Shown here: positions 1-64,000 of the stretch, one piece after another | Layout: every line of letters begins with the position of its first letter | Position numbering within the stretch: position 1 is the first letter of the stretch | Assembly: GCA_016791045.1 (NCBI GenBank) | Contig: JAEUNO010000015.1 | Coordinates: forward strand, 186,001-250,000 | Reading direction: 5' to 3' | Source of the DNA: Methyloversatilis sp. | GTDB lineage: Bacteria; Pseudomonadota; Gammaproteobacteria; Burkholderiales; Rhodocyclaceae | DNA: 64,000 bases | Notes under the pieces: model-generated | The model's database searches: none | The model's input: only the letters and a program-made list of their open reading frames with translations | Told to the model about the DNA's origin: nothing | Program-made: the position numbers and the translations under genes

Positions 1-911
1 CGGCCATTGACGAAGTAGTCGGTCGCGCCGCGGTTGAACGACTTTTCCGGCTGCGGCGTGAAGAAGAAGGTGCAGCGGCCGCTGGACGCACGCCGGTGCG
101 CCGGCAGATCGTCGAGGATGTCGTCGAGCAGCGTACGGTAATGGGCGGTGATGTTCTTCACGTACGCCAGATCCTTCAGCCGCCCTTCGATCTTGAACGA
201 GCTGATGCCGGCGTCGATCAGCGCGCGCAGGTTGGCGCTCTGATCATTGTCCTTCATCGACAGCAGGTGCTTGTCGTGCGCGACGACGGCACCGCTGGCA
301 TCGGTCAGCGAGTAGGGCAGTCGGCAGGCCTGCGAACATTCGCCGCGGTTGGCGCTGCGCGCCGTGTGCGCATGGCTGATGAAGCACTGACCGCTGAACG
401 CCACACACAGCGCGCCGTGCACGAAGAACTCAAGCGAACACGACGTGTTCGATGCGATGTCGCGGATCTGTTCCAGCGTCAGTTCGCGTGCCAGCACGAT
501 CTGCGAAAAGCCGACGTCCTGCAGGAAGCGCGCCTTGGCCGCGTCCCGGATGTCGGTCTGCGTGCTGGCGTGCAGCTGGATCGGCGGCAGATCCATCTCC
601 AGCAGGCCCATGTCCTGCACGATCAGCGCATCGACACCCGCGTCGTACAGCTGGTGAATGGTCTGCCGCGCCGGCTCCAGCTCATCGTCGCGCAGAATGG
701 TGTTGAAGGCGACGAACACCTTCGCGTGGAAGCGGTGCGCGTGCGCGGCCAGGCGAGCGATGTCGGCCACTTCATTGTCGGCACCCTTGCGTGCGCCGAA
801 CGACGGGCCGCCGATATACACCGCATCGGCGCCGTGGTTGATCGCCTCGATGCCGAAATCGGCATTTTTCGCGGGCGCGAGCAGTTCGAGGATGCGGCGG
901 TGTGAGGTCAT
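1..911 (-). CDS. rlhA: U32 family protein, RlhA (YdcP)-like 23S rRNA hydroxylation factor, C-terminus cut by window edge
   Basis: The minus strand reads open from an ATG at 911 to the left edge, giving about the first 303 residues. It begins MTSHRRILELLAPAKNADFG and carries the U32 signature (LEFFVHGALCVAFSGQC) followed by SANRGECSQACRLPY and KIEGRLKDLAYVKNITAHYR. The N-terminus resembles E. coli RlhA (YdcP) more than TrhP (YegQ), from my memory of both families. RlhA is needed for hydroxylation of C2501 in 23S rRNA; conserved cysteines of the family are thought to hold an iron-sulfur cluster. The family is about 650 residues, so roughly half the gene is missing here only because of the window edge. 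The family call is solid; the RlhA subfamily is likely. Confidence 0.85.
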   Translation of the reverse strand, partial: MTSHRRILELLAPAKNADFGIEAINHGADAVYIGGPSFGARKGADNEVADIARLAAHAHRFHAKVFVAFNTILRDDELEPARQTIHQLYDAGVDALIVQDMGLLEMDLPPIQLHASTQTDIRDAAKARFLQDVGFSQIVLARELTLEQIRDIASNTSCSLEFFVHGALCVAFSGQCFISHAHTARSANRGECSQACRLPYSLTDASGAVVAHDKHLLSMKDNDQSANLRALIDAGISSFKIEGRLKDLAYVKNITAHYRTLLDDILDDLPAHRRASSGRCTFFFTPQPEKSFNRGATDYFVNG

Positions 912-973
912 CGGGAAGCGCGACAGGGCGTGAGCCGTAAAGGCGCGATTATCCGCGAGCGCGCCACAAATGA

Positions 974-993
974 AAAACCGGCCGAAGCCGGTT
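974..993 (-). terminator. Intrinsic terminator after the PEP-CTERM gene
   Basis: On the minus strand AACCGGC-TTCG-GCCGGTT forms a 7-bp stem with a stable UUCG-type tetraloop, followed directly by a run of T. It lies about 20 bases past the stop codon at 1014. Confidence 0.8.
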
Positions 994-1013
994 CGTGTCG
1001 CAGCGGAGCGGAA

Positions 1014-1955
1014 TCAGGCGCGGCGACGCGCCATCATGCCGATCAGCAATACGCCGCCGAGCATCATCGCCCAGGTGCGCGGCTCGGGTATCGGCGCCGG
1101 CACCGTGGCCTGCAGGCTGGCCACTTCCCAGCCGATGTCGTCCAGCGCCGCCCAGTCGAGGTCGGTCATGTAGCGCCGCTGGCCCGACGGAATGAAGGGC
1201 GAAAGCAGCGGCAGCTGCGGGCTGCCGTTGGCGACGCCGCGCAGGGTGGTCGCAAAGTGGGCCTCCGTGCCATCGGCCTGCAGCGCGACGGCGGCACCGC
1301 CATTCGTCGCCGTGGTGACGGCGCCGGTGAAGGTATTGCCGACCACTGCATCGAACCAGCTGTCGGCCGTACCGAAGCCGAACACATGCGCGGTTTCGTG
1401 CATCGCCACGGTGTAGAAATCAAAGCCGGAAAAGCCTTCGGCCGTCGACACGTCGCTGTCGAAGTACCAGTTGATGTTGGCACCGAAGCTGATCGACCCG
1501 CCCCACGGCCCGAAATCGGTTTCGACCGGGGTCAGCGCACCCGGCTCGCCGCGCGACAGCGCGTTGTTGATGAAAGCCGTGCTGCCACTGACGGCCTGGA
1601 AGCCCGGGCCGCCGACGCCCAGCGTCTGGCCGCTGAAAGCGTGTGAGCCGACGAAAATGCGGATCTCGTTTTCGGGGATGCTGAAGTTGTTGATCTGGAG
1701 CGGCGTGCCGAACGGATCCTGCGGATTGTAGAGGCGCGCCGTGAAGGTATTGCCGCCTGAGGGCGTGATCGCGGTCAGCGTGTCGAGCAGGTTCAGGCTG
1801 AACACCTGCGCCACCTGATCGAGCACCACCCGCTTGTCGCTGGTGAAGAAACCGGCGCTGTCGTAGGTGTAATCGAACACCACATCGATGGCCTGGGCAG
1901 GCACGGACAGCGTGGCAATCAGCACGGCACTCGCTGCAATCAGGGGCTTTTTCAA
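1014..1955 (-). CDS. PEP-CTERM sorted protein with HExxH metalloprotease-like motif
   Basis: This is a 313-residue secreted protein. The most likely start is a TTG at 1955, preceded by GAGGAG at good spacing and opening directly on a signal peptide (KKPLIAASAVLIATLSVPAQA). The C-terminus is a textbook PEP-CTERM signal: PEP, then a hydrophobic stretch (TWAMMLGGVLLIGMM), then ARRRA. Such proteins are cleaved and sorted by exosortase. The middle carries VAMHETAHVFGFG, an HExxH zinc motif. It looks like a metzincin HExxHxxG, but the usual third ligand (H or D three residues after G) is T. Activity is therefore uncertain, and an Asp two residues further on may substitute. A terminator follows; the gene appears monocistronic. 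No better family assignment was recognised. Confidence 0.85.
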   Translation of the reverse strand: MKKPLIAASAVLIATLSVPAQAIDVVFDYTYDSAGFFTSDKRVVLDQVAQVFSLNLLDTLTAITPSGGNTFTARLYNPQDPFGTPLQINNFSIPENEIRIFVGSHAFSGQTLGVGGPGFQAVSGSTAFINNALSRGEPGALTPVETDFGPWGGSISFGANINWYFDSDVSTAEGFSGFDFYTVAMHETAHVFGFGTADSWFDAVVGNTFTGAVTTATNGGAAVALQADGTEAHFATTLRGVANGSPQLPLLSPFIPSGQRRYMTDLDWAALDDIGWEVASLQATVPAPIPEPRTWAMMLGGVLLIGMMARRRA

Positions 1956-2038
1956 CGCAATCTCCTCAAGGTTGCCGCAGGGTATCGCAGACTCCGTGCA
2001 ACGCAGCGTGCAATTGTGCACGGCCCAAGTCGCCCGTT

Positions 2039-3577
2039 TCAGGCAGTCCTCGTGCAGTTGCGCCCGGCATGCTTGGCGGCGTACAGCGCCTGATCGGCAC
2101 GCTCCACCAGCATCTCCGGCGTGTCTTCCGCCCGCCACGTGGTGAGGCCGGCGCTCACCGTCACCGCCAGCGCCTCGCCTATCGTCGGCAACGGGCAATC
2201 GGCAATCCTGCGCCGGATGGTGTCCGCCAGCACCAGAGCGTCCGCTTCGCGGCAATCGCGCAGCACCAGCAGGAATTCTTCCCCGCCCCAGCGGCACGCC
2301 AGGTCCGACTCGCGCAGGCTGGCGCGGATCAGGCCGCTGACGTGCTCGATCACGCGATCCCCGGCCAGATGGCCGTGACGATCGTTCAGCGCCTTGAAAT
2401 GGTCGATGTCGAACAGGATCGCCGACAGCGACTGACGCGCGCGCCGGGCATCCGCCAGCGTCTGCACCATCATGATCTCGAACGCGTGCCGGTTCAGCAG
2501 GCCGGTCAGGCGATCCGTGGTGGCCATCCTTTCCAGGCGGAGCTGGTAACGATCCAGCGTCAGGCTGGCCAGATACACCGTCGCCAGCGTGAACAGCACG
2601 CACAGGCAGAGGTTGATGTAGAGGGTGCGCCGGATGTCGGCCAGAGCGTAGTTCTCGACCTTCTCGACCACCAGGAACCATTTCATTTCCGGCACGTAGC
2701 GCACATTGAGCAGGTAGTCGCGCCCCCCGCTGCGGTACTGGAAGGAACCTGACTCCGCCGCCAGCATGGCGGGCGCGATGTCCCGCAGGCCGTCGACCTC
2801 GTCAAGACGATCCGCGCCATGCCAGGGGGCCTCGCCGAACAGCACGACCTTCCCCTGCTGATCGACGAAATAGATGCTGCGCTGATAGCGCTGCTGGTAG
2901 CTGGCGAGCAGCTTGCGCACGGTATCGACCGTCAGGCCGACGCCGGTCACGCCCATCAGGCCGCCGTCGTAGTCATACACGCGGTAGTTGATGAACACGG
3001 TCAGCGTGTCGCGGCTGCGCGTGTCGGTATCGACGTTGATCTCGTAGGGCTCTTCCAGCCGACGCACCCTGAAATACCAGCTGTCCTGCGGGTTGTCTTC
3101 GCTCACCTTGCGCAGCAATCCGTCCGGGTGATAGTAGTTTCGCGTGCGCTCCGAAACGAAGAAGCTGGTGAAAGTGCCGTAACGGCTGCGCACCTCACCG
3201 AGGAACTTGGTCAGCGCCGGCACATCGCGTTCGCTGCGCAGCACCCAGTCGCGCAGAAAGGTGTCGCCGGCCATCATCGAGGCGATGAACACCGGGCGGA
3301 TCAGGTCCTTCTGGATTTCCGAATAGATGTTGTCCGACGTCAGCGGCAATTCGCTGTCGACGATGGAGCGGTGGATCCCGTTCTTCGACACGTAGTAACT
3401 GACCAGCGTCGTCACGACGAAACCGAGCGACAGCAGCAGGCCGAGCAGCAGCAGCAGACGGTGCTTGCCGGTCACGCGGCCGCGCGCGTGACCACTCACG
3501 GTCTGGGCGGGCAACAGTGTCGAGGCAGCAGACGCATCGGCATCGTTGCGCTGCAGTCGAGTCTGCCGGGAAGTCAT
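2039..3577 (-). CDS. Membrane diguanylate cyclase with periplasmic Cache-type sensor
   Basis: This 512-residue protein should synthesise cyclic di-GMP. A transmembrane helix near residues 40-65 is followed by a periplasmic sensor of about 250 residues (dCache-like, with the NYRVYDYDGGLMGVTGVGL pattern). A second transmembrane helix lies near 320-345. The C-terminal GGDEF domain has DIDHFKALND and the active-site loop GGEEF. A RESD inhibitory I-site lies five residues before GGEEF, so product inhibition is expected. The domain is complete and should be active. The ligand is not predictable from sequence. Given the exopolysaccharide locus in the same window, a role in controlling matrix production or motility is plausible but is inference only. 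Confidence 0.92.
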   Translation of the reverse strand: MTSRQTRLQRNDADASAASTLLPAQTVSGHARGRVTGKHRLLLLLGLLLSLGFVVTTLVSYYVSKNGIHRSIVDSELPLTSDNIYSEIQKDLIRPVFIASMMAGDTFLRDWVLRSERDVPALTKFLGEVRSRYGTFTSFFVSERTRNYYHPDGLLRKVSEDNPQDSWYFRVRRLEEPYEINVDTDTRSRDTLTVFINYRVYDYDGGLMGVTGVGLTVDTVRKLLASYQQRYQRSIYFVDQQGKVVLFGEAPWHGADRLDEVDGLRDIAPAMLAAESGSFQYRSGGRDYLLNVRYVPEMKWFLVVEKVENYALADIRRTLYINLCLCVLFTLATVYLASLTLDRYQLRLERMATTDRLTGLLNRHAFEIMMVQTLADARRARQSLSAILFDIDHFKALNDRHGHLAGDRVIEHVSGLIRASLRESDLACRWGGEEFLLVLRDCREADALVLADTIRRRIADCPLPTIGEALAVTVSAGLTTWRAEDTPEMLVERADQALYAAKHAGRNCTRTA

Positions 3578-3640
3578 GGAATGGAAAGCAAGTAAGACGC
3601 TGCAGCCTTAACGGCAGATCGCCGGACGTCTGCAACGTGA

Positions 3641-3670
3641 GTGTCGGCCGGTACCGCTACCGGCCGACAC
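3641..3670. terminator. Perfect 13-bp hairpin downstream of ettA
   Basis: GTGTCGGCCGGTA-CCGC-TACCGGCCGACAC is a perfect 13-bp inverted repeat with a 4-base loop, just past the ettA stop at 3675. There is no T-run on either side, so it may act as a processing or pausing hairpin rather than a classical intrinsic terminator. Confidence 0.5.
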
Positions 3671-3674
3671 CGGC

Positions 3675-5339
<1,665 letters not shown>

Positions 5340-5498
5340 GGTGTGCTGCGGGGATGACTGGAGAAGGCGGAAGTATGCCGCAAGCCGCACGGCTGCAGCC
5401 GCAGTCGCCTCAAACGTGCCGACTCGCACTACCATCCCGCGTCGGCGTGTCGTTCAGGCGCCGCCTTCAGACCACCCAGACCGCACACAGGACACCCC

Positions 5499-5654
5499 AT
5501 GATCGGTTCGATCGGCCTCATTCTCATCGGCGCGCTGCTGCTGGCGTCGAATCTGGAGCTCTTTTCGCTGCGCGACCTGGGCGAGATTCTCGGCACCTGG
5601 TGGCCGGCCGTGCTGATCGCCATCGGCGCCGCCGGACTGATCAAGCGCAAGTAG
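5499..5654 (+). CDS. 51-residue membrane protein, LiaF/LiaI-type transmembrane region
   Basis: A small reading frame, ATG 5499 to TAG 5654, encodes 51 residues with two hydrophobic helices ([20 protein letters not shown] and [16 protein letters not shown]) and ends in KRK. The pattern, including the central TWWPAVLI, resembles the LiaI/LiaF-like transmembrane domain (DUF5668 type), which in this case stands without the C-terminal soluble domain. It lies between divergent ettA and a chemoreceptor. The ribosome-binding site is weak (CAGGAC). Function unknown. Membrane location is clear and the reading frame looks genuine from its coherent hydrophobic pattern. Confidence 0.65.
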
Positions 5655-5754
5655 CTGCAGTGCCCCGGTGCGCACGGCACCTCGAAAACGTGCATCAAGT
5701 CACACTTGCTGTTGCCGATATCCATGGCTTGTCCGGATTTCGGGGAGCACGTCC

Positions 5755-7407
5755 ATGTTTGCACTCACAACCCTGCGCAGCAGACTGCTCGCGCTCGGTG
5801 CCGCATCGCTCTTCGGCCTGCTCATGGCCGGCGGTTTCGGCCTTTTCCAGCTGGCGCGTCTCGACCGGGGTGTCGCCATTGACCTCGCGCAGATGGGCCG
5901 TGCGGTCGACATCGTGCTCGACGTGCAGAACGCCGGCATCGACTTCAAGACCCAGGTGCAGGAATGGAAGAACACGCTCATCCGCGGCAATGACCCTGAA
6001 CAGTTCAAGCGTTATCGCGACGGCTTCGAAACGCAGGCTGCCGCCGTCGCCGAGCGGCTGGGCAGCATCAGCGCCCGCCTGAAGGAAGACGCCTCGCCGC
6101 GTGCCGCGGAAGTCGATGCGCTGATCGCGGCGCATGGCGCGATGCTGGCAAGCTATCGCACGGCACTGCAGTCATTCGATGCCGCTGACCCCGAGTCGGG
6201 CAAGAAGGTGGACCGGGCCGTCAAGGGCATCGACCGCAGCACGACCGATGCGATGACCGCGCTGACGCAGGGCATGGCCGAAGACGTGAAGGCACTGGGC
6301 CTGCGCACGCAGGCGCATACCGCCGCGCTGTACCAGACCGGACTGACGACGCTGGTGATTGCCATTTCCCTGCTGTCGCTGATCCTGGTGACCGGCGTGG
6401 TGCTCACGGTACGTCGGCTGGCGCACAGCCTGCAATCGCTGCGCGCCGCGCTGGCGACCGCACGCGAGCGGCTCGATCTGACGGTCAAGGCGCCGGATCA
6501 CCTCGGCGACGAGCTGTCGGAAGCCGGTGCCTCGATCAACGCCCTGTTCGGCGAGCTGCGCAGCGTACTTAGACAGATGCGCGAGAACGCACAGCACATC
6601 GCCAGTCATTCATCCTCATTGCACGGTTCGGTGTCGACGCTTGCCGCCGCCGTGTCCCAGCAGAATGACTCGACGTCGAACATGGCCGCTGCCGCCGAAG
6701 AGCTGGCGGTCAGCGTGGCGCACGTCAGCGACAGCGCCGGCAGCGCGCGCGATGTGTCTCGATCATCGATGGAACGCGCCGAATTCGGCGGCGGCGTGAT
6801 CGGGTCGGCCTCCGGCGCCATGTCGAAAGCGGCACAGGACGTTCATTCGACGATGGAAGGCATGAATGAGCTCGGCGCGAGCATGGCGCACATCGGCAAG
6901 ATCGCGGCCACCATCAAGGACATCGCGGACCAGACCAACCTGCTTGCGCTGAATGCGGCAATCGAGGCCGCTCGCGCAGGCGAACAGGGCCGCGGTTTCG
7001 CGGTCGTGGCAGACGAGGTGCGCAAGCTGGCTGAACGGACTGCCGTGGCGACGCGCGAGATCGATGCCGCGGTGGACACCGTTCAATCGGTCAGCTCGAG
7101 CGCGGTCGGCAACATGACGACGCTTTTCGATCAGTTCGAACGGATCGGCGCATCGACCCATGACGCAGGCCTGGCGATCGCCGAGATCCAGGCCGAATCA
7201 CGCAAGGTGCTCGGCGCCACGGAAGACATTTCACGCGCGTTGCTGGAGCAGACCTCGGCCAGCGAAAGCATCGCCCGGCAGGTCGAATGCATCGCCGGCA
7301 TGAGCGAAACCAACCGGCACGCCGTGGTCAGTGTCGGCGACGCGGCTGACGCGATGAACAGCCTGTCGCAGAGCATGCGGCAGCGGCTGGAGAAGTTTGT
7401 CGTCTGA
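5755..7407 (+). CDS. Methyl-accepting chemotaxis protein
   Basis: This is a 550-residue chemoreceptor. The start at 5755 is chosen because GGGGAG lies seven bases upstream and the protein opens with a basic N-terminus and a transmembrane helix (residues about 10-35). A periplasmic helical sensor of about 160 residues follows, then a second transmembrane helix near 190-215, a HAMP-like linker, and the cytoplasmic signalling domain. The hairpin tip carries the MCP signature [15 protein letters not shown] and [16 protein letters not shown], which binds CheA and CheW. The stop lies 29 bases from the convergent manC stop with no terminator visible. The ligand cannot be predicted. Confidence 0.93.
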
Positions 7408-7436
7408 CCTTTCGTCCGCCTGCGCTGCCCGCGCGC

Positions 7437-8870
7437 TCACTTGCGGCCGTAGGTGTCCTCGAAGCGCACGATGTCGTCTTCGCCAAGATAGCTGCCCGAC
7501 TGCACCTCGATCATTTCCAGCGGCAGCTTGCCCGGGTTTTCCAGCCGGTGCGTCGTGCCCAGCGGGATGTAGGTGGACTGGTTTTCCGACAGCAGCAGGA
7601 TGTTCTCGCCGCAGGTGACGCGCGCGGTACCGCTGACGACGATCCAGTGTTCCGCGCGGTGGTGGTGCATCTGCAGCGACAGCGAAGCGCCCGGATTGAC
7701 GACGATGCGCTTCACCTGGAAGCGCGGACCGGCGTCGATCGAATCGTAATAGCCCCACGGGCGATACACCTTGCGGTGGTTTTCGGCCTCCGGCCGCTTG
7801 TTCGCCTTCAGATGGGCGACGATGCGCTTGACGTCCTGGGTGCGGTCCTTCGCGACCACCATCACCGCATCGCAGGTTTCCACCACCACCACATCCTTCA
7901 TGCCGAGGCAGCTCACCATGCGGGTTTCGGCAAACACCAGACTGTCCTGCGTGTCCTGCAGCAGCACGTCGCCGCGCGACACATTGCCGTCGGCATCCTT
8001 CGCCGCCACCTGCCACAGCGCGTCCCACGCGCCGACATCGGACCAGCCGGCATCGAGCGGCACGACGACGGCCGGCGCCACGCGCGGCTCGCCGGCGGCC
8101 AGCGGTTCCATGATGGCGTAGTCGATCGAGTCGGACGGGCAGGCCGAGAACGCGGCCTTGTCGATGCGGTAGAAGTCGTGGTCGGCGGCACCGCACTCGA
8201 AGGCCGTGCGGCTGGCCGCTTCGATGTCCGGCCGGAAACGCTTCAGCAGGGCCAGCGCCACGCTCGCCTTCATCATGAAGATGCCGGCGTTCCACAGATA
8301 GTCGCCGCTCGCCAGATAGGCCTCGGCGGTTGCCGCATCGGGTTTTTCAACGAAGCGGTCGAGCGTACGCGCCGGGCCGCCGGCGAGCGCTGCGCCGGTC
8401 CGGATGTAGCCGTAGCCCGTTTCAGGCTTGTCCGGCGTGATGCCGAAGGTGACCACCGCACCGGCCTCGGCGTGTGCAGCACCCAGTGCCACCGCGTCGC
8501 GGAAAGCGCCGGTATCGCGGATCACATGATCGGACGGCATGACCAGCAGCACCGGATCGGCCGCGCCGGCGGCGAGCGCTGCCAGCGCCAGGGCCGGTGC
8601 GGTGTTGCGGCCCACCGGTTCGAGCAGCAGCGAGGCCGGCTGCACATCGATCTGGCGCAGCTGTTCTGCGGTCAGGAAGCGGTATTCCTCATTGCACACG
8701 ATGAGCGGTGCGGCAATCGTCAGTCCGGGTGCGCCCGCGCGCAGTGCGGTGTCCTGCAGCAGCGTGCGCTCGCCGTCCAGCGGCAGCAGCTGCTTCGGAT
8801 AGCGTTCGCGCGACAACGGCCAGAGGCGGGTGCCGGAGCCACCGCACAGGATGACGGGTTGCAGGGTCAT
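7437..8870 (-). CDS. manC: Mannose-1-phosphate guanylyltransferase / mannose-6-phosphate isomerase (ManC/AlgA type)
   Basis: This 477-residue bifunctional enzyme makes GDP-mannose from mannose-1-phosphate and GTP, and interconverts fructose-6-P and mannose-6-P. The N-terminal nucleotidyltransferase has GGSGTRLWPLSRERYPKQ, the GTP-binding and catalytic signature, and FVEKP. The C-terminal type II phosphomannose isomerase cupin has QMHHHRAEHWIVVSGTA, with its metal-binding His and Glu residues. Full length matches the family (about 475-480). It is not next to other sugar genes; its immediate neighbours are chemoreceptors. It probably feeds the exopolysaccharide locus at 28-64 kb and lipopolysaccharide synthesis. 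Confidence 0.96.
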   Translation of the reverse strand: MTLQPVILCGGSGTRLWPLSRERYPKQLLPLDGERTLLQDTALRAGAPGLTIAAPLIVCNEEYRFLTAEQLRQIDVQPASLLLEPVGRNTAPALALAALAAGAADPVLLVMPSDHVIRDTGAFRDAVALGAAHAEAGAVVTFGITPDKPETGYGYIRTGAALAGGPARTLDRFVEKPDAATAEAYLASGDYLWNAGIFMMKASVALALLKRFRPDIEAASRTAFECGAADHDFYRIDKAAFSACPSDSIDYAIMEPLAAGEPRVAPAVVVPLDAGWSDVGAWDALWQVAAKDADGNVSRGDVLLQDTQDSLVFAETRMVSCLGMKDVVVVETCDAVMVVAKDRTQDVKRIVAHLKANKRPEAENHRKVYRPWGYYDSIDAGPRFQVKRIVVNPGASLSLQMHHHRAEHWIVVSGTARVTCGENILLLSENQSTYIPLGTTHRLENPGKLPLEMIEVQSGSYLGEDDIVRFEDTYGRK

Positions 8871-8995
8871 GACGGAAACCTGAGTGAAGATCGGAGCCCC
8901 GAAGTCTACGTCATGCCCTGCGGCGCTTCGCGATAAATCCGTTACAGCACAACGCGTTCGGTGCGCGCCGCTGCGCGGGGGAAAGCGAAAGAACA

Positions 8996-9023
8996 GGGGC
9001 CGGGCACTTGCGTGCCCGGCCCC
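8996..9023 (-). terminator. Strong GC hairpin after the chemoreceptor gene at 9048
   Basis: GGGGCCGGGCAC-TTGC-GTGCCCGGCCCC is a perfect 12-bp stem with a 4-base loop, located 25 bases after the stop of the minus-strand chemoreceptor. Downstream on that strand only a broken T-run (TGTTCTTTC) is present. Confidence 0.7.
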
Positions 9024-9047
9024 CTTGTCGGCTGCTGCCCTGAATGA

Positions 9048-10685
9048 TCAGTGGGCGAGGCGGAAACGACGCACCGTGCCGTCAAGCTCAGCCGACAGAT
9101 CGGACAGGTCGCGTGCCGACCCCGCCACCGAGCCGGCAGCGCAGGCGTTCTCTTCCACCATCTGCACGATGCGCTCGACGCGCTGTGCCAGATCCTGACT
9201 CGCGACGGCCTGTTCCTTCAAACCGCCGGACACCTCGGAAATGGTACCCACCACCTGCTGCGCATGGCCGTCGATGGCGAGCACCTTTGCACCGGCAGTT
9301 TCAGCCATCTGCAAACCATCACGCACGCGCACCACCGTGTTCTGCATGTGCTCGGATACATCGGCAGCGCCGGACTGGATGCGCTGCACCATCTGGGTGA
9401 TTTCACTGGCCGAGCGCGCCGACTGTTCGGCCAGCTTGCGCACTTCGTCGGCCACCACAGCGAAACCGCGCCCCATTTCACCCGCCCGCGCCGCTTCGAT
9501 CGCGGCATTCAGCGCCAGCAGATTGGTCTGATCGGCGACATCGCGGATGACATGCACGATGGTGGTGATGCGCGACACTTCTGCGCCCAGATCGTTGGCG
9601 CGCTGCGAACTGGCTTCGATGCCTTCGGTCACCTGCTTGATCTGCGACACCATGGCGCGGATGTCGGCAGCGCCTTCGGATGCGCGATGCCCGGCCTCGA
9701 CCGACGTCGCGTTGGCCTCCTGGCTCAGTTCGCTGACGTGGGTGATCGAGGTCGACATTTCTTCCAGCGACGCCGCCATGGCCGCCGCCAGTTCCGCCTG
9801 CGATTCCGACGAACTTCTGACCTGATCGGTCGCGCCCGACAGCTGCAGCGCCGAATCGCTCAACCGGCTGTTGGCACTGCCGATGGTCGTCACCATCTGG
9901 CGCAGTGCCTGCTGCATGGCCTGCACCTCGACCTGCACGCTGGCCAGTTCGCTGCGCCCTTCCGGACGCAGATCGCTCGTCAGGTCGCCTTCGGCGATGC
10001 GCTTCACGGCGCCCAGCGTTTCGTTCAGTTGCCCGGTGATGCTGCGCGTGATCACGAGGGAAATCACGATGCTCGCCGCGATGACCATCACCGCGGCAAC
10101 GATGACCGCGAGCTTGAGCGATTCGGCGCCGGATTCCAGCGAGGCGATCGAGCGGGCGTTGCGCGAGCGGACCGCCTCGCTCAACTTTCCGGTGGCGTCA
10201 TTCAGCGAGATCGCCGCCGGACCGTGCGGCGCATGCAGCAGCGCGTTCGCTTCGGCGTTGCGGTTGGCGAAGGACAAGACGGCGATGTCTTCGGTGATCT
10301 TCTTGAAGGCCGCCCAACGATCCGTAATGGCAGCCGCGGCGGCCTGCTCGTCCGCAGGCGTATCCGGCAGCGCCACCAGCGCTGCAAGCTTCGCAACCGC
10401 TGTTTCTGCCGCCGCTTCGTACTTGTCGAGCTTGGCGCGCACGGCAGCGAGCTGCGTGCCTTCTGTTTCGATGATGGCCGAACGCGAATAGACCCGCACG
10501 CGCTGGATCGAGTCATTCAGGTCGGCAATGGCGTCGACCTTGGGCTGCGTGCGTTCGCTGACCTCGTGCGACACATCGGCGATGTGCATCGACTGGATCT
10601 CGATGAACACGACGACAGCAGCAAAGATCAGCGCGATCAGGCCGAAGCCGAGACCGAGTCGCGCGGCGATGGACAGGTTCTTCAT
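9048..10685 (-). CDS. Methyl-accepting chemotaxis protein with 4-helix-bundle sensor
   Basis: This is a 545-residue chemoreceptor. It opens [19 protein letters not shown], a common start for receptors with the 4HB_MCP sensor, with a transmembrane helix at about 10-30. The periplasmic four-helix domain (about 30-190) is followed by a second helix ([18 protein letters not shown]) and a HAMP domain ([20 protein letters not shown]). The signalling domain has [15 protein letters not shown] and [24 protein letters not shown] precedes the ATG. A possible sigma-28 promoter lies upstream at 10781-10808. It is a different subfamily from the receptor at 5755, so this is not a recent duplicate. Confidence 0.95.
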
Positions 10686-10780
10686 GGCTGTTCCCCTTGT
10701 TTTGGGCTACCCGCACAGGTCATTCCTGCGTCTGAAAGGGAATGCTGCTTCATCGGATATCCCCGGGTACCGTGGGGATT

Positions 10781-10808
10781 TTTACGACTTTCGGGTAAAC
10801 AACCTTTA
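10781..10808 (-). promoter_or_regulatory. Possible sigma-28 (FliA) promoter for the chemoreceptor at 9048-10685
   Basis: On the minus strand TAAAGGTT is followed after 12 bases by GTCGTAAA. The -35 half matches the FliA consensus TAAAGTTT well; the -10 half matches GCCGATAA at five of eight positions and the spacer is one base longer than the usual 11. Chemoreceptors are commonly FliA-dependent. Tentative. Confidence 0.3.
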
Positions 10809-10870
10809 GCAGAAGTGCGCCATTTCCGGCACATATTTCTGGCGCGGTAGCAGGATCGATACGTAGCGTG

Positions 10871-12007
10871 CTAAGCGGCTCCCGGATCGAGATCGGCGGG
10901 CACCGGCAGGTCGGCAGGCGGACGGGGCTTTTCGACGCCCTTGGCGAAGGCGTCGTTCAGTTGATAGACGTAGGCAAGCACCTCGGCGACCGCGCGGAAC
11001 AGCCGCGCCGGCACCTCCTGCTCGAGATCCACGTGCTTGTGCAGGGCACGCGCCAGCGGCGGCGCCTCGACCAGCGGCACGCCGGCTTCGGCCGCCAGCG
11101 TGCGGATGCGCAGCGCCACTTCGCCGGCGCCCTTGGCCACCACCCGCGGTGCGCCGCCCTTGGCCACGTCGTACTTCAGCGCCACCGAAAAGTGGGTCGG
11201 GTTGGTCACCACGACGTCGGCCTTCGGCACATTGGCCATCATGCGGCTGCGCGCCATTTCGCGCTGCTGCTGGCGGATGCGGCCCTTCACCTGCGGGTCG
11301 CCTTCCTGCTCCTTGAATTCCTGCCGCGCCTCTTCCTTGGTCATCTTCAGCTCGGACTGGTAATGCCAGAGCTGGAACGGCACGTCGATCGCAACGATCA
11401 GCGCCATGCCGGCCACCAGGATCAGCGTGGCGGTCATCACCAGGTCGCCGGTCGCCGCCAGTGCAACGTCGACCGGCGCGCTGAACATGGCGAACAGCAT
11501 GTCCTGGTCACGCAGCACGACCCAGGCGGCGACGCTGCCGACCAGCGTGGCCTTGCCAACGCCCTTGCCCAGTTCGACCAGCGCGGTTTTCGACACCATG
11601 CGCTTGAGGCCGGCCAGCGGATTGAGTTTGGAGAATTTCGGCTCGAGCGCCTTGGGCGCAAACACCGCGCCGCCCATCAGGAAGGGTGCGACCAGCGCAG
11701 CGACCAATAGCGCCAGCATCAGCGGCGCCAGCACGATCAACCCGTCGACGATGCGGTCGATCAGGATGGTGAACATCGCCGACGGATCGAAGATCGCACG
11801 CCGGTCCACGGTCAGCCCGTCGCGCAGCAGTTGCGCGCTGCGCGGCCACATCCAGCCGGCCAGACCATACATGCCGGCCACACCGGTCATGGTGACCAGA
11901 AAGGTCGCCAGCTCGCGCGAACTCGGTACCTGCCCCTCTTCCCGCGCCTTCTCCAGCTTGCGCTGTGACGCGGGTTCGGTTTTTTCGAGGTCGCTTTCTT
12001 CTGCCAC
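10871..12007 (-). CDS. flhB: Flagellar type III export apparatus protein FlhB
   Basis: This 378-residue inner-membrane protein is part of the flagellar export gate and switches substrate specificity from rod/hook to filament. The N-terminus (EESDLEKTEPASQRKLEKAR) and four hydrophobic segments match FlhB. The cytoplasmic domain holds the autocleavage motif NPTH (in VVVTNPTHFSVALKYD), where cleavage occurs between N and P. Length is normal for the family. In many bacteria flhB is followed by flhA; here a chemoreceptor lies downstream, 185 bases away, and sulfate transport genes lie divergently upstream. The gene is intact, so this appears to be a detached member of the flagellar regulon. Confidence 0.96.
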   Translation of the reverse strand: MAEESDLEKTEPASQRKLEKAREEGQVPSSRELATFLVTMTGVAGMYGLAGWMWPRSAQLLRDGLTVDRRAIFDPSAMFTILIDRIVDGLIVLAPLMLALLVAALVAPFLMGGAVFAPKALEPKFSKLNPLAGLKRMVSKTALVELGKGVGKATLVGSVAAWVVLRDQDMLFAMFSAPVDVALAATGDLVMTATLILVAGMALIVAIDVPFQLWHYQSELKMTKEEARQEFKEQEGDPQVKGRIRQQQREMARSRMMANVPKADVVVTNPTHFSVALKYDVAKGGAPRVVAKGAGEVALRIRTLAAEAGVPLVEAPPLARALHKHVDLEQEVPARLFRAVAEVLAYVYQLNDAFAKGVEKPRPPADLPVPADLDPGAA

Positions 12008-12319
12008 GTTCGCAGATCAGCCGGAGGAATGAACAGGACGCCGATTGTGCAATCACCGCGCGCCGGGCGATCAACGGAAAAGACGGGGAAAAGGGCGGCG
12101 AAGCACGCACGCGGACCACAACTGCGTGACACGGCGCGTCGCCGCGCAACAAGTAGTAGCAGTACCTGCGCGGTTAATTCAAAAACGGACTAAGCAATTC
12201 ACTTCTTATTATTTCCAGATATGGAAAGCACTCCGTAGGCTCTTCAATCGACATTCCGCACCAACATTCAATTCCGGGACCACCATGCACATTACTTCCC
12301 ACACACCGGGGCGACGACC
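12008..12319. other. Divergent intergenic region between flhB and cysT
   Basis: This is 312 bases without a clear gene apart from a possible 12-codon leader. It is markedly richer in A+T than its surroundings between about 12160 and 12260, as expected for a regulatory region. It contains the perfect inverted repeat TTTCCA-GATA-TGGAAA at 12212-12227. I could not pick a convincing -35/-10 pair for either direction. Confidence 0.6.
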
Positions 12320-12323
12320 GTGA
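12285..12323 (+). CDS. Possible 12-residue leader peptide translationally coupled to cysT
   Basis: ATG at 12285 begins [12 protein letters not shown] and stops at TGA 12321-12323, which overlaps the GTG start of cysT (GTGA). This is the usual geometry for translational coupling. No good Shine-Dalgarno sequence precedes the ATG. It may be chance. Confidence 0.25.
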   Translation: MHITSHTPGRRP

Positions 12324-13156
12324 GCCGGAGCACCCGGCGCGTGCTGCCGGGCTTCAATCTGACGCTCGGCTACACGCTGTTCTATCTGTCGGTGATCGTG
12401 CTGATCCCGCTGTCTGCCGTATTCATCAAGACGACCGAACTCGGACTGGCGGAATTCTGGGCCGTCGTCACCGCACCGCGCGTCGTCGCGACCTACAAGC
12501 TCACGTTCGGCGCGTCGCTGCTGGCCGCCGCCATCAATGCGCTGTTCGGCCTGATGCTCGCCTGGTCGCTGGTGCGCTACAGCTTTCCGGGCAAGAAACT
12601 GGTCGACGCCCTGATCGACCTGCCGTTCGCATTGCCGACCGCGGTGGCCGGCATCGCGCTGACGGCGCTGTATGCCAGGAACGGCTGGCTGGGCCAGTGG
12701 ATCGAAGGTGAATTCGGCATCAAGGTCGCTTTCGGCCCGCTCGGTGTGCTGGTCGCGCTGATCTTCATCGGCCTGCCCTTCGTCGTGCGCACGGTACAGC
12801 CCATCCTCGAGGACCTCGATACCGAACTGGAAGAAGCGGCCGCCAGTCTGGGCGCGCGCCGCTGGCAAACCTTCCGCTACGTGACGCTGCCCATCCTGCT
12901 CCCTGCGCTGCTGACCGGTTTCGCGCTGGCCTTTGCCCGCGCGGTCGGCGAGTACGGCTCGGTCATCTTCATTGCCGGCAACATTCCCATGGTGTCGGAG
13001 ATCACCCCGCTGATCATCATCACGAAGCTGGAACAGTACGACTACGCCGGTGCGACCGCGATTGCGGTGGTGATGCTGGTGCTGTCCTTCATCCTGCTGC
13101 TGACCATCAACGGTCTGCAGGCCTGGACCAACAAGGTAACCGGGAGGGACCGCTGA
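12320..13156 (+). CDS. cysT: Sulfate/thiosulfate ABC transporter permease CysT (CysU)
   Basis: This 278-residue inner-membrane permease is one half of the CysT-CysW channel for sulfate and thiosulfate. The start is a GTG at 12320; homology with E. coli CysT begins at RRVLPGF a few residues in, and no ATG in frame fits. It shows six hydrophobic segments and the ABC permease EAA loop ([22 protein letters not shown]), which contacts the CysA ATPase. Its stop overlaps the cysW start by one base (TGATG). First gene of a cysTWA-cysB operon. Regulation by CysB, encoded in the operon, is expected. Confidence 0.95.
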
Positions 13157-14040
13157 TGGCTGCCGTCACGTCGCTGCACGCCGCGGTCGACCATGCCGCC
13201 AGATTCGAAACGCGGTCGGCCACCCGCGAGCCGACCTGGATCAAATGGACGATCGTCGGCGTTTCGCTGACCTTCTTCACGCTGTTCCTGCTGATGCCGC
13301 TGATTGCGGTGTTCGTCGAGGCCTTCCGCAAGGGCTGGGACACCTATCTTGCTGCGCTGATCGAGCCGGATGCGCTGTCTGCCATCCAGCTCACGCTGAT
13401 CGCGGCGGCCATTGCGGTGCCACTGAATCTGAGCTTCGGCGTGGCCGCCGCATGGGCCATCACCAAATTCGAGTTTCCGGGCAAGCAGGTGCTGATCACG
13501 CTGATCGACCTGCCGTTCTCGGTATCGCCGGTGGTGGCCGGCCTGATCTATGTGCTGGTGTTCGGCGCCCAGGGCTGGTTTGGTTCTTCGCTGGCCGACA
13601 ACGACATCAAGATCATCTTCGCGGTACCGGGCATCGTGCTGGCGACGGTTTTCGTCACCTTTCCCTTCGTGGCGCGTGAGCTCATCCCGCTGATGCAGGC
13701 GCAGGGCAAGGAAGAGGAAGAAGCCGCCGTGGTGCTGGGCGCGAGCGGATGGCAGACCTTCTGGCACGTCACCCTGCCCAACATCAAATGGGGCCTGCTG
13801 TACGGCGTCATCCTGTGCAATGCGCGGGCGATGGGTGAGTTCGGCGCCGTGTCGGTGGTGTCGGGTCACATCCGCGGGCTGACCAACACCATGCCATTGC
13901 ACGTCGAAATTCTTTACAACGAATACCAGTTTGCCGCCGCCTTCGCCGTGGCATCCGTACTGGCCCTGCTGGCGCTGGTCACACTGTGCATCAAGACGTG
14001 GATCGAGCATCAGGCTGCAAAGACCAAGGAAGAATCATGA
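13156..14040 (+). CDS. cysW: Sulfate/thiosulfate ABC transporter permease CysW
   Basis: This 294-residue inner-membrane permease partners with CysT. The hydrophilic N-terminus (about 30 residues) precedes a first helix ([19 protein letters not shown]). The EAA loop reads [20 protein letters not shown]. The residues around [20 protein letters not shown] are typical of CysW. It overlaps cysT by one base upstream and cysA by four bases downstream (ATGA), so the three proteins are probably made by coupled translation. Confidence 0.95.
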
Positions 14041-15101
14041 GCATCCAGGTACGGAACATCCACAAGGGCTTCGGCGATTTCGTGGCGCTGGGCGACGTGT
14101 CGCTCGACTTTCCGACCGGCGAACTGGTCGCGCTGCTCGGCCCGTCCGGCTGCGGCAAGACCACGCTGCTGCGCATCATCGCCGGCCTCGAGTTCGCCGA
14201 CAGCGGCCGCGTGCTGCTCGACGGCGATGACGCCTCGGACACCCACGTGCGCGAGCGCCATGTCGGCTTCGTGTTCCAGCACTACGCACTGTTCCGACAC
14301 ATGAATGTGTTCGACAACGTCGCCTTTGGCCTGCGCATGAAGCCGCGTGCCGAGCGCCCCAGCGAAAAGGTGATCCGCACCAAGGTGCATGACCTGCTCA
14401 AGCTGGTGCAGCTCGACTGGCTGGCCGACCGCTTTCCGTCGCAGTTGTCCGGCGGCCAGCGTCAACGCATCGCACTGGCCCGCGCGCTGGCGGTCGAACC
14501 GCGCGTGCTGCTGCTCGACGAGCCGTTCGGCGCACTCGACGCCAAGGTGCGCAAGGAATTGCGCCGCTGGCTGCGCCGGCTGCACGACGAGTTGCACATC
14601 ACGTCGATCTTCGTCACGCACGACCAGGAAGAGGCGCTCGAGGTGGCCGACCGCGTTGTGCTGATGGACCACGGCAAGGTGGAACAGATCGGCACGCCGG
14701 AAGAGGTGTACCGCCATCCGGCCACACCCTTCGTCTACGGCTTCCTCGGCGCGGTGAATCCGTTTCATGGGCGCATCGACGGCAGTACGGTACGCATCGG
14801 CGACGATATCCTGCCGCATCGTGTCAACGACTTCAGCCAGGGCGACGAGGTCGTTGCCTTCGCCCGGCCGCACGAGCTGGACATCGTCATCGACCCGGCG
14901 TCCACCGCCGGCGTGTCGGCACGCATCGCCCGCGTACTGTCGTTCGGCGTCACGGCCAGGGTGGAGCTCGACGGCCTCAATGGGGTGTCGGGTCAGCACT
15001 TCGAAGTGGAAATGACGCGCACTCGAGTCGAGGCGCTGGGACTGCTGGAGGGCCAGCCGGTGCGGCTGCTGCCGTCGCAATTGCGCGTCTTCGCGCGCTG
15101 A
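14037..15101 (+). CDS. cysA: Sulfate/thiosulfate ABC transporter ATP-binding protein CysA
   Basis: This 354-residue ATPase powers sulfate uptake. The ATG at 14037 overlaps the cysW stop; an upstream in-frame start is not supported. Walker A is GPSGCGKT, the signature is [15 protein letters not shown], Walker B is [12 protein letters not shown], and the switch His is in [10 protein letters not shown]. The family pattern [18 protein letters not shown] is typical of CysA. The C-terminal 110 residues form the TOBE-like regulatory domain ([12 protein letters not shown]). It is followed 27 bases later by cysB. Confidence 0.96.
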
Positions 15102-15128
15102 TCAGGGATTTCAGGAAAGACACGCATC

Positions 15129-16064
15129 ATGAATTTTCAGCAACTTCGCATCATCCGCGAAACGGTCAGGCGGCAATTCAACCTGACCGAAGTCGCCAAT
15201 GCGCTGTTCACCTCGCAGTCGGGCGTGAGCAAGCACATCAAGGACCTCGAAGACGAACTGGGCATCGAGCTGTTCGTGCGCAAGGGCAAGCGCCTGCTTG
15301 GCCTGACCGACCCCGGCAGCGAACTGGTCGAGATCGTCGAACGCATGCTGCTCGACGCCGGCAACATCAAGCGGCTGGCGGAACAGTTCGCCCGCCGCGA
15401 CGAGGGCCAGTTACGCATCGCCACCACGCATACGCAGGCACGCTATGCGCTGCCGCGCGTGGTGACCGAATTCAAGCGGCTGTTCCCCAAGGTGCATCTG
15501 GTGCTGCTGCAGGCCAGCCCGGGTGAAATCGTCGAGCTGCTCAATGACGGCGAGGCGGACATCGGCATCGCCACCGAAACGCTTGCCGGCGCGCCAGAAC
15601 TGGTGGCCTTCCCGTTCTATTCATGGCATCACGCCGCGATCGTGCCGGCCGGCCACCCCCTCGAAATCGTGTCGCCGCTGACGCTGGAAGCCATCGCCGA
15701 ACATCCGGTGGTGACCTATCACGAAGGCTTCACCGGCCGGTCAAGCATCGACGCCACCTTTGCGCGCGCCGGCCTGCTGCCCGACATCGTCATGTCGGCA
15801 CTCGACGCCGACGTGATCAAGACCTATGTGGAACTCGGGCTGGGCGTCGGCATCGTCGCGTCGGTCGCCTTCAATCCGGACCGTGACAGCGGGCTGCGCC
15901 TGCTCGACAGCGACCATCTGTTTGCCGCCAACACCAGCCTGATCGCCCTGCGCCGCAAGCACTACCTGCGCGGCTATGCCTATCGCTTCATCGAACTGTG
16001 CGAGCCGTCGCTGAACGAGGTGACGGTCAAGGCCGCGCTCAAACCCGGCGCAGCGGAAGACTGA
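15129..16064 (+). CDS. cysB: LysR-type transcriptional regulator CysB
   Basis: This 311-residue LysR regulator activates sulfur-assimilation genes, with N-acetylserine as the usual inducer. It begins MNFQQLRIIRETVRRQFNLT, characteristic of CysB/Cbl, and has the winged helix-turn-helix (LTEVANALFTSQSGVSKHIK) at the N-terminus. The effector domain carries TTHTQARYALPRVV and TYHEGFTGRSSID, both CysB-like. CysB and Cbl cannot be separated with certainty from sequence alone; as the only copy in the locus, CysB is preferred. A strong terminator follows at 16092. Confidence 0.92.
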   Translation: MNFQQLRIIRETVRRQFNLTEVANALFTSQSGVSKHIKDLEDELGIELFVRKGKRLLGLTDPGSELVEIVERMLLDAGNIKRLAEQFARRDEGQLRIATTHTQARYALPRVVTEFKRLFPKVHLVLLQASPGEIVELLNDGEADIGIATETLAGAPELVAFPFYSWHHAAIVPAGHPLEIVSPLTLEAIAEHPVVTYHEGFTGRSSIDATFARAGLLPDIVMSALDADVIKTYVELGLGVGIVASVAFNPDRDSGLRLLDSDHLFAANTSLIALRRKHYLRGYAYRFIELCEPSLNEVTVKAALKPGAAED

Positions 16065-16091
16065 CCCTCCGGCGCACGACAGCACGGAACG

Positions 16092-16121
16092 AGCCCCCTG
16101 CAGCACTTGCTGCAGGGGGCT
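16092..16121 (+). terminator. Terminator of the cysTWA-cysB operon
   Basis: AGCCCCCTGCAGC-ACTT-GCTGCAGGGGGCT is a perfect 13-bp hairpin, 27 bases after the cysB stop, followed by TCCTTC. It separates the transporter operon from sbp. Confidence 0.8.
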
Positions 16122-16183
16122 TCCTTCATTGCGCAGCCGCGTCGCAGAGACCCAATCCGGCGCGCGGACCCGGCGCACTGCGG

Positions 16184-16221
16184 TGCATAAGCTTTGCGTG
16201 GAGTGTGCGCAAAGCAATGCA
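16184..16221. promoter_or_regulatory. Long inverted repeat upstream of sbp, candidate CysB operator
   Basis: TGCAT-AA-GCTTTGCG and CGCAAAGC-A-ATGCA form two matched arms (13 paired bases, one-base offset) separated by nine bases, about 75 bases before the sbp start. Dyad symmetry at this place suggests a regulator site, with CysB the obvious candidate, or an RNA hairpin in the leader. Confidence 0.45.
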
Positions 16222-16294
16222 GATCTAATTGGTTCGCACCGCCCGAAGCGCCGCCTACAGTGCGCTCCGTCACTACCCCACGGAGTCCGGAAAA

Positions 16295-17302
16295 ATGCGT
16301 CACACCCTGAGGAACATCGCCGCCAGCCTGCTGCTCGGCAGCACGCTCGCCACCTCGGCCATCGCGGCCGACATCACGCTGCTCAACGTGTCCTACGATC
16401 CGACGCGCGAGCTTTATCAGGAATACAACGCCGCCTTCGCGAAGCACTGGAAGGCGAAGACCGGCGACACCGTCACCGTCAAGCAGTCGCACGGCGGATC
16501 GGGCAAGCAGGCGCGCGCCGTCATCGACGGTCTGGAAGCCGACGTGGTCACGCTGGCACTCGCCTATGACGTGGCTGCGCTGCACGAAAAGGGCAAGCTG
16601 ATTCCGGCCGACTGGCAGAAGCGCCTCAAGCACAACGCCTCGCCCTACACGTCGACCATCGTGTTCCTGGTGCGCAAGGGCAATCCCAAGGGCATCAAGG
16701 ACTGGAACGACCTGACCAAGCCGGGCGTAGAGGTGGTGACGCCGAACCCGAAGACCTCGGGCGGCGCACGCTGGAACTACCTCGCGGCGTGGGGTTACGC
16801 ACTGAAGCAGCCGGGCGGTTCGGATGCCACCGCAAAGGAATTCGTCAGGAAGCTGTTCGCCAACGTGAAAGTGCTCGACTCCGGTGCCCGCGGTTCGCTG
16901 ACCACCTTTGCCGAGCGCGGCATCGGCGACGTGTTCATTTCGTGGGAAAACGAAGCCTATCTGGCCGTGAAGGAACTGGGCCCGGAAAAGTTCGATCTGG
17001 TCACACCGTCGATGTCCATCCTCGCCGAACCGCCGGTCAGCGTGGTGGACAAGGTGGTCGACAAGCGCGGCACCCGCGCTGTGGCAACCGCCTACCTGGA
17101 ATACCTGTACAGCCCGGAAGGTCAGGACATCGCCGGCAAGCACTACTACCGCCCGATCGATCCGACCGTTGCGGCAAAGTATTCGGGGCAGTACGCCAAG
17201 GTGTCGCTGTTCAGCATCGACGACGTGTTCGGCGGCTGGGACAAGGCGCAGAAGGCGCACTTCTCCGACGGCGGCGTGTTCGACCAGATCACCGTGCGCT
17301 GA
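16295..17302 (+). CDS. sbp: Periplasmic sulfate-binding protein Sbp
   Basis: This 335-residue periplasmic protein captures sulfate and delivers it to CysTWA. The start at 16295 opens on a signal peptide ([19 protein letters not shown] ending near SAIAA); an upstream in-frame start would bury it. ACGGAG lies ten bases upstream. Family motifs are [34 protein letters not shown] (anion-binding loop), [19 protein letters not shown], and [20 protein letters not shown]. It is placed after, not before, the permease genes and has its own upstream region. Confidence 0.97.
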
Positions 17303-17330
17303 GCAACCGCCGTGGCGATATGCCCTCTGT

Positions 17331-18317
17331 TCATCCGGCGCGAGCCGGGCGAACAGAGCAGTTCCGCGCCTTCAGACCGATCAGGCCGAGCCCGGCCAGC
17401 AGCATGGCCCAACCGGTCGGTTCGGGTACCGGCAGCGTCGGGCCTTCCGCGAACCGCCCGCCCGGGCTGCTCAACGTGACGCCGGCCTGCGGCACCCAGG
17501 TCGACTGGAACGAGTTCCACGAATCGAAGAACTGGCCGCCCGGGCTGCCATAGACGTAGGCGGACATGGACAGCTCTTCCCTGAGGTCGGCACCCTGGGT
17601 AAGGACCGTGAAAGCAAGGTCGTACGCGAAGGTGAAGACGCCATCCTGATCGGCGTCTTCCCAGACCAGATTGAACAGTGGATTGAAGACGTCGTTGTCC
17701 AGCGCGTCCTTGATGAAGATGCTTTCGAACGTCGTCTGCCCGGTCACCCGGTTCTCGGTGGCGAACCCGCCATAGGGACGAAGTGCCATTTCGCCCTGCT
17801 CGACCGCAAAGTGGAACTGGTAGAACGTGCCTGCCGTCCAGAGCGCATAGGAGACACCGAAATTCGCAGTCCCTTCGGTGAAACGTCCATCCTGCTGCAG
17901 CCGGATGTCGAGGCTTGCCGACTGTGGCACCGCGGTTCCGCAGACGTCGCCTCCGCAGATGAATCCCTCGTCGCGGTAGGACAGGTCGGAATGGACATGG
18001 CCGCGCACCGGCCAGGCGCCGCTGACACCGATCCTTGCCTCCAGGCGTCCCAGACTGTCGAATCCGATCTGCGATCGGGCGAAGTTGTTCGAATCGAACT
18101 CGACCGAACTGCCCGGCTGCCAGAGCGACGGATCGGTCACCGGCGAATGGCCGTCCATCAGGTAGCTGCCGTCGGGCAGCGTGACGTAGCTCCAGCTGCG
18201 GAAGGTGTCGGCCGCAGCCGGCGAACCGAACGCCAGCAGTGCAGCCGTGGCAAGGGCAGCGTGCAGGCGCGCCTGTCGAAAGGAAATGCGGCGTGACGCG
18301 CGATCATCAGTGTTCAT
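17331..18317 (-). CDS. PEP-CTERM sorted protein, unknown function
   Basis: This is a 328-residue secreted protein. The start at 18317 is preceded by GGAG at seven bases and gives a 20-residue basic leader and signal peptide (LHAALATAALLAFGSPAAA). The mature part is rich in aromatic and acidic residues without a recognised catalytic motif. It ends with LPVPEPTGWAMLLAGLGL, IGLKAR, a PEP-CTERM signal for exosortase. Unlike the standard form, the tail continues for about ten residues after the basic cluster (NCSVRPARAG) and contains a Cys. The stop is 28 bases from the convergent sbp stop. Confidence 0.85.
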   Translation of the reverse strand: MNTDDRASRRISFRQARLHAALATAALLAFGSPAAADTFRSWSYVTLPDGSYLMDGHSPVTDPSLWQPGSSVEFDSNNFARSQIGFDSLGRLEARIGVSGAWPVRGHVHSDLSYRDEGFICGGDVCGTAVPQSASLDIRLQQDGRFTEGTANFGVSYALWTAGTFYQFHFAVEQGEMALRPYGGFATENRVTGQTTFESIFIKDALDNDVFNPLFNLVWEDADQDGVFTFAYDLAFTVLTQGADLREELSMSAYVYGSPGGQFFDSWNSFQSTWVPQAGVTLSSPGGRFAEGPTLPVPEPTGWAMLLAGLGLIGLKARNCSVRPARAG

Positions 18318-18492
18318 GTCGAAGCTCCATGGATATCCGCTACCCGCGCCATCACACCCGATGGCGCGGCCGAGGCGAAGCTCCGATAAGGCACCGATTT
18401 CGTCCACCGCGTATTGAGCCGCATCAATCCAAGCGCGCCCTCCGTTCGATCTGGGGTTCGACGTGACGAGGAACGACAGGTGCCACGCCGCA

Positions 18493-20262
18493 TCAGGCAG
18501 GCGATCGCTCTCCCGTCTGCAGCCGCCAGAGCGACGCATAGATGCCGCCCTGCGCGACCAGTGCGTCGTGGGTGCCGGATTCGACGATGCGGCCGCCGTC
18601 GATGACGTGAATGACGTCGGCCTGACGCACGGTGGACAGCCGATGGGCGACGATCAGCGTCGTGCGGCCGACCACCAGGCGGTCGAGCGAGCGCTGGATG
18701 GCGGCTTCGGTTTCGTTGTCCACCGCCGACGTCGCCTCGTCGAGCAGCAGGATGGGCGGGTCTTTCAGAATGGCGCGCGCCAGCGCCAGCCGCTGCCGCT
18801 GGCCGCCGGACAGCTTCATGCCGCGCTCGCCGACCTGGGTGTCGTAGCCCTGCGGCAGCGCGCGGATGAAGTCGTGCGCCTCGGCCGACTGCGCCGCCCG
18901 CACGATGGCGTCACGCGGCACGTCGGCCATGCCGTAGGCGATGTTGTCGGCGACCGACGCGTCGGCGAGGAAGGTGTCCTGCGCGACATAGCCGATGGCG
19001 CGCCGCACGTCCTGCAGGCGCAGCGCCGAAATCGGCTGGCCGTCGAGCAGCACCCGGCCCTGCTGCGGTTCGTAGAAGCGCAGCAGCAGCTTGATCAGCG
19101 TGCTCTTGCCACCACCGGTGCTGCCGACGAAGGCCACGGTCCGGCCGGCAGCGATGTGCAGGTCGATGCCATCGAGCGCCGGCCGTGCGCTGCCATCGTA
19201 GGCGAAGCTCACCTGCTCGAACGCGAGTTCGCCGCGCACCGCCTCGCGCGGCAGCGCATGGCCTTCGTAGCCGATGCTCACCGGCGTGTCGATCAGGTCC
19301 ATCACGCGCTGGATGGACGACATCGAGCGCTGGTACAGATCGGTCAATTCGGCCAGCCCGGTCAGCGGCCACAGCAGGCGCTGCGTCAGGTAGACCAGCA
19401 CCGAATAGCTGCCGACGCCGATGTCGCCCTCGAGCGCCAGGAAGCCGCCGTACAGCAGCGTCACCGTGAAGCCGGCGAGGATGGCCATCCGGATGACCGG
19501 CGTGATGGCCGCCGACAGCCGGATCGCCTCGCCATTGCGACGGCGGTAGTCATTCGAGCCATCGCGGATGTGCCCGGCTTCGAACTCTTCCGCCGCATAG
19601 GCCTTGACGGTGGCGATGCCCTGCAGGTTGTTGTTCAGCCGCGTGGCCAGCGCACCGGCCGATTCGCGCACCGCCGTGTAGCGCGGCGCCAGCCGGCGCT
19701 GGAACCAGAAGGCGCCATACAGGATGAGCGGCACCGGAATCAGCGCAAGAAAGGCCAGTTCGTGCGTCAGCACGAAGAACACGCCGCCGACCATCAGCGA
19801 GCCGACGAACACCTGGATCAGCTCGTTCGCGCCGCCATTGAGGAAGCGCTCCATCTGGTTGATGTCCTCGTTCAGGATGGACAGCAGATTGCCGCTGCGA
19901 TTGCGCTCGAAGTAAGCCATGTCCAGCTGCTGCACATGACGGTAGGCCTCCATCCGCAGATCGTGCTGCAGATTCTGCGCAAGCGAGCGCCAGCGCACGT
20001 CGTACAGGTACTGGAAGGCCGATTCACCGATCCAGATCAGCACCGTCAGGATGGCCAGCAGCACCAGCTGGTCCTTCGGATCGACGATGCCGAGCCCGGC
20101 GAGAAAGGACGCCTTCTGGTTCACGACCACATCGACCGCCACGCCGATCAGGATTTCCGGCAGCACATCGAAGAACTTGTTCAGCACCGAATAGAGCGAG
20201 GCTATGCGTACGTCTCGGCGGTACTGGCGGGCGTGAGAAAACAGGCGGGAAAGCGGGTGCAT
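18493..20262 (-). CDS. ABC exporter, MsbA-like fused permease/ATPase
   Basis: This 589-residue half-transporter should dimerise to export a lipid, glycolipid or drug. The start at 20262 (MHPLSRLFSHARQYRRD) gives the usual cytoplasmic lead; an upstream in-frame start adds 42 proline-rich residues with no support. Six transmembrane helices fill residues about 15-310. The ATPase has GSTGGGKST (Walker A; the usual N/S-G-S is replaced by T-G-G), [27 protein letters not shown] and VAHRLSTV. The intracellular loop LDMAYFERNRSGNLLSILNEDINQ is typical. The substrate is not predictable. It may contribute to envelope or polysaccharide lipid export, but its context is not decisive. Confidence 0.92.
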   Translation of the reverse strand: MHPLSRLFSHARQYRRDVRIASLYSVLNKFFDVLPEILIGVAVDVVVNQKASFLAGLGIVDPKDQLVLLAILTVLIWIGESAFQYLYDVRWRSLAQNLQHDLRMEAYRHVQQLDMAYFERNRSGNLLSILNEDINQMERFLNGGANELIQVFVGSLMVGGVFFVLTHELAFLALIPVPLILYGAFWFQRRLAPRYTAVRESAGALATRLNNNLQGIATVKAYAAEEFEAGHIRDGSNDYRRRNGEAIRLSAAITPVIRMAILAGFTVTLLYGGFLALEGDIGVGSYSVLVYLTQRLLWPLTGLAELTDLYQRSMSSIQRVMDLIDTPVSIGYEGHALPREAVRGELAFEQVSFAYDGSARPALDGIDLHIAAGRTVAFVGSTGGGKSTLIKLLLRFYEPQQGRVLLDGQPISALRLQDVRRAIGYVAQDTFLADASVADNIAYGMADVPRDAIVRAAQSAEAHDFIRALPQGYDTQVGERGMKLSGGQRQRLALARAILKDPPILLLDEATSAVDNETEAAIQRSLDRLVVGRTTLIVAHRLSTVRQADVIHVIDGGRIVESGTHDALVAQGGIYASLWRLQTGERSPA

Positions 20263-20706
20263 GGCAGAGTCTTCGCGCAAGAAATCGGCAGCGGGCGGAG
20301 GAAGAAGTCCTGGTGGCGTGAGCCCGCCCCGGATGATGCCATTCGGCCAGAAGAAAGCCGCAGGCAAACCGGTCGGCATCGTCAGCACAGCGCGGCTTGC
20401 CGAGTTTTTCGCGAAGCATATGAGTTCTTGTTGCTTCCCGCGATCGAACGACGCGCTTAACCTGTGCAGGCAATGGCTGCATTCGGGCGCCGATCGGACC
20501 GACCGACGCGTAAACGATGGCCGTTGCCCTGCAAACGGGCAGATGAGGCATCTTCCCGCCCCCTACGTCCGTAGCGGTGGGTAACATGGGCAATGCAGGG
20601 TTCGGCAGCGCGGCTTGCACCGATGTTTTCGAACGATTTGCCGTGAACAGCGGTCTGTGGGAGGCACCTGCAGACTTTGTTCGATCTTCGCCCCGGAGTA
20701 CGCCTG
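20263..20706. other. Divergent intergenic region between the ABC exporter and tail-specific protease genes
   Basis: This is 444 bases with no supportable gene on either strand. It must hold the promoters for both divergent genes. I saw no strong inverted repeat and no tRNA-like fold. The GGAG at 20695-20698 is the ribosome-binding site of the protease gene. Confidence 0.6.
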
Positions 20707-22851
20707 ATGAAACTGAAAACCTTCTGGATGGTATTTGCGCTGGCCACTTCGGCGCAGGCGGCCACGACCGCGACCATGGCGCCGCAGCTGAGGCCGGTCG
20801 AGGCGCACGCGCTGGCGGCACAGGCCAGCGCAGAGTTGCTGTCGCGTTTTCATTATCAGAACGTGCCGCTCGACGACGCGATGTCGATCCGGATCTTCGA
20901 CCGCTATCTGAAGACCCTCGATCCGGAGCGCATCTATTTCCTGCAGTCAGACATCGACACCTTCGGCGCGGTGCGCACCCTGCTCGATGACGCCATCCTG
21001 CAGCAGAAGCTGGATGCGCCGTTTGCGATCTTCACCCGCTACACGCAGCGGGTGCGCGAACGCATGGCGGGTGCGCGCGAACTGCTGGCCACCGGTTTCG
21101 ATTTCAACAAGCAGGACAGCTACCGCTATGTGCGCACCGATGTGCCTTGGGCCAGTTCGGAGGCGGAACTGAAGGAAATCTGGCGCAAGCGGGTGAAGAA
21201 CGACTGGCTGCGCCTGAAGCTGGCCGGCAAGGATGATGCCGCGATCCGCGACACCTTGACCAAGCGCTACGAGCAGGCGATGTCGCATACGGCGCGTTCG
21301 AAGAGCGATGACGTGTTCCAGCTGTTCATGAATGCCTACGCGGAATCGATCGAACCCCATACCAGCTATCTTGGCCCGCGTGCGTCGGCCGACTTCGCCA
21401 TCACGATGAAGCTGTCGCTGGTCGGCATCGGCGCCGTGCTGCAGGAGCGCGACGAATACGTGACCATCCGCGAACTGGTGCCGGGCGGCCCGGCTGCGCG
21501 CTCGGAGCAGCTGGCGATCGGCGACCGCATCGCCGGCGTGGCCAAGGACGAAAACGCACCGATGGCCGATGTGCTCGGCTGGCGGGTCGATGACGTCGTG
21601 CAATTGATCCGCGGCAACAAGGACACCAAGGTGATCCTGGACGTGCTGCCGGCGGACGCCGGCCCGGACGGCAAGCACAAGCGCATCACTTTGGTGCGTG
21701 ACACCATCAAGCTGGAAAAGCAGGCCGCCGCAAAATCGGTGATCGAGGTCGGCGGCGACGTGAAGCAGAAGGTCGGCGTGATCACGCTGCCCACCTTCTA
21801 TCAGGACGTCGACGCCCGTCACAAGAACGACGAGAACTACCGCAGTGCCAGCCGTGACGTGGCGAAACTGCTGGCCGAACTGAAAGCGGAGAACGTCGGC
21901 GCAGTCCTGATCGACCTGCGCAACAACGGCGGCGGCTCGCTTGATGAGTCGGTGCGGCTGACCGGCCTGTTCATCGACCGGGGCCCGGTGGTGCAGCAGC
22001 GCAATCCGAAGGGACAGGTCCGCATCGAGCAGGATCGCGACCCCGGCGTGGCCTGGGACGGTCCGGTCGGCGTGCTGATCAACCGTGCGTCGGCCTCGGC
22101 GTCGGAAATCTTTGCGTCGGCGATCCAGGACTACGGGCGCGGCATCGTCATCGGCGAACAGAGCTTCGGCAAGGGCACGGTGCAGACCCTGCTCGACATG
22201 GACGAAATGGCGAAAAGCGAGAAGCCGACCTACGGCGAACTGAAGCTGACCATCGCGCAGTTCTTCCGCGTGTCCGGCGGTACGACGCAGCTGCGCGGCG
22301 TGACGCCGGACATCCCGCTCGCGTCGTTTGCCGACCGCGAACGCTTCGGCGAATCGAGCTACGACAACGCGCTGCCCTGGACGCAGATCGAACCGGCCGA
22401 CTTCAAGCCGGTGGGCAGCACGCGCGAGCTGCTGCCGGCGCTGACCTCGCGACACAGTGCCCGGGTGGCGAACGACGCCGGCTATCGCGAACTGCTGGAA
22501 GACATCGCCGAGGTCGAAGCCATCCGCAAGCGCACGGAAATCTCGCTCAATGAAAAGGAGCGGCGCAAGGAACGTGAAGCGCAGGAAGCCCGGCTGAAGG
22601 CGCGTTCGCAGACCAAGGGCGTCGCCGATGGCGACACCGACGGCCCGGCGCTGCCGCGCGATGACGGACTGCAGGCGGGCGAACGCAGCCTGAGCGCGGA
22701 ACTGGCCGCAGAAAAGTCACGCAAGGCGGCGCGCGACGTATTGCTCGACGAAGCCGCACATATCATGGGCGACATGGTGAGCCTGACGAAGTCCGGAACG
22801 GAACTGGCGCGCAACGGCAAGGCGACGGCGGGCGTCGCGGCCGGGCAATGA
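20707..22851 (+). CDS. prc: Tail-specific (C-terminal processing) periplasmic protease Prc/Tsp
   Basis: This 714-residue periplasmic serine protease degrades proteins with exposed nonpolar C-termini and trims envelope enzymes. The start at 20707, with GGAG eight bases upstream, opens on a signal peptide (KLKTFWMVFALATSAQAATT). An N-terminal Tsp domain (SRFHYQNVPLDDAMSIRIFD) is followed by a PDZ domain near residues 240-330 and the S41 catalytic domain with NRASASASEIFASAIQDYGR (catalytic Ser) and FGKGTVQT (catalytic Lys). The C-terminal DUF3340-like helical region is present. Length is slightly above E. coli Prc (682). Confidence 0.96.
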   Translation: MKLKTFWMVFALATSAQAATTATMAPQLRPVEAHALAAQASAELLSRFHYQNVPLDDAMSIRIFDRYLKTLDPERIYFLQSDIDTFGAVRTLLDDAILQQKLDAPFAIFTRYTQRVRERMAGARELLATGFDFNKQDSYRYVRTDVPWASSEAELKEIWRKRVKNDWLRLKLAGKDDAAIRDTLTKRYEQAMSHTARSKSDDVFQLFMNAYAESIEPHTSYLGPRASADFAITMKLSLVGIGAVLQERDEYVTIRELVPGGPAARSEQLAIGDRIAGVAKDENAPMADVLGWRVDDVVQLIRGNKDTKVILDVLPADAGPDGKHKRITLVRDTIKLEKQAAAKSVIEVGGDVKQKVGVITLPTFYQDVDARHKNDENYRSASRDVAKLLAELKAENVGAVLIDLRNNGGGSLDESVRLTGLFIDRGPVVQQRNPKGQVRIEQDRDPGVAWDGPVGVLINRASASASEIFASAIQDYGRGIVIGEQSFGKGTVQTLLDMDEMAKSEKPTYGELKLTIAQFFRVSGGTTQLRGVTPDIPLASFADRERFGESSYDNALPWTQIEPADFKPVGSTRELLPALTSRHSARVANDAGYRELLEDIAEVEAIRKRTEISLNEKERRKEREAQEARLKARSQTKGVADGDTDGPALPRDDGLQAGERSLSAELAAEKSRKAARDVLLDEAAHIMGDMVSLTKSGTELARNGKATAGVAAGQ

Positions 22852-22910
22852 ATGGATACGTCGTGGCCGGCCCGTTCCGCGGGCCAGCTGTCAAAGCGAG
22901 GACGATGTAA

Positions 22911-23462
22911 ATGAATGAAGGGGTGAGCCCGGTGCTTGTCGTGCCGGGACTCAACGGCAGCGGGCCGGCGCACTGGCAGAGCTGGATCGAAGGTCTGATC
23001 GGCGCGCAGCGCGTGCATCAGGACGACTGGAGCCGGCCGGACATCGATTCGTGGTCGGCGCGGGTCGAAGCCGCCATCGGCGCGCAGTCCAGGCCGGTGT
23101 GGCTGGTGGCGCACAGCTTCGGCTGCCTCGCATCGGTGGTCGCCGCCAGCCGCCAGCCGGACCGGATTGCCGGCGCCCTGCTGGTCGCACCCGCCAGCCC
23201 GGACCGGTTCGGCATCACGTCGCGCATTCCGGACACGGCCTTGCCCTTCCCGGCGGTACTGGCGGCGAGCCGGAACGATCCATGGATGAAATTCATGTCG
23301 GCCGCGCACTGGGCCGAACGATGGGGCGCGCGCCTCGTCGATCTCGGCGAGGCCGGACACGTCAACCCGGAATCCGGCCACGGCCCGTGGCCGGCCGGAC
23401 TCGAACTGTTCCGCCAGCTTCAGGCGAGTGCGCCGGCCATGACCGGATCGCTGCAGGACTGA
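22911..23462 (+). CDS. RBBP9/YdeN-type alpha/beta serine hydrolase
   Basis: This 183-residue cytoplasmic hydrolase belongs to the small Ser_hydrolase (RBBP9/YdeN) family. It begins with VLVVPGLNGSGPAHWQSW, the family hallmark. A catalytic triad can be proposed: Ser69 in AHSFG, Asp123 in RNDPW, and His150 in GHVN. The physiological substrate is unknown. It follows prc by 59 bases on the same strand and may be co-transcribed. A hairpin terminator follows. Confidence 0.9.
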   Translation: MNEGVSPVLVVPGLNGSGPAHWQSWIEGLIGAQRVHQDDWSRPDIDSWSARVEAAIGAQSRPVWLVAHSFGCLASVVAASRQPDRIAGALLVAPASPDRFGITSRIPDTALPFPAVLAASRNDPWMKFMSAAHWAERWGARLVDLGEAGHVNPESGHGPWPAGLELFRQLQASAPAMTGSLQD

Positions 23463-23477
23463 CGCGGGCAACCGGTT

Positions 23478-23507
23478 CGCCTCGGGCGACTGCCCCGAGG
23501 CGCCTTT
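23478..23507. terminator. Shared terminator between the hydrolase and grxD (convergent)
   Basis: CGCCTCGGG-CGACTGC-CCCGAGGCG is a 9-bp stem with a 7-base loop in the 47-base space between converging stops at 23462 and 23510, followed by CCTTTCC on the plus strand. Confidence 0.65.
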
Positions 23508-23509
23508 CC

Positions 23510-23821
23510 TCAGGTGCCTTCCAGCTCTTTCTGCAGTTCGCCGGACTGGAACATTTCCTTGACGATGTCGCAGCCGCCGATGAATTCGCCGCGCACATAG
23601 AGTTGCGGAATGGTCGGCCAGTTGGCGTATTCCTTGATGCCCTGACGGATTTCCGCGTCTTCCAGCACATTGACCGTGTGCAGGTTCTGCACGCCGACGT
23701 GCTTCAGAATCTGGATCACCGTGGCCGAAAAGCCGCACTGCGGAAACTGCGGCGTGCCCTTCATGAACAGCACCACCGGATGGCTGGTGACGGTTTCCTT
23801 GATCTGTTCCTGGACGCTCAT
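23510..23821 (-). CDS. grxD: Monothiol glutaredoxin Grx4
   Basis: This 103-residue cytoplasmic monothiol glutaredoxin binds and transfers iron-sulfur clusters with glutathione. It carries the active site CGFS in [12 protein letters not shown] and the glutathione-binding segments WPTIPQLYV and GGCDI. The start at 23821 follows AAAGGAAA at good spacing; an extra five residues upstream are not conserved. It is the last gene of the hemA-prfA-prmC-grxD run. Confidence 0.97.
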
Positions 23822-23944
23822 GGTGTTTCCTTTCAATGGTTCAAGTCAAAGCCCTGCCGCGCATGACGCACACAGGGCGCAATCTGTCCGGATGAAGCGA
23901 CCCGTTCATCCGCCTGCGTGAATCGGTCCGCGCATCTGCGCAGT

Positions 23945-24763
23945 CTACCGGGCCATCGCGCCGCCGGTGACGCGTTCGATGCCGGCGAGGTCACGCCACG
24001 AGCTTACATCGGTCAGCCCGGTGCAGCGCATCAGCGCACGCACCGCCGGCGCCTGATCGTGACCATGCTCGCACAGCAACCAGCCTCCGGGCGCGATTCT
24101 TTCCGGCGCGCTGCCACACAGGCGGCGCAGGTCGTCCAGTCCGTCCGCGCCGCCGATGAGCGCCGCTTCGGGTTCGAAGCGCAGGTCGCCCTGCGCAAGG
24201 TGTTCATCGCCCACCCGGATGTACGGCGGATTCGACACGATGCAGTCGAATTCGTGCCCGGTCATGCCTTCCAGCCAGTTCGAGGCGATGAAGGCGATTT
24301 CAAGGCCCAGCCGCTGCGCGTTGCCGCGCGCGATCTGCAGCGCGACATCGGACCGGTCGAGCGCCGTCACCTGGGCCTGCGGGCAGTTCGCCTTGATGGC
24401 CAGCGCGATCGCACCGGAGCCGGTGCCGGCGTCGAGCACGCGTGGCGCATCCAGATCGCGAATGCGCGCGAGCGCCAGCTCGACCAGCAACTCGGTATCC
24501 GGCCGCGGAATCAGCACCCCCGGCGCGACCGCGAGGTCGAGCCCGAAGAACTCGCGACGACCGACCAGATAGGCCACCGGTTCGCCCGCTGCACGCCGTT
24601 CGAGCAGCGCATCGAGCGCGACGACCGCAGGTTCCGCCAGCTGCTCGCGGCCGCGCGCGATCAACCCGGCACGGTCGCAGCCCAGCGCGTGCGCGGCCAG
24701 CACCTGCGCATCGCGCCCTTCGATGCGGGTACGGGCGCTGCGCAACCAGTCGTCCAGCGTCAT
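23945..24763 (-). CDS. prmC: Release factor glutamine methyltransferase PrmC (HemK)
   Basis: This 272-residue cytoplasmic enzyme methylates the Gln of the GGQ motif in release factors RF1 and RF2 with S-adenosylmethionine. It has an N-terminal helical domain that binds the release factor, then LDAGTGSGAIALAI (SAM-binding motif I) and the catalytic NPPY in IVSNPPYI. The neighbour prfA encodes its substrate, 38 bases upstream on the same strand. Confidence 0.97.
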   Translation of the reverse strand: MTLDDWLRSARTRIEGRDAQVLAAHALGCDRAGLIARGREQLAEPAVVALDALLERRAAGEPVAYLVGRREFFGLDLAVAPGVLIPRPDTELLVELALARIRDLDAPRVLDAGTGSGAIALAIKANCPQAQVTALDRSDVALQIARGNAQRLGLEIAFIASNWLEGMTGHEFDCIVSNPPYIRVGDEHLAQGDLRFEPEAALIGGADGLDDLRRLCGSAPERIAPGGWLLCEHGHDQAPAVRALMRCTGLTDVSSWRDLAGIERVTGGAMAR

Positions 24764-24801
24764 CGGAAGCCGTTACCCGGCACGACGCGACAAGAGAGAC
24801 T

Positions 24802-25887
24802 TCACGCGCCCTCCTCGGCCAGTTGCGCCAGCTGTTCGGCCTGGTGCTCGTGCGCCAGTGCGTCGAGCAGTTCGGTCAGGTCGCCGTCCATGATGGCGTC
24901 GATCTTGTACAGCGTCAGGTTGATGCGGTGGTCCGTGATGCGGCCCTGCGGAAAATTGTAGGTGCGGATGCGCTCCGACCGGTCACCGCTGCCGACCAGG
25001 CTCTTGCGCGTCGAGGCGATCTGGCTGTCGCGCGCGCGCACCTGCGCATCGCGGATGCGCGCTGCCAGCACGGCCATCGCCTGCGCCTTGTTGCGGTGCT
25101 GGCTGCGGTCGTCCTGACATTCGACGACGATGCCGGTCGGCACGTGGGTGATGCGGACCGCCGAATCGGTCTTGTTGATGTGCTGACCGCCGGCACCCGA
25201 CGCGCGGAAGGTGTCGATGCGCAGGTCGGCCGGGTTGATGTCGATCTCCGCCACCTGATCGACCTCGGCCATCACGGCCACCGTGCAGGCGGAGGTGTGG
25301 ATGCGGCCCTGCGTCTCGGTGACCGGGACGCGCTGCACACGGTGGCCGCCCGATTCGAATTTGAGCCGCGAATAGACGCCCTCGCCGGCCACGCGCGCGA
25401 TGATTTCGCGGTAGCCGCCGAGGTCGGATTCGCTCGCCGACACGATCTCCACCTTCCAGCGGCAGCGCTCGGCGTGGCGCGAATACATGCGGAACAGGTC
25501 GGCCGCGAACAGCGCCGATTCATCGCCGCCGGTGCCGGCGCGGATTTCCAGGAACACGTTGCGGCCGTCGTCCGGATCCTTCGGCAGCAGGGCGCGCTGC
25601 AGGTCGGCTTCGAGCCGTGCCATGTCGCTGGCGGACTGTTCGATTTCCGCCTGGGCCAGTTCCTTCATGTCGGGATCGGTCAGCATGGCGCGCGCCGCTT
25701 CGCCGTCGTCACGCGCCTTGCACCAGGCCTGGTACAGCGCGATCACCGGCGTCAATTCAGCATGTTCGCAGGTGAAGCGGCGGTAGCGGTCGATGTCCGA
25801 CGTCACGTCGGGATCGGACAGCGCGGCGTCGAGGTCGGCCAGACGTTGCGACAGATGTTCGAGCTTGTCGGCGATGCGCGGTTTCAT
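24802..25887 (-). CDS. prfA: Peptide chain release factor 1
   Basis: This 361-residue protein reads UAA and UAG stop codons and triggers peptide release. The stop-codon recognition tripeptide is PVT (in [16 protein letters not shown]), a form of the RF1 PxT motif. The catalytic GGQ lies in [19 protein letters not shown]. The C-terminus has the [12 protein letters not shown] motif. Full length for the family. It sits between hemA and prmC, the usual arrangement. Confidence 0.98.
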
Positions 25888-25954
25888 GCGGGGCGTTCGG
25901 AGAAGTATCGGGGCGCCGGGGCAAGCCGGCGGAAAGGACAGACGGCGGGCGCCG

Positions 25955-27226
25955 CTAGCCTTCGCGGTCGTGCAGCGGGTACAGGCGTTGCACCAGATCC
26001 TCGATCTGGCCGCGTGCTTCCGAGGGCGCTTCGTTGAGCAGGCGGGTCGGGCCGTGCATCAGCTTGTTCGTGAGGTTGCGCGACAGCGTGTCGAGCACGC
26101 GGTCAGGCGCTTCGCCACGGGTCAGGGCACGCAGTGCGCGCTCCAGTTCCAGCATGCGCATGTCTTCGGCGTGACCGCGCAGCGCACGGATCGCCGGCAC
26201 CGCTTCGCGGGCCTGCACCCACTGCAGGAAGTTGGCCACCCGCGCATCGATGATGCCCTGCGCCTCGACCACGGCCGCCTGCCGCGATTCGAGGCCGGAA
26301 TCGACGATCTGCGCGAGATCGTCGACGGTGTAGAGGAACACGTCGTTGAGCTTGCCGACCTCGCCTTCGATGTCGCGCGGCACCGCCAGGTCGACCATGA
26401 CGATGGGGCGGTACTTGCGCGCCTTCAGCGCACGTTCCACCAGACCGAGACCGATGATGGGGAGCGGACTCGCCGTACAGGACAGCACGATGTCGAATTC
26501 GGACAGCCGTTCGCCGATCTCGTCGAGCTTCACCGCGGCGACCTTCAGGTCGGCCCGGGTGAAGCGCTGCGCCAGTGCCTGCGCACGCTCGATGGTGCGG
26601 TTGGCGATCACCATGCTGCGCGGCGTACAGCCCGCGAAGTGGGCGGCACACAGTTCCATCATTTCGCCGGCGCCGATGCACAGCACGCGCTGCGACGACA
26701 GGCTGCCGAAAATGCGTTCCGACAGATGCACGGCCGCCGCGGCCATCGACACGATGTTGGCGCCGATCGCGGTCGTCGAGCGCACTTCCTTGGCCACTGC
26801 GAAGCTGCGCTGGAACAGCTTGTGCAGCAGCGCCCCCAGCGTGCCTGCGTCTTCGGCGACGCGCACCGCCTCCAACATCTGCCCGAGGATCTGCGGCTCG
26901 CATAGCACCATCGAAACGAGACCCCTCGCCACGCGGAAGGCATGGCGCACCGCCTGGGGCTGCTCCAGCCTGTATACATAAGGTGCGATGTCGGACGGCG
27001 CGATGCGGTGGTACTCCGCCATCCAGTCCAGCGCACTGTCCGGATCGTTGGTCGCGCAGTACAGCTCGGTGCGATTGCAAGTCGACAGGATCGCGGCTTC
27101 CTGCACCGGACGGCCGCGGGTGAGTTCGCCCAGCGCGTCCGGCAGCGCTTCCGGCAGGAAAGTCATGCGCTCGCGCACCGCAAGCGGAGCGGTGTGGTGA
27201 TTGAGACCAAGCGCGAACAGGGACAT
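25955..27226 (-). CDS. hemA: Glutamyl-tRNA reductase
   Basis: This 423-residue NADPH enzyme converts glutamyl-tRNA(Glu) to glutamate-1-semialdehyde, the first step of C5 haem synthesis. The catalytic Cys lies in [12 protein letters not shown]. Other hallmarks are [15 protein letters not shown] and EPQILGQ. The NADPH-binding domain ([14 protein letters not shown]) and the C-terminal helical dimerisation domain follow. It is first in the operon with prfA, prmC and grxD. A perfect TATAAT stands about 60 bases upstream. Confidence 0.98.
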
Positions 27227-27287
27227 GTACGGGGAGCGACGCCTGCGTGAATGCCGATGGGTCGGGACGACACCGTCAGGCGCGCAG

Positions 27288-27293
27288 ATTATA
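27288..27293 (-). promoter_or_regulatory. -10 element of the hemA promoter
   Basis: The minus strand carries a perfect TATAAT, with a predicted transcription start about 55 bases before the hemA ATG. No good -35 hexamer is visible at 16-18 bases, so an activator or an upstream-independent promoter is possible. The rest of 27227-27488 holds nothing else I could recognise. Confidence 0.5.
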
Positions 27294-27488
27294 ACAGCGG
27301 CGGTCGCCGCACCAGACCGGCCGCTTGCACAGGACCTGTTCGCCTCGAATGCGGTCCGCCTGGAAACTTCGATGCGTTCAGCCCGCTGCCGAAGCTACCC
27401 GGCCGAACGGCCGTCAACCGGCGTCCTCATGCCTTGCTGGCAGCCAACCCCGGGGCAACGCGACGCACTCGTCCGATGAGAACAGACC

Positions 27489-28250
27489 CTACCGCTGTGC
27501 GGCGATCATGGTGGCGAGGTGGGAAGCCGGGATGGCGTAGGTGATTCCGCTCGGTTGCGCCAGCACGCTTTCCTTGCCGGCCTTGACCAGCACCATGTTG
27601 ATGATGCCGATCACCTCGCCCGTGTCCGGGTCGAATACCGGGCTGCCGCTGTTGCCCGGATAGGCGGTGGCATCGAGCTGGAACACCGGGAAGCTGCCGC
27701 GCGCGAGGCGGTTGCGGTTGGGCGCATTCAGCTGGCTCACGTTGTCGACCGGAATCACGATGGGAGTGATGGCCGACACGATGCCGCGATGGGTGACCGG
27801 GGTGAAACCCAGCACGCTGCCGATCGGAAAACCCGTGAAGGCGATCGACTGGCCTTCGGCCACCCGTGACGAGTCACCCAGCGCAAGCGCCGGCAGCGGC
27901 GCACCCTGGATCTGCAGCAGCGCGAGGTCATGTTCGGGGCTGGATGCCACGATGCGCGCTTCGCGTATCTGCGGTTTGCCATCGACCTGAGCCAGCACCG
28001 ACAGGATTTCGAATTTCTCGTCGTCCAGCGTCACGCCCGCCACATGCGCGTTGGTCGCGATCAGCGTGCCATTGCCGACGACGAAACCGGTACCCTTCAA
28101 CTCGAAGGCTGGCGCACGCGAGCGCATCAGCGTGCCGACGACGACGATGGACGGCTTGATGCGAACGATGGCGTCGGGCAACGCAGCACGCGCCAGCAGC
28201 GGCGCCGACAGCAGCGCCGCGCAGGCGAGACGGCGCCCGGCGTCAGCCAC
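27489..28250 (-). CDS. Secreted trypsin-like serine protease without PDZ domain
   Basis: This 253-residue protein starts at a GTG (28250) that overlaps the end of the lytic transglycosylase gene by eight bases, implying translational coupling. A signal peptide (RRLACAALLSAPLLARA) precedes a chymotrypsin-fold S1C-type domain with His69 (TNAHV), Asp108 (EHDLALL) and Ser201 (GNSGSP), so the triad is complete. It lacks the PDZ domain of DegP-like proteases. The site of action should be the periplasm or outside. Being last in the exopolysaccharide operon, it may process a secreted or envelope protein of that system; this is inference. Confidence 0.88.
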   Translation of the reverse strand: MADAGRRLACAALLSAPLLARAALPDAIVRIKPSIVVVGTLMRSRAPAFELKGTGFVVGNGTLIATNAHVAGVTLDDEKFEILSVLAQVDGKPQIREARIVASSPEHDLALLQIQGAPLPALALGDSSRVAEGQSIAFTGFPIGSVLGFTPVTHRGIVSAITPIVIPVDNVSQLNAPNRNRLARGSFPVFQLDATAYPGNSGSPVFDPDTGEVIGIINMVLVKAGKESVLAQPSGITYAIPASHLATMIAAQR

Positions 28251-29139
28251 GGCGCGACACGATCTTCGGCAACACCGGCGAGGGCGTGGTGACGCGATGA
28301 TCGTAAGGATGGTCCGGCTTGTTGAACAGGCTGCGGATGCGCTTCACGTACTCGCGGGTCTCACGGTACGGCGGCACGCCCTTGTAGCGATCGACTGCGC
28401 CCTCGCCCGCGTTGTAACCGGCGGTGGCCAGCTCGACATCACCTTCGAAATAGGCGAGCAGCCAGCGCAGATAGGCGAGGCCGCCGCGGATGTTCTGCAC
28501 CGGATCGTAGGCATCGCGCACATTGAAGCGCTGTGCGGTTTCCGGGATGAGCTGCATCAGGCCCTGGGCGTTCTTCGGCGATTTTGCCTTCGGATTGAAA
28601 TTCGACTCGGTGCCGATGACCGCCAGCACCAGATGCGGATCGATGTCGAAAGTCGGTGCCAGTTCGCGCACGATCTCGATCACCTTGCGCCGGTCCGGCG
28701 TGGTGCCGAAGGCGGCTTCGAGATCGGGGGCGATGCCCGCGATGACAACCGGCTCAGGCTCCGGCGGGTCGCGCATGCAGTCCGGCAGCTCGCGCGTCGG
28801 CTCACCGGTGAAACGCAGCATGCGCTGCGCGTGCTCGTGGCCCTGCCGCGCGGCCAGGTCAAAGAATGTGGCGGCCAGCGCATCGTCGCGCTCGACCCCG
28901 CGACCGTTGGCGTACATCCAGGCCAGATTGAACTGCGCTTCGGCTTCGCCCAGCTTGGACGCTTGGCAGTACAGCGCCGCCGCGCGCGCCGGGTCACGGC
29001 TGACGCCTTCGCCGTGCTCGAACAGACGTGCCTCGGCGAGCAGCGAGCGGGCGGCCGCCTCCGGTTCGAGTGCGAACGCGGGCGTCGCGGCGCACAACGC
29101 GATGGCAAACCGAACACTGCGAGGCAGCCAGGCGCTCAT
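28243..29139 (-). CDS. Lytic transglycosylase with N-terminal Sel1-like repeats
   Basis: This 298-residue periplasmic protein has a signal peptide (RFAIALCAATPAFA), two Sel1/TPR-like repeats (residues about 35-108, AEARLFEHGEGVSRDPARAA and WMYANGRGVERDDA), and an SLT lytic transglycosylase domain. The catalytic Glu178 lies in VIGTESNFNPKA. Family motifs AQGLMQLIPETA and ATAGYNAGEGAVDRYKG follow. It cleaves the glycan strand of peptidoglycan. It begins two bases after the tviC stop and overlaps the next gene. In polysaccharide loci such enzymes may open the cell wall for an export apparatus; Sel1 repeats may provide a docking surface. Confidence 0.92.
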   Translation of the reverse strand: MSAWLPRSVRFAIALCAATPAFALEPEAAARSLLAEARLFEHGEGVSRDPARAAALYCQASKLGEAEAQFNLAWMYANGRGVERDDALAATFFDLAARQGHEHAQRMLRFTGEPTRELPDCMRDPPEPEPVVIAGIAPDLEAAFGTTPDRRKVIEIVRELAPTFDIDPHLVLAVIGTESNFNPKAKSPKNAQGLMQLIPETAQRFNVRDAYDPVQNIRGGLAYLRWLLAYFEGDVELATAGYNAGEGAVDRYKGVPPYRETREYVKRIRSLFNKPDHPYDHRVTTPSPVLPKIVSRRG

Positions 29140-29141
29140 GA

Positions 29142-30197
29142 TCAGGCCGCCGCAACGGGCGCAAAGCGCGCGATGTACCAGTCCATCGCCTCGGCGAGAC
29201 CGCGACTGACGTCGTGACTGGGCACATAGCCCAGAAGGGTCTGCGCGCGGCCGATGTCGGCGAGCGAATGACGCACGTCGCCGGCCCGGAAATCCTGGTG
29301 CTGTGCCTGCGCCTTTGCGATGTCCGGAAAGCGCACCACGAGTTCGGCGCGCATGGCGTCGAACAGCTGGTTCAGCGTGGTCTGGCGGTGCGCCGCCACG
29401 TTGTACACGGTGTTGACCGCGTCGGCGCGCGTCGTCAGCGCGGCGAGCAGGTTGGCCTGCACCGTGTTGTCGATGTAACAGAAGTCGCGACTGGTTTCGC
29501 CGTCGCCATTGATGCGCACGGTGTCACCCAGCAGCAGCGCACGCGCCCATTTCGGGATCACCGCCGCGTAGGCGCCTTCAGGGTCCTGGCGCGCACCGAA
29601 CACGTTGAAATAGCGCAGGCCGACGCACTGCAGGCCGTAGCAGCGGCCGAACACGTCGGCGTACAGCTCGTTGACGTATTTGGTGACGGCATACGGGGAC
29701 AGCGGCCGGCCGATGACGTCCTCCACCTTCGGCAACGTCGGCGAATCGCCGTAAGTGGAACTGGACGCCGCATAGACAAAGCGTGACACGCCGGCATCGC
29801 GCGCCGCCACCAGCATGTTCAGGAAGCCATTGACGTTCGAATCGTGCGTCGCAAGCGGATCGGCCAGCGATCGCGGCACCGAACCGAGCGCGGCCTGATG
29901 CAGCACGACATCGACACCGGTACAGACCGCAGCACAGGTGGCGAGATCACGGATGTCGCCGCGCACGAACTCGAGCCGGGCGCGCTGCGCAGCGGAAACA
30001 CCCGACACCACCTCGTCGAGGTTGCGCTGGTGACCGGTCGAGAAGTTGTCGAGCGCCACCACCTGCTGATCGGCCTGCAGCAGTACTTCGACCAGATGCG
30101 AACCGATGAAGCCGGTGGCGCCGGTCACCAGCCAGCGGCGCGGCTGCGCCACCAGCGCTGTGACAACGCCTGCCGGGAGTGCGGACAACTGCGTCAC
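29142..30197 (-). CDS. tviC: UDP-N-acetylglucosamine 4-epimerase, TviC/WbpP type
   Basis: This 351-residue SDR enzyme interconverts UDP-GlcNAc(A) and UDP-GalNAc(A). The proposed start is a GTG at 30197, seven bases after the tviB stop. The Rossmann motif is [14 protein letters not shown]. The catalytic pair is in ASSSTYG and YAVTK (YxxxK). Long stretches such as [30 protein letters not shown] and [16 protein letters not shown] match WbpP/TviC as I know it. With TviB it yields UDP-GalNAcA for the polysaccharide. Confidence 0.93.
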
Positions 30198-30204
30198 GCC
30201 GGAC

Positions 30205-31485
<1,281 letters not shown>

Positions 31486-31507
31486 CGCTTCGTTCCCCAA
31501 TCCGCAA

Positions 31508-34300
31508 TCAAAGGTTCTTCATCAGTTCGGACACTTCGGCCGACCGCGCAAACTTGTCGCCCAGCGCCGTCAGTTGTTCGAGTTCCCTGCGTGCTTCGGC
31601 CTTCATGCCCGCCTTGACCAGGCGCTGCGCAAGATTGAATCGCAGGTCGTGCGCAGCGGGTGCCGCAGCGACGGCCTGCTTCAGCATGGTCAGTCCCCGT
31701 TCGGTTTCACCGTTGTCGAACAGGATGGTGCCGTAGGTGTCGAGCACCGCCGGGCTCTGAGGCGCAAGTGAATACGCCTTCGCGGCATAGTCCATCGCAA
31801 TCCGTTCCTTGGCCTGTGCAGTGATCCACGCAAGGTTGTTCAGCACCACGACATCGTTCGGGGCACGCCGCACCAGACCTTCGTAGCGGCGGCGCGCTTC
31901 GTCGTAGCGCTTCGCCGACAGCGCCGACTCGGCAAGGTAGAGCAGCACTGCGTTGTCGGTCGGGAACTCCTTCGTCCATTCGGCCACAACCGCCTGAGCC
32001 GCTGCGGAATCTCCGGACTGCTCGAGTGCCGAGTGCAGCCGGATGACGTTGCGCGGCGCCTTTTCGCGGGACAGCGCCTCACGATAGGGCTTCACTGCCG
32101 ACCCGGACTTTCCGGCACGCACCCATACATCGCCCTCCAGCAGATGCCCGATCGCCTGCCTGGGCTTCTGCTTCTGGACGTCGCGTGCGACCTTGATGGC
32201 ATCATCGAAGGCACTTCGGCTCAGGTGAATGCCGACCATCATTTCCTGCGCCGCAACCAGTTCGGGCTCCATCGAAAGCGCCTTGCGCACGTTCTGGAGC
32301 GCTTCCGCGTCACGCCGGGCAAGCATCTGGACCGCCGCAAGGCGCAGCAGAGGTCGGGTGCTTCCTGCATCGCGCTCGACCATCCTGGTGCGTGTCGCGA
32401 TGGCTGCGTCGAGCTGGTTTGCGGAAGCCTGCGCGGACGCAAGCACTTCAAGTACCTGCATGTCGTCCGGGAATGCCGCGGCCGCCTCGGTTGCCGCAGC
32501 GAGCGCCTTCTTGCTGTCACCGGTCGATGCGAGCAGCTGGACCATTGCGACATGCGGTGCGACGAGGCCCGGATTGCCCTTGATGGCCTGTTGCAGCAGC
32601 CCTTCTGCTGCCGCCTTGTCACCCTTCTCCTGTGCTTTCAACCCGGCGAGGGCCATCAGTGCATCGGGATGCCGGGGCGCCTTGTCGAGGACCGCACGGA
32701 AGCGCGCTTCTGCGGCATCCTTGTTGCCTGCCAGCCAATCCATCCGCGCGAGGTTGGAGGCGGCCGGGAAGAAGGCGGGATCGATCTCGAGTGCCCGGGA
32801 AAAACTTTCGCGCGCACGAACCTGATCCCGTTTGATCAGATACGCGGTGCCACGCAGATTGGGTGTCATCGGATCACCCGGCTTCTTCTTTTCCAGCGCA
32901 TCGATCGCGGCAAGCGCGCGGTCGGCATCCTTGTTCCGGAAATAGGCGACGATCAGCAGCACGTCGGCGCGGGTATCGTCGGGCTGGAGGCGCACAGCCG
33001 CTTCGAGGGCATCGATGCCGCCGCTCTTGTCGCCCGCTGCAAGCCGGCTCAGACCGAGGCGCGACTGCGCGACCGGATCTTCGGGCTTGAGCTTCACCGC
33101 CGCGGCAAATGCACGTTCGGCCGCCTCGGCATCGCCGGCCGTCAGATAGACCTGACCGGCGAGTGACTGCACGTCCAGATTCGTCGGCAGCTTCTTGAGC
33201 AGCGGTTCGAGCGTCTGCTGCGCCTTGGTCACCCGTCCGGATGCAAGGTAGGACTTGATGAGCACCTGACGCACGGCCAGCGAATCGCCACCGTTCGCCA
33301 GCACCTTTTCCGCATGCTGCTCGGCAACGGTGTAGGACTTCAACTCGAGTTCGGTCACGGCGGCAAGACCGAGCGCCGGCAGGTAGTTGGGCGCGATCGC
33401 CAGAACCTTGTTCAGCGCTTCGCGCGCTTCGGGGAACTTGCGTTCCTTCAACAGCAGCAGGCCGTCGAGGTACATGGCCTCGGGCGCCTTCGGCACCGCC
33501 TTCTTCAGCGCCGCCAGTTCCTGACGGGCTTCTCCCAGCTTGTTCTGATCGGCCAGTGTGGCGATGACGATGAAGCGGGAACGCACGTTCTCCGGTTCAA
33601 GCTCATAGACCTTGCGGAAGGACTGGATGGCGGCATCGAGGTCGCCGGTTGCCGCCTTCAGTTCCGCATCGAGATACCAGGCGCCGTCGTCGGCAGTGCC
33701 GGTGGCGAGTACCTTGTCGAGCAGCGCCCGGCCGCTTTCCACATCCTTCGACACCGCAAGCAGGCGCGCCTTGCCGACGCTTGCGTAGGTGTTGCCGGGA
33801 TCGAGCGCGATCGCCTGATCGAATGCCTTCACCGCGCCTTCGAGATTGCGTGTCGCCATGTAGGCATGGCCCAGCGCGGCTTTCAGTTCACTGTCGGCCG
33901 CCGGAACCGGCAGTTCGAGCGAGGCGAACCGGGATATCACGTCAGCGTAGGAACCGGCTTCGACCATGGCACGCGCCAGCAGCGGCGCAACTTCGGACGC
34001 GTCGTGGTTGAGGTCCATCGCGCGCTGCAGTTCCTTGACGGCCGCTGCGGTATCGCCCAGCCGCAGATTGACCTTGCCGAGTTCGAAGCGGGCAGGACCG
34101 AAATTCGCATCCTGCTGCAGTGCATTCTTCAACTGGATCGATGCGGTCTGAAGATCGTTGCGGGCAATCGCCGCACGCGCTTCGGAAACCAGTTGGTCAG
34201 GTGGCAACGACTTGTCGCAGGCGCTCAGCAGGAACGCGCACAGGCAGGCGGCTGCGATGCGGCTGACACGCATTCTCGACAGGGGAATCAAGGCATTCAA
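31508..34300 (-). CDS. prsT: PrsT-type TPR lipoprotein of the XrtA/PEP-CTERM system
   Basis: This is a 930-residue lipoprotein. The signal sequence ends in a lipobox (AFLLSAC, lipidated Cys) near residue 28, and the next residues DK may favour inner-membrane retention. The rest is a continuous array of TPR-like helices (for example NALQQDANFGPARFELGK, repeated about every 34 residues, roughly 20 units). Size and architecture match the PEP-CTERM-system TPR lipoprotein family. It probably acts as a periplasmic scaffold for polysaccharide assembly or export. It lies directly after prsR and before tviB. Confidence 0.93.
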   Translation of the reverse strand: MNALIPLSRMRVSRIAAACLCAFLLSACDKSLPPDQLVSEARAAIARNDLQTASIQLKNALQQDANFGPARFELGKVNLRLGDTAAAVKELQRAMDLNHDASEVAPLLARAMVEAGSYADVISRFASLELPVPAADSELKAALGHAYMATRNLEGAVKAFDQAIALDPGNTYASVGKARLLAVSKDVESGRALLDKVLATGTADDGAWYLDAELKAATGDLDAAIQSFRKVYELEPENVRSRFIVIATLADQNKLGEARQELAALKKAVPKAPEAMYLDGLLLLKERKFPEAREALNKVLAIAPNYLPALGLAAVTELELKSYTVAEQHAEKVLANGGDSLAVRQVLIKSYLASGRVTKAQQTLEPLLKKLPTNLDVQSLAGQVYLTAGDAEAAERAFAAAVKLKPEDPVAQSRLGLSRLAAGDKSGGIDALEAAVRLQPDDTRADVLLIVAYFRNKDADRALAAIDALEKKKPGDPMTPNLRGTAYLIKRDQVRARESFSRALEIDPAFFPAASNLARMDWLAGNKDAAEARFRAVLDKAPRHPDALMALAGLKAQEKGDKAAAEGLLQQAIKGNPGLVAPHVAMVQLLASTGDSKKALAAATEAAAAFPDDMQVLEVLASAQASANQLDAAIATRTRMVERDAGSTRPLLRLAAVQMLARRDAEALQNVRKALSMEPELVAAQEMMVGIHLSRSAFDDAIKVARDVQKQKPRQAIGHLLEGDVWVRAGKSGSAVKPYREALSREKAPRNVIRLHSALEQSGDSAAAQAVVAEWTKEFPTDNAVLLYLAESALSAKRYDEARRRYEGLVRRAPNDVVVLNNLAWITAQAKERIAMDYAAKAYSLAPQSPAVLDTYGTILFDNGETERGLTMLKQAVAAAPAAHDLRFNLAQRLVKAGMKAEARRELEQLTALGDKFARSAEVSELMKNL

Positions 34301-34320
34301 AAGACGGTCTCCTCGCGCAC

Positions 34321-35670
34321 TCAGCGCAAACCGAAACGGTTCATCAGGTCATAGAGGGTCGGGCGGCTCACGCCGAGCACTTCGGCCGCCTTGACCATGT
34401 TTCCATCCACCCGCGCGAGCACGCTGACGACAGCGCGTCGCTCGGCCTCCTCGCGGATCTGCCGCAGATTGAAAAAGCCATCTTCCTGATCGGCCGGCTT
34501 CAACCCGAGATCGGCCGCCGTGATCTGGCTGCCATCGGCCATGATGGTCGCCCGCTTGATGCAGTTCTCGAGTTCGCGCACATTGCCGGGCCACTTGTGC
34601 GCCTCGATCGCGGCGACCGCTTCGCGCGACAGCGTCAGTGCGCTGCGCCCCTGTTCGCCGGAAAACCGCTTTGCGAAGGAGTGCGCAAGCAGCGCGGCGT
34701 CGCCTTCGCGTGCGCGCAGCGGCGGAATCGTGACGACGATTTCGGCCAGGCGGTAATACAGATCCTCACGGAAACGCGCTTCACCGATCAGGGCCTGCAG
34801 ATCCTGGTGCGTGGCACAGACCACGCGCACGTCGATCGGAATCTCGTCGCGGCCGCCCAGGCGTTCGATGACGCGTTCCTGCAGGAAGCGCAGCAGTTTC
34901 GCCTGCAACGCACCGGGCAGATCGCCGATTTCGTCGAGGAACAGCGTGCCCTTGTTGGCGACCTCGATCTTGCCGGGCGTCTGCTTGGTGGCGCCGGTGA
35001 AGGCACCCTTCTCGTAGCCGAACAGTTCGCTTTCGAGCAGGTTGTCGGGAATGGCCGCGCAGTTGATCGCCACGAAGCGCTCGTTTGCCCGATCCGAGCG
35101 GTCGTGCAGCGTCTTCGCCAGCACTTCCTTGCCGGTTCCGCTTTCGCCGAGCAGCAGAACGGTGGCGCGCGTGGCCGATACCTTTTCGATCGTCCGCAGC
35201 ACGCGCAGCATGTCTGCGTCGCGCGTGATGAATCGGCCTTCGACACCCAGGTGCTGGTTGGCCAGACGGATGTTCTCCGCCTGCAGGTCGTGCAGCCTGA
35301 ATGCGCGTTCGATCAGCAGCGCGAGCATGTCGGGCTCGAACGGCTTGGCGTAGAAATCGTAGGCCCCCATGCCGATCGCCCGCAGCGCGTTGGCGCGGTC
35401 GTTCTGCCCGGTCAGCACGATGACCTTGGACTGCGGCGCGAGCGCCATGATCTCGCCGAGCAGCGCCATGCCTTCGGTCACGTCGTCGGGCGCCGGCGGC
35501 AACCCGAGGTCCATCGTGATCACGGAAGGTTCGTGGCGCCTGATCTGCGCCAGCGCGGATTCGCGGTCGCTTGCCAGTACGACTTCGTAGTCGTCGAAAC
35601 TCCAGCGCATCTGCTTCTGCAGCGCCGGATCGTCCTCGACGATCAACAGTGTCCGCCCCTTGTCTGCCAT
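34321..35670 (-). CDS. prsR: PrsR, sigma-54-dependent response regulator of the PEP-CTERM system
   Basis: This 449-residue NtrC-type activator has three domains. The receiver has phospho-acceptor Asp54 (in SVITMDLGLP). The AAA+ domain has GESGTGKE (Walker A), GYEKGAFTGATK (the GAFTGA loop that contacts sigma-54) and LFLDEIGDLP. The C-terminal Fis-type helix-turn-helix reads KAAEVLGVSRPTLYDLMNRF. The ATG at 35670 has GGGAG just upstream and lies 11 bases after the prsK stop. Partner of PrsK. The sigma-54 promoter at 43594 is a natural target. Confidence 0.95.
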   Translation of the reverse strand: MADKGRTLLIVEDDPALQKQMRWSFDDYEVVLASDRESALAQIRRHEPSVITMDLGLPPAPDDVTEGMALLGEIMALAPQSKVIVLTGQNDRANALRAIGMGAYDFYAKPFEPDMLALLIERAFRLHDLQAENIRLANQHLGVEGRFITRDADMLRVLRTIEKVSATRATVLLLGESGTGKEVLAKTLHDRSDRANERFVAINCAAIPDNLLESELFGYEKGAFTGATKQTPGKIEVANKGTLFLDEIGDLPGALQAKLLRFLQERVIERLGGRDEIPIDVRVVCATHQDLQALIGEARFREDLYYRLAEIVVTIPPLRAREGDAALLAHSFAKRFSGEQGRSALTLSREAVAAIEAHKWPGNVRELENCIKRATIMADGSQITAADLGLKPADQEDGFFNLRQIREEAERRAVVSVLARVDGNMVKAAEVLGVSRPTLYDLMNRFGLR

Positions 35671-35681
35671 GTCACTCCCGG

Positions 35682-37769
35682 TCAAGCAACGGCCGCTTCA
35701 GCCGCCTGCAGAGGAAAAACGAGCCGGAACAGACTGCCCCGACCCGGTTCGCTGGTCACTTCTATCCGCCCGCCCAGATCGTGGACATAGCGGAAGCTTT
35801 CGTATGCGCCGATGCCCATCCCGTTCGCCTTGGTCGACTGGAAGGGCTTGAACAGCCGCTCGCGCATGAACTCTTCGGTCATGCCGCAACCGGAGTCTTC
35901 GACCTCGATCACGACCCCCGCTTCAATGCGGCGCGCACGGATACTGACTTTACCGTTTTGCGGCGTGGCATCCAGTGCATTCTGCACAAGATGCCCCACA
36001 ACCCGCTCTATACGATCTTCATGGGCGCGCACCATCAGGCCGCTTTCCGCATCGAGTTCGAGTTCGCAGCCACTGCGCGCCCGGGCGCGATGCAGTCGCT
36101 CGAGCAGCGGCGTCAGTTCGACCGGTGAAGCCTGCTCGATCGGCTGGGTGCCGGAGCGCAACTGCAGCAGCATGCCGTTCATGCGACCGACGGCGTGTTC
36201 GATGGTGTCCATCATGTCCTGCTGGAACTCGGGGTTGTCGTGATGCTTTTTCGCATTGCGCAGCAGCAGGGACAGCTGGGCGATGAGATTCTTCAGGTCG
36301 TGCACGACAAACGCGCTCATCTTGGAGAAGGCTTCGAACTTCTTGGCCTCGATCAGCGCTTCCATGGCCTGGGTCTGATTGAGCACGCCGGCCACCTGGC
36401 GCCCGGCCGTCTTCAGCAGATCACGCACTTCCCAGTTCAGATCCAGCAGCGCGCGCGGACGGCACAGCACGACGAAACCGAGCGGCATGTCCTCGCTGCC
36501 GAGCGGGCAGATGAGCCAGACGTCCGGCGTCTGCGCGACCCACGCCGGCAACCTCAGATTGCCGTACACGCCGGGGCGCGAACGGTGCTCTTCGACGTTG
36601 ATCACCCACATCTTGCCCAGCAGCAACTGGATCAGCGGGCTGTCGGCCGGTTCCCGCGCATCGATCATCGGCACGTTCAGGCGCGCCGCGGGCGCGTAAT
36701 GACCGGCTTCGCTGCGCAACCACAGCATGCCGCCCGGACTTTCGACCAGATCGGCCATGACGCGGATCGAGGCCTGACGGAGTGCATCGACGCTGGATGC
36801 GCTGTACAGGGTGTCGGCCAGCTTCAGCCACTCGGCCCGGTAGTCATAGCGCAGGCTGAAGAAGTGCTTGTTGATGAATACACGCAGCCAGGCCCGCACG
36901 CTGCCGGAGGCGATCGACGCGAGAAACCCCAGTGCGCCGGCCGCCAGCACGACCGTCTGCAAGGCCTGGCCCCACTCGCCCCCGAAGTAGCGCACGTAGT
37001 ATCCGGCCAGCGCGATGATCAGCAGCGCGCCGCCCGACATGACCAGTGCCGAGGTGTGGAACACCGCGTCGCGCGATACGTTCAGCCGGATCGACCACTC
37101 GCTGACGCGGGCTGAAGACACGGCGAACAGCGGAATCGCGAGTGCATGCACCAGGCCGCGGGACGCCCACAGCGTCGAATCCTGCTGCCTGAACATCAGC
37201 GATTCGGAGAAGAAATAGAGATCGAAGGCGATCGAGAACGCGAGCCCGAGCGTCATCGGCTTGATGCCCCAGCGCCACTGCTGCGGCGTGTTGCGATAGA
37301 ACTGCTCGATCATCACCGCGCCCAGCAGACTCAGTCCGAGTCCGCACGCCATCAGCCACATCACCGACGCCGCGCCGGTCGGCACCAGCCAGGACAGCGC
37401 GACGTAACCCACGCCGCAGGGCAGCACCGAAATCAGGACGAAACGGATCAGCCAGGACGGCCGCTTGAGCAAGGTCGGCAAGGGCCGGCGGCCTTCGGGA
37501 TCGATGACGCACGCAGCGAGGAACAGCAGAAAAAGCAAGGTGTGCAGCGCGTCCGCCGCATAGACCAGCGTAATCAGTACCTGGTAACCCCTGAGTACGC
37601 TCAGGGCCGCAAGTGCGCACCACAGTGCACCCGACAACATGCAGATGGACAACAGCCGGGCACGCGGAGACTGACGCGCACCCATGATCAGCTGCAGCCC
37701 GAACAGGGCGAAACCGACCGCTGCCACGCCATAGGCGTACAGCGCGAACGTTACAGGGAAGGAGTCCAT
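35682..37769 (-). CDS. prsK: PrsK, membrane histidine kinase of the PEP-CTERM system
   Basis: This 695-residue kinase has an N-terminal half of about eight or more transmembrane helices (residues 1-300), a GAF-like domain (about 320-480), and a kinase core. The phospho-acceptor His is in SAFVVHDLKNLIAQLSLLL. The ATPase domain has QNALDATP (N box), VEDSGCGM (G1), LFKPFQSTKANGMGIGAYES (F/G2) and PGRGSLFRLVFP. The architecture matches the XrtA/PEP-CTERM-system kinase. The stimulus is unknown. Cotranscribed with prsR. Confidence 0.94.
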   Translation of the reverse strand: MDSFPVTFALYAYGVAAVGFALFGLQLIMGARQSPRARLLSICMLSGALWCALAALSVLRGYQVLITLVYAADALHTLLFLLFLAACVIDPEGRRPLPTLLKRPSWLIRFVLISVLPCGVGYVALSWLVPTGAASVMWLMACGLGLSLLGAVMIEQFYRNTPQQWRWGIKPMTLGLAFSIAFDLYFFSESLMFRQQDSTLWASRGLVHALAIPLFAVSSARVSEWSIRLNVSRDAVFHTSALVMSGGALLIIALAGYYVRYFGGEWGQALQTVVLAAGALGFLASIASGSVRAWLRVFINKHFFSLRYDYRAEWLKLADTLYSASSVDALRQASIRVMADLVESPGGMLWLRSEAGHYAPAARLNVPMIDAREPADSPLIQLLLGKMWVINVEEHRSRPGVYGNLRLPAWVAQTPDVWLICPLGSEDMPLGFVVLCRPRALLDLNWEVRDLLKTAGRQVAGVLNQTQAMEALIEAKKFEAFSKMSAFVVHDLKNLIAQLSLLLRNAKKHHDNPEFQQDMMDTIEHAVGRMNGMLLQLRSGTQPIEQASPVELTPLLERLHRARARSGCELELDAESGLMVRAHEDRIERVVGHLVQNALDATPQNGKVSIRARRIEAGVVIEVEDSGCGMTEEFMRERLFKPFQSTKANGMGIGAYESFRYVHDLGGRIEVTSEPGRGSLFRLVFPLQAAEAAVA

Positions 37770-37887
37770 CGACGGGCCGGTTGCGTGAGGGATAACCGCT
37801 GCATTGTGCCCGCCGGCCGAGGGATCGTCACCGCAGGCACGTCACCGGAGACGCCCTGCCGCGCGCCGGGCGAACCGTCGCGCCGGT

Positions 37888-39276
37888 TCAGCGTGCGCCG
37901 TCGCCGGTGAGCACGACGCGCACCGTCTGCAGCAGCACCAGCACATCAAGGAACAGGGTGTGATTCTTGACGTAGTACAGGTCGTACTGCAGCTTCTGTA
38001 CCGCGTCATCCACCGAGGCGCCATAGGCGTAGCGGACCTGGGCCCATCCGGTGATGCCCGGCTTGACCGAGTGGCGCGCGGCGTAGAACGGAATCTGGTC
38101 GGTCAGCTGATCGACGAAGTAAGGACGTTCCGGGCGCGGGCCGACAAAGCTCATGTCGCCGTGCAGCACGTTGAAGATCTGCGGCAGTTCGTCGATGCGC
38201 GTCTTGCGGATGAAGTGGCCGACGCGGGTGATGCGGTCATCGCTGTTGCTCGCCCAGCGCGGCTTGCCGTCGGCCTCGGCATCGAGACGCATGCTGCGGA
38301 ACTTCAGTACCTTGAACGTACGGCCGCCCTGGCCGACGCGTTCCTGACGGTAGATGACCGGAAAACCGGATTCCAGCGCGATGGCGATGGCGGCCAGCAA
38401 CATCACCGGCGCCGTCACGACCAGCAGCACCGACGCTGCGAGCACATCGAACAGACGCTTCACGACCGTCCGGCCGATGCCCTGGCGGAAACCGTCGCCG
38501 TAGATCAGCCAGCTGGCGCGTAGCGAATCGAGACGCACCTGACCGCGCATCCGCTCGAAGAAACTCGACAGATCGTTGACCGTCACGCCGGCCAGCTTGC
38601 AGTCCAGCAGTTCGCGCAGCGGCAGCACACCGCCCCGGCGCTCGCGCACCGCGACGACGATTTCATTGGCGCGGTGATCGCGGGCCAGCTGCATCACGCA
38701 ACTGCCTTCCGGCATGACCATGGCACTCGGCACTTCCACCGAGGTGTCCGCCCCGACCGACACGAAGCCGACGATGGTGTGCGTCGCACTGGCCGAGGTC
38801 GACACGCTTGCCCAGACCGAAGCCGCCTCGGAACCCGTGCCGACGACCAGGATGCGACGGGTGAACATGCCGGCGCCGTCGGCCTGCACGAAGGACGCCG
38901 CACGCAGCAGCAGGATGCCGCCGAAGCCGAGGCACAGTGAAATATCGAGCGCCGGCATCGCCATGCTGCCCTGTGGAAGCAGGCGAAACACCATATAAGC
39001 GACCGGGAGTCCCAGCAGGAAGGCAAACAGCACGCGTCCGACCAGTTCCGACAGATTGCGCGGCTGTTCGCTCTGGTACAGGCCGAGCGTGCTCATCAGC
39101 ACGGTCATCACGGCAGCGAAGACCGCCGCCGGAACCAGTGCGGGCAGCAGGGATTCGAGGCTGCCCGGTGCGCTGATCCACGCCGCGCCAAAGCCGGCAA
39201 TCAACAGGACCAGGGCTTCGGCAACAAGTCTCATGAGCGTTACGGACGGAACATAGTGACTGAACAACCTGACCAC
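37888..39276 (-). CDS. EpsB-type polyprenyl-phosphate sugar-1-phosphate transferase (PEP-CTERM/EpsH1 associated)
   Basis: This 462-residue initiating transferase moves a sugar-1-phosphate onto undecaprenyl phosphate, the first step of repeat-unit synthesis. Four N-terminal helices (residues about 10-125) are followed by a soluble CoA-binding-like domain (RRILVVGTGSEAASVW) and the catalytic bacterial sugar transferase domain: KRLFDVLAASVLLVVTAP, YRQERVGQGGRTFKVLKFRS, RKTRIDELPQIFNVLHGDMS and FVGPRPERP. This matches the exosortase-associated EpsB family. It heads the minus-strand run down to 27489, with a 118-base gap before prsK. Confidence 0.94.
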   Translation of the reverse strand: MVRLFSHYVPSVTLMRLVAEALVLLIAGFGAAWISAPGSLESLLPALVPAAVFAAVMTVLMSTLGLYQSEQPRNLSELVGRVLFAFLLGLPVAYMVFRLLPQGSMAMPALDISLCLGFGGILLLRAASFVQADGAGMFTRRILVVGTGSEAASVWASVSTSASATHTIVGFVSVGADTSVEVPSAMVMPEGSCVMQLARDHRANEIVVAVRERRGGVLPLRELLDCKLAGVTVNDLSSFFERMRGQVRLDSLRASWLIYGDGFRQGIGRTVVKRLFDVLAASVLLVVTAPVMLLAAIAIALESGFPVIYRQERVGQGGRTFKVLKFRSMRLDAEADGKPRWASNSDDRITRVGHFIRKTRIDELPQIFNVLHGDMSFVGPRPERPYFVDQLTDQIPFYAARHSVKPGITGWAQVRYAYGASVDDAVQKLQYDLYYVKNHTLFLDVLVLLQTVRVVLTGDGAR

Positions 39277-39526
39277 GGTAGACCCCTTTTAGAGCTGCTC
39301 ATTTTGATTCGCGTCGTGTCATGCAACGGGTTGCCGATAGCGACGCCGTGAGCGGTGGAGCGCGAACGATATGTGCGGCGAGGCCTTTTGAGCGTGAATA
39401 CCATCACAAGACGGAGCCGCGACAAGGGGATGTGATAACTGAAGCACGTTGCGACGCCGTTTCAGCGGCACTGTCGCCCGGCAAAGACACAAAAAGAAAC
39501 ACCGGACGGGCGTCCGGATCCGTCAA

Positions 39527-40693
39527 TCAGCGGCCGGATGGGGTCTGGAAAGCACCCGGAACCCACTTTCCGGGCAGCGGAAGCGGACGGGTTCCGCGTG
39601 GCAGAACGAACTCGAAAGCGGGTGCAAGCGCCGTAGTTCCCACGGTCGGGGCGGGTCCGACAGCCCCCCGGAGTGCCGAACCGGATGCCAGGCCGAAATC
39701 GAGCGCATCGATGTCGCCGAGCGCGCCGGCGACGACGAAAACGTTGCCGGATGTTTCCGTCGCTTCGCCCTGCAACGCCTGTCCCGGCAATACATTGAGG
39801 TTGTTGATGAGGTGAAGCGCAATCGGCGCCGGAAACCTGTTCCGGTCTGCCAGCCGCACGAACGCACCCTCGGTTCTGGTCTTTGCCTTCGAGAAGAAGG
39901 TGTTGTGCGACACCAGCAGGGCGTTCTCCGGCCAGACCGCACCTTCTATTCCGTAACTGACAAGGTGGGCGTTGCCCGAGGCGGCGCTTTCGCCGATCAC
40001 GTTGCCGATCATCACCACGTGGCCGCCGTTCGGAAATTCGGCTTCGTAGGACGCCTTGCCCGTGGGCCCGTCCACCAGCAGGTTGAAGCGCAGATCGCTG
40101 CGCGCCGCGCGCGATTTCAGCAGGTGTCCGTTGTAGCCGTTGTGAAAGCGCGATCCGGACACCTTCAGTTCGGCGATGCTGCCCGCGTACAGCAGGTGAT
40201 GCAGGGCGCGTGAATCGCGCGGTGCATCGGCGAACTCCGAGTCGACAACGTACAGTTCCGCCTGCCGGTCGTTCGACGTCAGTATCCCGTTCTCGTTGTC
40301 CCGGAACACGCAGTTCCTGATCACCAGCCGGCCTGATTCGAAGCGTATGCCCGCGCCGTTGCCGTGGGGCACCCGGGCGCCGCGGAATTCGATCCCTTCG
40401 ACTTCGAACTCACCGCCGCGCATCACCCAGATGGCCTTGCCCTCGGCATGCCTGCCCGCTGCCTCGAGTACGACAGGACCGCCGGCAGAGGCAATGCGCA
40501 GGCGCTTCTGCGTCCACACGGCGGTATCCCCGGCGTAGAGGCCCGGCTCGATCAGCACCACATCACCGGCCTGCGCAACCCGCGCCGCCTCCGACGGCGA
40601 CCTGAGCGACAGCCCGGGTCCGACGTGCAGCGTGGCGGCCTGGGCCGGAATGCCCCACAGCAGCACCAGCACGGCCGACATCAGCGCACGCAT
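39527..40693 (-). CDS. Secreted right-handed parallel beta-helix protein
   Basis: This is a protein of about 388 residues with a signal peptide (MRALMSAVLVLLWGIPAQA). An alternative ATG at 40729 would add 12 residues. The mature part has the irregular short-repeat pattern of a parallel beta-helix (for example FEVEGIEFRGARV and RLVIRNCVFRDNENGI), as in polysaccharide lyases, mannuronan epimerase AlgG and related enzymes. No catalytic residues could be assigned. Standing in the polysaccharide locus it may trim, epimerise or guide the polymer in the periplasm. It has no PEP-CTERM signal. The gene upstream is divergent with almost no space between starts. Confidence 0.78.
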   Translation of the reverse strand: MRALMSAVLVLLWGIPAQAATLHVGPGLSLRSPSEAARVAQAGDVVLIEPGLYAGDTAVWTQKRLRIASAGGPVVLEAAGRHAEGKAIWVMRGGEFEVEGIEFRGARVPHGNGAGIRFESGRLVIRNCVFRDNENGILTSNDRQAELYVVDSEFADAPRDSRALHHLLYAGSIAELKVSGSRFHNGYNGHLLKSRAARSDLRFNLLVDGPTGKASYEAEFPNGGHVVMIGNVIGESAASGNAHLVSYGIEGAVWPENALLVSHNTFFSKAKTRTEGAFVRLADRNRFPAPIALHLINNLNVLPGQALQGEATETSGNVFVVAGALGDIDALDFGLASGSALRGAVGPAPTVGTTALAPAFEFVLPRGTRPLPLPGKWVPGAFQTPSGR

Positions 40694-40735
40694 GGCGCGA
40701 TAGACTTGCGTCACCTCGACACCCCCCATGCCTGA

Positions 40736-43228
40736 ATGATCCGGCAGTCCGCAATTCCGAACACGCGTGCCCCGCGCAGGGCAGGTTTCGCAGCACGGAT
40801 CGTGTGCGGGCTTGCATCGGCCGCACTGGCCGTGCCGGCGCTGCTGATCCTGTTCCACCTGGCCGAAGGCCGGCTGGCGATGTCATGCCTCATCTTCATC
40901 AGCATGGTGGTGGTGTATGTAAAACCGGTCACTGCATTCGTCATCGTGCCGACGCTCTGGCCGGTGCTCGACCGCGTGCCCTGGACGGGCCAGATGCATT
41001 TCACCGAAAGCGACGCCCTGCTTCTGTCAGCCTGCGCCGCGCTTTTCCTGCATCACGCCATCAAGGCGCCGCCCCGTCAACCCGGCGCAACGCTGAAGCC
41101 GTCGCCGATCGCCTGGCTGGTTCTGGCGCTGATCGGATCGAGCTACGTCGTATCCTCGCTGCCCGTGATCTGGCCGCTGCCGACGATCGACGCGGATTTC
41201 TGGTTCGGCTACGACACGCCGGCCAACACCCTGCGGTTGGCCAAGGCGCTTCCGCTCGCAGTCGTGTTCTGCATTGCGCTGCAGATGGAAGCGGCGGTGC
41301 GTGGGAGCAAGGTCACCGGGGCACTTGCATGGGGACTTGTCGGCGGCCTGCTCAGCGTATCGCTCGCCGCGCTGTGGGAACGTCTCGCCTATCCGGGATT
41401 CAGCAATTTTTCCGCCGATTACCGCACCACCGCCCTGTTCTGGGAGATGCATGTCGGAGGTGCTGCGCTGGACGGCTGGCTCATGCTGACCCTTCCCGTG
41501 CTGGTCGCCCTGCTGCATGAGGAGCGGCGTCCGCTGCAGGCGGGCGTGCTGATGGTCATTTCCGCACTGGCCGCCTATGCCTTGCTGACCACCTTCAGCC
41601 GCGCGGCCTATCTGGGCGCGGGCGTCGGTATACTGATCACCTTTCTGCTGTGCGCCCTGCGCCGGCGTCCCGCCCGTCAAGCCGATGCCGCACCGCACTC
41701 GAAGAAACTCTGGTGGCTGGTGGTGGCGCTCTGTCTGGTCTCTGCAGTCTGGGCGTTCGCGGGCGGCGGCGGATACCGGGGTCTGCTCGCGCAACTCGGG
41801 TTGATCATCGCGATCTGGTTCTGCGCACCGATCATGGCTCGTGTATCGCCGCTGCCTGCCGGGCTGGCGGTCGTCGCTGGCGCAGCAGGCGGCGTACTCG
41901 GCATCGCAGTCGCCGATCTCGTGCCCAAGGGTCCCTATCTGATCTACGGTGTGCTGTGGGTGATCGTGCTCGCACTGCGGCTGTCGCCGCGCCGGGTGCT
42001 GCCGCTGCTCGGCGGCCTCGTCGCGCTCGCCGTGATGGCCGCATGGGTCGGTTTTTCGTGGAGCGAAGGCAAATCCGGATACACGCCCGTCGTGGCGTCG
42101 CTGGCGGCGCTGGCCATGCTTGCGGTGTACCGGCTGTCGCCTCGACCGCCCTGGCACGCCGATCTGGGTGGCGCCATCAATCTGGGTGCGACGCTGATGC
42201 TGGCGGTCGGCATCGCGGTCGGCGCAGGCAGCTACTACGTCGGCGAACGCTTTTCGACGCTGGACCAGGATCTTGAACATCGCTTCGAACATTGGTCCAG
42301 CGGCGCCGCACTCGTCGGCAACGAGCGCGAACGATGGCTCGGCATCGGCGTCGGGCGCTTTCCCGGCGCCTACTTCTGGAACGTACCCAAAGGGCAGTAT
42401 CCGGGCACGCTGTCGATCATCGATCAGGACGACGAGCGCTTCCTGCGTATCGGCGGGGCCCGTCACATGCAGGGCTTCGGTGAATTGCTGAGGCTGAGCC
42501 AGCGCGTGCCCTCCGACATCCAGGGACCGGTGCTGATCCGGTTCAGCGCACGCGCCGAAGGCGCCGTGTCGGTGGGATTCGAAATCTGCTCGAAGTGGCT
42601 GCTCTATGAAGACGGTTGCACGCTGGCCAGCACGCAAGTCGGCGGCGGCTCCGAGTGGCGCACCTACGAAGCCGTGCTGCCCGCGAAGAAGCTCTGGCAG
42701 GGACCGTTCTACGCACCGGCGCTTGCGGTGTTTTCAATGTCCAGCGCGGGACGCGGCTCGCTCGATGTGCGCGACGTCAGCGTGTTCGACACGCTGAAGG
42801 GCGAACTGGTCGCAAACGGCCGCTTCGAAGATGGCGCGGCGCACTGGTTCTTTACCTCGGACAGGCATCACCTGCCCTGGCACGCCAAGAATCTTTATCT
42901 GCACATGTGGGTGGAACAGGGCTGGCTCGGTCTGGCGGCACTGGCACTTGGGTTCGGGCTGGCACTCATCCGCGCGGTCGTTCGACCGTCACGCAATCCG
43001 CTGCTGCTGTGCGGAATTGCCGGTGCATTGAGCGGCCTGATGGTCGTGGGTATCGCCGATTCGCTGCTCGACATGGCGCGCCTGAGCGTCATGCTTTTCG
43101 TGATGTTCTACCTGTCGCTGGCCCTGAAAAGGACCCCGATGCAGGCCCGGGCACTGCAGACGACAGGTCAGGCGGCCAGCTTGCCCTCGGCGAATGCGCA
43201 CAGCGAGCCGAAGGTTTCGAACACCTGA
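40736..43228 (+). CDS. O-antigen ligase/polymerase (Wzy_C)-like membrane protein with inserted beta-domain
   Basis: This 830-residue protein has 12 or more transmembrane helices. The Wzy_C elements are present but far apart: LGIGVGRFPGAYFW near residue 535 and HAKNLYLHMWVEQGWLGL near 715. Between them is a hydrophilic stretch of about 150 residues (about 560-705) that looks like a carbohydrate-binding beta-sandwich (GPVLIRFSARAEGAVSVGFE, GSLDVRDVSVFD). It should polymerise repeats or transfer the glycan in the periplasm. The start is uncertain: ATG 40736 has no ribosome-binding site and lies against the divergent beta-helix gene. Its end overlaps the ACP gene by 61 bases, tail to tail. Confidence 0.85.
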   Translation: MIRQSAIPNTRAPRRAGFAARIVCGLASAALAVPALLILFHLAEGRLAMSCLIFISMVVVYVKPVTAFVIVPTLWPVLDRVPWTGQMHFTESDALLLSACAALFLHHAIKAPPRQPGATLKPSPIAWLVLALIGSSYVVSSLPVIWPLPTIDADFWFGYDTPANTLRLAKALPLAVVFCIALQMEAAVRGSKVTGALAWGLVGGLLSVSLAALWERLAYPGFSNFSADYRTTALFWEMHVGGAALDGWLMLTLPVLVALLHEERRPLQAGVLMVISALAAYALLTTFSRAAYLGAGVGILITFLLCALRRRPARQADAAPHSKKLWWLVVALCLVSAVWAFAGGGGYRGLLAQLGLIIAIWFCAPIMARVSPLPAGLAVVAGAAGGVLGIAVADLVPKGPYLIYGVLWVIVLALRLSPRRVLPLLGGLVALAVMAAWVGFSWSEGKSGYTPVVASLAALAMLAVYRLSPRPPWHADLGGAINLGATLMLAVGIAVGAGSYYVGERFSTLDQDLEHRFEHWSSGAALVGNERERWLGIGVGRFPGAYFWNVPKGQYPGTLSIIDQDDERFLRIGGARHMQGFGELLRLSQRVPSDIQGPVLIRFSARAEGAVSVGFEICSKWLLYEDGCTLASTQVGGGSEWRTYEAVLPAKKLWQGPFYAPALAVFSMSSAGRGSLDVRDVSVFDTLKGELVANGRFEDGAAHWFFTSDRHHLPWHAKNLYLHMWVEQGWLGLAALALGFGLALIRAVVRPSRNPLLLCGIAGALSGLMVVGIADSLLDMARLSVMLFVMFYLSLALKRTPMQARALQTTGQAASLPSANAHSEPKVSNT

Positions 43229-43419
43229 CCATCGATTTCGTCATCGGCGACTTCGATGCCCAGCCTTTCCTCCAGTTCGGATATCACTGCCACGACAGCC
43301 ATCGAGTCAAGTTCCGGCACGGCACCGAGCAGCGGCGTTGCGGCGGAAAAAGTGGCTGAACGACCTTTGAGGCTCAATACCTCATCGAGGATCTGCGCGA
43401 TCTGCTGCTGAACTTCCAT
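43168..43419 (-). CDS. Acyl carrier protein of the exosortase-A-associated set
   Basis: This 83-residue carrier protein starts at 43419 with GGGAG six bases upstream. The phosphopantetheine Ser39 is in PELDSMAVVAVI, and the surrounding acidic helices (SELEERLGIEVADDEIDG) are typical of an acyl carrier protein. It is transcribed away from the AMP ligase gene, across a 279-base regulatory gap, and presumably carries the acyl or aminoacyl group that the ligase activates. It is not the fatty-acid AcpP, which has a DSLD motif and different context. Confidence 0.88.
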   Translation of the reverse strand: MEVQQQIAQILDEVLSLKGRSATFSAATPLLGAVPELDSMAVVAVISELEERLGIEVADDEIDGQVFETFGSLCAFAEGKLAA

Positions 43420-43593
43420 CCCGTTCTCCCTCAAGCTTGGGCACGGCAGGGGGCGTCGCAGCCATCGCCCTTCCCGCGTGCAATCGGACGCGGAGGATAA
43501 CACTAGGGTCTGTCCGCATTGGATTCGTGCGTCACGTTACCCCTCGGGTGGCCTCGCACACGCCGCCCCGAGCGACCCGGAAAGCGGCAAATA

Positions 43594-43608
43594 CGGCACG
43601 CCTCTTGC
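43594..43608 (+). promoter_or_regulatory. Sigma-54 (-24/-12) promoter for the ligase operon
   Basis: CGGCACG-CCTC-TTGC matches the sigma-54 consensus TGGCACG-N4-TTGC at 14 of 15 positions scored with free spacer, differing only at the first base, with invariant GG and GC at the correct 12-base spacing. It lies about 90 bases before the ligase ATG at 43699. PrsR, encoded at 34321-35670, is a sigma-54 activator and the likely regulator. Confidence 0.75.
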
Positions 43609-43698
43609 GTGATCCGCGCCGAGACGTGCAAAAGTCTCTGCATTCATCGGCGCGGATGGCTACCCTTTGCGACGTCGGAATTCAACCGGTTTTCACCC

Positions 43699-45276
43699 AT
43701 GCGGGACGCCTTTCTCCTCCACCAGCTGATTTCGCCCGGTCCAGCGCCTGCGCTGACCTACGGCAACCGGACCCTCGACTACACATCGTTGAAGCAGCAG
43801 TGCGACCAGTTCGCCGCCGGACTGCGCTCGATCGGCAGCGGGCGGGGCGAGCGGATCGGCATCTATCTCGAGAAGCGCTTTGAAACCGTGGTCGCCAGCT
43901 TCGGCGCGACCACCGCCGGCGCGGTCTTCGTGCCGATCAATCCGCTGCTGAAGGCGGACCAGGTCGGTCACATCATGCGCGACTGCAATGTGCGCGTGCT
44001 GATCACCTCCCCGGAGCGGCTGGACGGCCTGCGCGATACCCTGGCCGCCTGCCCCGACTGCGAGCATGTCGTGCTGACCGGCGCGCGCCCGGACACCGCG
44101 CTGCCGACGCAGGTCCTGCACGAATGGGCGGCCCTGCTCGACGCCACCGATGCCGTGCCGGGCAACGGTGCGATGTCGGACACCGATATCGCCGCCATCC
44201 TCTACACCTCCGGCAGCACCGGTCGCCCCAAGGGCGTGGTGCTGTCGCACCGGAACATGGTGGCCGGTGCGAAAAGTGTTGCCAGCTATCTGGGCAACCA
44301 CGGCGACGACACCCTGCTGGCCGCGCTCCCGCTGTCCTTCGATGCCGGCTTTTCGCAGCTCACCACGGCCTTCCATTCCGGTGCGCGCGTCGTGCTGCTC
44401 AATTACCTGATGCCGCGCGACGTGCTCAATGCCCTGGTGCGCGAAAAGGTGACCGGCCTGACTGCCGTGCCGCCGCTGTACATCCAGCTGACCCAGCTCG
44501 AATGGCCGACCGGGGTCGATGAACACCTGCGCTACTTCGCCAACACCGGCGGCCGCATGCCGCTCGACACGCTGAACGCGCTGCGCGCTCGCGTCCCGAA
44601 GGCGAAACCCTTCCTGATGTATGGTCTGACCGAAGCCTTCCGCGCCACCTATCTGCCGCCCGATCAGGTCGATCGCCGCCCGGATTCGATCGGCAAGGCG
44701 ATTCCCAACAACGAGGTGCTGGTGCTGCGCGAAGACGGCAGCCCGTGCAACGCCGACGAGCCGGGCGAACTGGTGCAGCGCGGGCCGCTGGTCGCCCAGG
44801 GTTACTGGAACGATCCCGAAAAGACGGCGGAGCGGTTCCGGCCGCTGCCTGCCGCGGCCGGCGTGCGCCCCGACGGACTGGTGATGCCGGAGATCGCCGT
44901 GTTTTCCGGCGACACGGTCCGCCGCGACGCCGAGGGCTATCTGTATTTCATCGGCCGCCGCGACGAAATGATCAAGACCTCGGGCTACCGCGTGAGCCCG
45001 ACCGAAATCGAGGAAGCGCTGTACGCGACCGGTCTGGTCGGCGAGTGCGCCGCGTTCGGCGTCGACCACGCCACGCTGGGCCAGGCCATCGTCGTCATCG
45101 CGACCGGCCGCAACGGCGCGCCGCTCGACGACGCCGCACTGCTCGCCGAATGCCGGCGCACACTGCCCGCCTATCAGCTGCCGGCGCGCATCGTCGCCGA
45201 ACACGGCCCGCTGCCGCGCAACCCGAATGGCAAGATAGATCGCAAGACGCTGGCCGCCGGCTTCGCCGGACTGTGA
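43699..45276 (+). CDS. Acyl-CoA ligase (AMP-forming), exosortase A system-associated
   Basis: This is a 525-residue adenylating enzyme. The start at 43699 (MRDAFLLHQLI) fits the family; 60 further upstream codons contain no conserved sequence and would overlie the promoter. It has the ATP-binding motif LYTSGSTGRPKGVVLSH, the MYGLTEAF motif, and the C-terminal hinge and catalytic Lys in GRRDEMIKTSGYRVSPTEIE and NPNGKIDRKTL. It activates a carboxylic acid as acyl-AMP and probably loads it on the divergent ACP. The native substrate is unknown. First gene of a long plus-strand operon. Confidence 0.92.
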   Translation: MRDAFLLHQLISPGPAPALTYGNRTLDYTSLKQQCDQFAAGLRSIGSGRGERIGIYLEKRFETVVASFGATTAGAVFVPINPLLKADQVGHIMRDCNVRVLITSPERLDGLRDTLAACPDCEHVVLTGARPDTALPTQVLHEWAALLDATDAVPGNGAMSDTDIAAILYTSGSTGRPKGVVLSHRNMVAGAKSVASYLGNHGDDTLLAALPLSFDAGFSQLTTAFHSGARVVLLNYLMPRDVLNALVREKVTGLTAVPPLYIQLTQLEWPTGVDEHLRYFANTGGRMPLDTLNALRARVPKAKPFLMYGLTEAFRATYLPPDQVDRRPDSIGKAIPNNEVLVLREDGSPCNADEPGELVQRGPLVAQGYWNDPEKTAERFRPLPAAAGVRPDGLVMPEIAVFSGDTVRRDAEGYLYFIGRRDEMIKTSGYRVSPTEIEEALYATGLVGECAAFGVDHATLGQAIVVIATGRNGAPLDDAALLAECRRTLPAYQLPARIVAEHGPLPRNPNGKIDRKTLAAGFAGL

Positions 45277-45304
45277 GCCGGCCGTCCTTCACCACGGAAT
45301 ATCC

Positions 45305-46549
45305 ATGACCGAAAGCCCCCGCAAGCTGCCCGAGCACGCCCCGCTGAGCCTTTTCTCCAGTGCATATGGCGAGCTGCAGATCAATGGCATCCCGCTCAGC
45401 CGCGTCGTCGCGCGCGCCGGCCAGACGCCGCTCTACGCGTACGACCGCAGCGCACTCGATGCGCGCATCGGCGAACTGCGCGCCGCGCTGCCGCGCGCGG
45501 TGAAGCTGCACTACGCGATGAAGGCCAACCCGATGCCGGCACTGGTCGCCTACATGGCGGCGCGGGTCGACGGACTCGACGTCGCGTCCGGCCGCGAACT
45601 GAAGGTGGCGCTCGACGCCGGCGCGGATCCGCACGAAATGAGTTTCGCCGGCCCGGGCAAGAGCGAAGCCGAACTGATACAGGCGATCGCGGCCGGCGTG
45701 CTGCTGAATGTGGAGTCCTTCCGCGAAGCGCGCCTGCTGGCCGACCTGTCCGCCCGCCATGGCTGGCCGGCGCGGGTGGCGGTTCGCATCAACCCGGATT
45801 TCGAACTGAAGTCGTCCGGCATGAAGATGGGCGGTGGTCCGAAGCAGTTCGGCGTCGATGCCGAACAGGTGCCGGAACTGCTGCGCGAGATCGGCCGCCT
45901 GGGTCTCGCCTTCGAAGGTTTCCACCTGTACGCCGGTTCGCAGAATCTGAAGGCGGAGTCGATCTGCGAAGCGCAGCTCAAGAGTTACGATCTGGCGCTG
46001 CGGCTTGCAGCCGACGCGCCGGCGCCGGTGCGCACGCTCAATCTGGGCGGCGGCTTCGGCATTCCGTACTTCCCGGGCGAGCTGCCGCTCGATCTGGCAC
46101 CGGTCGGCGACAACCTCTCGCATCTGGTCGAGCGCGCCGCGCGCGAGCTGCCGCAAGCGGGGCTGGTGGTCGAACTCGGCCGCTACCTGGTCGGCGAAGC
46201 CGGTATATATATATGCAGGGTGGTCGACCGCAAGGTGTCGCGCGGTCACACCTATCTCGTGGTCGACGGCGGCCTGCACCATCATCTCGCCGCGTCCGGC
46301 AATTTCGGTCAGGTGATCCGCAAGAATTACCCGGTCGCGATCGGCAACCGCATGAACGCGCCGGCCGGCGAGCCGGTATCGGTCGTCGGCCCGCTGTGCA
46401 CACCGCTCGACCTGCTGGCCGACCGCATGTCGCTGCCGGACGCGCAACCGGGCGATCTGGTCGTCGTGTTCCAGTCGGGCGCCTATGGCTTCACCGCCAG
46501 CCCCCAAGGCTTTCTGAGCCATCCGGAACCGGTGGAGCTGCTGGTATGA
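45305..46549 (+). CDS. PLP-dependent fold-III decarboxylase, exosortase A system-associated
   Basis: This 414-residue enzyme resembles diaminopimelate/ornithine decarboxylases. PLP binds Lys73 (HYAMKANP); LNLGGGFGIPY forms the phosphate loop. The His of the family motif HIGSQ, which stacks on PLP, is replaced by Tyr209 (FHLYAGSQ). The specificity motif C-E-S is C365-T-P. These suggest a substrate other than free diaminopimelate. It follows the ligase by 28 bases. The butirosin enzyme BtrK, which decarboxylates an amino acid bound to a carrier protein, belongs to the same superfamily and offers a model. Confidence 0.92.
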   Translation: MTESPRKLPEHAPLSLFSSAYGELQINGIPLSRVVARAGQTPLYAYDRSALDARIGELRAALPRAVKLHYAMKANPMPALVAYMAARVDGLDVASGRELKVALDAGADPHEMSFAGPGKSEAELIQAIAAGVLLNVESFREARLLADLSARHGWPARVAVRINPDFELKSSGMKMGGGPKQFGVDAEQVPELLREIGRLGLAFEGFHLYAGSQNLKAESICEAQLKSYDLALRLAADAPAPVRTLNLGGGFGIPYFPGELPLDLAPVGDNLSHLVERAARELPQAGLVVELGRYLVGEAGIYICRVVDRKVSRGHTYLVVDGGLHHHLAASGNFGQVIRKNYPVAIGNRMNAPAGEPVSVVGPLCTPLDLLADRMSLPDAQPGDLVVVFQSGAYGFTASPQGFLSHPEPVELLV

Positions 46550-46589
46550 CACCCCCTGCCGGCCCGCCTCGCCGCAACCGGTGCGCGCG

Positions 46590-47564
46590 ATGTCCCTGAC
46601 CCTGGCGCATCCGGACGCCGCGACCGTCAGCCACAACTTTGCCGTGGCCAAGGTGCTGTGCATCCTCACGGTGGCAGCCGGGCACTATTTCGAAGGCAGC
46701 CTGTTGTGGATCCCTGCCACGGTTGCGCTGTTCGTGTTCGGCTTTTCGTCCGGCTACTTCACGGCGCAGCGCTACCGCAGCCGCTTTTCGGTTGCGGCCT
46801 TCTGGCGCGCGAAGATTCTTCGTCTGGTGCCGGCCATCCTGCTGATCGATGCGGTATTGCTCGCCCTGTTCCTGTTTCAGGACCGGGCGGGCATCTGGAC
46901 CGTCGAAAGCCTGATCGCCGCGCTGGGCCTGTCCGGCTGGCTCAACTGGCTCGGGCTGCCAAACCCCGGGCCCTACGGCGCCGGTCTGTGGTTCTTCACG
47001 CTGCTGCTGATGTTCTACCTGGCCTACCCGGTGCTGCGCATGCTGACGCAGAGCGACCGTGGGGCGCTTGCCGTCGCGCTGGTCGGCCTCGCCGCGACGA
47101 CGGCCCTGCACTACACCGTCGATGTCGGCCACATGCTGTGGCCGACCGTGTTTGCGTTTCTGCTCGGCAGCGTCGCCGGCGGCCGGAGGTGGCCCGGCGC
47201 GGGTTTGCTGCATCTTGCGGCATGCCTGGGCGCAGCGCTCGCGCTGGGCGCGCTGAACGCGATGGCGGGGATCAACAGCTTCAATTACCCGCTCATCCTG
47301 CTGATGTCGGTCAGCGTCTGCGGGGTGTTGCTGACGCTGCCGCTTCCGCGCACGCTGTGCGCCCCGGCTCTGTGGTTCGACGCCTGTGTGCTCGAAATCT
47401 ACTTTCTTCACAGTTACCTGTTCGTCAGGCCCGACGGGCTGCCGCCCGCTGCCGGATTCCTGATGTCCATGGCGATCGTGCTGCTGGTGTCGCTGTCGGT
47501 TGCGCGGCTGCGCGCGCGGCTGACCCATGGATCGACCGGCCATCACCGGCAGCAGGCCGCCTGA
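46590..47564 (+). CDS. Acyltransferase-3-like multi-pass membrane protein
   Basis: This 324-residue membrane protein has about nine or ten hydrophobic segments. The start ATG at 46590 is preferred over a GTG nine bases earlier. The N-terminal stretch NFAVAKVLCILTVAAGHYFE, with a His at the end of the first helix, and FWRAKILRLVPAILLIDAVL with its RxxR pattern resemble the O-acyltransferase 3 family. It probably O-acetylates or otherwise acylates the lipid-linked repeat unit. The donor and acceptor are unknown. It is part of the ligase operon. Confidence 0.75.
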   Translation: MSLTLAHPDAATVSHNFAVAKVLCILTVAAGHYFEGSLLWIPATVALFVFGFSSGYFTAQRYRSRFSVAAFWRAKILRLVPAILLIDAVLLALFLFQDRAGIWTVESLIAALGLSGWLNWLGLPNPGPYGAGLWFFTLLLMFYLAYPVLRMLTQSDRGALAVALVGLAATTALHYTVDVGHMLWPTVFAFLLGSVAGGRRWPGAGLLHLAACLGAALALGALNAMAGINSFNYPLILLMSVSVCGVLLTLPLPRTLCAPALWFDACVLEIYFLHSYLFVRPDGLPPAAGFLMSMAIVLLVSLSVARLRARLTHGSTGHHRQQAA

Positions 47565-47601
47565 ATGTTTCACCGAACCCGATGTTTCAGAGACCCGCTC
47601 A

Positions 47602-49332
47602 ATGATTGAATTCGTGCAGCACGCAGTACCGACGCAGGCCGATCTGGAAAACCTCGCGCAGGCACTGCAGTCGGACCGCTCCGATGTCGCCGTATCGTCC
47701 GCAGCGTTCAGCCTCAAGCTGTCGGCACCTTTCCGGGCTTCGCTGTCCGGCAGCCACCTGCTGATCGAGGTCGGCGACGCCGCGGCGGACGCGTTGCGCG
47801 AACGCGCGCTGCGCGTCGACATCGATCTTGGCGCCCAGAGCGTGCGCGCGTGGACCGACCGCTACGCCACCTATCCGCTGTGCTATCGCGCAGACGGCGC
47901 GTCGTCGATCGCGATTGCCAGCCGCGCCGATGCGCTGGCCGCAACGCCGGCGCTGCGCTCGCAGACGCTGTACGACTATCTGTACTTCCACATGATCCCG
48001 GCGCCGGAAACGGTGTTTCCCGACGTGTTGCGCCTGCCACCGGGCAGCCGTCTGACGCTTTCCGCAGGCCAGGCGCCGACGGTGGAACGCTGGTGGAACC
48101 CGCGTTTCAGCCCGGCCCGCAGCGGCGACTTCGAAACGCTGAAGAAGGATTTTCTCGCCATCGTGCGGCGCGGTGTCGCACGCGAAGCCACCGGCCATTA
48201 CGCGGCCTTCCTGTCCGGCGGCACCGACAGCTCCACCGTGGTCGGCATGCTGTGCCGCGAGCACGGTCCGGTGCGCGCCTACTCGATGGGCTTCGAAGCC
48301 GAAGGCTATGACGAGATGGAATACGCCCGTCTCGCAGCCAGGCACTTCGGCGCCAGCCATCACGAACACTACGTGACGCCGGACGAACTGGTGGCGGCAA
48401 TCCCGAAAGTGGCGGCGCACTACGACCAGCCGTTCGGCAATTCGAGCGCCCTGCCCGCCTACATCCTGTCGCAGATCGCACGCGACGAAGGCTACGACAA
48501 GCTGCTCGCCGGCGACGGCGGCGACGAACTGTTCGGCGGCAATTCGCGCTACGCCAAGAACCGCGTGTTCGGCTTCTACGACAACGTGCCCGGCGTGCTG
48601 CGCGCCGTGCTCGAGCCGCTGCTGGCCAGCCCGCTCGGCAAGCTGCCGCTGGCCCGCAAGGGTGCGAGCTATGTCGAGCAGGCGCGCGTACCGATGCCGG
48701 CACGCAACGAGATGTACAACATGCTGCTGCGCCTGGGCCCGGAAAACATCTTCACCGCCGACTTCCTGGCGCAGATCGACCGCCGCGCACCGCTCGCGCT
48801 CCAGCAGTCGGTGTGGGACAGCGTGGATGCCGACGACGACCTGAACCGCGAACTGGGCTTCGACTGGCGCTTCACGCTGGCCGACAACGATCTGCCCAAG
48901 GTGATCGGCACCACGTCGCTGGCCGGGCTCGACGTCGGCTTCCCGCTGCTGTCCGACGAACTGCTGGATTTCTCGCTCGGCCTGCCGCTGGACTACAAAT
49001 TGAAGGGTTTCGATCTGCGCTGGTTCTTCAAGGAAGCGCTGCGGGGTTTCCTGCCCGATGAAATCATCACGAAGAAGAAGCACGGCTTCGGTTTGCCGTT
49101 CGGGCACTGGGCACTCAGGCACGACGGCCTGAATGCGCTGTCGCGTGCGTCGGTGCAGGGTACGGTCGACCGCGGCATCGTTCGGCCGCAGTTCGCCGAC
49201 GCGCTGTTCGCCGAACACCTGCCCGCCTATCCCGGCTTCTACGGTGAAATGGTGTGGATACTGATGATGATGGACCAGTGGATGCAGCGTCATGCCCTGC
49301 CGGCGACCCCACCGTCCGGGGACAGGACATGA
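47602..49332 (+). CDS. Asparagine synthetase-like amidotransferase lacking the glutaminase Cys
   Basis: This 576-residue enzyme has a complete synthetase domain with PP-loop SGGTDSS (residues 205-211) and GDGGDELFGG, which adenylates a carboxylate and couples it to an amine. The N-terminal glutaminase-like domain is short and starts MIEFVQHAV, without the catalytic Cys2, although the DRYATYPLCYR segment recalls the family. It therefore cannot use glutamine by the normal route. In Pseudomonas, WbpS of this family amidates GalNAcA, and this locus makes UDP-GalNAcA. Amidation, or coupling of an amine made by the decarboxylase, is plausible. Start at 47602. Confidence 0.9.
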   Translation: MIEFVQHAVPTQADLENLAQALQSDRSDVAVSSAAFSLKLSAPFRASLSGSHLLIEVGDAAADALRERALRVDIDLGAQSVRAWTDRYATYPLCYRADGASSIAIASRADALAATPALRSQTLYDYLYFHMIPAPETVFPDVLRLPPGSRLTLSAGQAPTVERWWNPRFSPARSGDFETLKKDFLAIVRRGVAREATGHYAAFLSGGTDSSTVVGMLCREHGPVRAYSMGFEAEGYDEMEYARLAARHFGASHHEHYVTPDELVAAIPKVAAHYDQPFGNSSALPAYILSQIARDEGYDKLLAGDGGDELFGGNSRYAKNRVFGFYDNVPGVLRAVLEPLLASPLGKLPLARKGASYVEQARVPMPARNEMYNMLLRLGPENIFTADFLAQIDRRAPLALQQSVWDSVDADDDLNRELGFDWRFTLADNDLPKVIGTTSLAGLDVGFPLLSDELLDFSLGLPLDYKLKGFDLRWFFKEALRGFLPDEIITKKKHGFGLPFGHWALRHDGLNALSRASVQGTVDRGIVRPQFADALFAEHLPAYPGFYGEMVWILMMMDQWMQRHALPATPPSGDRT

Positions 49333-49373
49333 CGGTCCGTCATCAGCCCGTCACGCATCCGGAGGAAAGAACG

Positions 49374-50144
49374 ATGTTGCCTGCCCGCTGCACACACCAC
49401 CCGCTTGTCCGGTGGTCATTGACCCTGCTGCTGCTGATCGCCGTGCCGATGACCGCCGCGCAGGCGCAGGTCGAAACGGAATGCGCCGGCCTGGACAGTT
49501 CCGGTGGCGTCGGTCCGTGGGATTACAGCGATCCGGCGAACCACCGCCCGTCGGGCGACGCGCCCAAAGGTCGGGCCAAACTGGTTGAGAACGTCCACTT
49601 CAAGCCCGCGATGCGCGACCTGAACACCAAGAAATACTCCCCCGCCCGCCTGTCGGGCGAATTCCGCTACACGCTCGGCATCTTCCCCAATCACTACGTT
49701 GCGCTGAATTCCCTGTCCAAGCTTGAAAAGCACTACGGCGGCAGGCCTGCCGAGGGCTACAAGGAAAGTGCGCCGCTGAAGCTTCTCGCCGATTGCTACT
49801 TCCAGCGCGCAATGTTGTTCAAGCCCGATGACGCGCGTGTTCATGTCGTGCATGGCATCCACCTGCATGACCGGGGACGTTTCAGCGAAGCCATCAAGGC
49901 TTACGAAACCGCCGAATCGCTGGGCGAAGCCAGCATCATGTTCGCCTACAACTTCGGCCTCGTGCTGGCCGACGCCAAGCAATACGACCGCGCCCTGGAG
50001 TACGCGCAACGGGCTTACGGCGGCGGCTACCCCTTGCCGGGACTGGCCAGGAAGCTTGAAGCCGCCGGTTACCGCATCGCCGTTCCGGCACCCGCGCGAG
50101 CGGCACCGACCCCGGTGGCGCCGGACGACGCGGACGCTCAATGA
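49374..50144 (+). CDS. Secreted TPR protein of the polysaccharide operon
   Basis: This 256-residue protein starts at 49374 with GGAGG nine bases upstream. A signal peptide (LTLLLLIAVPMTAAQAQ) precedes a periplasmic domain with two recognisable TPR-like repeats near residues 160-225 (VHGIHLHDRGRFSEAIKAYE and NFGLVLADAKQYDRALEYAQ). The early part GPWDYSDPANHRPSGDAPKG is not assigned. The C-terminus is rich in Pro and Ala. It overlaps the flippase gene by four bases (ATGA). A scaffold role in assembly or export is likely, but not shown. Confidence 0.8.
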   Translation: MLPARCTHHPLVRWSLTLLLLIAVPMTAAQAQVETECAGLDSSGGVGPWDYSDPANHRPSGDAPKGRAKLVENVHFKPAMRDLNTKKYSPARLSGEFRYTLGIFPNHYVALNSLSKLEKHYGGRPAEGYKESAPLKLLADCYFQRAMLFKPDDARVHVVHGIHLHDRGRFSEAIKAYETAESLGEASIMFAYNFGLVLADAKQYDRALEYAQRAYGGGYPLPGLARKLEAAGYRIAVPAPARAAPTPVAPDDADAQ

Positions 50145-51613
50145 CGACGGTCCGCAGGTCGCTGCTGCTGTCGCTGGCGGAACGTTACTTCGGCATCCTG
50201 ATCCAGCTGATTTCGTTCTTCGTACTGGCCCGGCTGCTGACACCGGCACAGATCGGCCTGTATTCGGTGGCGGCGGCAACGATAGGCCTCGCCCAGGTCG
50301 TACGGGATTTCGGCATCGGCAGCTATCTGATCCAGGAATCCGACATCACGCCCGAGCGCGTCCGGACCGCGTTCACGCTCACCGGCCTGATCAGCCTTGC
50401 GTCGTTTCTCATCCTGGTGGGCATTGCACCGTGGCTCGCCGGATTCTATGACCATCCGGAACTGGGCCTGATCCTGCAGGTGCTGGCCATCAACTTTCTG
50501 CTGATTCCGTTCAGTTCCACCGCGCTGGCACTGCTGCGGCGATCGATGAATTTCAAGGCATTGTTCTGGATTGCCACCGCCGCCAACCTGATCAGCACCC
50601 TGGGCGCCATCGGCTGCGCCGCCGCCGGTCTGGGCGCCTGGAGCCTGGTTGCATCGTCCATCGCCAATACGCTGGTCACGGCGCTGATGGCGGCCTGGTT
50701 TGCCGACGGCGGCTTCCTGCATCGCCCCTGCCTGCTCGAATGGCGGCGCATCCTGCATTTCGGCGGTCAGTCGACGCTGGCGCGTACGATCTCGGAAATC
50801 GCACTCAGTTTCAATGATCTGGTGGTCGGCCGCGTGCTCGGATTCGCCGAGGTCGGCTTGCTGAGCCGGGCTCAGGGCGTGATGAGCCTGTTCCATCGCG
50901 ACGTCATGGCAGCGATCCGCAACGTCGCCTATCCCGCCTTTGCCAACAGCCACCGCAACAATCAGGGTCTGGACGAAATCCATACCCGCAGCGTGTCGAT
51001 GGTGGCGGCGTTCGCGTGGCCCTTCTACGGGCTGTTCGCGCTGTTTCCGACCGAAGCGCTGCGGCTGATGTTCGGCCCGCAGTGGGACGCCGCCGCCGCA
51101 CTGGTACCGATTTTCTGCGCCGCCGGTGCGGTCGCCGTACTGTGGTCGCTGGTCAGCACCGCCCTCACCGCCAGCGGTCATGTGAACCTCACGGTGCGCA
51201 TCGAACTGGTCATCCAGCCGGTACGCATCGCACTGCTGGTCGCCTGCGCATGGGTGTTCCGCACCCTCGAATCGTTCGCCTACGTGCTGCTGCTCACCTA
51301 TGTGATCCAGATCGCGGTCACCTATACGGCCAAGCAGAGCGTCATGAAGACCGATTTCGTTGCGCTGCGCCGCGAACTGTCACAGTCCTTCCGGCTGAGT
51401 CTGGTCGCGCTGGCCCCGGCCTGCGCCTTGCGAGCCGGCCTCATGCTGTTCGACTTCAGGCTGCCGGATCTGGTCGTGTTCCCGCTCGCGGGCCTGCTCA
51501 CCCTCGCAGGATGGCTGACGGGTCTGTGGGTGGTGAAGCACCGTCTGCTCAGCGATCCGATGCTCGAACGCCCCAGAGCCTGGCTGGAAAAGCACTTTTT
51601 CGCACGTTCGTGA
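50141..51613 (+). CDS. Oligosaccharide flippase (Wzx-type, MATE/PST family)
   Basis: This 490-residue inner-membrane protein has about 12-14 hydrophobic helices. The N-terminus SLAERYFGILIQLISFFVLA followed by RLLTPAQIGLYSVAAATIGL is typical of the polysaccharide transport family (WzxC-like). It should flip the undecaprenyl-linked repeat unit to the periplasmic side. Its start overlaps the TPR gene stop, suggesting coupled translation. With the Wzy-like protein at 40736 it implies a Wzx/Wzy-type assembly route. Confidence 0.93.
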   Translation: MTTVRRSLLLSLAERYFGILIQLISFFVLARLLTPAQIGLYSVAAATIGLAQVVRDFGIGSYLIQESDITPERVRTAFTLTGLISLASFLILVGIAPWLAGFYDHPELGLILQVLAINFLLIPFSSTALALLRRSMNFKALFWIATAANLISTLGAIGCAAAGLGAWSLVASSIANTLVTALMAAWFADGGFLHRPCLLEWRRILHFGGQSTLARTISEIALSFNDLVVGRVLGFAEVGLLSRAQGVMSLFHRDVMAAIRNVAYPAFANSHRNNQGLDEIHTRSVSMVAAFAWPFYGLFALFPTEALRLMFGPQWDAAAALVPIFCAAGAVAVLWSLVSTALTASGHVNLTVRIELVIQPVRIALLVACAWVFRTLESFAYVLLLTYVIQIAVTYTAKQSVMKTDFVALRRELSQSFRLSLVALAPACALRAGLMLFDFRLPDLVVFPLAGLLTLAGWLTGLWVVKHRLLSDPMLERPRAWLEKHFFARS

Positions 51614-51679
51614 CGTGGGCTCGATGCGCGAAAACGAGTGCTTCGGTAGCATCGAACATCAATTCAAGTCATACACAGG

Positions 51680-52684
51680 ATGCGTCAAATGCACCAGAAA
51701 CTGCTGTCGCTGCTGCGCTGCCCTCAGACCGGCGAAACGCTGACCGAGGTCGACGGGCGCAGCCTGGTCAACCAGTCGGGCACACACCGTTATCCGGTGC
51801 TCCACGGCATTCCCGATTTCCGGCATTTCGACCCGCCCTACATGACGCGCCAGGAAGAATCGGATGCCGCAGACCGCATTGCGGAAGCGTCGCGCGACAT
51901 GGATTACGACGCGCTGATCGAGTTCTTCGAACGGAAGATCTTTCCGCACCCGCGCCCGGCAGCCAAGATCGACGCCAGCATCGAACATCGCCGTTCGCTC
52001 GCGATCCGTTCGCCGTCGCGGCTCGAGTCCCTGCTCGACATCACTGCACGTCAGGCCTTGCCCAAGGGCGTCACGCTCGACCTGGGCTGCGGCTCGGGTG
52101 AAGCCTGCGCGGCGCTGAAGCAGCGCGGCGCCGCGATGACCGTCGGGCTCGATATTTCGCTGGTCGAACTGATGCTGGCCAAGAAGCTGCTCGCCGAAAA
52201 AGGCGAAGAGGCGTATCTGGTTGCCGGTTGCGCCGAGGCCCTGCCGTTTGCGTCCGAATCGCTCGACTTCATCTACTCGCCCGATGTGATCGAACACGTC
52301 AGCGACCAGTCGGCCTACCTCAGCGAAGCGCAGCGGGCACTGAAGCCAGGCGGCAACCTGCTGCTGAATTCACCGAACCGTTTTTCGATCGTCAGCCCGG
52401 AACCGCATATCGGGGTCTGGTTCTTCGGCTTCCTGCCACGGGCGGCGATGGACCCGGTGTGCAAGCTGCTCGGCAAGGGCGGCTACATCGGCAAGCGACT
52501 GATATCGCTGAACGAACTGCGCGCCATTCTCGACCGTACCTTCCCCAAGCACCGCATCGAGTACCGGCGTTCGAATCCGCAGTCACACTCGTTGCCCGGC
52601 AAGGTGTTCTTCGCCACCCGCGCGGTCGCAGAACCGGCGTTTTCCTACGTCTGCGATCAGCACATAATTATCACTACAAAATAA
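51680..52684 (+). CDS. SAM-dependent methyltransferase with Trm112-like N-terminus
   Basis: This 334-residue protein starts at 51680, or nine bases later. The N-terminus LLSLLRCPQTGETL and YPVLHGIPDF looks like a Trm112-type domain, but only one Cys of the usual Zn set remains. The methyltransferase core has LDLGCGSGEACAALK (motif I) and SPDVIEHV. It likely methylates a sugar or a lipid-linked intermediate. The last residues (DQHIIITTK) are AT-rich in coding sequence and the stop abuts the converging glycosyltransferase stop with no bases between. Confidence 0.88.
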   Translation: MRQMHQKLLSLLRCPQTGETLTEVDGRSLVNQSGTHRYPVLHGIPDFRHFDPPYMTRQEESDAADRIAEASRDMDYDALIEFFERKIFPHPRPAAKIDASIEHRRSLAIRSPSRLESLLDITARQALPKGVTLDLGCGSGEACAALKQRGAAMTVGLDISLVELMLAKKLLAEKGEEAYLVAGCAEALPFASESLDFIYSPDVIEHVSDQSAYLSEAQRALKPGGNLLLNSPNRFSIVSPEPHIGVWFFGFLPRAAMDPVCKLLGKGGYIGKRLISLNELRAILDRTFPKHRIEYRRSNPQSHSLPGKVFFATRAVAEPAFSYVCDQHIIITTK

Positions 52685-53894
52685 TCATCTAGTAAAATAC
52701 GAATAAATTATTGATCGCATGAAATAAACACCGAAGTAATTCGGGTGAAAAACACACGACGCCAGAACCTTTAGGAGCGAAACAATATTTTTTCGCTGCG
52801 CGGCAACAGATCTCTTATTGAACGCCTCAATAAAAATCTGCTTTTCCACTTCTGTTGCAAAACCAAGCTTCTCTGAACGCAGCGCAATGGCAAGAAAAAT
52901 ATACGCATCACACCACATCCCGCGTCGCGCAAACAATGAAAATCGGGCGGCATTTAGAACTCGATCGAGGAGATGCGCTGGAGCGTGTTTTCCAAGACCT
53001 GAAATTAACTCACTATCGGTAACCGTCGGCAGAATACGACCAATTATCAATCTATCGTATTGATTCCAAATTGAATTTCTATTCCTAGACGAAAACTGAG
53101 CCCCTTGACGGCCTCGCGGTCCGCGATGATTGCGGCGAATAAATATTGCATCCGGCATACCCACACCGTTAAAACTTCGCGCAAGCCGAAGATTTAAGTC
53201 ATAGTCCTGTGACCGCGTGAGCATTTCATCAAACCCGCGAATTTTAATCAAGGCATCGCGTTTGATTAACATCGCGAGATTCGAGAAAAAATTTGCCTTT
53301 AGAAGCTGATAGAAGATTTCTTTAGATTCATACACAGGGCATTTTTTCTCGCCCAGAACCTTGATCTTTCCATACTCATCGCTCTCACCCTCAAGAAACG
53401 AACCGTAAACAAAATCTGGCCAAGGCTCTCTGCAGGAAATAAAATCCAGCATCTTTTCCAAGGACGAACCGAGAGCAACATCATCGTCGTCAAAAATCCA
53501 TACGTAATCACCCGTCGCGATACTCAACGCCTCATTCAATGAAGCAGGTTTTCCGGAGTTCGATTTTTCAATTACATGAATAGAGTCAGAGAACTCCGCG
53601 AGAATCTCTCGTGTAGAATCCGTAGAGCCATCATTTACCACAACAATTTGCACCGGCCTCTCAGTTTGACCGAGGATCGAATTTAAAGACTCTGGCAAAT
53701 ATTGAGCCCGATTAAATGTCGACATCAAGACTGTAACGGTCGGTCTATTTTTCATAGTGCGAATTTCAAAAAGCTCTCAAGAAACAAAAACCATAAAGAG
53801 ACTCCCTATAAACCCTTTCCCGGGCTTTAACGCAACCGGGATCTGATGGCTGAACGAAATGCAAATCGCAACCTATCGAACAAGACAATCACTT
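52660..53894. other. AT-rich island containing one glycosyltransferase gene
   Basis: G+C falls to roughly 42-45 percent here (for example 25 of 60 bases at 53221-53280) while the flanks are about two-thirds G+C. The drop begins in the last codons of the methyltransferase gene and ends in the 139-base gap before 53895. No transposase or flanking repeat is visible. Confidence 0.85.
52685..53755 (-). CDS. Family 2 glycosyltransferase in an AT-rich island
   Basis: This 356-residue cytoplasmic enzyme has a GT-A fold: VTVLMSTFNRAQYL, the nucleotide-sugar site VVNDGSTDST, and the metal-binding DDDD motif (WIFDDDDVALGS). A later SQDYDLNLRL carries the ED-like catalytic region. It adds a sugar to the growing repeat unit; donor and linkage are unknown. 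Base composition and codon use (frequent AAA, ATT and AAT) differ strongly from all neighbours, which points to recent transfer. It converges on the methyltransferase with zero spacing. Confidence 0.92.
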   Translation of the reverse strand: MKNRPTVTVLMSTFNRAQYLPESLNSILGQTERPVQIVVVNDGSTDSTREILAEFSDSIHVIEKSNSGKPASLNEALSIATGDYVWIFDDDDVALGSSLEKMLDFISCREPWPDFVYGSFLEGESDEYGKIKVLGEKKCPVYESKEIFYQLLKANFFSNLAMLIKRDALIKIRGFDEMLTRSQDYDLNLRLARSFNGVGMPDAIFIRRNHRGPRGRQGAQFSSRNRNSIWNQYDRLIIGRILPTVTDSELISGLGKHAPAHLLDRVLNAARFSLFARRGMWCDAYIFLAIALRSEKLGFATEVEKQIFIEAFNKRSVAAQRKNIVSLLKVLASCVFHPNYFGVYFMRSIIYSYFTR

Positions 53895-54671
53895 CTATAA
53901 CTTTCCGTCCGCGATCTTGGGGTTGCGATCCAGACGTGCGCAACCCTTCTCGCACGGCAGCAAGGTCTGTGCGAAATCGTGGAATTCGGTCGCCCAGCGC
54001 TGCAGGGTAGCCCGCTCTTCCACCCGGTCGGCATCATCGAGGAAGACCACGCAGGCCGCAGACAGACGCGACGACAGCATCGGCAGTGCCGGATGCCGGG
54101 CGAGCGGCGCCACCGTACGCGGCGGGCCGTCGATGACCAGCATGTCGAACGCGCCGGGATCGTCGGTCAGTCCCTCGAGGCTGTACCAGGGTGTGCCGGT
54201 CGCGGCGTTCGCCACCAGGGGTGCATCGACCACGGTCGCCCAGTCCGCCAGCCCGTGCATCCGCAGCGATGTTCGCGTCTGCTCCGCGAACGCCGGATCA
54301 TTCTCCAGACTGACCACATGTCCGCTGCCATTCAGCTGCAGGCAGCGGGCCAGCACGACCGTGGAAGCACCCGAGCTGCATTCGAGAATGCGCTGCGGCG
54401 CGGCGTCCCTCGCGTGCCCGGCGATCCGGAGCAGAAAGTCGGGCGATGCGGCCCAGCCGCGCAGGGTCGGCAACGGCCGCGCCGGCTCGACCAGACGCAG
54501 CAGGTCAAGGTAGGCCTGGATCTGGGCATACAGCTGTGTCGACTCACGGGCTGCCGTGACCGATGCAGCCTCGATATTGAAGGTCGATATGTGTATCAGC
54601 CGGATCTTGTGCAGCGCGTACAGGCAGACCAGCAGATCAAGACCCGATAGCGCGAACAGAGCATGTTCCAT
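53895..54671 (-). CDS. Class I SAM methyltransferase with N-terminal membrane anchor
   Basis: This 258-residue protein has a hydrophobic N-terminal segment (ALFALSGLDLLVCLYALHKI) that may anchor it to the membrane. The core has ILECSSGASTVVLARCLQ (a variant motif I), HVVSLENDPAF and FDMLVIDGPPR. It resembles small O-methyltransferases of cell-surface loci. AGGAGG before the ATG is strong. It lies between the AT-rich glycosyltransferase and a GT4 gene, both on the same strand. Confidence 0.83.
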   Translation of the reverse strand: MEHALFALSGLDLLVCLYALHKIRLIHISTFNIEAASVTAARESTQLYAQIQAYLDLLRLVEPARPLPTLRGWAASPDFLLRIAGHARDAAPQRILECSSGASTVVLARCLQLNGSGHVVSLENDPAFAEQTRTSLRMHGLADWATVVDAPLVANAATGTPWYSLEGLTDDPGAFDMLVIDGPPRTVAPLARHPALPMLSSRLSAACVVFLDDADRVEERATLQRWATEFHDFAQTLLPCEKGCARLDRNPKIADGKL

Positions 54672-54832
54672 AACGGCCTCCTGTGAAGTACAGACTCGCC
54701 AATTCGGGTCGTCGGGCGCGCTGGCGCTGGCAACCCATCTGGTTCGATTCGCTCCAATTCAGCAGATCAAACATTGATGAGGCTACCGTGTTTTGTGGCA
54801 TCCGCGACGCCAAGACCGAAAACAAGCCGGAG

Positions 54833-56020
54833 TCATGCGCGAAGCCCAAACAACACCTCCACGTAGCGCTCCGCCATCCGGTCCGCCGAAAACCCGCGCG
54901 CCACGCGCTCGTGCAATCCCTCGGCGAGCGCGCGTCGCAGATGCGCGTCCTGAACGATGTCGCGCAACTGGGACAGCAGTTGCGCTTCATCGCGGCAGTC
55001 ATGCAGCAGGCCGGACCGCCCGTGCTCGATCAGTTCCGGAATCCCGCCGACGCGGCTGGCCAGCACCGGCACGCCGAGCGCACCGGCTTCGAGCAGCACC
55101 AGCGGCAGTCCTTCGCGTTCGGACGTATGCACCAGCGCCACGGCACGCTTCATCAGATTCGGCACTTCGCCATGCGGCACATCCACGCGGAAGCGCACCC
55201 GGTCATCCAGACCGAGTGCGCTGCAGTGTTCGCGCAGCCGGGCCAGCCATACGCCATCGTCCTTGCCGCCGGCGAACACCAGTTGCAGATCGGGGTCGGT
55301 CGCGCGCAGTCGGGCGAACACGTTCAGCAGCGCGTCCTGGGCCTTCAGCGCCACGTAGTTGCCGACGTTCAGGATGAAGCGCTGCGGCACGTCCGTCGGT
55401 TCGAGATGGCGCGCCGGATCGGCGAATGCCGCGGCGTCGATGCCGTTGTGGATGACCGTGAGACGACTGCGCGGCCACAGGCCGCGCGCCGCCAGTTCGT
55501 CGGCCAGCGCCTCCGAGCACACGATGCAGTCGTCCGCGGCACGCGCGATGGCCTTCCACGCCATGGACGCCGGATCAAGCATCCGCACGTCGGAGCCGTG
55601 GAAGGACAGCACCAGCCGGCCTGACCACAATCCCAGACGCTTCAGCGCGGCCAGTGCGAACACGTTCGATGTCGGGAAGTGGCAATTGACCACTTCGATG
55701 CGGTGTTCGGCCAGCTGTCGCGCCAGCGGAAGCAACCGGCGACCGAGCGAAAAGGCGTAGCGCAGCCAGGGAAGCAGGCCGCCCACTGGCGCTGCAGGCA
55801 GGTTGAGGTGCAGGAAGCGGCGGCCCTGTGGGTCGACCCGCTCGCCCTGCTTCCGCCAGTCCTGCACGCCGACCCAGGTGCGGGTCGCACCGCCCGCGCG
55901 CGCGGAAATCAGCCGGTAAAGGCGTTCCACCGCGATGTCGACGCCGCCGAGGTAATCGGGCTCCCAGGCGAGATAGATGAGACAGCCGGCGACAGCCGGT
56001 CCGTCCGGATGCTCAGCCAT
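54833..56020 (-). CDS. Family 4 glycosyltransferase
   Basis: This 395-residue GT-B enzyme has the N-terminal acceptor domain with YLGGVDIAVERLYRLI, FHGSDVRM and the linker NGIDAAAF. The C-terminal donor domain has FILNVGNYVALKAQDALL, LVFAGGKDD and the E-x7-E motif in TSEREGLPLVLLEAGALGVP. The donor is a nucleotide sugar, possibly GDP-mannose from ManC, but that is inference. Its start overlaps the end of the toroid-protein gene by eight bases. Confidence 0.93.
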   Translation of the reverse strand: MAEHPDGPAVAGCLIYLAWEPDYLGGVDIAVERLYRLISARAGGATRTWVGVQDWRKQGERVDPQGRRFLHLNLPAAPVGGLLPWLRYAFSLGRRLLPLARQLAEHRIEVVNCHFPTSNVFALAALKRLGLWSGRLVLSFHGSDVRMLDPASMAWKAIARAADDCIVCSEALADELAARGLWPRSRLTVIHNGIDAAAFADPARHLEPTDVPQRFILNVGNYVALKAQDALLNVFARLRATDPDLQLVFAGGKDDGVWLARLREHCSALGLDDRVRFRVDVPHGEVPNLMKRAVALVHTSEREGLPLVLLEAGALGVPVLASRVGGIPELIEHGRSGLLHDCRDEAQLLSQLRDIVQDAHLRRALAEGLHERVARGFSADRMAERYVEVLFGLRA

Positions 56021-57185
56021 GCACCGCCCGGATGATGTAACGGCCGCCGCCCGTGTTGGCGCTGTCCATCATCAGCGCGTCGGCGTAGAACTTGGTTGCC
56101 CAGTTCGGATACTGCCAGGGGTGGTAGTTGCCATTGACCGGGTGGGCGCCCTTGATGGCCCCGAGCGATTCGGGCGGGCCGTCGAGCTTCTGCGTGCGCT
56201 TCACGAAGCCGAGTATCCGCGTGGTCGCATCGCGGTAGGTCGTGTCGCCGGTGAGCTGGAACAGACGACCCCAGTTGATGCCGAGCTGGCAGTCGCCGGT
56301 CAGGCAGGACCATTTCACCGTCGGTTGCCATTCATGGTCGAAGCGCCCCGGCAGGCGGCCGTCGGCGGGCAGCGCGGCGATCATCGCGTCGCCGATGCGC
56401 CGTGCAGCTGCGATGAGATCGTCGCGACCCGCCGCAGCACCGATTTCCAGCAGGCCGCGCATCGCATAGGCGATGGTGTGCGTGAACGGCTGCGCATTGT
56501 CCTGCAGGCAGTTGTTGTCGAGGAAACCGTTCGCCCGCGCCTGCGTCAGCGCCCATTCGGCATTGCGCACGGCGGCATCGAGATAGCGTAGCTCGCCGGT
56601 GATGTCGAAGGTGCGCGCCAGCGACCACGCGGTGCGCGTGTTGTAGGTGTTGATCTGCTTGCCGGTCATCGGCGAGCCCCACTGACGCCAGCAGCCGTCC
56701 GGATCCATCACGTCGCACAGCCAGTCGGACGCCCGGATCGCGGCGGCGCGGTAGCGCTCGTCGCCCTCCTCCTCGAACGCACGCACCCAGCCGAAGATCA
56801 CCTGTCCGGTGTTGAAGATGGTCGGCTGGTCGGAATCGCCCAGCGCACCGGCGAGAACGCCGCCGGTCGGATGCTGGATGTCGATTTCCCAGTCGGCCAT
56901 GCGGCGGGCGCGGGCACGGCAATCGTCGTCGCCGGCCAGCGCGGCGTAGCGATACAGCGTCGGAATGATGTAGCCGGTGGTTTCCGGATAGGACGGTGCC
57001 CAGCGGCCCGACTTGATCAGCCGTGTCTGCGCGACGCCGCCGTTGCCGGTCACGTCCTGTGCGAGTTTGAGCCAGCGGATGGCAGCGTCGAGGTGCACGC
57101 GGGTGTCCTGCGGCGCGGACAGCCCGACGTCGAAGCTTTCCATCAGGGCGCGCCACTTGATGGCGAGGGGTGAAAGTTGCGTCAT
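56013..57185 (-). CDS. Alpha/alpha-toroid (six-hairpin glycosidase-like) protein
   Basis: This 390-residue protein starts at 57185 (MTQLSPLAIKWRALMESFDV). It consists of repeating helical hairpins (for example AGDDDCRARARRMADWEIDI and GDERYRAAAIRASDWLCDVM), the pattern of an (alpha/alpha)6 barrel as in GH88/GH105 hydrolases, lyases and epimerases. It has no signal peptide, so it acts in the cytoplasm. Catalytic residues could not be assigned. Coupling to the GT4 gene suggests a role in repeat-unit synthesis or recycling of faulty glycans. Confidence 0.75.
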   Translation of the reverse strand: MTQLSPLAIKWRALMESFDVGLSAPQDTRVHLDAAIRWLKLAQDVTGNGGVAQTRLIKSGRWAPSYPETTGYIIPTLYRYAALAGDDDCRARARRMADWEIDIQHPTGGVLAGALGDSDQPTIFNTGQVIFGWVRAFEEEGDERYRAAAIRASDWLCDVMDPDGCWRQWGSPMTGKQINTYNTRTAWSLARTFDITGELRYLDAAVRNAEWALTQARANGFLDNNCLQDNAQPFTHTIAYAMRGLLEIGAAAGRDDLIAAARRIGDAMIAALPADGRLPGRFDHEWQPTVKWSCLTGDCQLGINWGRLFQLTGDTTYRDATTRILGFVKRTQKLDGPPESLGAIKGAHPVNGNYHPWQYPNWATKFYADALMMDSANTGGGRYIIRAVHG

Positions 57186-57354
57186 GCGGAAGATTCTTCG
57201 TGAAGATGAATGAGCGGGAGATGGACGTGCATGCTGCCGCCTGCGCGGCCGCGCGTCAGCCGGAAATCGCACAGCACGGCGCTTTTTCCGTGCCAATCTG
57301 CCACGCGGTGTGACGGCCGCCACCGTATCGTGGATGCCGCGGCGGCGAACGCGC

Positions 57355-58569
57355 TCATCCGTCGGCGCGTCCCGACGCTCGACGACCGACGCGACGACCG
57401 AGGCGGATGAAGAACTGCTCGAAGTGCAGGTGGGTGGCGCGCGCTGCCGCATAGACCGCCACCGTCACCGCAGCGAGCGCCACCAGAAAGGCCGCGATCG
57501 CGTGCACGCCGGTCGCATCGGCATGGATGACCGACGGAAAGCGGTGCGTGAGGTCAAGGAACGCCCAGTGCAGCACATAGGCAGAAAAACTCGCCTCGCC
57601 AAGCCGGCAGATCAGCGGATTCACCAGCAGCCAGGCCGGTCGGGCGGCGCGCAACTGCACGCTCACCAGCGCCGCGAAAACGACCGAGGCGAGGAAATAG
57701 GCCGGCGGCAGGCGGCCATCGACGAACCAGAACTTGTCGAAATGGAACTGCGCAATCAGCAGCAGGAGTGTCGCCAGCGCAGCCATCCAGACGCCTGCAT
57801 GCCGCACGCTGCCCTCGCTGCGCGCGACCGCATGGAACAGCACGGCGCCCACCGCGAACACCACGAGCTGCGATGGCGGCCAGAAAAACAGGAAGTTCTG
57901 CAGCGCCTCGGCACTGACGGTGCCGTCGAAGTGGCTGCTGCCGAACCGGTAGGACACGGCCGCCACGACTGCACCGACCAACACGGCACACAGCGCGCGC
58001 CCGAGCGAAGACACCAGCAGTGCGAACAGCGGAAAAACCAGATAGAACATGAATTCGACCGACACCGACCAGCCACCCGGAACCACCACCCAGGTGCCCC
58101 GTTCGACAGCCAGCCATTCCGGCGTCCATGCATTGACGAACAGCATCGTCGTCGCCAGCATGTCCCACGAAAAGCGCTCGCCGGGCGGCCGCAGGAACAG
58201 ATAGAGCACCACGCCCAGGTAGTACATCGGCGCGATGCGGAAGAAGCGCCTGATCAGGAAGTCGGTCGTCTTCTGCGGCAGCGCGCGGCGGTCGCGATTC
58301 CACGACGCGAGCAGCGTGTAGGCACTCACCACGAAGAACAGCTGCACGCCGAACCAGCCGAAGTTGGTCAGCTTCTTCACCGGCCATGGCAGCTCCGGAA
58401 ACAGCCCGCCGACGTGCGACACGATGACCAGCAGGATGGCCCAGCCACGCGCGGCGTCGATGACGGCGAGCTTGTCCGGCGTGGTGCGCGCATCGGCATG
58501 TCGCGTCGACCGGTCTGCCACGGCCCCGGTTGTGCCGATGGGCAGCTCGATAGGTCCCGGTGCGGTCAT
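57355..58569 (-). CDS. Acyltransferase family 3 (OafA-type) membrane protein
   Basis: This is a 404-residue integral membrane O-acyltransferase with about 10 helices. The N-terminal motif AVIDAARGWAILLVIVSHVG includes the helix-1 His used by the family. FFVVSAYTLLASW and FLIRRFFRIAPMYYLG (the RxxR motif) follow, and GGWSVSVEFMFYLVFPL is the family's later signature. It probably adds an acetyl or other short acyl group to the polysaccharide or its lipid-linked precursor. Stands alone between gaps of 169 and 242 bases. Confidence 0.92.
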   Translation of the reverse strand: MTAPGPIELPIGTTGAVADRSTRHADARTTPDKLAVIDAARGWAILLVIVSHVGGLFPELPWPVKKLTNFGWFGVQLFFVVSAYTLLASWNRDRRALPQKTTDFLIRRFFRIAPMYYLGVVLYLFLRPPGERFSWDMLATTMLFVNAWTPEWLAVERGTWVVVPGGWSVSVEFMFYLVFPLFALLVSSLGRALCAVLVGAVVAAVSYRFGSSHFDGTVSAEALQNFLFFWPPSQLVVFAVGAVLFHAVARSEGSVRHAGVWMAALATLLLLIAQFHFDKFWFVDGRLPPAYFLASVVFAALVSVQLRAARPAWLLVNPLICRLGEASFSAYVLHWAFLDLTHRFPSVIHADATGVHAIAAFLVALAAVTVAVYAAARATHLHFEQFFIRLGRRVGRRASGRADG

Positions 58570-58811
58570 CTGTTCCCACGCTCCACATGCAATTGATCCG
58601 GCCGCGCCGCGCGCTTCGTCCTGCGCGCCATGACTGGCCCGCGCCGCACACGCCCTCGATTGTTGCCGGTGCGCACAGCCTGTCTGTTTGCGCCTGACGC
58701 GTCAGCGGACGGGCCCGCATCGACACCCCTTGCGCGACCACCCCTTCCGCGGTCACCCATGCGGCCGCGCTCCCGGCAATCAGCCGCGTTCGTCGTGATG
58801 TGCATCGCGCC
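58570..58811. other. Gap between two acyltransferase genes
   Basis: These 242 bases lie between two minus-strand acyltransferase-3 genes. I see no gene, hairpin or repeat that I can support. It probably contains a promoter for the gene at 57355. Confidence 0.5.
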
Positions 58812-59912
58812 CTAGCCCCTCTTGCGTCCGCTTGCGAAAGGACGTTCCACAATGACGTAGAACCCGTAGCACAGCGCGACGGTGAAGAAGATGACGCCGA
58901 CAAGCGTCCACACGCTGTCCGCCGGCACCAGTTGCCGCACGAACATCCAGGGCAGCAGATAGAGCTTGCCGTGCAGCAGATACACGGAATAGCTGCAGAC
59001 GCCCGCTGCGAGTGCAAGGCGGAGCGGCAGCCGGACCAGCGGATGCAGCGGTGCGGCAAACCGCCGACGCGCGCCGCTTTCCACATGCCCCATCAACCAG
59101 ATGGCCACGGCGGCGGCGACTGCAAACCCGAGCGGCGACGGCATGCCGGTCCGGGCAATCGCGATGATCAATGCGCCGAAGCACAGTGCGGCGATCACCG
59201 ACGTCCGTACGCCGCCGTCGCCGGGCAGCGCGACGCTGCGCTGCGTCAGCATGTGCAGGCCGATGCCGACGGCGAACTGCGGCCAGTAGCTGACGAACAG
59301 CGTGGCGGGCACGGGCACCTCGAATCCGATCAGCAGCAGACACAGCACGGTCACCGCCGCCAGACAGAGATTCCACGCCCGTCCCGAGCACAGGGCGAGC
59401 GCCACGATGAAATAGAACTGCACTTCGATCGCCAGCGACCAATACACCGCATTGATCGGTGAGAATGCGTCGGCATTGCCGGTGAACAGACCACGGCTCA
59501 ACGTCATCAGGCCAAGCCAGTCGAGCACTGTCCACTGCCACCAGTCTGCCGCGGCGGGCACTTCGTAGCGCCCGCTCGCCAGCGCACTCAGCAGAGCGAG
59601 CGCATGCGGAAGCGCGAGCACGACGATGATCGAAGCCCAGAACGGCGGGAAGATGCGCAGCATCCGCCGCCGCATGAAATCGGCGGCACCGCTCGACCCG
59701 TACCGGACCTTGCGGCTGGCGGACGCATGGATGCAGAAGCCCGAAATCACGAAGAACAGCACCACACCTGCACTGCCCATGGCGGACAGTCCGTGCAGGG
59801 ATGGGGCCGCAACGTGGGCCATCGACTGCACGTGGAACAGGAACACCCAGATCACTGCGACGCCGCGCGCCACTTCGAGCGTCCATGCGAAGCGCGGCGC
59901 CGCGTCGCTCAC
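58812..59912 (-). CDS. Acyltransferase family 3 (OafA-type) membrane protein
   Basis: This is a 366-residue O-acyltransferase. The start is taken as a GTG at 59912 that overlaps the stop of the AAC(3)-like gene (GTGA), because upstream sequence in frame is the antisense-like shadow of that gene. The first helix contains VFLFHVQSMAHV. Later come FFVISGFCIHAS, FMRRRMLRIFPPFWASI (RxxR motif) and NAVYWSLAIEVQFYFIV. It is distinct in sequence from the acyltransferase at 57355, suggesting another acyl site or donor. Confidence 0.9.
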   Translation of the reverse strand: MSDAAPRFAWTLEVARGVAVIWVFLFHVQSMAHVAAPSLHGLSAMGSAGVVLFFVISGFCIHASASRKVRYGSSGAADFMRRRMLRIFPPFWASIIVVLALPHALALLSALASGRYEVPAAADWWQWTVLDWLGLMTLSRGLFTGNADAFSPINAVYWSLAIEVQFYFIVALALCSGRAWNLCLAAVTVLCLLLIGFEVPVPATLFVSYWPQFAVGIGLHMLTQRSVALPGDGGVRTSVIAALCFGALIIAIARTGMPSPLGFAVAAAVAIWLMGHVESGARRRFAAPLHPLVRLPLRLALAAGVCSYSVYLLHGKLYLLPWMFVRQLVPADSVWTLVGVIFFTVALCYGFYVIVERPFASGRKRG

Positions 59913-60736
59913 GGCTTGAAGTCGAAAAAATGGCGACCGGACGCGACCAGGCGCTCGGTTGCGGCGGTCATGTCCGCGGCGCGCAGCGCGAGCAATCGCG
60001 TGTTGCCCACGCGCAGCCGGCTCAGCACGCCTTGCTCGACCAGCCAGTCCTCGAGCACGGCATCCCGCCTGAGCGCATTGGCTTCGCTCGACAGTACGCG
60101 CACCTCGCGGGCATGGCGTTCGCCATCCGGATCGATCACGGTACCGCTGTGCAGGACCGGCGAGTACAACGGCACGGCAAGCGTATGGGCCAGCCGGTCC
60201 TCGATGAAATGGGTGAAGGTGATGGAGGAGAAGGGTGCGTCGACGCACAGGATGAGCGCGTCGCGATACAGCAGCTTGGCGAACGGCGAGGCCGGACCGA
60301 AGGCGAAAGGCGTCAGTTCGTGCCCCTGTATGAATCCCTGCGCATCGCGCCCCCAGGCCAGCAGCGGGTGGGTCGGGCTGGCGCTGCGCAGCACGCCTTC
60401 ACTGCGCCGGAACACCTCGGACAGCATGCCCATCATCGACGGGCTGCGCTTCAGGTCGAGCGCCTTGCCGCGCGCCAACCACTGCTCCGAACTCATGTTG
60501 TGATACGGCATCGAGGTCATGACCAGCAGGCCGTCCGGCCCGACCGCCTGCTTCAGCGCGGCCACCATGTCGGCCGGCTTGCCGCGGAAGCCGTTCATCG
60601 CCAGCCATGACGAATGCACCATCAGCGTGTCGCCGGGCTTCAACCCCGCGCGTCGCACTGTCCGCAGCAATGCATCGCCGTCGTACGACAGCAGGGTTCG
60701 GACCACCCACTTCTTGACCGTTTGCCGAAAGCTCAT
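59909..60736 (-). CDS. AAC(3)-family N-acyltransferase-like protein
   Basis: This 275-residue protein has the fold signature of aminoglycoside 3-N-acetyltransferases: DTLMVHSSWLAMNG near the N-terminus and RSASPTHPLLAWG with the catalytic His. In polysaccharide loci, members of this family acylate amino sugars rather than antibiotics. The start at 60736 is preferred over ones further up, which lie in the gap after MBOAT. It is coupled to the acyltransferase at 58812 by a four-base overlap. Resistance to an aminoglycoside is not implied. Confidence 0.85.
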   Translation of the reverse strand: MSFRQTVKKWVVRTLLSYDGDALLRTVRRAGLKPGDTLMVHSSWLAMNGFRGKPADMVAALKQAVGPDGLLVMTSMPYHNMSSEQWLARGKALDLKRSPSMMGMLSEVFRRSEGVLRSASPTHPLLAWGRDAQGFIQGHELTPFAFGPASPFAKLLYRDALILCVDAPFSSITFTHFIEDRLAHTLAVPLYSPVLHSGTVIDPDGERHAREVRVLSSEANALRRDAVLEDWLVEQGVLSRLRVGNTRLLALRAADMTAATERLVASGRHFFDFKP

Positions 60737-60780
60737 TCGAATGTCACGTCCCGTAATGCCTGCCCGAACTGCCACAGGCG

Positions 60781-62187
60781 CTAAAACTGGAAATAGATGA
60801 ACGGTACCGCAGTCAGCGGAATCAACCACAGCGCGAGTGCGAACGCGCATCCGATCACGGCCGCATGGCTGGCCGAGGACACGCGGATGCCCGGAAGCGC
60901 AGCGCGCCAGCGGCCGGTCAGTGCGTCAACCAGCAGGGCGATGGCGATGACGGCGATCAGATAGGCCGGCAACTGCTGCGGCACATCGGGCGATTCACGC
61001 AGTCCGAACATGCCTGCCAGGAAATCCAGTGCGGTGTCGAATTCGTGACACCTGAAGAATACCCATGCAAACAGCACCCAGAGCTGGGTCAGCAGCCAGC
61101 CGGCGGCATGAAAACGGTCATCGGCCGGCCGGCCTTTCAGGTCCCGCCAGATCTTGTGGACGCTCAGCGCGAATCCGTGCAATGCGCCCCAGATCACGAA
61201 ATTCCATGACGCGCCGTGCCACAGACCGCCCAGCAGCATGGTCGTCCAGAGACTGGCGTACATGATCCAGCGGCCGCGCCGGCTGCCTCCGAGCGGGATG
61301 TACAGATAATCGCGCAGCCAGGACGACAGCGAGACATGCCAGCGCCGCCAGAACTCGGTGACCGACGATGCCGTGCAGGGCCACAGGAAGTTGTCCGGCA
61401 AGGTGTAGCCGAACCACGCCGCGGCACCGATGGCCATCAGCGAATAGCCCGCGAAATCGAAATAGATCTGGCCGTAGTACGCCAGCGCGCCGATCCACAG
61501 TGCCTGCGTGCTCCATGCACCCGGATCGGCGAATACCGGATCGGCGATGGTCGCGAGGTTGTCCGCCAGAACGGTCTTGAACACGATTCCCAGTGCAAAG
61601 CTTTTCAGGCCGGCGGCCAGCTGGTCGGCGTCACGGACCTTGGGTATCCGCATCTGCGGAAGGAAGAAGGTGGACCGGACGATGGGGCCGGCGATCAGCT
61701 GCGGGAAGAACGAAATGTAGAGGGCGATGCGCATCGGATCGCGTTCGGCCACGACCTGACGCCGGTACACGTCGACGGTGTAGCTGATGGCGTGGAAGGT
61801 GTAGAAGCTGATGCCGATCGGCAGCACGAGCTCGAGCCGCGGGAACGACACGCCAAGCCCGAGCGCCAGCGACAGCCGGGCGCTGCTGTCGGCGAAGAAA
61901 TCGAAATACTTGAAGAACAGCAGCACCGAAAGGTGCAGCGCAACCGCCACGAACAGCCAGGTCTTTCGACGGCCGTCGGTCGATGCCGCATCGATCAGAC
62001 GGCCTGCAGCGTAAGCGACCGCCATCACGAACACCATCAGCGCAACGTAGCGCACGTCCCAGAAACCGTAGAAGAAGAGGCTTGCCAGCGTCAGGAACAG
62101 GCGCTTGCCCTCCTCCGACCGGAGGCGCCAGTAGATGAAAAAGCTGCAGAAGAAAAAGACCGCGAAGGCGAGACTGTCAAATGACAC
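60781..62187 (-). CDS. MBOAT family O-acyltransferase (AlgI-like)
   Basis: This 468-residue membrane protein is of the AlgI/DltB class, with about 11-12 helices. Family motifs are RLELVLPIGISFYTFHAISY, YISFFPQLIAGPIVR, and VTEFWRRWHVSLSSWLRDYL, followed by the conserved His in GGLWHGASWNFVIWGALHG. It should transfer an acyl group across the membrane to a periplasmic partner. It overlaps its upstream SGNH-like gene by 11 bases, an arrangement like other MBOAT/SGNH acylation pairs. Confidence 0.95.
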   Translation of the reverse strand: MSFDSLAFAVFFFCSFFIYWRLRSEEGKRLFLTLASLFFYGFWDVRYVALMVFVMAVAYAAGRLIDAASTDGRRKTWLFVAVALHLSVLLFFKYFDFFADSSARLSLALGLGVSFPRLELVLPIGISFYTFHAISYTVDVYRRQVVAERDPMRIALYISFFPQLIAGPIVRSTFFLPQMRIPKVRDADQLAAGLKSFALGIVFKTVLADNLATIADPVFADPGAWSTQALWIGALAYYGQIYFDFAGYSLMAIGAAAWFGYTLPDNFLWPCTASSVTEFWRRWHVSLSSWLRDYLYIPLGGSRRGRWIMYASLWTTMLLGGLWHGASWNFVIWGALHGFALSVHKIWRDLKGRPADDRFHAAGWLLTQLWVLFAWVFFRCHEFDTALDFLAGMFGLRESPDVPQQLPAYLIAVIAIALLVDALTGRWRAALPGIRVSSASHAAVIGCAFALALWLIPLTAVPFIYFQF

Positions 62188-63211
62188 TGAAGAAGTCCTT
62201 CCGCTCCAGCAGTCGTTGACCCAGCCATTCGGTGAAGCGGCGCGCGCCCTGCAGGTTCAGGTGCCCTTCGTTGTTCCAGAAGTCGCCCGCCATGTGGCGG
62301 GTTCCGTCAAACGGAACACACGATCCCTGCAGGGCCGCACAGAATCGGCCCGTCCAGCCGCGGGCGGCCGGATCTGCATTGGGTGGCTGGAAGAAGAGCA
62401 CCCGATCGGCACCCAGGGATCGCCAGGCGTCGGCGCGCCGGCGCGCATAGGCGGGGAATGCCTCGGCCACCGGAACGTCGGCCTCGGCCGCCGACAGGGC
62501 GGCGAGAATGCGGTCGAGGGGCACGGCCGCCGACAGCTTGGGCTGCGGGACGAATCCGGCCAGTTCGAGCTGACGCGCGCCAGACACCATCGCGTGGGCC
62601 AGCCCCAGATTGACGTGATGGGCCAGTCCGAGCTTCAGCACGTCGATCAGCCCCTCTGCATCGACCTCGTCATCCGACAGCGCGATCGCGACCTTGTCGC
62701 GCACGCGCACGGCATCGTGATGACCGATCGTGTCATGCTTGTAGAGATTGTCCCGCGCCACAGTCCAGGCGCGCTCGGTGCCGAGTTCGGCAAGGACGAT
62801 CGTGTTCCGCAGCGGCCCGCGCAGCAGGCGCGAAAGATGGTAGTCCTGCTCATAGGCAAAGCCGCCAGGCAGGCTCAGTTGCAGCACCTGTATGTCGACG
62901 CCGCCTCGCGCAAGTACCTGGCGCAGCAGTTGTCCGTCGATATTGCGCGCGGTGTAGCTGGAACCCAGCAGCACCAGCGACGGGCGTCCGGGCAGCGGAT
63001 CGGCGCCTGCCACGACACGACCGAAACTCGTATCCCTGCGGCCACCGCCGAGCTCGAGCGCCATGAAAAGCACGCCCTGCATCGACACGAATGCCAGCAG
63101 CGCGACAGTGATCCAGCGGACGGGACGCTGCACGCCGCCGGACGAATGCACGACGCAGACGACAAGCATCAATGCCGCGCCCAGCAAGAGGATCGCGGCC
63201 TGCGTCTTCAT
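62177..63211 (-). CDS. SGNH-like membrane-anchored protein paired with MBOAT
   Basis: This 344-residue protein has two N-terminal hydrophobic segments (AAILLLGAALMLVVCVV and WITVALLAFVSMQGVLFMAL) and a periplasmic domain. The domain begins VLLGSSYTARNIDG, resembling the SGNH Ser block, and ends DFWNNEGHLNLQGARRF. At the usual D-x-x-H site it reads N-E-G-H, so the catalytic Asp may be replaced. It is likely the second-step partner that hands acyl groups from MBOAT to the polymer. Its start overlaps the preceding glycosyltransferase stop by one base. Confidence 0.8.
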   Translation of the reverse strand: MKTQAAILLLGAALMLVVCVVHSSGGVQRPVRWITVALLAFVSMQGVLFMALELGGGRRDTSFGRVVAGADPLPGRPSLVLLGSSYTARNIDGQLLRQVLARGGVDIQVLQLSLPGGFAYEQDYHLSRLLRGPLRNTIVLAELGTERAWTVARDNLYKHDTIGHHDAVRVRDKVAIALSDDEVDAEGLIDVLKLGLAHHVNLGLAHAMVSGARQLELAGFVPQPKLSAAVPLDRILAALSAAEADVPVAEAFPAYARRRADAWRSLGADRVLFFQPPNADPAARGWTGRFCAALQGSCVPFDGTRHMAGDFWNNEGHLNLQGARRFTEWLGQRLLERKDFFSVI

Positions 63212-64000
63212 CAGGCCGAAGGCCCTTCGGCTGGACTCCGGCGGTGGGTGACCTCGTCAAGCAGCGCAGCGAACCGGGTCGTGATCGCCCGCCGGTCGAA
63301 TTGCGCGAGGTAGGCCTCGTCCGGCTCGACGGCACGCGGAACCGGGCTCGCCAGCACGCGGCGCAGCTCGCGCTCGCAGGCATCGACATCCTCGGCCCCC
63401 ACGACCACGCCAAGGTTCGCGCGTTGGATGATGTCCGGCGTGGCGCCCGGATCGCACAGCGCGAACATCGGCCGGCCGGACGCGACGTATTCGAACAGCT
63501 TGCCCGGAATGACGCCATCCGAGGTTTCGCCGGTATCGACGATGAGCAGCAGGTAGTCGCAATCCACCTGGGCCTGCATCGCCGTCTGGTAGGGCACATC
63601 GCCTTCGAAGGCGAACAGGTGGCCGATGCCGTCGCGGGCGAGGATGTCGTCGTAGCGCTGGCGGATCACCGGCTCGACGCCACCGAAGATGCGCACCCGC
63701 CCGCGCGCGGCCAGCGCGGGATCGCTGCGCGCGATGCGCCCGAGCGCCTCGGCGAACGCATGACCGCGGCGGTTCTTGAACAGGCGGCCGGTGTAGACGA
63801 ATTCGATGCACGTGTCGTCGAACGGTCGCTGGCGCGCGCGGCCGCTGTACAGCTCGACGTCGAAACCATTGGTCAGCGTTTCCCAGCGCGCGCTCAGGTC
63901 CGGATGCAGCCGGCGCATGTAGGCCGTCTTCTGCTCCGACACGGTGACGATGACGTCGGCACGACGCAGCAGCCGCCGTTCCAGCCACAGTTCCAGGCGC
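63211..64000 (-). CDS. Family 4 glycosyltransferase, N-terminus cut by window edge
   Basis: The C-terminal 263 or so residues of a GT-B enzyme are present; the frame stays open to the right edge. The stretch RRADVIVTVSEQKTAYMRR is the typical end of the acceptor domain. The donor domain follows with FVYTGRLFKNRRGHAF, RIFGGVEPV and the site GVIPGKLFEYVASGRPMFAL. Its stop overlaps the SGNH-like start (TGATG), so the genes form one operon. Donor unknown. Confidence 0.88.
   Translation of the reverse strand, partial: RLELWLERRLLRRADVIVTVSEQKTAYMRRLHPDLSARWETLTNGFDVELYSGRARQRPFDDTCIEFVYTGRLFKNRRGHAFAEALGRIARSDPALAARGRVRIFGGVEPVIRQRYDDILARDGIGHLFAFEGDVPYQTAMQAQVDCDYLLLIVDTGETSDGVIPGKLFEYVASGRPMFALCDPGATPDIIQRANLGVVVGAEDVDACERELRRVLASPVPRAVEPDEAYLAQFDRRAITTRFAALLDEVTHRRSPAEGPSA

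Follow-up and report, generated by a model that had tools for sequence, protein, structure and literature searches.

The window analysed here is a stretch of 64,000 nucleotides from a Methyloversatilis sp. contig, and profile searches of the window and the flanking contig showed that the exopolysaccharide locus it carries is of the exosortase A (XrtA) type. XrtA itself (TIGR03109, 288.8 bits against a cut-off of 208) was found at G000:C2:260883-261656, approximately 11 kb past the window end, and the same locus holds, also outside the window, a TIGR03019 FemAB-family protein as well as an intact TIGR03108 amidotransferase that scores 1080.9 bits and starts with MCGIAG. Inside the window, on the reverse strand, PrsT (31508-34300, TIGR02917), the PrsR response regulator (34321-35685, TIGR02915), the PrsK histidine kinase (35682-37769, TIGR02916) and a TIGR03013 glycosyltransferase (37888-39276) all scored above their cut-offs. 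A tviC-like epimerase gene (29142-30284) and a tviB-like UDP-sugar dehydrogenase gene (30205-31500; TIGR03026, 388.5 bits over 189.8) are on this strand too, opposite to the ligase and decarboxylase genes described below and about 12 kb from them. The first-pass annotation had placed UDP-GalNAcA genes in this locus. The genes are indeed present, and the pair probably supplies a uronic-acid nucleotide sugar, but the scores are under the curated cut-offs for TviB (495.4 of 592 bits) and TviC (445.4 of 760), leaving UDP-GalNAcA as a plausible rather than an established precursor.

The genes of main interest follow an O-antigen-ligase-like (Wzy_C) membrane protein gene (40736-43228, forward strand; PF04932 at 21 bits, under the gathering threshold of 31.7), and some relatives likewise have a similar gene close to the cassette. 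At its 3' end, the window gene overlaps the 3' end of a reverse-strand gene for a stand-alone carrier protein (ACP) of 83 aa (43168-43419; PF00550, PP-binding, 24.6 bits, gathering threshold 20.8) with its serine in ELDSM; in several relatives, the ACP gene is divergent from the ligase gene and adjoins two hydrolase genes, hydrolases 2 and 1. The forward strand then encodes an AMP-forming ligase (43699-45276; TIGR03098, 756.2 bits, cut-off 592.35), a fold-III PLP decarboxylase (45305-46549; TIGR03099, 623.6 bits, cut-off 478.45), an AT3 (Acyl_transf_3) membrane acyltransferase (46581-47564; PF01757, 37.6 bits, gathering threshold 31), and an Asn-synthetase-like amide synthetase with an eroded glutaminase domain (47602-49332; PF00733, 229.7 bits over residues 196-562). 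NCBIfam and Pfam scores thus bear out the ACP, ligase, decarboxylase and Asn-synthetase-like genes where they had first been placed. The AT3 gene between the last two was absent from that annotation. ACP, TIGR03098 and TIGR03099 are a known, uncharacterised XrtA-associated set, and the models to which the ligase and decarboxylase belong name no substrate or product (hypoth_equivalog); the residue-level evidence is new here.

The ligase is predicted from its residues to be an amino-diacid:ACP ligase. In VinN numbering, it has Asp230, Thr for Ser299 and Arg331, as in ligases of the VinN/BolO type, and Phe for Lys330. An alignment of 27 XrtA ligases (one row truncated; the window and a paralogue counted in) showed Asp in 26/26 aligned rows, Ser/Thr in 27/27 and Arg in 27/27, and a pattern search of a wider set (n = 46, repeats included) found Arg in 46, Ser/Thr in 45 and Asp in 43. 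The position of Lys330, which we take to be a pocket residue of VinN, is Phe in 27/27 aligned ligases, so the pocket is not identical to that of VinN and the diacid is possibly not aspartate. This mismatch counts against identity with VinN and does not by itself exclude the ligase from the VinN/BolO kind. When a hand-chosen core of 190 residues was searched against solved structures, VinN was the best relative (E = 1.3e-26; next different protein, 1.2e-14). A search with the full-length ligase placed VinN (9.1e-59) seventh, after six NRPS chains, LgrA reaching 7e-66 with two domains summed and a peptide synthetase 4.1e-59. In the alignments of DltA, LgrA and 5n9w, judged by eye, the Arg position is not Arg.

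The TIGR03099 enzyme is in turn predicted to decarboxylate an ACP-bound amino diacid. Its best solved relative was BtrK (2j66/7ru7; E = 2.6e-78), 32 orders of magnitude ahead of the best diaminopimelate decarboxylase (6.2e-46), and by E value it is therefore closer to BtrK than to the free-amino-acid decarboxylases, as befits the BtrK/VinO type. A GPLCTP.D segment is common to the window enzyme and BtrK; among 52 homologues, PLCTPLD was present in 51 and the PLP lysine motif in all, while KMGG.P.QFG, also common to both proteins, matched as a pattern in just 29. Another match to the family in the genome, at 205 bits, a level usual for LysA-type proteins, is probably LysA.

Comparable enzyme sets are found in the VinN-VinL-VinO system of vicenistatin and the proposed BolO-BolC-BolN system of bolagladin, which likewise have a stand-alone AMP ligase with Asp, Ser/Thr and Arg, a stand-alone ACP, and a PLP decarboxylase that acts on the amino acid while it is bound to the carrier. 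Those systems feed a polyketide synthase or NRPS, whereas the window set lies in an XrtA locus and has Phe at the place of Lys330. In the BtrI-BtrK pair of butirosin, BtrK is named by the PDB as L-glutamyl-[BtrI ACP] decarboxylase; butirosin is an aminoglycoside, and its ligase is of another type. One relative, G029, has a paralogous one-strand run in which genes for methylaspartate mutase S and E and for a GlmL-like protein accompany those for ACP, ligase and decarboxylase, and its ligase keeps the D/T/F/R residues of the window. This run follows the logic of vicenistatin as set out in PMC11284099, and the five-enzyme beta-amino acid starter system of macrolactams described there includes a second adenylation enzyme, a dipeptidyl transferase and an amidohydrolase. 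Beside the window cassette, no gene for a glutamate mutase was noticed. At the sequence level, the comparisons with BtrK and VinN and the relative with methylaspartate mutase support the earlier proposal that an amino acid is loaded on the carrier and decarboxylated there.

Of 150 genomes of the order, 29 had TIGR03099 over cut-off, 40 had XrtA, and 24 had both, which is more than chance (Fisher p = 1e-12, kinship not corrected for) and agrees with the recurrence near exosortase A noted at the outset. ACP, ligase and decarboxylase genes lie together in many loci, and in several fetched loci the cassette is among glycosyltransferases, flippase-like genes and PrsT/PrsK/PrsR. No TIGR03098 match was obtained in genome G103, which carries the decarboxylase.

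Taken as a whole, the enzyme set probably serves to attach an acidic amino acid to the carrier, decarboxylate it and decorate the polymer with the product. We lean towards a reading in which the cassette feeds an omega-aminoacyl group, as a thioester on its dedicated carrier, to the exopolysaccharide of the XrtA locus. The ligase would adenylate an alpha-amino dicarboxylic acid at the side-chain carboxyl, most likely L-aspartate, with glutamate or a substituted aspartate as possible substrates, and load it on the ACP. The TIGR03099 enzyme, as BtrK and VinO do, would then take off the alpha-carboxyl, giving beta-alanyl-ACP from aspartate or GABA-ACP from glutamate. In the third and weakest step, a transferase would move the acyl group to the polymer or to a lipid-linked precursor, with an amino or a hydroxyl group as acceptor, so that the polymer, probably an acidic one containing uronic acid, would carry a free amine. 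No polysaccharide structure for a cassette-bearing strain was found in the literature searched.

Candidates for this transferase are the adjoining AT3 protein, FemAB/GNAT-fold proteins and, for many relatives but not for the window, hydrolases 1 and 2; in this genome, the cassette has no transferase linked to it. An AT3 protein occupies the equivalent place in locus L040, as does its cluster mate in L045. NCBIfam and Pfam searches gave further acylation candidates on the reverse strand, namely two AT3 proteins (57355-58569 and 58812-60248), an AAC(3)-fold N-acyltransferase (59909-60850) and an AlgI/DltB-like MBOAT (60781-62187), grouped with a protein without a family name (62177-63211). The MBOAT has DltB as its best solved relative (E = 3e-27) and scored 159.2 bits with the DltB model TIGR04091 (cut-off 375), which places it outside Dlt-type D-alanylation. 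Among the partners tested inside XrtA genomes, hydrolase 2 showed the strongest association with TIGR03099 (20/24 vs 2/16, p = 1.3e-5). It had no match in the window's genome, which is 91.94% complete, and none over cut-off in G082, G103 and G111.

The Asn-synthetase-like protein keeps the pyrophosphatase motifs SGGTDSS and GDGGDE as well as KKKHGFGLPF, and SGG[TL]DSS and GDGGDE occur in all 33 homologues of at least 400 bits, as in the AsnB/beta-lactam synthetase superfamily. Its AlphaFold2 model (mean pLDDT 86.2; residues 1-62 mostly low) has TsnB9, beta-lactam synthetase and AsnB as Foldseek neighbours, and for TsnB9, beta-lactam synthetase and carbapenam synthetase the TM-score by query was 0.44-0.65 at 14-19% identity. 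Beta-lactam and carbapenam synthetases are AsnB relatives with no working glutaminase that form amides at the expense of ATP. TIGR03108 and WbpS-type amidotransferases share the AsnB-type synthetase domain; in contrast to TIGR03108, the window protein has neither the catalytic Cys nor an intact glutaminase domain, and at 204.1 bits against a cut-off of 816.9 it falls outside that family. Neither it nor the N-termini of the other 32 homologues have an MCG start. With no Cys at position 2 and an eroded domain, the enzyme does not fit a glutamine-dependent (class II) amidotransferase, and as judged from its sequence it must draw nitrogen from ammonia or an amine. Since another protein of this locus is an amidotransferase with the Cys, the comparison with WbpS that had been drawn for this protein is not transferable to it.

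In the favoured scheme, this synthetase would belong to XrtA loci in its own right as an ATP-dependent amide former, for which the new amine is a possible but not a necessary substrate. Alternatively, it could itself be the joining enzyme, coupling the cassette amine, hydrolase-released or carrier-bound, to the uronic-acid carboxyl, much as first suggested; we regard this as possible, though on the doubtful side. Gene order speaks for it: the decarboxylase and synthetase genes are in tandem in 12/18 order-sample loci with both genes (window included) and in 14/23 such genome-contig loci, and three MAGs related to one another, of which one bears the title Ferrovum sp., have contiguous tviB, tviC, decarboxylase and synthetase genes, the last two overlapping by ATGA. 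In G015 the ligase adjoins the synthetase, with the decarboxylase elsewhere. TIGR03099 was present in 65/79 genomes with the eroded synthetase clade, compared to 13/26 with the rest of the family (p = 0.0019; kinship not corrected for, grouping by eye and after the fact), and of the 14 clade genomes lacking it, L102, L164 and L176 have a decarboxylase piece or a ligase near the synthetase gene. However, 34/40 sampled XrtA genomes have the synthetase gene and 13 of these 34 lack TIGR03099, as do two Rubrivivax gelatinosus assemblies with the gene, and inside XrtA genomes the two are not associated (p = 0.67). It is thus a general XrtA-locus gene, often in tandem with the decarboxylase, whose coupling to the cassette is possible. 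Moreover, a free beta-alanine or GABA amine would need no carrier chemistry, and a product still on its carrier is already activated as an acyl donor, which would make acylation from the thioester the more fitting route. Both activities may even be combined, XrtA loci making zwitterionic exopolysaccharides in which beta-alanyl or GABA thioesters are put onto sugars of a uronic-acid polymer and the glutaminase-less synthetase then links the newly added amine to the carboxyl of a uronate and so cross-links or cyclises the substituent, but we consider this unlikely.

That the product is a small diffusible molecule or a lipid head group, such as an N-acylated omega-amino acid, and not a polysaccharide substituent, appears quite improbable given the 24 of 29 TIGR03099 genomes with XrtA and the several loci among glycosyltransferase, flippase-like and Prs genes. 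It would nonetheless suit the other five genomes, in which no XrtA passes the cut-off and the product may thus have a use other than this polysaccharide; three of the five, at L060-L062, have the set next to other metabolic genes. An ordinary acyl-CoA or fatty-acyl ligase beside a spare diaminopimelate- or ornithine-type decarboxylase with unrelated neighbours, as the NCBIfam name of TIGR03098 (acyl-CoA ligase) and matches to two general fatty-acyl-CoA models (296 and 278 bits) might suggest, was already disfavoured and is hardly credible against the pocket Asp and Arg that are invariant where aligned, the far closer BtrK, the recurrent gene trio and its methylaspartate mutase version.

The omega-aminoacyl reading makes a specific and cheap prediction, that the ACP is loaded with aspartate or a closely related diacid and that beta-alanyl-ACP is the product, and so makes an unnamed annotation assayable. 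To our knowledge, the decarboxylation of amino acids on carrier proteins has so far come from antibiotic and lipopeptide pathways; if the reading is true, such chemistry would enter extracellular polysaccharide synthesis. Carriers of the set include assemblies of Zoogloea, Thauera and Accumulibacter, genera familiar from the flocs and granules of activated sludge, and aggregation and floc formation could also be affected if an acidic polymer carried a free amine.

The four genes that the first-pass annotation had grouped together were found at exactly the coordinates it assigned. A stand-alone carrier protein (ACP) of 83 residues (43168-43419, minus strand) lies about 280 bases from a plus-strand gene run, which encodes an AMP ligase (43699-45276; TIGR03098, 756.2 bits against a curated cut-off of 592.35), a PLP decarboxylase (45305-46549; TIGR03099, 623.6 bits against 478.45), an AT3 acyltransferase (46581-47564) and an Asn-synthetase-like protein (47602-49332), followed 3′ by genes for a TPR-like protein and then a flippase and a methyltransferase. 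We refer to the ACP, ligase and decarboxylase as the cassette. The tail of the ACP gene overlaps that of a plus-strand O-antigen-ligase-like gene by 61 bases (43168-43228). PrsT, PrsR, PrsK and the TIGR03013 glycosyltransferase are present in the window, all over cut-off, and the exosortase A (XrtA) gene is located about 11 kb past the window end. Sequence beyond the window also encodes a FemAB-family protein (TIGR03019) and an XrtA-system amidotransferase (TIGR03108, 1080.9 bits) that is intact and has an N-terminal Cys. The genes previously taken as tviB and tviC are true relatives of those families, with scores under the equivalog cut-offs. Sigma-54 control of the cassette was rejected: a sigma-54-like site occurs at 43594-43609 (plus strand), 90 bases 5′ of the ligase start and two mismatches from TGGCACG-N4-TTGCW; matches are not in excess in the window (13 against a chance mean of 15.23), and the upstream pattern is not conserved in relatives, its strict core preceding 1 of 43 ligases, that of the window, and a looser pattern 2 of 43.

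Among solved structures, the top relatives of the whole ligase were NRPS chains (LgrA, two domains summed), and the best stand-alone enzyme was VinN (E 9.1e-59), the 3-methylaspartate:VinL ligase of vicenistatin. When a 190-residue core, a segment of our own choice, was used as query, VinN came first (E 1.3e-26) and the next different protein followed at 1.2e-14. VinN positions were placed by counting along the alignment (chain number minus 16, which three letters fit); at positions 230, 299 and 331 the window ligase has Asp, Thr and Arg. Across the aligned ligases, 27 rows that include the window and one paralogue and of which one is truncated, Asp was found in 26/26, Ser or Thr in 27/27 and Arg in 27/27, and the position of VinN Lys330 was Phe in 27/27. 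Pattern matching in 46 ligases, a set with some repeated genomes, recovered Arg in every one, Ser/Thr in all but one and Asp in 43; the remainder gave no pattern match. Because these residues are conserved, TIGR03098 is probably misnamed acyl-CoA ligase in the database, and the likely substrate is an amino diacid that is bound at its amino-acid end and activated at the other carboxyl.

The decarboxylase has BtrK, which decarboxylates glutamyl-BtrI, as its best solved relative (2j66, 7ru7; E 2.6e-78), with diaminopimelate decarboxylases far behind (6.2e-46 at best). Its PLP lysine motif was present in 52 of 52 homologues and PLCTPLD in 51 of 52, whereas BtrK has PLCTPED at this place; KMGG.P.QFG, common to the window decarboxylase and BtrK, was found in 29 of 52. 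A second TIGR03099-like decarboxylase (405.4 bits, under cut-off) is encoded on contig C8 of the same genome (L064:9265-10605, plus strand), upstream of an MFS-acyltransferase fusion and near genes that by eye resemble an ATP synthase operon. No TIGR03098 match besides the window ligase was found in this genome at E <= 1e-80.

A related genome (G029) carries, in addition to an XrtA-type cassette (L056), a second run of genes on one strand (L063, 3821-10343, minus strand) encoding an ACP, a ligase (TIGR03098, 495 bits, under cut-off), methylaspartate mutase S (NF002612, 157.5 bits against 110) and E (TIGR01503, 405.6 against 390.1), a GlmL-like protein under cut-off and a decarboxylase (TIGR03099, 427.2 bits, under cut-off). 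Its ligase has Asp/Thr/Phe/Arg, the same as the window ligase. The accessible text of PMC11284099 describes the vicenistatin supply as formation of 3-methylaspartate by glutamate mutase, followed by loading and decarboxylation, and the gene content of the L063 run matches this logic. The run is a candidate proteobacterial pathway from 3-methylaspartate to 3-aminoisobutyryl-ACP, and it places this kind of ligase and decarboxylase, in one branch, beside an enzyme producing a homologue of aspartate. Since no mutase gene was seen beside the window cassette, aspartate itself is the simplest guess for its substrate.

In a sample of 150 genomes of the order, a cassette was scored by TIGR03099 over cut-off, the ligase being seen in most, not all, fetched stretches (one of these genomes, G103, gave no TIGR03098 match). 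By this measure 29 genomes had a cassette, 40 had XrtA, 22 had hydrolase 2 (TIGR03101), and 34 had an Asn-synthetase-like homologue, 33 of them at 400 bits or more and one (G082) counted with its gene cut by a contig end. The cassette occurred in 24 of 40 XrtA genomes compared with 5 of 110 others. Inside XrtA genomes, hydrolase 2 accompanied the cassette in 20 of 24 cases and was found in 2 of 16 genomes lacking it (p 1.3e-5, kinship ignored). Of the 40 XrtA genomes, 34 had the Asn-synthetase-like gene; none of the 110 others had it at 400 bits, and two of them had weaker homologues (G009, 309.5 bits; G142, 298 bits). Within XrtA genomes the gene showed no association with the cassette (p 0.67, kinship ignored). 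A frequent layout in relatives such as Pseudothauera, Thauera and Zoogloea (L103, L105, L120) groups two hydrolases with the ACP on one strand; the ligase, the decarboxylase, sometimes further genes, and the synthetase are on the opposite strand. In three XrtA-less genomes of one genus (L060, L061, L062) the cassette adjoins an aminotransferase gene and a gene cluster whose member in L060 is a DinB_2/FGE-sulfatase/methyltransferase fusion, presumably OvoA-like.

The Asn-synthetase-like protein should catalyze ATP-dependent amide formation. Its pyrophosphatase motifs are intact, as in 32 other homologues of at least 400 bits (in L094 the third motif was misread, the gene being divided between two frames), and its AlphaFold2 model from 44 sequences (mean pLDDT 86.2, residues 1-62 mostly low) had TsnB9, beta-lactam synthetase and AsnB as top Foldseek matches. 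The enzyme, described earlier as lacking the glutaminase Cys, is probably unable on its own to draw ammonia from glutamine. An MCG start was absent from all N-termini displayed, many of which begin M(S/T/P)G(L/I)CGW; read by eye, this start appears to be MCGIAG with Cys2 replaced. Alternatively, such homologues may retain the Cys at position 5 after a short leader; the window protein has neither a CGW-type start nor a Cys at position 5. Erosion past the CGW form, classed by eye, was seen in the window protein and seven others of the order sample, and window-like homologues were found in Thauera, Zoogloea, Azoarcus, Rubrivivax, Leptothrix, Accumulibacter and other assemblies among the best 80 listed from a scan of genome contigs. 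In 9 of the 80 listed loci (L104, L110, L111, L117, L129, L130, L150, L156, L163) the gene directly upstream of the synthetase, in the same orientation, encodes a beta-helix protein like that at 39527-40858 of the window.

This enzyme may work together with the cassette. Among loci with both genes, the synthetase lies downstream of the decarboxylase, in the same orientation and at most 4 kb away, in 12 of 18 from the order sample and 14 of 23 from genome contigs, among the matches listed, the two sets having two repeats in common. Three related MAGs (L137, L139 and L144), one of which bears the title Ferrovum sp., carry tviB, tviC and the decarboxylase and synthetase genes as a contiguous run, the last two overlapping by ATGA; the ligase is on a different contig, whole in two and in the third a piece under cut-off at a contig edge. 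TIGR03099 was found in 65 of 79 genomes with the eroded synthetase clade (64 over cut-off, among the matches listed) compared with 13 of 26 order-sample genomes with the rest of the family, a group including the unclassified G082 (p 0.0019, post hoc). However, 13 XrtA genomes have the synthetase gene without a cassette, as do R. gelatinosus DSM 1709 and IM 151. The accessible text of PMC3684757 labels three asparagine synthase genes of the R. gelatinosus polysaccharide cluster wbpS, and its table gives transposon insertions in two of them.

From the observed gene content, family membership, conserved residues and co-occurrence, we infer a route in which the ligase would select the acid, decarboxylation would occur on the carrier, and the product would serve as acyl donor to a polysaccharide acceptor. 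By analogy we favour a mechanism in which the acyl group is transferred from its thioester, because the carrier-bound products of the vicenistatin pathway (accessible text of PMC11284099) and of the bolagladin proposal are handed on as thioesters, and because free beta-alanine would need no carrier. Dlt-like transfer by the MBOAT protein is kept as one candidate only: DltB is the best of its solved relatives (E 3e-27), it missed the DltB model (159.2 of 375 bits), and its gene and the decarboxylase gene are some 14 kb apart on opposite strands. FemAB/GNAT-fold (PF13480) proteins are encoded near several cassettes but also close to synthetase genes whose fetched stretches contain no cassette, so we claim no association. 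Hydrolase 1 or 2 as the transferase was rejected here on a search for hydrolase 2, TIGR03101 giving no match in this genome, though hydrolase 2 is a strong cassette partner elsewhere. A dense group of acylation genes occupies 57355-63211 (minus strand), encoding two AT3 proteins, an AAC(3)-fold N-acyltransferase well under the resistance-gene model cut-off (88.9 of 270 bits), the MBOAT and an unassigned protein.

NCBIfam already documents TIGR03098 and TIGR03099 and their association with exosortase A. In a search with most subscription journals outside its scope, we found no literature assigning them a substrate or product, nor any on the cassette or on a beta-alanine or GABA polysaccharide beside such a locus. 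The searched terms were absent from the 2006 PEP-CTERM/EpsH paper (PMC1569441), and the ligase-ACP-decarboxylase set is unnamed in the accessible text of PMC4784049, PMC3684757, PMC9850573, PMC11087309 and PMC8776678. A role in a polysaccharide locus would be new for a VinN/BtrK-type system.
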